This document shows, in pieces, positions 1 to 30,284 of a stretch of DNA of 30,284 nt (the first letter of the stretch is position 1; every line of letters begins with the position of its first letter). Below the pieces are notes generated by a model, which saw nothing but the letters and a program-made list of their open reading frames with translations, ran no database searches and was not told where the DNA came from. Position numbers and translations under genes: made by a program. Location: positions 1-30,284 of the IMG/VR virus record IMGVR_UViG_3300032304_001003; one strand, given 5' to 3'. This DNA is from a virus.

Positions 1-241
1 AAGGTGTTACTATAAAATAACTTGCGTTGTCAATAACTTCAATCGATCCGCTGCTAGTGGTAACATCACCAGCATTAGTGTCTACAGTCCACCAGTAAAT
101 GTCGTCGGGAATGTTAGTGCCACCAACATCAAATCGTATGCTACTGCCTTCATTGACGTTGTTGGCCTCAGGGGTCAGTGTATAGGTTGGCGTAGAAACA
201 CTGCCACTACTGCTGGTTAATAGTATTTGTGATATGGGCAT
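1..241 (-). CDS. Virion structural protein with Ig-like/bacterial-surface domain, 3' end cut by window edge
   Basis: The first 80 residues are visible, beginning MPISQILLTSSSGSVSTPTY; the gene continues past base 1. The ATG at 241-239 has an AAGGAA Shine-Dalgarno sequence five bases upstream, right at the stop of the preceding 1484-residue fibre gene. Residues 20-80 follow the pattern YTLTPEA..VNEGSSIRFDVGGTNIPD..YWWTV, which resembles the Calx-beta/Ig-like repeats found in many copies in large phage structural proteins (recognised by eye). It is the last visible member of the fibre block and probably belongs to the same late transcript. The complete protein could be much longer, since such domains normally come in tandem. 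Confidence 0.75.
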   Translation of the reverse strand, partial: MPISQILLTSSSGSVSTPTYTLTPEANNVNEGSSIRFDVGGTNIPDDIYWWTVDTNAGDVTTSSGSIEVIDNASYFIVTP

Positions 242-250
242 CTCGATTCC

Positions 251-3200
251 TTAATCTGGTGCAACATTGCCGGCCAACACCCACGAGTCTGTGCCAATCT
301 TTAACAGCGTGGCCATACCGTACTCAGACACTAGCCAAGTGCCACCGTTTGAGTAATTGTCATCACCGGGGATCATCACTTGTATACTGCCGCCTTCTGT
401 GTTGATGGCCACACTATCACCTCGAGGATTCACAATGGTGATCACTGTGCCTATTGGAAACTCAACGCGAGCATTGTAGGGAATACGAATGCTTTCGAGG
501 TCGTTGGTACAGAGAATGTGATGTCCACGATCCTTCAATCCCAAAGTATAATTTACACCATTGAACAGTCTTTGCGGAATGTCTGTGGCTGAAGTATTCT
601 GACTTGTACCATCGGCAAACACAATATTGCCCCCGTCTGTGTCATGTACAGTTTCCACAAATAATGGCGGATAAAAACTGCTAACATCATAGTCGTTGGT
701 GTTGTTAGTGAACACTGTGACTTGGGCGACATTGTTTATCAATGGATCACTGCTGTCGCCTAATATGCCAGCATAGTTGTTGGCGTCCGCTATATCAACA
801 AAATCAATATCGTAGTTGATGTCGCTTAGACCACCGGCGTAAAAACCTAATAACGGATTGACATCTGTGTAGCAGAACTGCCCATACTCGCCCGTACCCG
901 TGCCATCTAGAGGCAATCGAGCAGCCCATGCCCAATCACGGAAGGTAAATTCACTTTCCTCATTGTAACGTCCGGTGATATAGAAACTGTTGGTGTCTGT
1001 GACTAGACACTCACCGCTACTGCCAATGCGAGAATCATAGGCAATGTTAGGAGACAGCCAACGCTTCCAAACAGTTTCTCCTGCTGGTGTAAGTAGGAAT
1101 ATTTTAATAGCATAGTTGCTGTCTATGGTGATGTTCCCGTCGTTGTTATCTTCAACTGCTATCAGTAGATTTCCGTCCAGTGTGCGGGCAATGGTTATGT
1201 CATCGCCAAGGGTGCGTCTCTGCCATTTGACTGTGCCTGCGCTGTCCAACTTGCTGACAAAAGCATTACTGTTGTTATCTTCGTGTGTGACATATATGTC
1301 CGTGCCAATGGTTACCACGCTGTGTCCTTCGGAATTGCGGCTTGCAGTGTTGAGTTGACGAGCCCACTGTAGTGTACCTGCGCTGTTGAACTTGTAAACC
1401 ACTGCCAGTTCTTCAAAATCGTCCGCTGCCAATTCTCCATATCCCTGGCCTGTTGCAATGATGTTGTCTTGGCTGTCCACGGTCAATGTAATTAGATCGT
1501 CATAGGTATCCTTGTCTGTACCAAAAGTACGCTGCCAAGTGGGAGTGATCAGCAGACATTCATTGTCTCTTGAATAGGTCACTGACCAAGCAGTTGGAGC
1601 AGATGCTGTGATAGTAAAGGAGTCACTTATAGATTGATCAAGACTGGTAACAGTTATCTCATCGCCGGTAGTATAGCCACTACCGGGGTTGCTTATAACA
1701 ATGTTAGAATAACCACTACCACCGTCACCCACATCCACAGTCAATCCTGTGCCTGTTCCACCTGTTGTGGGCAGGTTATTACCAACCTGATCGTTGCCCC
1801 ATCCTTGATTATCACTTGTTTTAGTAACATCACCAAATGGCACACCGCCTTCGGAACTAAAGTCAACCTGTGAGAATGCTTCTATCTTCCAAGTTGAGGA
1901 TTGACTTGTACCTTGCGAACTATCAATGTTAAAATTGTTCTGGTCAATAAAGAGAGTAATGGTTAGATCATTGGCTGGTGTTGCCCCGCCTAGGCTTGTT
2001 CCAGGAACCACAATGACATCACCGTTGACATAGTTACTACCATTGGCAGTAATTGCACGACTATAGTACTCGCTGTAATCATTGTCAAAGAATGGTCCTC
2101 TTAGTGTAAAAGTAAGTCCAGAACCTACATCAATGTTTGTGCCCGATACTTCATTATCAGTTATAATACTAGAATCAATATGAGCTGTTCCTGTGTGGGT
2201 AACAGTCATACCGTTTATAGGGTCATTAGTAACCACTGTGATGATGATATCATTGTCTGGTGTTGCTCCACCACTAATACTTGTACCTAAAATCTTGATC
2301 TTGTGTCCGGGTAGATAGTCAGTGCCTCGGTCGTAGGCCGTAACACTATAGGTGCCATCACCGTTGTTGGTGATGTCAAATGTAGCACCTGTACCTTGTC
2401 TAGTTGTGCCAGTCAATCCTGTATAACGTTCTACAAAGTCAACAGTTTGGAACGGTGAAATACCAGTTCCGCCAATCTGCCAGTTGTCATTGATTTCACT
2501 AACTTCTGGAACAGCACTTCTTAAAATCACAATAGTATCCACACCGCTGCCTGTTTGTGGGACTACTGGAAACTCTGCACTGAACTGACCGTTCTTTTCA
2601 CCACCTATCACATAGGTGCCTGTGCTGGTCCAGGCTATGGTGTTTAGTGTAACATCCGCGTCACTGTCTTTGAATTCTGTAACATTTAAAATACGACCGG
2701 TATCTTGATCTAGAGTGTATAACACGCTGTAGGTGTAGTTGGCACTAACCGTGCCCAACACCATGATGTTGCCTGTGACGGGATGAATTTTGAGAGCGTG
2801 TATATCACCATCGTCGCCCTCCTCATCTTCATAAACGATCACGCTCCATAGTCTATCTCCTTCAGGACTGACCTTCATTACGAATGCTTCGGAATCGTCG
2901 TCTTCGTAACCACCTATGTAACTGTTGCCCTGTGAGTCAACCGCAACGCAATCACCTTGAATGTCGTCGCTGTAGTCACGACTGTCTGGGGCAATGAACC
3001 AACCTACCTGCGTTTGTGTTAATTTAAGATCGCCATCATTGGGGATTGTCAGTGTACCGTCAGCACCAAATGTATAAGCATAAGTTTCGCTCTTAACCGT
3101 GTTATTGGCCACAGTGGTGTCAGCGTCTGGTACCAGTGTGGAATTTGTTGCTGTGACAGTTCCGCCATAGGTTTCGTGGGTTAAAGGACTGTCGCTGGTG

Positions 3201-4705
3201 GTGTGCGTGACAAAGCGAGCCGGCACACGACTTTCTGTGAAACTTAAATCACCAATGGTCAAGTCAGTGCCTGCTGTGGGCAACTGTACCACAAAGTAAT
3301 CGTATTCTGCGTCTGCCGAGAAGCCGCCGTCAAACGGGGTGGTATTCCAACTGTATCCGTATCCATCCACTGCAAACTTGTCCTCAAATACTGCTATGGC
3401 CTGGCCCGGGCCAATTTCCATATCACTGGGTTCCTTTTCATATAGGTGGGCCACATCAACATAGCGTTGCCAAATCACCGCACCCTGTGTGTCATAGCGA
3501 GCCACGATCATCTTGTTCTGTCCAAGATTTTCTCGTGCGCTTTCGTATTCATTATTGGGTAGTGGGCCTGTTTTCTTGGCAAATGTCACAGATGATAGAT
3601 AAACATCGCCTGTGGCAGTGGCTGTCACTCCTGCGATCCAACTGCCGCAAGGTCCTGGACCAAGTCTACGTGTCCACTGCACTACACCACTAGAATTTAA
3701 CTTTGTCAATATACCAGCACTCTTATCGTCATCGTTGCCGGGATTGCTGTTTATAGTTTTAACTTCATAAGTACCTACCACATAGATATTGCCCAATGCG
3801 TCACTGGCACAGTCGCCACCGTACATATCATAGTTGTCGGGCGCTTCTAAACTCTTGCTCCATACCTCCCCTAAATCTTCATCCAGTTTTTCAATGAACA
3901 TCTTGCCAATACCAGCATTGGCGTCGTTGTAATAACCAGTGACAAAAACATTCTCATCAGGGTCAACGTCAATACCTGTAAGAATAACTAGATCATTTGC
4001 TTCTGGCAACTGTAAGGATTTTTTCAACAACACTGAACCATCAGTGATGCTGATTTCCATTATTAACACTGCGTTAGGAAACTGGTCGCCGACCACTACG
4101 GAAAAGGCCAAAGCCAATGTGGTAGTGCTCTTTTCTTCAATGTAGCCTAGGAAGGAGGGATCCATTCCAATGTCATATTCTTTCTTCCAACCTGGAGTGC
4201 CTGTGGATTCAAACTGCATCACGATGATATCAGAATTTTCATTGTCTATGTTAAGAGTGATATAGGCACGATCCGAACTGTCTATGGCCAATGCTACTGG
4301 ATAATACTCACTGAATGATTTTTGCCATGCTATGGCACCAGCGGCTGTGTATTTGGTAAGAACTGCTATAGGGTATCCGTCACCATCTTCAAAGGTGCTG
4401 GTCAATGAGTAAAGATTACCCAGGCTGTCATAGCGCAGAGCACGGGGTTTAGTGTCACCTTCTTGGCTACGTTGTGTGGCAATCCAGTGTTCTGTGCTGC
4501 CTGCTGTGACTATAACATTGCCTTCAGCAGTAAGAGTAGCACCATCTCCGCCACCATAACTCAACTGTGACCAAGTACTGGTACCATTACCATACTTGAC
4601 CTTGCCAGTATCTGTTTCTAATCCTGGTTCGCCGGCGGCTAATACGGGATTAGTTTGTGTCCAGTTTGCCGCTGTGTCACGGCGTAGTTTGATTCTTGTT
4701 GTCAT
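251..4705 (-). CDS. Giant tail-fibre-like protein with Mtd-like N-terminus and beta-propeller repeats (1484 aa)
   Basis: Virion protein, presumably a receptor-binding fibre. Residues 1-50 (IKLRRDTAANW...LAAGEPGLETDTGKVKYGNGTSTW) match the N-terminal module seen in phage fibres and in the Bordetella phage Mtd protein. At least three blocks (about 60-470, 590-720 and 1060-1290) carry repeats of the type W.R.F/xxxxVDSxGNxYxxGxY, typical of SBBP-like beta-propellers. The middle holds two copies of a G.S.GGATP.ND..IT. module and one GSGYT.GD.ITV module. The last 145 residues form a beta-rich end domain finishing in YGMATLLKIGTDSWVLAGN, a common C-terminus of marine phage fibres. The ATG at 4705 follows a GGAG eight bases upstream, three bases after the 68-residue gene. 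Propellers are unusual in fibres and suggest sugar or protein binding (inference). Confidence 0.85.
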   Translation of the reverse strand: MTTRIKLRRDTAANWTQTNPVLAAGEPGLETDTGKVKYGNGTSTWSQLSYGGGDGATLTAEGNVIVTAGSTEHWIATQRSQEGDTKPRALRYDSLGNLYSLTSTFEDGDGYPIAVLTKYTAAGAIAWQKSFSEYYPVALAIDSSDRAYITLNIDNENSDIIVMQFESTGTPGWKKEYDIGMDPSFLGYIEEKSTTTLALAFSVVVGDQFPNAVLIMEISITDGSVLLKKSLQLPEANDLVILTGIDVDPDENVFVTGYYNDANAGIGKMFIEKLDEDLGEVWSKSLEAPDNYDMYGGDCASDALGNIYVVGTYEVKTINSNPGNDDDKSAGILTKLNSSGVVQWTRRLGPGPCGSWIAGVTATATGDVYLSSVTFAKKTGPLPNNEYESARENLGQNKMIVARYDTQGAVIWQRYVDVAHLYEKEPSDMEIGPGQAIAVFEDKFAVDGYGYSWNTTPFDGGFSADAEYDYFVVQLPTAGTDLTIGDLSFTESRVPARFVTHTTSDSPLTHETYGGTVTATNSTLVPDADTTVANNTVKSETYAYTFGADGTLTIPNDGDLKLTQTQVGWFIAPDSRDYSDDIQGDCVAVDSQGNSYIGGYEDDDSEAFVMKVSPEGDRLWSVIVYEDEEGDDGDIHALKIHPVTGNIMVLGTVSANYTYSVLYTLDQDTGRILNVTEFKDSDADVTLNTIAWTSTGTYVIGGEKNGQFSAEFPVVPQTGSGVDTIVILRSAVPEVSEINDNWQIGGTGISPFQTVDFVERYTGLTGTTRQGTGATFDITNNGDGTYSVTAYDRGTDYLPGHKIKILGTSISGGATPDNDIIITVVTNDPINGMTVTHTGTAHIDSSIITDNEVSGTNIDVGSGLTFTLRGPFFDNDYSEYYSRAITANGSNYVNGDVIVVPGTSLGGATPANDLTITLFIDQNNFNIDSSQGTSQSSTWKIEAFSQVDFSSEGGVPFGDVTKTSDNQGWGNDQVGNNLPTTGGTGTGLTVDVGDGGSGYSNIVISNPGSGYTTGDEITVTSLDQSISDSFTITASAPTAWSVTYSRDNECLLITPTWQRTFGTDKDTYDDLITLTVDSQDNIIATGQGYGELAADDFEELAVVYKFNSAGTLQWARQLNTASRNSEGHSVVTIGTDIYVTHEDNNSNAFVSKLDSAGTVKWQRRTLGDDITIARTLDGNLLIAVEDNNDGNITIDSNYAIKIFLLTPAGETVWKRWLSPNIAYDSRIGSSGECLVTDTNSFYITGRYNEESEFTFRDWAWAARLPLDGTGTGEYGQFCYTDVNPLLGFYAGGLSDINYDIDFVDIADANNYAGILGDSSDPLINNVAQVTVFTNNTNDYDVSSFYPPLFVETVHDTDGGNIVFADGTSQNTSATDIPQRLFNGVNYTLGLKDRGHHILCTNDLESIRIPYNARVEFPIGTVITIVNPRGDSVAINTEGGSIQVMIPGDDNYSNGGTWLVSEYGMATLLKIGTDSWVLAGNVAPD

Positions 4706-4708
4706 CGT

Positions 4709-4915
4709 TTATGCTCCGTTGCCACCGTCTAGGGTGTTGTCTAAGTTATTGTTGTAGGTTTGATCCGCAAACCCGCCCTCTGCTACATACTGTGCTCTAC
4801 CCGCTAGCCAAGGAACTAGTGTGCTCCATGTGCTGCCGGTCCATTGATAGGTCACAGCGTTGTCACCTACGAATTCTTGCCCTAGTGTGGGTTCTGTTGG
4901 AAATGTTATTGCCAT
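4709..4915 (-). CDS. Small fibre-cluster protein (68 aa)
   Basis: This short protein has the pattern ITFPTEPTLGQEFV...VTYQWTGSTW in its first 32 residues. The same FPt.P..Gq.f....v.Y.W.G..W motif occurs as a module in many phage fibre and structural proteins. The remaining residues are Asn/Gly/Asp-rich and contain no recognisable domain. It lies between two giant fibre genes and its stop is three bases from the next start, so it is likely co-translated with the 1484-residue fibre. A GATAAATAT late-promoter-like motif and an AGGACA ribosome site precede its ATG. It may be a fibre accessory or a short separate fibre tip; its function is unknown. Confidence 0.75.
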   Translation of the reverse strand: MAITFPTEPTLGQEFVGDNAVTYQWTGSTWSTLVPWLAGRAQYVAEGGFADQTYNNNLDNTLDGGNGA

Positions 4916-4930
4916 TATAGTGTCCTATTC

Positions 4931-4939
4931 ATATTTATC
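4931..4939 (-). promoter_or_regulatory. T4-late-like promoter motif GATAAATAT
   Basis: The same nonamer as at 19060-19068, in the 30-base gap before the 68-residue gene. An AGGACA ribosome site follows. It could give a second late entry point for the 1484-residue fibre. Confidence 0.5.
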
Positions 4940-4945
4940 GGTTTA

Positions 4946-7900
4946 TCAAGTGTCCCATGAATTGTTAGTTGACTGCCAACAACCGTCTGTGAAAATCATA
5001 GTTGTTAAAGCCCCGTCATCTTCGCCGCCCATATATCCACCAAACGGATAGTGAATACCATCAGTGTATGCTGATCCGTTCACTCGGGCGTGGGCAACGA
5101 TAATTTCTATATTACCACCAACTGATCCGTTCTGTCTAACAAGATACATAATCTGTCCTTCTACACCGTCGGCCAATGTGTAAGCACCGTCTGCCAGTTT
5201 GTTGATGGATTTGGTTAGATCTATAGCAGTGGCTGCGATGACGTTGGTCAATGTGGCTACTGTAAAGATAAGGTTGTCATCGCCTTCGGTACCACCAAAA
5301 TAAGGGCTCCCTCCCAATAGTGTTCCAGAATCTCCAACGCCTTGATTAGAATCACTATCAACAACCACAGCACTAATATCTCCGTTTTCAGCCACAGTGA
5401 TGTCAAGTGTAAATCCTGTGCCAAATACAACACCGGTTTCTGTTCCTGGTGTAAGGTTAGTGTTATTAGTGGGCGATACGGTGACTGTTGCGGCTTCACC
5501 CTTACCAATGTCTTCAAAAAGTGGACCGTCTCTGGCCACTGTGCCAGCCACTACTCGTGTTATTGCTCCGGGCAATGTCGTGGTACCATCTGTGCCAAAT
5601 TGCCAATTGCTTGAAGAATTAGTAACAGTACTGATAGTAAATGTGACAACACTTTCGCCACCCACTGAAGTTATACTATCGCCTACGGTATATCCGCTAC
5701 CAGGAGTAACTATGGTAACAGTACTGGCATATCCACCTTCAACTCCGCCGACATCTATTCGCAATCCTGTGCCAGTACCGCCTGTTGTGGCTAGGTTTGC
5801 AGCAGGACCGTTTCCGTTCCAACCACCGGGGCTGTTCACATTAGAGGTGCCAGTTGGAATTCCGATTATCTTAGTGCCGATAACAACATCGCCGCCATTC
5901 CTTTCAATCTTGACATACTGGTCATCATCACCTAGGAATATGTCAGTGGTTACAGGGTTGCCTGCTACTAGATGAATATGACTGGTTTCATTATTAGATA
6001 TACCGTTGTTAGTTACATTAACAAATAAGCCTGTGGGCAGTCCGTTAGATGAAAAATTATAATATAGTGCTGGATCTGTTTCGCCAGGGTCATTTGAATC
6101 TGTACCGTCGAGGGTGGTTAATGTAAAGGTAAATTCAGAGATCGTGCTGTCAGCAGGTATAGTCCAAGTAACTGTTTCTGTTTCTATTCCTCCCCCTGAG
6201 AAAACTACCTTACCAGTTGTTGCTCGACCCAATGTTTGTGAAGTTACACCAGTACCAGTGATTTCGTAGTTAACCGTTCCAAAATAATTTTCCGTAGAAG
6301 TTTGATTAACTGATATGGTAATTGGACTACCGTATGTGATAAAATTACTGGCTGTCACACTCCATACTGAAAGGGTTGGACGAATAACCAAACTTTGTCC
6401 AGGCAATGCTCCAGGTGGTGTGATAACTGTGGTAGTGGCTGTTTCTCCGATGACGCTGCCTTCGGGTAATGATAACTCACCATCTTCACCAAATCGCCAT
6501 CTGCGCAGTGTTGAGTCACTCAAGTTGATGTCAATGTTAATACCGTTTTCACTGAGGATGTTGATCCCTTCTGATGACTGTATTTCGACTCCACCATTTT
6601 GTGGAAGTTTAACATAGTCACTGTCATCACCTAAGAATAAATCAATAGCCTGCTGGTCTGCCTTCATTATGTGAAAATGGCTTTCTCCGCCCGCACATTC
6701 TGCTTGATTGCCTAGCAGTATTGTACCACGAGATGTGGTGATTGGAACTCCAGAATCTGCGTCACCGTCTCCTATAATAGAACCGTTTGGTAATTGTAAA
6801 GTACCATCATCTAAAAATGACCACCCTGCTTGATTGTTTATGTCAATTTGGACTCCATATGTGTCGTCTTCGTTTTTAGTCGGTATAAGGTTAAAATAGT
6901 TTAGGCCAGTGCTGGTTTTGCTTACTTGTAAAGACCCACTATTACTAAACAATGCTGTCCAGACATCGTTGACTAATCTATCAACAGTGATTGTGCCAGT
7001 GAATGCTGTGGTCTGAACACTAGCGTCTGGGAATGTGATCGAATTAACGTCAAGGTCAGTGTCCGGTGGAGGTTGAACCAAAGGTGCCGCATCTACCCAA
7101 ACATCACTATACTTGATGTAGAGTCTGCCTTCAACTGTGTTGAACCATAGTGTGCCGTTGGCTGCTGTGGGTGCTGTGTCCTGACGAACTACTTTGATAT
7201 CTAGTAAGTCATCGCCAGTCATGGCGTTGCGAATGGTCTTGCCTGGAGGTATAGCTAAATCACCATCTGTGCCAAATCGCCAAGTATAACTGTTGCCTGA
7301 TGAACCAAATGAAACTGTTTTGTCGACCGATGCGTCAAATCCTGCTGTAATATCTTGATCAACGTGTATTTTCCACTGATTTCCAGGTTCTTCAACGACA
7401 TCTGTGACTGTGACAGATATCTGTGCGCCCCACGATATGGCCACTGAGTCGCCTACGCTAACAGCGGAGCCCAAGTTGGGATAATCTTCGTGGTCAATAA
7501 ACAACCGCCAAACACCGCCAGGTGGCACAAGTTCATCTACTGTACCAACTTCAACATTCTGCGGGCCATCCCTTTTCTCTGTGCGAACCTCTACACCATA
7601 TCGAGCAGTCGGATCAAGTTGAGATCCAGGTAATTTAACATAGTTGTAGTCGTCACCTAGGAACAGATCACTAGCGGGTGGATTACTATTACTACCGTCA
7701 AAGGCAATGTGAAAGTGTCCTGCTACGCCTGGCACTTCCATGTTAGTACCAATGGCCAATGTGCCTCTATCAGTCACAAGTTTGATACCGTCAGTATTAT
7801 TGATAGCACCACCAGCTGGTAGTGTTAGATCGCCATCGTTATTGAATGTCCAAGTATGAGCATCTGTGCTGTATTTTGTGGCAATAGTAGCACCGTTGTT

Positions 7901-10183
7901 GTCAACCCATACCCATGAATCTTCATCAGCACCTTGCGGGCCTGCTGTGATACCAGCATAGTTGCCTGCTACGGTTTTTAGTGTAGCACCGTTGATGATA
8001 CTTTGATCTGGCAATACAACAACACCGCCATTGGTAACTTCCAGTACATACTGGTTGTTGAGTCCCTGGTTAGGATTTTCATTGTACAGTTTGCTGGTGG
8101 TAATCTTTCCATCATCTAATGAGTCAGTAAAGCCTTCACCAAAGTCAGATATGGATCCGCCACCGCCTCCACCTAATACTGAGTTACCACTGCTGTCTAC
8201 AATGTCACCGCCTGGAGGTAGTTTTAATCTTGTGGTGTCATCAACAAATTCAAATTTAAACTCACCACCGCCACTAATTTCAATATGAGCACCTTCTTGA
8301 TCAACCCATACATAGTTTTGGTTGCTTTCTATCTGTGCGTAACTGCTACCATAGACAACAGAATCAGGAGATTCTAATCTAATTTGTGTCGTTGATTCAA
8401 TGTTGATATCGAGGCCGTTACCGTAGATGATAAGTTCATCATCGTCACCGTCAATTTCAATGCGAGATTCTCTATAATATCTAAACTCAATACTGGTTAC
8501 TGTAGTAGGATTTGCGGGGGGTGACGAATTAGTAGAAATGGCAACACTGCCATTGGAGCCGTTGTCGGCACCATCATACGCAATAAATTCTCCCTCGTTG
8601 ATGGAAATTGTAATGCCGACAGCATCGCCTAAATCTTCGTTGAGGAAATCCTGAAGTTCAGTAGCACCAGTAAATGCTACTTCTCCCGTGCCGCCTGTTC
8701 CTGTCCACTCTGCTGTTAGCCAACCATAGTAGCTAAACGAAGCAGTTTGGTAGTTGCCCCTTGCTCGCATTTCTGCTCGGCCATTGTTTGGATCCAGTCT
8801 AAGGTAGGCTCGAAGAGCATCGTTGTCGTCTTTGGATTCAAGTTGGAAGACTGCACCCGGGTCCGCAATGATCTTGTTATTTTCAAATGTGATATCACCA
8901 GTGTTGGCATTGCCACCTGGTTCACCTGGATCTCCTTTGTCGCCTTTTGCACCAGGTGCTCCATCTTGTCCCGGAGCACCATCTTGACCAGGTGCGCCAT
9001 CTTGACCAGGTGCTCCATCTTGTCCAGGTGCTCCGTCTTGACCAGGTGCGCCATCAGCACCGTCGGCACCGGGCTGACCTACTAATGTTTCTAACCACGC
9101 TGCTTGTGTTCCAACAAAACCACCGGCAACTGCTAGATCATAGGCACTGCGACCATCTAGACCGTTTTGCCCAGGGTCTCCGTTATCTCCCTTGTCACCT
9201 TTGTCTCCGCTGTCACCTTTGTCGCCTTTAGGCCCTACAATAGGTCCCACATTGTTCCAAGCCGCATCTGTTAAGTTCCAGAACCATAAGTCACCATCAC
9301 CTTCTGTGACGATCCAACCGTGTCCGGCAAAGTCTGCTGGGTTAACTGGTGCTGCTGGTAAGTCTGCGATTAATGCTTTGGTACCTTGTAAGGTTACTGA
9401 AACACCCTGTGCGCCAGTATCACCCTTGTCACCTTTTGAACCATTAGTTCCGTTGGTACCGTTAGTGCCGTTTAGGCCATTCTGCCCAGGTGCTCCATCA
9501 GTACCATCACGACCAGGTGCTCCATTCTGTCCCGGAGCACCATCTTGTCCCGGAGCACCATCTTGTCCCGGAGCACCATCTTGTCCCGGAGCACCATCTT
9601 GTCCCGGAGCACCATCTTGTCCAGGTGCGCCATCTTGTCCAGGCACTCCTCGGTCGCCAGGGTCACCTTTAGGGCCGCGAGGTCCGGGTTCGCCTATGCC
9701 TGTTAAAAGTCCTTCTCGGTCTGTTAAATCTGCAATGTCTGCAGGAGCATCGGGGATGTCTGTATAGGAAATGTTTTGACTAATAGGTATATTGTTAATC
9801 TTTAGTTCATTGGTTCCTGGTGTTAGACTTAAAGGAACTCCCCCCAAATACACAGTACTAGTACTAACATACAAACTATTGAAAGGCTTATCAAGACTAC
9901 CTAAGTTTCCACCATTGGCTACAGATGGGACAATATCGCCACCAACAGTTAACCCACTGGTAATAGTTGTTGCTTGATCAATTACAATAGGAGTGCTGTC
10001 TGTAGTTGACATTACACTACCGTTGAATTCAAATGCGCCTAAATTTAATCCACTGCCGTCGTTTATTCCCAGTGCGATGTACAGTTCAGAAAAGTTTTCA
10101 TTGATTTTTGTAAATGCGGTACGTAGACTATCGGCATTTCGATCGTTTGCAGTGTCGCCTATGTTAACTATTAATTTTGCCAT
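4946..10183 (-). CDS. Giant collagen-repeat tail fibre protein (1745 aa)
   Basis: Residues 1-40 ([29 protein letters not shown]) form an anchor module shared with the next two upstream fibre genes. Collagen Gly-X-Y tracts lie at about 162-266, 323-350 and 376-430. Between them are a [18 protein letters not shown] module and the motif [20 protein letters not shown], often found with phage collagen. The rest repeats two short modules: W.FG.DGdL.LP.G..I at least five times, and H(F/I)H(I/L)...[12 protein letters not shown] three times. The last 80 residues (about 1665-1745) form a distinct beta-rich end domain. The start is supported by GGAG five bases before the ATG. It is presumably a trimeric distal fibre with a collagen stalk; the role comes from repeat type and context. 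Confidence 0.88.
8894..9058 (-). repeat. Collagen-like tract 3 with degenerate 18-base repeats
   Basis: Encodes [19 protein letters not shown]... and ends [14 protein letters not shown]. The units share the 18-base period of tract 1 but differ more from each other. A shorter tract (9134-9217, [13 protein letters not shown]...) lies between the two. Confidence 0.88.
9386..9700 (-). repeat. Collagen-like Gly-X-Y tract 1
   Basis: Encodes about 105 residues of Gly-X-Y, mostly GAPGQD units flanked by [13 protein letters not shown] and [18 protein letters not shown]. It contains the tandem DNA repeat at 9531-9620. Confidence 0.9.
9531..9620 (-). repeat. Five perfect 18-base tandem repeats in the collagen tract
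   Basis: The plus-strand unit CCCGGAGCACCATCTTGT occurs five times without a mismatch, with degenerate copies on either side. It encodes GAPGQD on the minus strand. Identity at the DNA level, including synonymous positions, points to recent expansion by slippage or recombination. Confidence 0.92.
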
Positions 10184-10194
10184 TGTCGCTCCAA

Positions 10195-12228
10195 TTAGTA
10201 TAATGCATTAAAACTAGCGCCGTCATACCATACTGGATAAGGTCTGCCATTGCTCTTAGATGCCGGATCCCAGTTAGTACAGTCTGCAATGTACACACCT
10301 ACAGTAGGAGTTAACGGAGCAGCAGTTAATGGAGTCATTGCCCAGGAACCGTTTTCTCTTACAATAAATGCATTATTACCTGCAGCCAAATTTACACGGC
10401 CATTGATTTTAGATATAACAATCCCTGCCATACCCGACGACAGTGTTAGGTCAACACCGTCTGGAGTATCTAAGGCTAATCTTGGCTCAATAGTGCTTTC
10501 ACTGTAAACATCTAGCCTAACGTTATATGATAATTCGTCTGCATTGCTTGGAACAAATTTAATTTTGTCTGTTCCTCTAATGCTAGACTGAATTGATGTT
10601 AGTTGAATATCGTTGTCAACGTTGATATTTGTATTGAATGTTGTTTGTACATCCACAGTTATGCCGCTGGAGTCGTTGGTGCTGATAGTGCTGTTGATAA
10701 ATTCTAGTGTTGATGTGTAGAATAGTTCTTTGGTTGTAGTATCATAAACAACTGGCCTTGCTGAACTTGTAGTTGATCTAACGGGATTAACATAGAATCC
10801 AGCTGCTGCGCCGTTGAGTATAGAACTGCTGGCATTTAATATAATACTGTTTGCTGATTGATTATTGTGTCCTGCATAGTAACCAACGGCAATTGCATAA
10901 TCGCCCTGATTTGATTGCCCTGCATTGTCACCAATTGCAACAGCACTGTCGCCTTGTTCAAAAAATCCCGATGAAGCACCTATTGCAACACCACGACCAC
11001 TTTGTCTATATTGACCTGCTTGATTTCCTATAGCGACTGCACGGGTGCCTTGATCTTCTGATCCAGCTAATGCACCAACGGCAACTGCACGAAAGGCTTG
11101 ATTTAAACCGGCATTATCGCCTAGTGCAATTTCTAGATCAGCTGTTCTCAATGTTGTGGCTTCTATATTGCCATACACTGTAGCAGTGTTGCCATCTATG
11201 ATCTGTGTTGAATTATCTGTGAACACTGATCCTATGAAAATGCCTCGCAGTGTGCCACTAACAGCATCAACTAATATGGTAGAATCATCTGCAAACACTG
11301 AACCAACAATATCTACCTTGTTGTCAAATGCTATTGTTAGTCTTTCTGATTCTCCTATTGGCTCAGAAGTAGTTAGGTTAATGCCGTATCCTGGATGAAT
11401 CTGCAATATGTCCGAGGTTATGTCTGCTTCTAGATCAGTTTGCCCTGGTACTCTTATTGTTGCAAATGATCTTGTAACAGGAGCAGTATTGGTAATGCTG
11501 GCCACATTGTTACCGTCAATAAACACAGTGATACCACCACCGCCTGCTGTGATTCCTCTAATACCGGAGTTTGTAATTTGCACTCCTCCGGTAGATTGAT
11601 TAACAGAAATGCCAGGCCCTGCTGTTAAATTTGTTACACCTTGATTGGTAAGTGTTATATTATCACCAGTGGTAGCACTTACACCAATATATGTAGATCC
11701 TTGGATACTTCTAACACCGCTGTTTCCTATGGTCAATGTATCTGTTGTTGCATCAGTGATTAAACTAATACCTGTCGTAGACGTTATGTTTAATGTGTCG
11801 GTAAAAGAATCTGCAACAATATTTGACTGTGTGGGTACAGCTATAGTTTTAAAACTAGTATGCGCAGGATTAATAATCAATTCGCCATCGACTGTGGAAT
11901 TTTCAGGAAGGTCTACAGTTGTGCCTGTGCCTCTAATCTGTGCGTCACCCAACCAAACACCGTTGAGTTGATTTCCAGGGATGTCAAACCATTCTGCTAC
12001 ATAAAGACTTTTCCAAGTCTTTGATGCAGATCCTAGATTAAATTCATTTGAGGTATTGGGACTCACGCTAGATTCTAAGCTAGTGAAACTCAACGGTTCA
12101 AGATCCAATGCTGATCCTACAACTACTCCCAACTCCAAAAAGTTTTGATTTATCTCATCGAATGCCTGTTGCACATTACTCCACAGTATTGGAGGAGCTC
12201 CGATAGAAATGTTTGTTTTGTACGCCAC
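10195..12228 (-). CDS. Tail fibre protein with YadA-like head repeats (677 aa)
   Basis: The N-terminal 40 residues ([28 protein letters not shown]) are a diverged copy of the anchor module of the flanking fibres. Repeats of the form AGI/LTxGxGIxVNxxxG and TLTIxNSGVRSIxG fill about 130-250. Residues 367-468 carry six AVAIG.xAG-type repeats, like the left-handed beta-roll head of trimeric autotransporter adhesins such as YadA. These are followed by [12 protein letters not shown]...[12 protein letters not shown] (about 473-507), a conserved tail of phage trimeric fibres. The start is GTG (12228-12226), two bases after the upstream stop, with GGGAG nine bases before it. It is likely a trimeric adhesin-like host-recognition fibre. 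Confidence 0.86.
10825..11130 (-). repeat. YadA-head-like repeats in the 677-residue fibre
   Basis: Six degenerate repeats of about 17-18 residues: [44 protein letters not shown] and AIAVGYYAG. Each pairs with a linker such as NQAFR or DQGTR. The pattern is that of the trimeric beta-roll head of YadA-type adhesins. Confidence 0.85.
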
Positions 12229-12230
12229 GT

Positions 12231-15200
12231 TTAAGTTCTCCCTACTGCGATTTCAATGGTCCCAATATGATCAGAGTCATATTCTTCCAAGGCCTTACCT
12301 ACTACAGTTCCTACTTTGACATCACCTCTGGCAACAACAGCCACTCCTGAAATTCTAGAAGTAATCATAATATCGCCTTTCTTGATTTTGCCAACCACTT
12401 TACATGGTACACGACCTTGTAGTGCTACTAGATTTTTTAATCCTGGACATGCTTCATACATGGCAAATGCCGCTGTGTTTGAAACAACTCCAGCTACTCT
12501 TGTATCGCCTTCTACATTTGTTAATGTAACTTCCTTGTCTCCTCCGAATACCAATACAGTACCTACTTCGTATTCTTTATCGCCTTCGTAGTATTCTGCC
12601 AAGTCAGCGGAATAGGTTGCCTGCAATCTTGATTCGTTAGGTGATGTGCCAGTTAACGTCCATCGTCCAGTAATAGTACCGGATGTTGTAGCGCCGCCTG
12701 TGGTTAGAGCCAAAGTTTGGACCTGAGAGCATCTAATAGGTGCATCACCAGAACCGTTGATGTCTTTGAACTCGTGACTGTTATTCCAGTATGATGTTTT
12801 TTCATCAGTGGCCAACGAACCGTTGGAAACTAGGATACCGCCGCGGCCCTCTCCTCCATAAATTCTATTGTACCAACCAGAAGCAGTTTGCCATCTTGCC
12901 ATTGCAGTTCCGCTAGGAATTGAAGTATCCCCTGCTGAACTGGTAGCATTTAGGAAGTATCTAAAGGCATTGATTATATTTCCGCCAAAGTTTCCTGCAA
13001 CTGAACGCTCAACTAGTTTATAATTGTCAGCAGTTGTGTAACCAGTTGCAGCAGATGATGCTTCTTGAGTCTGGAAAGAACCGTCAGCAGTGCCTGCTGT
13101 AATCCTTCTTAAGAAACCTGTTGTGAATGCCGAGCCTGTAAACGGATTTTGACCGAACTGCGATTTTTTAATACCGAGGCCGTTGTCAATTACTGTGGCA
13201 AATGATACTTCTGCTGAGTCCGCTTCACCGGCAGTGGAATTTCCTATCAGATGATTTCCGGGTAATTTTTCTAGTTTAGTAAGAACAATTCCGTTGTCCT
13301 TCATCTGTATCCAACCGTTAGTGGCCACAAACTCGGCTGAGTTGAATGTTGACAATCCCAACGATGCTTGTGTAAACGAACCAGGTGCTGCTGATAAAGC
13401 AGCATTGGATGCCTGCATGTTCAGCTTACTCTGAACAATGGCTGCTGATGCATTAACATCAGCATTTAAAATTACTCCTGGTTGAATTTGTGCATCTACG
13501 GTATTGGCCGTGCTGTCGAAACTAAGTTTAATGTCTCCGATCACAGCAGCATTTTCTGCAAAGTTTCCAGCGCCTGTGAACACTAATAGGTCAGCGGCCT
13601 GTACATTGTTAATGGTAAATTCTTGTAGATTGGCAAAAGTCAAACTTCTTAAGTTTACTGCATCTTGGGGATCTACCGGATTTGCAAGTTGAATAATGGA
13701 ATTGTTATCCATGTCGATGTCGCCCTTCATAGGCAACAATCCACTCAATGCAAGGAAACCACCAGTTACAGGAGGAATTAACTGACTTGATGTTACTGAA
13801 GATCCGCTGTGTGTTAGACCTAGTCTTCTTTCAATATAGGTTCTAGTTGCATTTTCTGTAGGCACAGTGTCAATGGCATTGTCACTAAATCCAGAGTCTA
13901 CAGAGAACTCAGCGATCGGAACACCTCGTTTAAATCCGATACCGTCCAAGTTACTCAACGCAATAGCTGCCGAGAATGTTACTCGACCTGTACCTTGGTC
14001 AACTGCAAAGTATGGACCTACTCTAAAGTTACCGAATTGGTCTGTGGTCACATAGAAAACACGTCCCACACTTCTTTCCTGTGTTTCGTTAGATTCACTG
14101 GCAGCATTTACCGGCGGCCCATAAATTTCGTTAGGGTAGTTAGTGCTGGCATAAGATCCAGTACCAATCTCTAACAAATCGTGTGATGTAACTCGAGTTA
14201 ACGAAATACGAATAGTCAACGTACCGTCAGCACCGTCGGACCTAATAGGTACAGCAGATTTGATGGTATATGCACCTTCGTAGGCAACTAACGAATCTAC
14301 CAGTGGTCTATTTAAAGTTATTCTTGCATAAGGATTTCCAGTAACTGTGGTAGTGTCATATTGGGTAATAACATATGCTTCACCTTTAAAATAGAAAGTA
14401 GAATTTACAATTCTTGGTTCTTCGCTAGGAGCCACTGGTACCACGGCAAAATCGTCATCGCCTGCTCTACCAGTAACTTTAGAAAAACTGTGTGTACCAG
14501 ATTGACTACCTGTGGTCTCAACGGCTATTCCACTGACCAGCGGTGATACACTAATATTAAACGTAGTTGGACTTAATACAGTTTTTACAAAGTAATGACG
14601 TTGTATATTGATCCCGCCCGGTAAACTTCCTGTGGTGGTAAATCTTATTACATCGTTAGCACTCAGTCCATGAGCACCCACAGTACTGATTATTGCAGAT
14701 GTTGCTATGGATATTGTACAAGTTGTAGTAGTTCCAGCTGCAATCTCTCCAGGTACATATACGGTTAAATCTATGTAATTGTAGTTTTCTCTTAAAGAAG
14801 TCAGTGCCAACCCTTCCGGAATGTAACTGTGAACGCCGGACCCTGCTCCTGAAATTACAATCGGATTGCCGTTCTTGATTGCTGATATTCTAAACGTGGT
14901 ATCGGTCAATCCGCTATCTAACACAAAATATCTATCAGTGGGCACAAAATCAGGCCCAGTAGGCAGTGTGCCTGTGGTCAAGAAGCTAATGAGATAGTCT
15001 GTGATTAGATTGTGTGTTTTAACACCTTTGATAGCTAGACCAGTACCGCTGGACAATGTTACCACACTGCCTGTCGGAGAAGTTGATAGATAAAATTGAT
15101 TATAATTAACAACGTCAATTACGTAGTATGTTGTTCCGCCAGTAAGTCCGTTGCCTGATGTTTTAGGAATAAATTTCTGTCCCACCAACAACATGTGATT

Positions 15201-18200
15201 TTTAGCAGTGGTTACTAGATTAGCTGCTGGTGTGGTGCCGTCCTGCTCATAACCGATTGTTGTAATGGTTGCAATTACACTTAATACTGTTGGGTTAGCT
15301 ACTGTAAATTCTACTTCAAACGGTCCGTTTGGATCCACGTATTCTTCAAATTTTAAAACACGATAAACGTCTTCTGATTCAGCTAGTATCAAACCAGTAG
15401 ATGGCCTTGTAGCCACATCGACGATATCTCCAGTTAACACCGTAGTACCATTAAGACGTAGTGTCATTGGTGTGCCGTCTGGAATAACTGCAAACAGACC
15501 GTCAAAAGTTCCGGAATCATCAGAAGTAAGATTTAAACGTGCAACACCCGGTGGCAGTTCTTCTGTGCCAACAGATGTTACTGGATATCTATAAATCAAA
15601 TTGCCGTGATCAACTTCTAGTTCGGAGTTGCCTAACGGAGTATATTGATAATTGTATACATAGACAAACAAACCATTTGACACAGTGGCATATGTGGGTG
15701 ATGGTGCATAACAGTCAACACGTTGGGAAAGATCTTGATAGATTGTAACCGGTGTTGGAACTTCTAATGGATCAGCTCCTTCTGCTACTAGAGCGTAGGT
15801 ACCGTGAGCACTTGATCCGCCGATGGATCTAATCTGTCCACCGTTTAACGAATAGTAAGATATGTGACAGTAGTAAGTAAACATCGATACTGCTTCTGTC
15901 AAACCACCGTTGGTGGCAATTAATCCGTAGCCAAGATCGCAGACCTGTGTAAAGTCGTTGCTCAACATAGATCTATTACCCGGCATCAACAGTTCATATA
16001 TTCGTTGATAACTTAGGGTTCCTACACCTGCACCGGTAATCTCTATACCAACAGTTCCCACTGGATCAGCACTAACTCTAAATTGGTTAGCACTGAAACC
16101 TGCGGCAATGATAAAATATTCAATACTGATTGCGGCATTATCAACTGACGCAACAATGCCAGCAGGCAACGAACCTGTAGTGGAGAATCTTAGCGTAGCA
16201 CCTATTTGTAATTTATGATCCGATCTAGTAAACACAGCCGGATCGGCTATCGTGTGTGTAACAACTTGAGCACCTGCCGGAACCACAAATGGAGAAGTTT
16301 CATCTAGTATGAACGTTGCTGTAGATCCATTTGGGCTGTAGACGAAATCTCGTATATAGTTTACTCTAATAGAGTTGTCGTTGACAATAAAGGATGCTGG
16401 AACATTGGGTAATCTGTCTAGTCCCGAAACAGTGATTCTAAAAGAATTTACTGTAGTTTCGTGTCTAAATTGTAAGTTACCAGTAAAGCCGTCAACAAAC
16501 ATACCTCCTGCAAATGTCTGAGAATCAATACTTCTTGAGAAAGAAGCACATTCCTGAGCGTAAGGAGACTTGGCAAGAACTTGCCCCTGCGGATCTAATA
16601 CTAGAGTAAATCCGCCATGACCTTGCATGGTCAATGCTCTTACAATGTTTGCATCATTGCACAAGAACACATCCATTTGGTCGTTGTTCTTGGGTTGGTT
16701 AACGCCCGAACCCGACGGATTGATTACATCAATCAGCGTACTGACAAGATCTTCGATAACATCAAATGAACCAGATTCTGAAGAAAATGCAGGATCTATA
16801 ATCTGTGTAAACACCTCTTGGAATATAGGTGCTACTTGAATATTTTGTATTACTGAATCTGCAAGATCTAAAACTTTTAAAATAGCTGCTTCGGTTTCGC
16901 TGTATTGCTCTTGTATTGCTTTCAAGCCGCTAGCACTTTGATAATACTTTAGACCGGCAGAAACAGTTCTGCCATATCCTCCAAATTTTAAATCAAATAC
17001 TATAGAGTCAACAATTAGTCCAACGTCTCGTCTACATAAACTTTGATCGTAAGTAAAAGTAGGGGCAAATGGAGTCACACTATTTGCAATCTGATAATTG
17101 ATCCAGGCAACAACTTCGTTTTGTATAAAAACTTTGTTAAGATCTAATAATGCCGCTGCCGCTCGATAGCCGCCTTTGTTGTCAATGATAGGATGTACAG
17201 GCTGTGAGGAATCAGTTAGATAGTGATAGCCAAACAATTGGTCAGCCACAGTCAACCCGTCAATAACTGTGTCTCTTCTAAATTTATAAAGTGCCCAGGG
17301 ACTTGAACTTACTCCCCGACGCGGTTTGATTATTGTTCTTCTAAACTCGTCGCCTATGATAGCCACGTTCTGCGACAATTTCAGCGGTAAGTTTTCTTCA
17401 TAGATGCCAGTTTCTACCAGCACAGAAATTTGTATAATTTTTGTAGAGTCGCCATAGGAGATTTTTTCTCCTATCACAAAACTACCAAATTTAATATCCA
17501 CATCAAAAATTTCGTCACCGTCTGAATCTAGTTCTCCGTTGTGTGACAGAATTTGTGCAAGTGCTCCAGAAGTTTCTCCTTTTAGGAATAAACCTTCTCT
17601 AATATCTCTACCTCTAAAGGCTTCCGGTGTGTTGGTAGTTACATCACCTGTGAAGTCTGTTCTTTGTCCTTCCGTTTTTATTAAAAATCTAGGTAGGTTG
17701 GCAACCAGCGACGGTATAGCAGTAAAGCCGGATCCTGTGTCATCGATGGTGATTCCTGTAATGATCCCGCCACTAACGTTTGCAGTTCCGAACGCACCAG
17801 AACCTGAAGTATCTCCCGGTGCCGGAGTAACTCTAACAGATACCAAGCTATAACCAGATCCTCCATTGCTAATGGTAACACTATTAACTCTAAAAGTTAC
17901 AGAAAATCTAAGACCCAATCCAAACTCGCTGTCAGAGGTAGTAACTACGCTAGTAACATCTGGCGGCAATGCACTGTATGCTCCAGAGCTGATTTGTCTA
18001 AAGGTTACAACTGGTCCGGGTGTAGTTGCAGTGGTCAACACTTCGAATGTTGCAGGAGATCCTGTTCCACCAACTAGTGTTAGAATGTCTCCGGGCTGAT
18101 AGTTAGTTCCCGAAAATGAAATTGTTGCAGAATCAACACTCATAACAACACTGCCGGCAAATCCGCTGCCTGAGCCTGGCGCTGCTAAAATACCTTCCAA

Positions 18201-19028
18201 GGTGGCAAACTTAGTGCCGTTATCGTAGGTAAGCGTCTTTTTGTAAGGACCAATGTCTAATCTTGATTCATTTACTAGTTCTTCAGCTCTTTTAAGTGCG
18301 CCTTCGATGGTTCGATATGCAGCAGCTACTGAACGACCTTGTACTGATTTAGCTAGTCCGGGTCTTTCGTCTTCGCCTGATGTAGCGACAAACAAGTTTA
18401 CTCTACTAGAGAATCCAGCATTATCGACATATCGTTTGGTAACAGCGATCAAACCATCGTACAATGCATCGTCATCGTCTTGAGGATCTCTGGATAAAAT
18501 CAATGGTCCTGTCATGGTACCGAACGATTGTGTTACTAGGCCAGTAGCAGGATTTACAGCATTTACACCTGCTCTAGATATCTTGGTATCTACATAGCCT
18601 TTGTTGGCAGCTTCGTCGTCGGATATAGGAGTTGCTAGATCTTGAATTCTATATTGATTTCCGCCCGATGTAGCAGATAGGTTCCCGCCCAATTGCGGAT
18701 TAGGATCTCCTACAATGGCTGAAAATTCTGTACTTAATCTAATTTGATTGGGGTTAGTTTCGTAATCAACGATTACACCAACTGCACCTACTATCTGTTT
18801 CCATTGTAGGCCGTCTGTTGTGCTGTTAATAGAAAGAATAGCATTATCCTGCCCAAAGTAACCACCTTCTGGAGCATCGTCTAGATTCTCAAATAGTAGT
18901 CTTTCGCCTAGACCCAAGGAACTATAAAGTTCTCTAAAATTATCGTTTACTTTTCGGAACGAATCGCGTATACTATCGCCGGTACCGTCGTTGCCTACTG
19001 TTCCGATGTCAATTGGTTTTCTTGCCAT
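12231..19028 (-). CDS. Very large virion structural/tail fibre protein (2265 aa)
   Basis: This is the first and largest gene of the fibre operon. Residues 1-39 (PIDIGTVGNDGTGDSIRDSF..VNDNFRELY) are the clearest copy of the shared anchor module. At about 535-575, TGIYEENLPLKLSQNVAIIG followed by RRTIIKPRRG resembles the beta-helix segment of T4-like cyanophage structural proteins. At about 1650-1800 the stretch VFYVTTDQFGNFRVGPYFAV, then ALSNLDGIGFKRG and PTENATRTYIERRLG, is also typical of that family. The last 120 residues (DLAEYYEGDKEYEVGTVLVFGG onward) form a domain reminiscent of the Peptidase_G2/fibre C-terminal fold, but I see no proof of a self-cleaving site. AGGATT lies before the ATG, and a GATAAATAT late-promoter-like motif lies 31 bases upstream. 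Confidence 0.88.
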   Translation of the reverse strand: MARKPIDIGTVGNDGTGDSIRDSFRKVNDNFRELYSSLGLGERLLFENLDDAPEGGYFGQDNAILSINSTTDGLQWKQIVGAVGVIVDYETNPNQIRLSTEFSAIVGDPNPQLGGNLSATSGGNQYRIQDLATPISDDEAANKGYVDTKISRAGVNAVNPATGLVTQSFGTMTGPLILSRDPQDDDDALYDGLIAVTKRYVDNAGFSSRVNLFVATSGEDERPGLAKSVQGRSVAAAYRTIEGALKRAEELVNESRLDIGPYKKTLTYDNGTKFATLEGILAAPGSGSGFAGSVVMSVDSATISFSGTNYQPGDILTLVGGTGSPATFEVLTTATTPGPVVTFRQISSGAYSALPPDVTSVVTTSDSEFGLGLRFSVTFRVNSVTISNGGSGYSLVSVRVTPAPGDTSGSGAFGTANVSGGIITGITIDDTGSGFTAIPSLVANLPRFLIKTEGQRTDFTGDVTTNTPEAFRGRDIREGLFLKGETSGALAQILSHNGELDSDGDEIFDVDIKFGSFVIGEKISYGDSTKIIQISVLVETGIYEENLPLKLSQNVAIIGDEFRRTIIKPRRGVSSSPWALYKFRRDTVIDGLTVADQLFGYHYLTDSSQPVHPIIDNKGGYRAAAALLDLNKVFIQNEVVAWINYQIANSVTPFAPTFTYDQSLCRRDVGLIVDSIVFDLKFGGYGRTVSAGLKYYQSASGLKAIQEQYSETEAAILKVLDLADSVIQNIQVAPIFQEVFTQIIDPAFSSESGSFDVIEDLVSTLIDVINPSGSGVNQPKNNDQMDVFLCNDANIVRALTMQGHGGFTLVLDPQGQVLAKSPYAQECASFSRSIDSQTFAGGMFVDGFTGNLQFRHETTVNSFRITVSGLDRLPNVPASFIVNDNSIRVNYIRDFVYSPNGSTATFILDETSPFVVPAGAQVVTHTIADPAVFTRSDHKLQIGATLRFSTTGSLPAGIVASVDNAAISIEYFIIAAGFSANQFRVSADPVGTVGIEITGAGVGTLSYQRIYELLMPGNRSMLSNDFTQVCDLGYGLIATNGGLTEAVSMFTYYCHISYYSLNGGQIRSIGGSSAHGTYALVAEGADPLEVPTPVTIYQDLSQRVDCYAPSPTYATVSNGLFVYVYNYQYTPLGNSELEVDHGNLIYRYPVTSVGTEELPPGVARLNLTSDDSGTFDGLFAVIPDGTPMTLRLNGTTVLTGDIVDVATRPSTGLILAESEDVYRVLKFEEYVDPNGPFEVEFTVANPTVLSVIATITTIGYEQDGTTPAANLVTTAKNHMLLVGQKFIPKTSGNGLTGGTTYYVIDVVNYNQFYLSTSPTGSVVTLSSGTGLAIKGVKTHNLITDYLISFLTTGTLPTGPDFVPTDRYFVLDSGLTDTTFRISAIKNGNPIVISGAGSGVHSYIPEGLALTSLRENYNYIDLTVYVPGEIAAGTTTTCTISIATSAIISTVGAHGLSANDVIRFTTTGSLPGGINIQRHYFVKTVLSPTTFNISVSPLVSGIAVETTGSQSGTHSFSKVTGRAGDDDFAVVPVAPSEEPRIVNSTFYFKGEAYVITQYDTTTVTGNPYARITLNRPLVDSLVAYEGAYTIKSAVPIRSDGADGTLTIRISLTRVTSHDLLEIGTGSYASTNYPNEIYGPPVNAASESNETQERSVGRVFYVTTDQFGNFRVGPYFAVDQGTGRVTFSAAIALSNLDGIGFKRGVPIAEFSVDSGFSDNAIDTVPTENATRTYIERRLGLTHSGSSVTSSQLIPPVTGGFLALSGLLPMKGDIDMDNNSIIQLANPVDPQDAVNLRSLTFANLQEFTINNVQAADLLVFTGAGNFAENAAVIGDIKLSFDSTANTVDAQIQPGVILNADVNASAAIVQSKLNMQASNAALSAAPGSFTQASLGLSTFNSAEFVATNGWIQMKDNGIVLTKLEKLPGNHLIGNSTAGEADSAEVSFATVIDNGLGIKKSQFGQNPFTGSAFTTGFLRRITAGTADGSFQTQEASSAATGYTTADNYKLVERSVAGNFGGNIINAFRYFLNATSSAGDTSIPSGTAMARWQTASGWYNRIYGGEGRGGILVSNGSLATDEKTSYWNNSHEFKDINGSGDAPIRCSQVQTLALTTGGATTSGTITGRWTLTGTSPNESRLQATYSADLAEYYEGDKEYEVGTVLVFGGDKEVTLTNVEGDTRVAGVVSNTAAFAMYEACPGLKNLVALQGRVPCKVVGKIKKGDIMITSRISGVAVVARGDVKVGTVVGKALEEYDSDHIGTIEIAVGRT

Positions 19029-19059
19029 TGTAAAATCCTATCAATGTGATGTTCAACTT

Positions 19060-19068
19060 ATATTTATC
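19060..19068 (-). promoter_or_regulatory. T4-late-like promoter motif GATAAATAT
   Basis: GATAAATAT on the minus strand lies 31 bases before the ATG of the 2265-residue fibre gene. It matches the T4 late -10 element TATAAATA in seven of eight positions and sits in the short divergent gap. It probably drives the whole fibre operon. Confidence 0.6.
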
Positions 19069-19100
19069 TGTCCGTTTTATAAGCCGGATGTAAATACTTG

Positions 19101-19388
19101 ATGTTTATAGGAATAGAAACGGTTGAAACTCAGCACGAGCGACCCAGTAAGACCGGCCGTATGCATTTTTATATAAGGGAAAAAACTCTGGCTCTTTTTC
19201 GCTGTGACAACTGCGATGCTGATTTTAAAAGAGAATTAAAAAAAATTGATCGTAAAAGATTGAACAACAATTATTTTCATTGCTGTTCTAACTGCGATTC
19301 CAAGAGATTTGGTCAGCGTAAAGGTGTAGAACAGAAAAAGATATGGGATTTACTAGCCAGCACTACGCTGCCCATTGGCAAATACTAA
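19101..19388 (+). CDS. Small zinc-ribbon protein, conserved phage hypothetical (95 aa)
   Basis: This is a plus-strand gene between the fibre block and the radical SAM gene. It contains CDNC (about residues 35-38) and HCCSNC (about 60-65), two Cys pairs that probably bind zinc. A basic linker (KRELKKIDRKRLNNNYF) separates them, and the end is SKRFGQRKGVEQKKIWDLLA. Proteins of this shape are common in T4-like cyanophages, sometimes next to HNH-type annotations, but no HNH catalytic His/Asn set is visible. I chose ATG at 19101 over TTG at 19098. Its TAA shares three bases with the TAG of the convergent radical SAM gene (CTAA at 19385-19388). It may bind nucleic acid; the function is unknown. Confidence 0.8.
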   Translation: MFIGIETVETQHERPSKTGRMHFYIREKTLALFRCDNCDADFKRELKKIDRKRLNNNYFHCCSNCDSKRFGQRKGVEQKKIWDLLASTTLPIGKY

Positions 19389-20536
19389 ACCAAGTATTTT
19401 TGAATAATATCTTGATATTTTTCTTTAGTAGCAGCTTTAGGAGCACATAACCCGCACCAGCATTTGTTTTTGGCACAAATAACAGTGGGCAAGGAATCTT
19501 GTTCTAAATCGTGTTTTAGCTGAGATATAATTTTATTTCGATCTTTTAGATAGCCAATGGGAGCTATTTGTTGATCAAAGTTTACTCTGCAATCTTTGTT
19601 TAAGAAGATTTCACCGGTTACTTGTTTAACGAATACAAAAAAATAATTCACAGAACAGTGCCAGCCTTTGAGTCTATTTTGTATATGTGTCTGCGTTTCC
19701 TGGTAGTCTTGATCTATGTGAAATGGAGTTCCGCCACAACAGCTTCTTCCCTTAGACTCTAAATTGACTATAGAAAACACTTTCTTCTTTAAGTCAGCTA
19801 ACAACGGAGTTGGTTCGCATTTGCTAGAACATCCTGTTTCGCAGCTGGATTTTCCTGTGTTGTAATATTGCTCGAACCAATCTGCTTGATCTCGGTTGTA
19901 ATAAAACTTAAAATTAAAAGGTCCGTGATCTATTTGTCTAGGAAGATACTTGATTTCGTTTTCTTTACACCATGCAATCATTGCTTGACAATTATCCCAG
20001 TTTCCGGGATGCATCATGATAGCACAATGATAATTCTTTTGTTGATTCTTTAAAGTGAGTAGATTTGTTCGAACAAGTTCTTGTTGTTCTGTAGTAGCTT
20101 CTGCATGGTAACTTATGGTAAAATAATCAACAAGGTCAACTATTCTATTCCAGATCTTTTCTTTTACCACAGCATTGGTTATGGTGCTGAGCCCTAGACT
20201 CCACTGATACTTTTTTGATAAATGTTGGTCTTTTAGATAGTTTAATATATCAACTATATTAGGATGAAACAAACTTTCACCGCCAAATATGTTCATGCTA
20301 ACATGTCTGTGATTTTCATTTCTTTTAGACATGTATAAATTAGCATACTCTAAAAGAAAGTCTGCGGTATCTAGACATTCTTCTAAAGACGGATGAGGCA
20401 CGGAATTGTCATGAGCATCTTTACCGCAGTAGGTGCAATCAAGATTACACTTGAGAGTAGACTCCCAAGTAACATAAAAAATTGGTTTACGATTGTCGTC
20501 GGTGAGGACAGGTTCTATGGATTGATATGGCGTCAT
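19385..20536 (-). CDS. Radical SAM protein with C-terminal Cys clusters (383 aa)
   Basis: This is a radical S-adenosylmethionine enzyme of unknown substrate. The 4Fe-4S/SAM motif CxxxCxxC is seen as KCNLDCTYCG (Cys30, 34, 37), and a GGE-type SAM-contact motif appears in NIFGGESLFHPN near residue 85. Cysteines in the second half (SCETGCSSKC, RSCCGG, KDCRVNF, CAKNKCWCGLC) suggest auxiliary Fe-S clusters of a SPASM or twitch type. At 383 residues it is far longer than QueE. Its ATG overlaps the iscA stop in an ATGA arrangement, so the two are translationally coupled. It is the last gene of the sod-iscU-iscA operon, which fits a role as an Fe-S client of that module (inference). Alternatives include a peptide- or sugar-modifying enzyme. 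Confidence 0.85.
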   Translation of the reverse strand: MTPYQSIEPVLTDDNRKPIFYVTWESTLKCNLDCTYCGKDAHDNSVPHPSLEECLDTADFLLEYANLYMSKRNENHRHVSMNIFGGESLFHPNIVDILNYLKDQHLSKKYQWSLGLSTITNAVVKEKIWNRIVDLVDYFTISYHAEATTEQQELVRTNLLTLKNQQKNYHCAIMMHPGNWDNCQAMIAWCKENEIKYLPRQIDHGPFNFKFYYNRDQADWFEQYYNTGKSSCETGCSSKCEPTPLLADLKKKVFSIVNLESKGRSCCGGTPFHIDQDYQETQTHIQNRLKGWHCSVNYFFVFVKQVTGEIFLNKDCRVNFDQQIAPIGYLKDRNKIISQLKHDLEQDSLPTVICAKNKCWCGLCAPKAATKEKYQDIIQKYLV

Positions 20537-20856
20537 ACTCTAAACGATTCACCGCAGCCACATCGATCTCGTTCATTGGGATTGATAAATTCAAATCCCT
20601 CGTTGAGCCCTTTTTTAACCCAATCCACAGTTAATCCGTTTAGATACACAGAATCTTTTAGACTTACCCTAACAACGAAATCTGGATAGACAATGTTGTT
20701 GTCGTTGGGATCAAATTTATCGTCTCGTAGATATTCCAACACATAGGCCATTCCACTGCATCCTGTAGTTCTAACACCTATTCGAATGCCTTTACTTGCC
20801 TTTTGTTGTAACAAGGTTTTTACTTTGGCTACTGCTTGCTCAGTTAGTGTGATCAT
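20533..20856 (-). CDS. iscA: IscA-type (HesB family) A-type Fe-S carrier
   Basis: A-type iron-sulfur carrier that receives clusters from the IscU scaffold and passes them to client proteins. The three invariant cysteines are present: Cys33 in RTTGCSGMAYVLEY, and Cys99 and Cys101 in RCGCGESF. The length of 107 residues is normal for IscA. I chose ATG at 20856 (MITLTEQAV), because the in-frame TTG at 20877 would add seven unconserved residues. The start overlaps the end of iscU by 17 bases and the stop overlaps the radical SAM start by four, so translation is tightly coupled. The sequence looks closer to proteobacterial IscA (GVRTSGCSGMAYVLEF in E. coli, from memory) than to plastid or cyanobacterial homologues. 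Confidence 0.95.
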   Translation of the reverse strand: MITLTEQAVAKVKTLLQQKASKGIRIGVRTTGCSGMAYVLEYLRDDKFDPNDNNIVYPDFVVRVSLKDSVYLNGLTVDWVKKGLNEGFEFINPNERDRCGCGESFRV

Positions 20857-21229
20857 GTTTGGCTTTGTAGTCCGCAACTGCTGCCTTTATGGCATCTTCT
20901 GCTAGAATACTACAGTGTATCTTAACTGGAGGTAGGGCTAGTTCTTCGGCGATTTGGGAGTTTTTAAGATTAACAGCATCATTAATATGCATACCCTTAA
21001 CCCACTCTGTAACCAAACTCGAACTGGCGATTGCTGAACCGCAGCCATATGTCTTGAAACGAGCATCTCTAATAATACCATCTTCGTCCACCTTTATTTG
21101 TAATTTCATTACATCGCCGCAGGCAGGTGCTCCGACCATGCCGGTGCCTACTTCGGTGTCGTCTTTAGGAAACGATCCAACGTTGCGTGGATTTTCATAG
21201 TGATCAATAACTTTGTCGCTGTATGCCAT
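20840..21229 (-). CDS. iscU: IscU Fe-S cluster assembly scaffold
   Basis: Scaffold on which 2Fe-2S clusters are built with sulfur from the IscS desulfurase. The ligand set is intact: Cys37 and Asp39 in GAPACGDV, Cys63 in YGCGSAIASSS, and His105-Cys106 in KIHCSILAEDAI. The LPPVK motif at residues 99-103, which the HscA chaperone recognises in E. coli IscU, is also intact, so the phage protein could plug into a host HscA/HscB system. Its 129 residues match the family, and most positions agree with E. coli IscU as I remember it. No iscS, hscA, hscB or fdx is in the window. It lies three bases after the superoxide dismutase stop and is almost certainly co-transcribed with it. Acquisition from a proteobacterium is likely. 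Confidence 0.97.
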   Translation of the reverse strand: MAYSDKVIDHYENPRNVGSFPKDDTEVGTGMVGAPACGDVMKLQIKVDEDGIIRDARFKTYGCGSAIASSSLVTEWVKGMHINDAVNLKNSQIAEELALPPVKIHCSILAEDAIKAAVADYKAKHDHTN

Positions 21230-21232
21230 ATT

Positions 21233-21793
21233 TTATAATAAACGATCGTTAACTACATTCCAATCAATAATTTGCCAAATATTTTTGAGGTATTTTGACT
21301 TGTCTTGTTGGTAATCTAATGCCCACGCATGTTCCCATGCATCAACTAATAGTGCAATTTGCATGGTCTTTTTATATTCGTGATTGTGTATGGTATGCAA
21401 TTTACCGGCAGTATCCATGTAAATCCAATTGGAACCCTGTGCAGCCATGAACTCTTTTTCAAAAGCTTCTTTGAATTTTTCAAAACTTTGATATTCTTTT
21501 TCTATTAAAGTCTTACTGAGCCCCTCTGGTTTATTAGAAGTTTTAGGCGGGGTGAGATTTGAAAAAAAGATATTGTGTAGCATAGCGCCACCGTAGTTAA
21601 AATCCGGGTCGCCTTCGCCTGCATTGTAGCGTTCTGAATATTTGGCAGCTAGTCCGTCGTAATGATACTTGAGAGTATCCTCACTCATTATGGGATTTAA
21701 TTCTTTACGATTATATTTTAGTTTCAGCTGTTCCAATTTTTCATTCTTGGATTCTGCCAAACTTATAATATCTAGATACTTTTTCATGTCCAT
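21233..21793 (-). CDS. Fe/Mn-type superoxide dismutase family protein
   Basis: Converts superoxide to oxygen and peroxide. All four expected metal ligands can be placed: His44 (KYHY), His73 (AMLHNIFFSNL), and Asp151 and His155 in VDAWEHAW. Tyr52 matches the active-site Tyr34 of E. coli enzymes, and GSNWIYMD and IWQIIDWN match conserved family segments. Two positions differ from E. coli Fe and Mn enzymes: the gateway His30 position is Leu48, and the position of the solvent-bonding Gln146 is His138 (HNHE). His at the latter site is known in some other family branches. The length of 186 residues is slightly short. ATG at 21793 was chosen; Met3 is an alternative. It is the first gene of the Fe-S operon. 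Confidence 0.9.
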   Translation of the reverse strand: MDMKKYLDIISLAESKNEKLEQLKLKYNRKELNPIMSEDTLKYHYDGLAAKYSERYNAGEGDPDFNYGGAMLHNIFFSNLTPPKTSNKPEGLSKTLIEKEYQSFEKFKEAFEKEFMAAQGSNWIYMDTAGKLHTIHNHEYKKTMQIALLVDAWEHAWALDYQQDKSKYLKNIWQIIDWNVVNDRLL

Positions 21794-21797
21794 ATAA

Positions 21798-21815
21798 GAT
21801 ATTTAGTGTAAATAA
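21798..21815. promoter_or_regulatory. Divergent late-like motifs between sod and the Lys-rich gene
   Basis: On the minus strand CTAAATATC (21798-21806) lies upstream of sod; on the plus strand GTAAATAA (21808-21815) lies 20 bases before the ATG of the Lys-rich gene. Both carry the TAAATA core seen elsewhere in gaps. The 41-base region must hold the promoters for both genes, unless sod is read through from uvdE. Confidence 0.4.
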
Positions 21816-21834
21816 CGCACAAGGAGATTTTAAT

Positions 21835-22092
21835 ATGTTCGGTTTATTAAAGAAAATATTTGGTTCAAAACCAGCAGAAGCTGTTGCAGAAGTTCCGTAT
21901 AAAGTTGAAGCAGCACCAGCTGTTGAAGCAGCACCAGCTGTTGAAACTGTACCAGCTGTTGAAGTTGTAGTACAAGAGCCGCCTAAGACTGAAGTCCCTG
22001 CCAAAAAAGCAGAGCCAAAGAAAAGGGCCGCACCTGCAAAGAAAACAGCTCCTTCTGGAAAAAAAGCTCGCAAGCCAAAGTCAAAGGCCTAA
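21835..22092 (+). CDS. Bipolar Lys/Ala/Pro-rich small protein (85 aa)
   Basis: A strong AAGGAG site eight bases before ATG supports this plus-strand gene. Residues 1-10 (MFGLLKKIFG) form a short amphipathic, possibly membrane-touching segment. Residues 15-50 are acidic Ala/Val/Pro repeats (EAAPAVEAAPAVE). Residues 53-85 are strongly basic (KKAEPKKRAAPAKK...KKARKPKSKA), like histone H1 or AlgP tails. This layout suggests a DNA-binding or charge-bridging protein, possibly linked to the membrane (inference). It is divergent from sod and convergent with uvdE, whose 3' end it overlaps by 12 bases. It could be a nucleoid-binding or DNA-condensation factor; no family was recognised with certainty. 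A reverse-strand reading across the same bases was rejected. Confidence 0.78.
   Translation: MFGLLKKIFGSKPAEAVAEVPYKVEAAPAVEAAPAVETVPAVEVVVQEPPKTEVPAKKAEPKKRAAPAKKTAPSGKKARKPKSKA
21904..21966 (+). repeat. 18-base tandem repeats in the Lys/Ala/Pro-rich gene
   Basis: GTTGAAGCAGCACCAGCT occurs twice perfectly (21904-21939), then once with changes (21940-21957), followed by a partial copy. It encodes VEAAPA units of the acidic linker, so linker length may vary between relatives. Confidence 0.85.
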
Positions 22093-23103
22093 AGTTTTAG
22101 CTTGTTCATAAAGTGCAAAGCTGGCCAGATTCTTGGCCTTGCTTTCGCACATGATGTCTGCCCACGACCTGTGAGTTAATGCCCACTCGTTGACTGCGGT
22201 ATTCCAATAAAATCCCGAATGCGCTCTGAGCTTGGCTTTTTTGTAACCTGCTTCTAAGAGGGACGGAAGATCGGGGCGGATGTGTCTGGGATGGTCAATA
22301 AGACAGTCTTCCCGTGATACACTGTAATGTATAACAGGGCGCACACCACGCCAACTATCAGTAATCCTTTTAACACGATCGTCATTTGCTTCAATGTATT
22401 CTCCAGTTTTTACCCAATGATGGTGTATATCTAAAACCAAGGCACAGTGATCAACTAGTTCGAGACTAGCATCAATGCCCCAAGTCATTTCGTCGTTTTC
22501 AATTGTAAGACAGTTTCGAGCTTCGGGTGTCATCCTAGCCAACGCATCAATGACTCCCACCGGCCCTTGTTTGCCAGAGATATGAACATTGATTTTAAAA
22601 TCTTGAAATGTCTTACCATATCCCATCCATCTGGCCATATCCGCATGATACTCAAACTCCTCTATGCTGCGTTCTACAATGCCCGGGTTAACAGAAGCTA
22701 ATACGCAAAACTGCCCAGGGTGAAAGCTCAGTCGAACATTATTCTTGCGAGCCAAGTCGCCGACTTTGATAAACTCTTTTTCAGCATAGGCTCTAACATC
22801 AGATTGCTGCCAAAACCATTTCCAGCTAGGCTCAGTGTATACAGGCAGGATATCGCTACTAAGTCGGACCATTCTAAGATCTTCATCTAGTGTTCCTACT
22901 CTGTCTACCAACTTATAGCAGGCTTCTATGTTGCGTCTCATTAGATCCCAAAGACGCTGTTCAGCTTCCTGTGGATGTTCACGCAGCCATCGTACAGTAG
23001 TAGCACCTGTATTCAAGTCTCGATCTTTGGCATTGATTTTCATGCCATCAATTTCGGCAGGATCGTTGATCCACTTGCAGGCAAAGCCTAGTTTTTTAAT
23101 CAA
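22081..23103 (-). CDS. uvdE: UV damage endonuclease UvdE (UVDE)
   Basis: TIM-barrel endonuclease that nicks DNA 5' to UV photoproducts and starts alternative excision repair. Visible metal-site motifs are RLSFHPGQF (His128), INVHISGK (His174), LTIENDE (Glu202), VLDIHHHW (Asp225, His228), VIHYSVS (His259) and MCESKAKNLA (Glu320), matching the three-metal family layout. The 340 residues are full length. The start appears to be TTG at 23103, because IKKLGFACKWI directly precedes the conserved barrel and no ATG occurs before residue 21. It overlaps the end of the SH3-like gene by eight bases and should be transcribed from the sigma70-like promoter upstream of that gene. Phage copies would protect genomes of surface-water viruses. 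Confidence 0.93.
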   Translation of the reverse strand: MIKKLGFACKWINDPAEIDGMKINAKDRDLNTGATTVRWLREHPQEAEQRLWDLMRRNIEACYKLVDRVGTLDEDLRMVRLSSDILPVYTEPSWKWFWQQSDVRAYAEKEFIKVGDLARKNNVRLSFHPGQFCVLASVNPGIVERSIEEFEYHADMARWMGYGKTFQDFKINVHISGKQGPVGVIDALARMTPEARNCLTIENDEMTWGIDASLELVDHCALVLDIHHHWVKTGEYIEANDDRVKRITDSWRGVRPVIHYSVSREDCLIDHPRHIRPDLPSLLEAGYKKAKLRAHSGFYWNTAVNEWALTHRSWADIMCESKAKNLASFALYEQAKTLGL

Positions 23104-23374
23104 TTTTTACTTTCGCTGAAATTACATTGGCGATACGGAAGGAGCGCCATTCCTTTTTATCCAAACACCAAACGCTCATTACATCTGGGTTTTCTTTTTT
23201 AACCTTAGGTATTTCTCCTTCGGCAAGCACTTTAGGTTCTGGTGCAGGCGGAACGATCTGTGGATCAAGTGTACAAGGCATTGTACGCACTTCGCCGTTT
23301 ACTTTGGTAAATTCTACAACACACTCGCCGGTATGTAGTAGTTCGAATAGTTGTTCACGTGTAAAATTAGTCAT
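23096..23374 (-). CDS. SH3/WYL-like beta-barrel small protein (92 aa)
   Basis: This is a conserved phage small protein. Residues 5-40 (REQLFELLHTGECVVEFTKV..GEVRTMPCTL) and 68-85 (VWCLDKKEWRSFRIANV) match a family I recall from T4-like cyanophages, annotated as SH3-fold or WYL-like. A Pro/Lys-rich linker (PPAPEPKVLAEGEIPKVKK) separates the two parts. The ATG at 23374 fits the family N-terminus. A perfect sigma70 promoter and a 19-base palindrome occupy the 18 bases before it and the 3' end of the upstream gene, leaving no room for a ribosome site, so the transcript may be leaderless. Its stop overlaps the TTG start of uvdE. A nucleic-acid-binding or regulatory role is possible; no function is established. 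Confidence 0.85.
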   Translation of the reverse strand: MTNFTREQLFELLHTGECVVEFTKVNGEVRTMPCTLDPQIVPPAPEPKVLAEGEIPKVKKENPDVMSVWCLDKKEWRSFRIANVISAKVKID

Positions 23375-23392
23375 ACTGTTATTATAACAGTA
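23374..23392. repeat. 19-base palindrome over the -10 and start codon
   Basis: TACTGTTATTATAACAGTA is a perfect inverted repeat with 9-base arms around one central base. It exactly fills the gap between the stop of the glycosyltransferase gene and the ATG of the SH3-like gene and covers the TATAAT. It looks like an operator for a dimeric repressor, though an RNA hairpin is an alternative if transcription reads through from upstream. Confidence 0.7.
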
Positions 23393-23409
23393 TCAGCACC
23401 AGTTGTCAA
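23381..23409 (-). promoter_or_regulatory. Perfect sigma70 promoter for the SH3-like gene and uvdE
   Basis: Minus strand: TTGACA (23404-23409), 17 bases, TATAAT (23381-23386). The -35 lies within the last codons of the glycosyltransferase gene. The expected transcription start is about 23374, the A of the downstream ATG, implying a leaderless or nearly leaderless mRNA. The -10 sits at the centre of a 19-base palindrome. Confidence 0.85.
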
Positions 23410-24187
23410 TGACAAATTTATCTTGTACATCGCAGGGCTTTGGATCGCCGTGGAATACAGTTACACAACAACCATCTCTAGGCTTAACTGAATTATTCAC
23501 AGTTTTAAAATTCCTAGAGCCGTTTTTAACTTCTAATTCGTTCTTAGATCTAACTTCCCATTTATAACTTTGGATCCATTCTTCTGGCCAAAATTTAATA
23601 TCAGATTTGGCAATTTTCCAAATCCAATCTTGATCACCCTGAAGCCGTTGAGCGGAGAATACATCTTTTTTATATTCGTCCCATACTCGTGTCTGTGTGC
23701 CGTGTATCCAACTCATTGTAGAACTGTTTAGGTAGTTCCACCCGGGATGAAATTTTCTATTGAAATCTCGTATTCCTAAAAATTGATCGTGTTGATTTGC
23801 CACTAGCTTGTTTAAATTGTCGTGCAACACTATGTCAAGATCGAAATACAGAATTCTTCCACCTAGCGGAAGATTGGGATCAAACATATGAACCTTGTGC
23901 CACCACCCTTTTTTATAGTTGGCATTTGGTTGATATATTGTTTCTACTCCGTCGATTGGATGACGGTCGTCGGTTAGGCAAACAATCTTATGAGGGATAG
24001 TCAAATGTCTGTTGACCATGTTGCGTAAACGTTCTACGTATTCTCTTCCGTACAACGGCCCGAACTTGACACACATCACAGTTATGGTATCGGGATAGGT
24101 CACTGATGTAGATTGAAAAAACTCTTGCTCGGACCGAGCTCGTTTCTCGGCCTTAAGCCTGCGTTTTTCTTCTTTTGACAATTCCAT
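23393..24187 (-). CDS. Glycosyltransferase, GT-A fold with DxD motif (264 aa)
   Basis: Predicted sugar transferase. The metal/nucleotide-sugar motif is DLD at 116-118 within [15 protein letters not shown], with QGDQDWIW at 183-190 and a C-terminal VFHGDPKP at 244-251, a pattern like family 8 enzymes. The first 20 residues are a charged Lys/Arg/Glu helix ([14 protein letters not shown]) encoded within the overlap with kdsA; an internal start would lose it, but ATG 24187 is the only upstream ATG. The gene overlaps kdsA by 35 bases, so the two are co-expressed and may both act on cell-envelope sugars. The acceptor is unknown and could be host lipopolysaccharide, a phage glycoprotein or DNA. No membrane segment is visible. 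Confidence 0.83.
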
Positions 24188-24992
24188 CTATGGCTACCAG
24201 TTCCTCTAAGATATCTTTAAGATTATCTAGTTTAATCATGTTTGGTCCGTCGCTGGGCGCATTATCCGGATCTTCGTGTGTTTCTATAAACATACCTGCT
24301 ACGCAACCTGTAGCTACAGCAGCTCTCGCCAAGTAGGGTACCATGGTCCGATCTCCGCCTGATCTTTCTCCCATTCCTCCAGGCTGCTGAACAGAATGTG
24401 TGGCATCAAAGACCACTGGATACCCGGTGCTTGCCATAATAGGCAAACTACGCATATCCACAACAAGATTATTGTACCCATGAGTATATCCTCTTTCACA
24501 TAACATAATGCGTTCATTACCGGTTGAAGCGATCTTTGCCGCAACATTTTTCATATCGTGAGGTGCTAAAAATTGCCCTTTCTTGACATTGATAGCACGA
24601 CCAGTAGCGCCAGCCGCAAGTAACAGATCAGTCTGTCTGCATAGGAATGCAGGAATTTGTAACACGTCAATGCCAGCATCGGAACAAAGGTTTGCTTGAT
24701 AGGTTTCATGAATGTCTGTAAGCACTGGAATACCTAACTCATGTTTAATAGCATTCAGTATTTGTAGACCTTGATCGATGCCTATTCCTCTCTGAGTATT
24801 AACACTGCTTCGATTGGCTTTGTCAAAACTGCTTTTATAAATTAGATCGATATCTAATTGGTCGCAGATTTCTTTTATCCGCCCGGCAGTGTTTTCCGCA
24901 TGGTCCTGACTTTCAATTTGACAAGGACCTGCAATAAGAAAGAATTTATTGTTGTTGTTGGCAACAATTCGATTAATTGAAAATGTACGCAT
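24153..24992 (-). CDS. kdsA: KDO-8-phosphate synthase
   Basis: Condenses phosphoenolpyruvate with arabinose-5-phosphate to make KDO-8-phosphate, the first committed step to the KDO of the lipopolysaccharide inner core. The family signatures are complete: [80 protein letters not shown] and [17 protein letters not shown]. Cys24, His199, Glu237 and Asp248 match the ligands of metal-dependent enzymes, so this is that class, not the metal-free E. coli type with Asn at the Cys position. The 279 residues are full length. It follows the 52-residue membrane protein by eight bases and overlaps the glycosyltransferase. It suggests the phage reshapes or maintains host lipopolysaccharide (inference). Confidence 0.96.
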
Positions 24993-25000
24993 ATTTTTAT

Positions 25001-25159
25001 TTACCAGTGTCTAATGACTCCGGCAACAATAAAAAGATTTGTAATGATATAGCAGAGAACAATGGCGGTTCTAACTAGTGCTACCATATCAGCTTCCTGT
25101 TTGGTAGCACCAGCTTTTTCACCCAATGCCTTGGCCCATATTCTCCAAAACTTGCGCAT
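25001..25159 (-). CDS. Small membrane protein (52 aa)
   Basis: This short gene fills the gap between queD and kdsA. It starts at an ATG overlapping the queD stop (TGATG) and ends at TAA. The N-terminal half is charged ([20 protein letters not shown]) and the second half ([24 protein letters not shown]) is one clear transmembrane helix, ending RHW. I recall similar [13 protein letters not shown] proteins in many T4-like cyanophages, usually as hypotheticals. Tight coupling to queD and the eight-base gap to kdsA place it in the same transcript. Its function is unknown; inner-membrane targeting is likely. Confidence 0.85.
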
Positions 25160-25674
25160 CAGCCCTCATAGGTCGCTGAGTTAGCACCGTGTTCAAATAC
25201 TTCGACTGATTTAACTCTTACTGTCGGGTTTAATGGATACCGCATAGTTCCTGAAGCGATTAGTTCTGCCATTTTATCGTAACATAATTTGGCAAACATT
25301 TCACAGCCCACTCCGGGTACAATACGTAAATCACATACTGCACCTCGTTCGTAAGGAACAGTGCTTTCTGGATTAACTGACCCCATGTCTACCATTTGGT
25401 TCATGTGCTTAAAAAACGGCAACATTGGATCATCTTCGGCAACTACTAAAGTGTGATCGAACATGCTGTCAGCCCATGCTTTGAATTCTTTGAGACCGCC
25501 AAAGTCCATACACCAGTTTTTTTCATCTAGTGTATCGCATTCAAATACTAATTTGATACCGAGTGAATAACCATGTAGTGTAGAACAATGGCTGTGCGTG
25601 GCACGCCATTGTCTAAAACAGCATGATAAGCCGCGGTCGTTACCGTATGTTTTTGTTGAAAGATATTTCGCCAT
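25159..25674 (-). CDS. queD: QueD/6-pyruvoyl-tetrahydropterin synthase family protein
   Basis: Family members make 6-carboxy-tetrahydropterin from dihydroneopterin triphosphate, the second step towards preQ0 and queuosine. Seen motifs are GLSCCFRQWRATHSHCSTLH followed by GYSLGIKLVFE, NWCMDFGGLKEFKAW, MFDHTLVVAEDDP, PGVGCEMFAKL and VKSVEVFEHGANSATY. The usual zinc HGH triad appears as SHC...LHGY, which is typical of the phage subfamily as I remember it but makes the exact ligands uncertain. The start at 25674 is decided by a perfect AGGAGG six bases upstream; an upstream in-frame start would run through it. No queC, queE or folE is in the window, so the product may feed DNA modification genes elsewhere or a host pathway. 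Confidence 0.9.
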   Translation of the reverse strand: MAKYLSTKTYGNDRGLSCCFRQWRATHSHCSTLHGYSLGIKLVFECDTLDEKNWCMDFGGLKEFKAWADSMFDHTLVVAEDDPMLPFFKHMNQMVDMGSVNPESTVPYERGAVCDLRIVPGVGCEMFAKLCYDKMAELIASGTMRYPLNPTVRVKSVEVFEHGANSATYEG

Positions 25675-25680
25675 CTCTTG

Positions 25681-25686
25681 CCTCCT
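25681..25686 (-). promoter_or_regulatory. Perfect Shine-Dalgarno AGGAGG for queD
   Basis: AGGAGG on the minus strand is followed by six bases and the ATG of queD. It fixes the start and is the strongest ribosome site I saw in the window, suggesting high translation of queD. Confidence 0.85.
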
Positions 25687-25722
25687 GTGCATAATGAGAG
25701 TAAGTTTGATGACATGCAGAAT

Positions 25723-26421
25723 TTATAAAGCGGGTTGAATGCCATGAAAGACCGCTGTGTCTAATTTAGACTCTGTATTTAACACCAGTGACATGAAGTC
25801 AGACACAATCATGAACTGAACATTTTGTAGTTTCCATTCTTTCGGAATACTCCACTCTAGTTCATTAATTATAACAAATTTCTTGTGATAAAGTCTAGAC
25901 ATAGTTTTACCAATTTGTCTTATCCAGTATGCGGGATCAACCGCATTAGATTCTGTTTTTGCATAGTTGGTTGTTCCTTTGTACACATTGTTTAGTTTAT
26001 TGTGCTTGCCATAAAGATCAAACCCAATGAGGAATACGGTATCGGAAAGTGAAGCACCGATTACAACAGCGTAAGATCCGCTGCCCCAGTTTAGCGGATC
26101 GTCATCGGGTGTAATGCCCGTATAAGGAATAGGAGGAACTTCGACTATGTTTTTATTTTTTTTAATTTTTCTAAAATAATGGAACCAATCTTTTCTAACA
26201 TGTATTTTAGAATTCTTTGTTGCCGGATTATTAGTAACTTCTTCAGCCATACGTCGATCAAAACAAACAAGATGATCGGACATAAAGTCTCGATGCAGAG
26301 CGTTGCACCCCACAGTGATAAACTTCTCTTGGAGAAGTTTTAAATCAATATCTTTTCGGCTTTCGCCGTTGCCTATGACTAAACTAGGCTTATCTAATGT
26401 CGCCGAATCTATGCCAGACAC
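25723..26421 (-). CDS. Sialyltransferase/DUF115-like nucleotide-sugar protein (232 aa)
   Basis: Residues 12-40 (SLVIGNGESRKDID...FITVGCNAL) and 112-140 (NWGSGSYAVVIGASL...VFLIGFDLYG) resemble, by eye, the two Rossmann-like motifs of family 42 sialyltransferases such as Campylobacter CstII (GNGPSL..ID and SSGVYM..IALGY..IYLSGIDFY), and also the related DUF115 proteins. The catalytic residues cannot be confirmed by eye. The start is GTG at 26421, 32 bases inside the upstream fibre-like gene; no in-frame ATG exists before the conserved GNGES. A 48-base gap with the queD ribosome site follows. Position beside kdsA and a glycosyltransferase fits envelope-sugar modification (inference). It could equally be an uncharacterised phage nucleotide-binding protein. 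Confidence 0.72.
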   Translation of the reverse strand: MSGIDSATLDKPSLVIGNGESRKDIDLKLLQEKFITVGCNALHRDFMSDHLVCFDRRMAEEVTNNPATKNSKIHVRKDWFHYFRKIKKNKNIVEVPPIPYTGITPDDDPLNWGSGSYAVVIGASLSDTVFLIGFDLYGKHNKLNNVYKGTTNYAKTESNAVDPAYWIRQIGKTMSRLYHKKFVIINELEWSIPKEWKLQNVQFMIVSDFMSLVLNTESKLDTAVFHGIQPAL

Positions 26422-27256
26422 CTGGTGACCCTGCTCTTGTACAAACCCAGCCCATGTTGCCGCCAGCTCTAGGACTAGAATGCCACACTATATCTCCTAG
26501 ACCATAGACGCCGCTAGTTGGAGGATTCTCAGAATAAATCTGTAGACGATTATTCAATCTAACAGAACCACCTACATGCAGATCAACATCATTATCTGCC
26601 ACAGCTACGTTAACGGATAATTTTCCGTTGACTCTAACTTTAGAAGAATTTTCTTTAGGATTGCCTAGTTCAATAGCACCGTTGGGTTTTACGGTCGCCC
26701 ATATTTTACTTCCTGCAACGATATCAAAATCGTTGTTGTTATATGTGCCGATAAAACCGTGATTGAATTCGTTTGTTCCGATCAGTGTTTCAGTAAATCC
26801 GTCTACGATCGATATTGCAGCATTTGGAGTATCAGTTCCTAGGCCCAATCGATTTGTGCTTCGATCGAAAAACATGTAACTGTTTACGCTGATAGGACCG
26901 TCAACAATCAAGCCGTTTAATCGACCAAGTTCTCTTAAAGAACTTTTTACAACAGTTTGACCTAGTTCGTTGCCGTCGAGTACTTTGACTCGATTGACCA
27001 TAAAACTGGCACTCTGCGCCAAGTCGATACTTTCTGAACTGAAGAATCGATCTGGATCTTGTGTTAATATCAGCTGTTTGGTTGTGCCGTGTCCGCTAAA
27101 GATAATGCCTTTGCCGTAGTTGGATTCACTTTTTGCAGCTTTAAAGTTCAAAAAGGTTACATTAGTAAGATCGCCAGCTTTTGATTTATTATCGGCTAGG
27201 TCTTTTAATGCTTGACTAAGGATATCTATGGTTTGATCTAAGGGTTGAGTGCTCAT
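26390..27256 (-). CDS. Small tail-fibre-like virion protein (288 aa)
   Basis: This structural protein has repeat segments seen in phage fibres. LIVDGPISVNSYMFFDRSTN, then RLGLGTDTPNAAISI (about residues 130-165), is the 'fake data' fibre motif common in large phages. The end GLGDIVWHSSPRAGGNMGWV followed by CTRAGSPGVWHRFG is a typical C-terminal cap of marine phage tail spikes and fibres. The real start is ATG at 27256; the TTG 15 bases earlier lies inside a GATAAATAC motif and would add INTR. It sits alone among metabolic genes, about 7 kb upstream of the main fibre block, and overlaps the sialyltransferase-like gene by 32 bases. It may be a short tail fibre or decoration protein. Confidence 0.8.
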   Translation of the reverse strand: MSTQPLDQTIDILSQALKDLADNKSKAGDLTNVTFLNFKAAKSESNYGKGIIFSGHGTTKQLILTQDPDRFFSSESIDLAQSASFMVNRVKVLDGNELGQTVVKSSLRELGRLNGLIVDGPISVNSYMFFDRSTNRLGLGTDTPNAAISIVDGFTETLIGTNEFNHGFIGTYNNNDFDIVAGSKIWATVKPNGAIELGNPKENSSKVRVNGKLSVNVAVADNDVDLHVGGSVRLNNRLQIYSENPPTSGVYGLGDIVWHSSPRAGGNMGWVCTRAGSPGVWHRFGDIR

Positions 27257-27260
27257 ACGA

Positions 27261-27269
27261 GTATTTATC
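27261..27269 (-). promoter_or_regulatory. T4-late-like motif GATAAATAC close to a start codon
   Basis: GATAAATAC ends five bases before the ATG of the 288-residue fibre-like protein. If it is a late promoter, transcription would begin at about the ATG, giving a leaderless mRNA. Confidence 0.4.
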
Positions 27270-27287
27270 AACCCTTAGATTTTTGGA

Positions 27288-28481
27288 TTAGTTGATTTTT
27301 AGCAGTACAGTATCTTCGTTGATACGTCCGTTGAGCTTGATATCCACAGCTTTGATATCGTCTAAGAACTTGCGTAACTGCACTTTACCAGCTGCTTTGA
27401 ACTCTTTAAGCTGTTCTTCGGGCTTGCGCAGGGTCTTTTGCACACTCTTATGCTCATCAAAACCAGTAATTGATGTGCCTTTTACACCAAGTTCAGTGAA
27501 CTCGCCCGCAACATATTTTCCTATTTTGCGAGTTTTAGTATTAAAAATCCACAGTTCTTTGGCGCCCAAAATGTCTGTAGGATTAATAGAAACCAATTTC
27601 AACTTGTCGTCCTGTTTGAGGAATTTCAATTTCTCAACGATTTTCTCTGCTGGCTTAGATTTTTTAGCACGTGGCTTGCGATTAACCTTGGCTTCTTGCA
27701 TCAGCATATCGCAGGCACTGAGAATTTCTTGATAGAAAGTTACAATTTTTTTGACCTGTGCTTTGGTCAAATGACTGTAGCCTTCTTTGAGCTGCTCGCA
27801 TTTGCCTTCTTGCAATTCAAGATACTCGTTGTATTGGCGTTGATACAAGTCTTTGATAATTCGGGCATGAGCAGCCTTGACTTGTTTTCCACGCAGGAGA
27901 TTCAACAGTTTAAATGATTTAGGTTCGAACTCTTCTGGATTGGAAGAAAACAATTCTAACGCATCTTCAATTTCTTCAGTCATTGCAAACGTAGCTTCTC
28001 GCACACGTTCCTGAATGCTGGGCATTATAACTGCTGGTTTAGCTTCTTCGATTTCTTCGTCAGCGGTATCGTCTTTGCCGTCATCGAGAACTTTTGCAAT
28101 GGCAGCACTTAACCATTGAGCAGTATTTCTGCCTTCGTTAAAGTCTGCACGAACAACTGGCATTCCTTTAAGGAGATTAGCGGCAACAGCACCCATTGTA
28201 GTACCACAACGATTGTCTTTGGTATCTTTGAATGCTTTGATTTGATCTTTAGTGTAACCGTTGGCACTCATCCAATTGATAACTTTTGGCTTCAGTTCTT
28301 TGCCGCTGGATTCCAAACGATACCATTCCATACTAATACGGAATTGTTTGGAAAACTGATCAGCACTCCATGACTCATGTCCGTCCCATTTTGGACTTAG
28401 ATCACGTTTTGAATTTGCACGATGTGCTGCCACATCTTTAGCTGTAACACGAGTCTTTTTAACTGCTGCCTTAGTTGCCAT
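27288..28481 (-). CDS. Conserved phage hypothetical protein (397 aa)
   Basis: This is a soluble, Lys/Glu-rich protein without signal or membrane segment. Residues 1-35 are basic. A central acidic stretch (DDGKDDTADEEIEEAK, about 150-165) is followed by a helical, probably coiled region (about 170-290, e.g. KDLYQRQYNEYLELQEGK), and then the basic RKPRAKKSKPAEKIVEKLKF. The C-terminal 90 residues (LWIFNTKTRKIGKYVA...GTSITGFDE) look beta-rich. I recall similar proteins in T4-like marine phages with no assigned role. Its own perfect sigma70 promoter suggests early expression. GGAG lies seven bases before the ATG. A host-takeover or nucleic-acid-binding function is possible, but nothing seen proves it. 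Confidence 0.8.
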   Translation of the reverse strand: MATKAAVKKTRVTAKDVAAHRANSKRDLSPKWDGHESWSADQFSKQFRISMEWYRLESSGKELKPKVINWMSANGYTKDQIKAFKDTKDNRCGTTMGAVAANLLKGMPVVRADFNEGRNTAQWLSAAIAKVLDDGKDDTADEEIEEAKPAVIMPSIQERVREATFAMTEEIEDALELFSSNPEEFEPKSFKLLNLLRGKQVKAAHARIIKDLYQRQYNEYLELQEGKCEQLKEGYSHLTKAQVKKIVTFYQEILSACDMLMQEAKVNRKPRAKKSKPAEKIVEKLKFLKQDDKLKLVSINPTDILGAKELWIFNTKTRKIGKYVAGEFTELGVKGTSITGFDEHKSVQKTLRKPEEQLKEFKAAGKVQLRKFLDDIKAVDIKLNGRINEDTVLLKIN

Positions 28482-28515
28482 ATATCTGCTCCATTAGTTA
28501 ACTGTTGATATAATA

Positions 28516-28544
28516 ATTATATAACCAAAAGGTATAATTGTCAA
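28516..28544 (-). promoter_or_regulatory. Perfect sigma70 promoter for the 397-residue gene
   Basis: Minus strand: TTGACA (28539-28544), a spacer of exactly 17 bases, then TATAAT (28516-28521). The expected start near 28509 gives a leader of about 28 bases carrying GGAG. The -35 overlaps the stop of the preceding gene. This is the host consensus in both hexamers, which fits T4-like early promoters. Confidence 0.88.
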
Positions 28545-28735
28545 CCATGCTCAAATCTTTCTAGTTCTTTCATATCTCCGTCTTCGTTTTCTTGATAGAC
28601 AATGATTTCAAAATATCCTAGTCCCAAACTGCTTTGAGCGATTTCAAATGCCTGTTTCTTACTACTAGTAGTTTCTAATAGTTCTTCGTGACCGGCTTCG
28701 TCAACACCCCAGACTTCGTAAAGTTCCCAAGTCAT
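28541..28735 (-). CDS. Small acidic conserved hypothetical (64 aa)
   Basis: The protein begins MTWELYEVWGVDEAGHEELL and is acidic throughout, ending KELERFEHG. Similar 60-70-residue proteins with the WELYEVWG..E.GHEELL pattern occur in T4-like phages (from memory), with unknown function. An AAGGAGA ribosome site precedes the start in the 19-base gap after the 184-residue gene. Its final codons contain the -35 TTGACA of the next gene's promoter. Confidence 0.75.
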   Translation of the reverse strand: MTWELYEVWGVDEAGHEELLETTSSKKQAFEIAQSSLGLGYFEIIVYQENEDGDMKELERFEHG

Positions 28736-28754
28736 GTTATTTTACCTTTTCTCC

Positions 28755-29309
28755 TTAGATAAATTTTTCCCAATCTCCACCAGGCACAATTGCCCAGCCA
28801 AGACGTTGGAGATCATTCCGGATCTCGTCGGTAATCTGCCCTTCGGGCACATATCCTTTGGTTCTATCGGCGTCACCATTGCTCAAGCCATCGCCTATGC
28901 CTGAGCAGTACCAATCAATGTAGTCGCCTTGTTCTCGCATATTGGCCACAATACCGCCGGCACTGCGCCAGGAAGCTGACCAATAATCTTTATCCGGATC
29001 CTGTCTAAGAATAGGAACTACGTCTAATTTGATGAAGTCGTTGTTACATATAGCCGCATATAAATTTTGAGCATAGGTATCAGTGGCGCGAACTTTAGTC
29101 AGCATCCAATCACAGACACGCATATCGTATTCCATGTTGTTTTGCTGCCATTTGGGATCTAGTTCTCGAGCATCTGCTTCGTCTCTCCATGATTGGTAGA
29201 AGTCGAGCATGTCTTTAGCACTCTGATCATCGGGATTTTCTTCTAGTTTTTTCTTAGAAGATTCTGCCTGGAAGGTATGCCGGTCAGGACTTTTTGAAAT
29301 CTTTAACAT
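28755..29309 (-). CDS. Conserved phage hypothetical protein (184 aa)
   Basis: The first 60 residues are charged and helical (SSKKKLEENPDDQSAKDMLD). The second half holds DKDYWSASWRSAGGIVANMR, GDYIDWYCSGIGDG and YVPEGQITDEIRNDLQRLGW, a combination I recall from T4-like cyanophages as an unannotated family. There is no signal peptide or membrane segment. Its ATG lies inside the preceding gene with a 26-base overlap, so translation is coupled. The function is unknown; the Trp/Tyr/Gly-rich block may be a binding fold. Confidence 0.78.
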   Translation of the reverse strand: MLKISKSPDRHTFQAESSKKKLEENPDDQSAKDMLDFYQSWRDEADARELDPKWQQNNMEYDMRVCDWMLTKVRATDTYAQNLYAAICNNDFIKLDVVPILRQDPDKDYWSASWRSAGGIVANMREQGDYIDWYCSGIGDGLSNGDADRTKGYVPEGQITDEIRNDLQRLGWAIVPGGDWEKFI

Positions 29310-29667
29310 CTTGTATTGCTGATTTGATTGTTTCTGCGTAGTTCAGTGCCTGCTGTTCGTTCATTGCGATAGTAGTTTCAGTTTTGATATAGCCTTGTGT
29401 CCACAGTGTCCAAGTGAGTTTAACACGAGTAACAAATCCGTTAACAAGATCTTTCCAAAACCAATCCCACTCTTGTAGCCAAATATTATCAATGTCGAAG
29501 CGTTTCTTGACAGCTTCACCCCAATAGTCAGTCTTGACTGTAACATAGGTGTTGACATTAATTCCGGTATCGCAGGCTTCAACTTCAAAGTCAATGTCGT
29601 GGTCATCTTGACCGCAGCCACAGACTACCTTGTAAAATTTTGAATCACCAAAGTCGTTGGTCATCAT
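29284..29667 (-). CDS. Conserved phage hypothetical protein (127 aa)
   Basis: I take the start as ATG at 29667 (MMTNDFGDSKFYKVV), with AAGG four bases upstream; the next ATG, three bases on, is equally possible. A longer reading from TTG at 29697 adds ten residues and overlaps the upstream stop (TTGA). Residues 15-25 contain CGCGQDDHD, a Cys/His cluster that could bind metal. The rest is beta-rich with DIDFEVEACDTGINVNTYVT and several Trp (LQEWDWFWKD), ending in a helix (MNEQQALNYAETIKSAIQDV). The shape suggests a small binding protein; no named family was recognised. Confidence 0.75.
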   Translation of the reverse strand: MMTNDFGDSKFYKVVCGCGQDDHDIDFEVEACDTGINVNTYVTVKTDYWGEAVKKRFDIDNIWLQEWDWFWKDLVNGFVTRVKLTWTLWTQGYIKTETTIAMNEQQALNYAETIKSAIQDVKDFKKS

Positions 29668-29693
29668 AATGCCTTGTGCTGGTATTTGAGCTT

Positions 29694-29939
29694 TCAATGG
29701 TAATGTCCTTGTGACGAGTCTAATTGTTTAACTGCATGTTTGCTGTTGTAAATGGATTCACACATCGATTCATACTCAGTCTCAGAAAGAACAGTTTTGT
29801 AAATAGTCAATGCCTGAGCCACTAGCACTCCGGCAATAGCCACAGGGCTTACCTTGTTATCGATCATTTTGGCATGTATTGTCCAATATTCTTGATAAAG
29901 GTCGTCAAGCTCAGTTAGTGAATTATTTTCCAAAATCAT
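29694..29939 (-). CDS. Small helical hypothetical protein (81 aa)
   Basis: The protein is predicted to be all helical, beginning MILENNSLTELDDLYQEYW. The segment VSPVAIAGVLVAQALTIYKT is mildly hydrophobic but more likely a buried amphipathic helix than a membrane anchor. An AAGGA site lies just before the ATG. It resembles a common T4-like phage hypothetical (pattern SP..IAGVL..QAL..YKT.L), from memory. Function unknown. Confidence 0.72.
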   Translation of the reverse strand: MILENNSLTELDDLYQEYWTIHAKMIDNKVSPVAIAGVLVAQALTIYKTVLSETEYESMCESIYNSKHAVKQLDSSQGHYH

Positions 29940-29948
29940 ATATCCTTG

Positions 29949-30143
29949 TTATTCTAGTCGAAGATGTTGCCGATATTCTCTTTTTAACCACCACTTGTAT
30001 GTATCCCAGTACTGTTGTATTGTATAGGATGTGTCGTTATAAATCAATCGTTCTTCACGATTTTGAAAATAAAAGTCCTGTACCCACAGTCTAAATCTGC
30101 TGAGGCGAACGTCCCCAAAGTCTGGCTCTTGATCTAAGTCCAC
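29949..30143 (-). CDS. Small hypothetical protein with GTG start (64 aa)
   Basis: The start is GTG at 30143, with AGGAG six bases upstream; no in-frame ATG exists. The protein is rich in Arg, Trp and Tyr (FRLWVQDFYFQNREERLIY...YWDTYKWWLKREYRQ) and probably helical. It overlaps the preceding partial gene by ten bases. No family was recognised; conservation in T4-like phages is probable but unverified. Confidence 0.65.
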   Translation of the reverse strand: MDLDQEPDFGDVRLSRFRLWVQDFYFQNREERLIYNDTSYTIQQYWDTYKWWLKREYRQHLRLE

Positions 30144-30284
30144 AAGGATCTCCTAATTTTGATTAATCTAATTAACATTTCTTCATCTTCTTGATCGTAC
30201 TGATTTTCAAGTTCTTGACTTCGATCCAATGCAGCTTTGCTAAGAGCCGCTTCTTCGGGAGTCTTATCATTGAAATCCAAAAAG
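30134..30284 (-). CDS. Partial CDS, 5' end beyond window (C-terminal 49 aa)
   Basis: The open frame enters from the right edge and ends at TAG (30136-30134). The visible part is acidic and helical (FNDKTPEEAALSKAALDRSQ...DQEDEEMLIRLIKIRRSLWT). It has no known motif. It overlaps the following GTG-start gene, consistent with the coupled run of small hypotheticals. Confidence 0.6.
   Translation of the reverse strand, partial: FLDFNDKTPEEAALSKAALDRSQELENQYDQEDEEMLIRLIKIRRSLWT

What the first reader, a model, noticed from the sequence alone, without database searches (positions are those of the whole stretch)
4946..19028. Three adjacent giant fibres share one N-terminal anchor module
The first 40 residues of the 2265-, 677- and 1745-residue proteins align around I.IG....D..RD.F.K.N.NF.ELY, while the remainders differ completely. 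This implies duplication of a virion-docking module fused to different receptor-binding bodies, so the particle may carry several fibre types on equivalent sites or stack them through this module.
Basis: seen in the sequence. Interest (0 to 1): 0.5.

Follow-up and report, generated by a model that had tools for sequence, protein, structure and literature searches.

The report
Tandem fibre genes with T4-type anchors
Three neighbouring tail genes of an uncultured T4-like virus begin with the short anchor known from the T4 baseplate proteins gp9 and gp10; related viruses carry the same row of genes, in which one slot keeps its anchor while the rest of the protein is swapped freely.

Summary
Residues 1-42 of the 2265- and 1745-aa proteins align at 45% identity (E 2e-7). 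The 677-aa protein carries a divergent version lacking the D..RD half; a held-out profile test supports it. The module is the start of Pfam PF07880, the N-terminus shared by T4 gp9 and gp10. The 2265-aa protein passes Pfam's cut-off; the other two do not. In the T4 genome the Pfam model rings only at gp9 and gp10.

New here: related IMG/VR contigs carry a conserved row of up to four such genes. Modules sort by gene position rather than by genome (5 label changes on a 64-row tree, shuffled mean 35.8). Bodies at positions 1, 2 and 4 are conserved. Position 3 (the 1745-aa gene here) keeps its module but has largely unrelated bodies; protein lengths run from 84 to 2560 aa.

Best reading: several gp9/gp10-type trimer anchors, each fitted to its own place or partner, with position 3 as the exchangeable fibre slot. 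'Equivalent sites' is disfavoured; stacking is undecided. AlphaFold2 models were too poor to test a shared fold. New variant of a known kind.

The parts
18903..19028 (-). Module of the position-1 gene (residues 1-42), gp9/gp10-type N-terminus
   Evidence: PF07880 30.8 bits, cut-off 25; PDB phmmer to gp9/gp10; alignment with T4 gp9 and gp10
12231..19028 (-). Position-1 gene, 2265 aa; body conserved among relatives; pieces match PHROG tail-fibre families
12109..12228 (-). Divergent module of the position-2 gene (about residues 1-40; NI..G..PP..W....AFD.IN.NF)
   Evidence: no PF07880 hit and no phage hit in the PDB
10195..12228 (-). Position-2 gene, 677 aa, GTG start
10058..10183 (-). Module of the position-3 gene (residues 1-42)
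   Evidence: PF07880 15.7 bits, under the cut-off; family profile A4 finds T4 gp10 at E 3e-10
4946..10183 (-). Position-3 gene, 1745 aa, collagen repeats after the module; the variable slot in relatives
   Evidence: (Collagen 97.7 bits)
251..4705 (-). Next gene, 1484 aa, with a different N-terminal module (Mtd_N) and beta-propeller repeats; not a carrier

Best explanation
The shared 40 residues are the N-terminal anchor of the T4 gp9/gp10 family, which begins trimeric baseplate proteins. This virus belongs to a T4-like group in which the adjacent gp9/gp10 pair known from T4 is matched by a row of three to four anchor-bearing genes. Shown: the sequence family; the conserved gene order; modules that sort by gene position; conserved bodies at positions 1, 2 and 4; and a position 3 whose body is exchanged wholesale (84 to 2560 aa) behind a kept module. 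Inferred: each product is a trimer whose anchor binds its own place or partner at the baseplate rim, as the N-terminal domain of T4 gp9 does on gp7. Positions 1, 2 and 4 would be fixed connector or structural fibres and position 3 the exchangeable host-recognition fibre, with the 84-aa form acting as a minimal fibre or cap. The row need not mean that several fibre types compete for one site.
For: PF07880 over its cut-off for the 2265-aa protein. The Pfam model rings in T4 only at gp9 and gp10, and so does profile A4, which contains no T4 sequence. A4 finds T4 gp10 in the PDB at E 3e-10. A 40-aa module query finds 1784 of 50,697 phage records at E <= 10, with cyanophage gp9 on top at 69% (60 rows seen). 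Held-out profile tests: 12 of 12, 11 of 11, 8 of 8 and 6 of 6 found, no shuffle as high. Runs of three or more adjacent carriers in 48 of 117 loci, some from the same contig. Tree by position. Bodies: pairs aligned over at least half of both bodies 0.90, 0.73, 0.03 and 0.94 for positions 1-4. L008 and L013 have position-1 genes 97% alike over the first 400 aa, but position-3 proteins of 557 and 84 aa. In S-SSM7 one carrier lies between two genes labelled gp7, and in Mosig the carrier lies between genes labelled as baseplate wedge proteins. T4: the gp9 N-terminal domain binds gp7, and the gp10 N-terminal 200 residues are 23% identical to gp9 (PMC3004832, passages).
Against: No structure: both AlphaFold2 models poor. 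The PDB match of position 1 stops near residue 47, so the domain that follows the anchor in gp9/gp10 is not recognised. The position-2 family finds no phage protein in the PDB and no PF07880 hit. The row lies far from the wedge genes in the longest relative (36-45 kb against about 122-130 kb). No docking partner was identified; the gp8 family gave 0 of 9, without a positive control. The tree has only 43 columns and warns of long branches. Relatedness by position alone does not prove different binding sites. About half (0.52) of the position-3 body pairs still share some piece.
Confidence: 0.68

Rival explanations
1. Equivalent sites: the three modules are interchangeable plugs for one kind of socket, so particles carry mixed fibre types.
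For: Positions 1, 3 and 4 share about half their module residues (means 0.44-0.57 within a record). Three copies per wedge would need three sockets, and T4 gp9 and gp10 each have 18 monomers in the tail (table in PMC3004832).
Against: Modules cluster by gene position: 5 changes, shuffled mean 35.8, as low in 0 of 200. Within-type identity 0.59-0.85 exceeds between-type identity in one record, 0.30-0.57, and the latter matches the cross-record values 0.31-0.54. Position 2 has lost half of the motif.
Confidence: 0.12
2. Stacking: the modules join the proteins to one another in a branched or serial fibre, as the gp10-like XD domains do in phage CBA120, with only one of them on the baseplate.
For: Neighbouring genes in one order; precedent in CBA120 (PMC8825819, passages) and RaK2 (PMC10253068, passages); in T4, gp12 sits on the gp10 N-terminal domain (PMC3004832).
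Against: In CBA120 the branching is done by XD2 and XD3, not by the first residues or by XD1; no XD2/XD3 match was seen in the Pfam, PHROG or PDB results for these proteins, though such folds would be hard to see by sequence.
Confidence: 0.15
3. The module is only a trimerisation or folding starter for fibres and has no docking role of its own.
For: Short, strictly N-terminal (246 of 250 carriers with a closed 5' end) and fused to unrelated bodies. One low-confidence model puts a helix at residues 18-39.
Against: Carriers that lie in operons annotated as baseplate wedge and the gp9/gp10 family itself point to the baseplate; a bare folding starter would not need position-specific signatures.
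Confidence: 0.05

Closest known systems
T4 gp9 and gp10 (Pfam PF07880; PDB 5iv5, 1qex, 2fl8)
   Same: Same N-terminal 40 residues by profile; adjacent genes on one strand; same module on different bodies
   Different: T4 has two carriers (288 and 602 aa) next to gp6-gp8 and gp11-gp12. Here three to four carriers, up to 2839 aa and 2969 aa, apart from the wedge genes in the one relative examined. Only the first 38 of 175 Pfam positions match
[quoted passage not shown]
   Same: Best sequence match to the module, 59-69% in the top rows
   Different: One carrier per genome at this sensitivity in these three, in the wedge operon (P-SSM7)
Synechococcus phage S-SSM7
   Same: Three carriers with different bodies, two annotated as baseplate wedge tail fiber connector and one as tail fiber
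   Different: Dispersed over the genome, not in a row; a further gene labelled gp9 (SSSM7_231) is not matched
CBA120 TSP1-4 and RaK2 branched adsorption complexes
   Same: Several receptor-binding proteins organised by T4 gp10-like N-terminal domains (PMC8825819, PMC10253068, passages)
   Different: Those use XD1-XD3 and unrelated anchor domains; these were not detected here

Membership tests
PF07880 T4_gp9_10_N | Pfam score over the curated cut-off, 2265-aa protein | tested here: met
   30.8 bits against 25; 33.1 at genome level
PF07880 T4_gp9_10_N | Pfam score over the curated cut-off, 1745-aa protein | tested here: not met
   15.7 bits; its family profile nevertheless finds T4 gp10 at E 3e-10
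PF07880 T4_gp9_10_N | Pfam score over the curated cut-off, 677-aa protein | tested here: not met
   No hit; related only by held-out profile and shuffles and hhalign E 3e-9
PF07880 T4_gp9_10_N | Match along the whole 175-position domain (anchor plus following domain) | tested here: not met
   Profile positions 1-38 only; 3-37 for the 1745-aa protein
T4 gp9/gp10 baseplate proteins | Trimer attached to the baseplate through the N-terminus | not testable with these tools
   Monomer models only, mean pLDDT 46-47
T4 gp9/gp10 baseplate proteins | Gene in the gp6-gp12 wedge operon | tested here: inconclusive
   Not seen near the row in the window or in relative G002, where wedge genes lie elsewhere; the window is a 30-kb fragment
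CBA120-type branched complex | XD2/XD3 domains in the organiser protein | tested here: inconclusive
   No match in sequence libraries; fold not testable here

The most novel reading that the evidence does not exclude
The baseplate of this uncultured T4-like group has up to four different gp9/gp10-type sockets per wedge, one of which (position 3) is a dedicated exchange slot that can be loaded with anything from an 84-aa cap to a 2560-aa fibre without touching the other fibres.
Probability: 0.35. Interest if true: 0.55.

Novelty: new variant of a known kind. Interest (0 to 1): 0.35.

Why it matters
If right, it shows how a T4-like baseplate was extended by repeated use of one anchor family, and it points to a single gene that changes between close relatives while its neighbours stay. 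That makes host-range evolution in an uncultured, abundant phage group testable from sequence alone. The module also gives a simple marker for finding tail-fibre genes in virus contigs where annotation fails.

Tried and rejected
Chance similarity of low-complexity N-termini: rejected by shuffles and held-out profiles.

The next gene (1484 aa) as a fourth carrier: rejected; it has Mtd_N and no similarity above shuffles.

Recent duplication: not favoured, because paralogues within a record are not clearly more alike than across records (0.30/0.31, 0.51/0.50, 0.44/0.47, 0.31/0.33, 0.33/0.33, 0.57/0.54, same record/all cross pairs; 3 to 7 same-record pairs each).

Shared fold by prediction: both jobs gave mean pLDDT 46-47, so no fold search was made. 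Locating gp8 in relatives: 0 of 9 without a positive control, so uninformative. A residue-40 breakpoint by ungapped identity: seen for position 3 (0.53 to 0.14), but position 2, whose bodies are homologous, also falls (0.29 to 0.18), so I rest the swap claim on body alignments and not on this profile.

Dropped rows: the 11 of 27 position-3 proteins with bodies under 60 aa were left out of the pair count, and ORFs cut by contig ends were left out. In one search 19 four-gene runs were collapsed to 16 distinct ones. One run, L113, is probably another arrangement: its positions 2 to 4 do not group with the others, though its position 1 does, on a long branch; it was kept in the counts. The window has a run of three and is not in that tree.

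Paper searches listed no paper whose title or shown abstract describes tandem gp9/gp10-module genes. This is no proof of absence, since the library is partial. PF07880 occurs in one paper (listing only).
Full report
What is there. On the minus strand, three ORFs follow each other with gaps of 2 and 11 bases: 2265, 677 and 1745 aa, then a 1484-aa ORF. The window is a 30,284-base IMG/VR virus record, classed as a virus record. Upstream genes include a radical-SAM protein, an Fe-S assembly pair, a superoxide dismutase, UvdE, a DAHP-synthase-family protein and a pterin synthase.

Is the similarity real? The first 60 residues of the 2265- and 1745-aa proteins score 107 (0 of 2000 shuffles as high). 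The 677-aa protein scores 54 and 42 against them (0 and 2 of 2000). The 1484-aa protein scores no better than shuffles. The 677-aa protein lacks half of the printed motif. To test it without circularity I built a profile from the other three families and scored its family: 11 of 11 found at 11.2-22.1 bits, best of 2200 shuffles 8.5. The other three families, held out in turn, were found in 12 of 12, 8 of 8 and 6 of 6. Profile-profile comparison agrees.

What the module is. Pfam PF07880, N-terminus of T4 gp9/gp10: the 2265-aa protein scores 30.8 bits (cut-off 25), profile positions 1-38 of 175. The 1745-aa protein scores 15.7, below the cut-off, and the 677-aa protein is not found. By phmmer against the PDB the first 81 residues of the 2265-aa protein find gp9 and gp10 of T4 and of the phage in 9f4a (E 5e-5 to 0.004). 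The profile of the 1745-aa family finds T4 gp10 at 3e-10 and T4 gp9 only at 0.18. The 677-aa family finds no phage protein in the PDB. As a control, that profile and the Pfam model ring in the T4 genome at gp9 and gp10 only. The Pfam model rang in 2 of 14 control genomes, neither over the cut-off. A 40-residue query found 1784 of 50,697 phage records at E <= 10; I saw 60 rows spread down the ranking, nearly all annotated as gp9/gp10-type baseplate proteins where annotated. So the module is a well-known one.

The row of genes is conserved. In 117 loci, some from the same contig, 251 of 1452 ORFs carry the module. It starts within the first 15 residues in 246 of 250 carriers with a closed 5' end. 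48 of 117 loci have three or more adjacent carriers, and so do 36 of the 80 from the module search (many loci are cut by contig ends). The full row is: position 1 (about 2200-2500 aa), position 2 (about 500-750 aa), position 3 (variable) and position 4 (about 190 aa). The window shows positions 1 to 3 and then the 1484-aa Mtd_N gene. In relative G002 the order is position 1, position 4, Mtd_N gene, Ig-repeat gene. No position-4 gene is seen in the window, which ends soon after.

Are the modules interchangeable? A tree of 64 modules from 16 distinct four-gene rows needs 5 changes of position label (least possible 3; shuffled mean 35.8, as low in 0 of 200). Position 1 needs 1 change, positions 2 and 4 need 2 each, and position 3 needs 4. 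It has 43 columns and warns of long branches, so only the clustering, not the branching order, is used. Within-type identity is 0.59-0.85; between types in one record it is 0.30-0.57, about the same as across records. The copies are therefore old and fitted to their positions. This speaks against equivalent sites but does not prove different ones.

Which gene is the variable fibre? Among loci with a position-1 gene, body pairs aligned over at least half of both bodies are 0.90 for position 1 (40 bodies), 0.73 for position 2 (31), 0.03 for position 3 (16 bodies; 11 shorter ones left out) and 0.94 for position 4 (20). Position-3 protein lengths run from 84 to 2560 aa; about half (0.52) of its body pairs still share some piece. 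L008 and L013 are 97% alike in the first 400 residues of position 1 but have position-3 proteins of 557 and 84 aa with modules 78% alike. Of 6 pairs with position 1 at least 90% alike, 2 differ more than 1.5-fold in position-3 length; the other pairs in that class are mostly alike (median body identity 0.98), so the exchange is not constant. In the window this slot holds a 1745-aa protein with collagen repeats.

How it probably works. In T4, gp9 and gp10 are trimers; the N-terminal domain of gp9 binds a gp7 domain, gp12 sits coaxially on the gp10 N-terminal domain, and the first 200 residues of gp10 are 23% identical to gp9 (PMC3004832, passages). By analogy each anchor here starts a trimer and ties it to a place on the baseplate rim. 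Carriers in other phages lie among wedge genes: between two genes labelled gp7 in S-SSM7, next to gp25/J-domain/gp8 genes in Mosig, and just before a 1375-aa gene and gp8 in P-SSM7. In relative G002 the row is apart from the wedge genes, which does not speak for or against docking. That record has proteins of PHROG families for baseplate wedge, hub-lysozyme, late sigma factor and SbcCD-like subunits, so it is T4-like. Which protein receives each anchor is unknown.

Precedent for the idea. S-SSM7, a cultured phage, has three carriers with different bodies, dispersed; a fourth gene labelled gp9 is not matched. P-SSM2, S-CAM1, S-CAM3 and PA5oct had no match. Conserved N-termini with swapped C-termini are a known rule for phage tail fibres (PMC10684548, passages), and branched complexes built on gp10-like domains are known (PMC8825819, PMC10253068, passages). 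What I did not find described in eight answered paper searches is the conserved row with one exchange slot.

Limits. No trimer prediction was possible; two monomer models were poor. Host and habitat are not known; body pieces of the 2265-aa protein match phages of Synechococcus, Prochlorococcus and Pelagibacter, and also of Campylobacter and Pseudomonas, so a marine origin is only inferred.

Noticed in passing
window 251-4705 (-): 1484-aa protein beside the row starts with another known anchor, Mtd_N (PF18454, 53.9 bits), and holds SBBP beta-propeller repeats, so the cluster uses two different N-terminal modules.
   Followed up: partly
window 20533-21793 (-): An IscU/NifU_N-type scaffold gene, an Fe-S_biosyn (IscA/SufA-type) gene and an Fe/Mn superoxide dismutase gene lie next to each other: a possible Fe-S and oxidative-stress set carried by a phage.
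   Followed up: no
window 22081-25692 (-): UvdE UV endonuclease, a DAHP_synth_1 protein (possibly KDO8P synthase, recalled) and a 6-pyruvoyl tetrahydropterin synthase family protein.
   Followed up: no
L007:10892-11146, L013:10223-10477 and others: Position-3 genes of only 84 aa: the module plus about 48 residues of a conserved end (G.MVYNTTTGKFQGYAADAN...GWADLH), the smallest form of the fibre slot.
   Followed up: partly
window 4946-10183 and 251-4705: A 115-column body piece is shared between the 1745-aa carrier and the Mtd_N protein (41%), hinting at exchange of body parts across the two anchor types.
   Followed up: no
window 12231-12700 (-): C-terminal about 140 residues of the 2265-aa protein match proteins of the Sinorhizobium phage Phosso and Agrobacterium phage Atu_ph07 (about 40%), far from T4-like cyanophages.
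   Followed up: no
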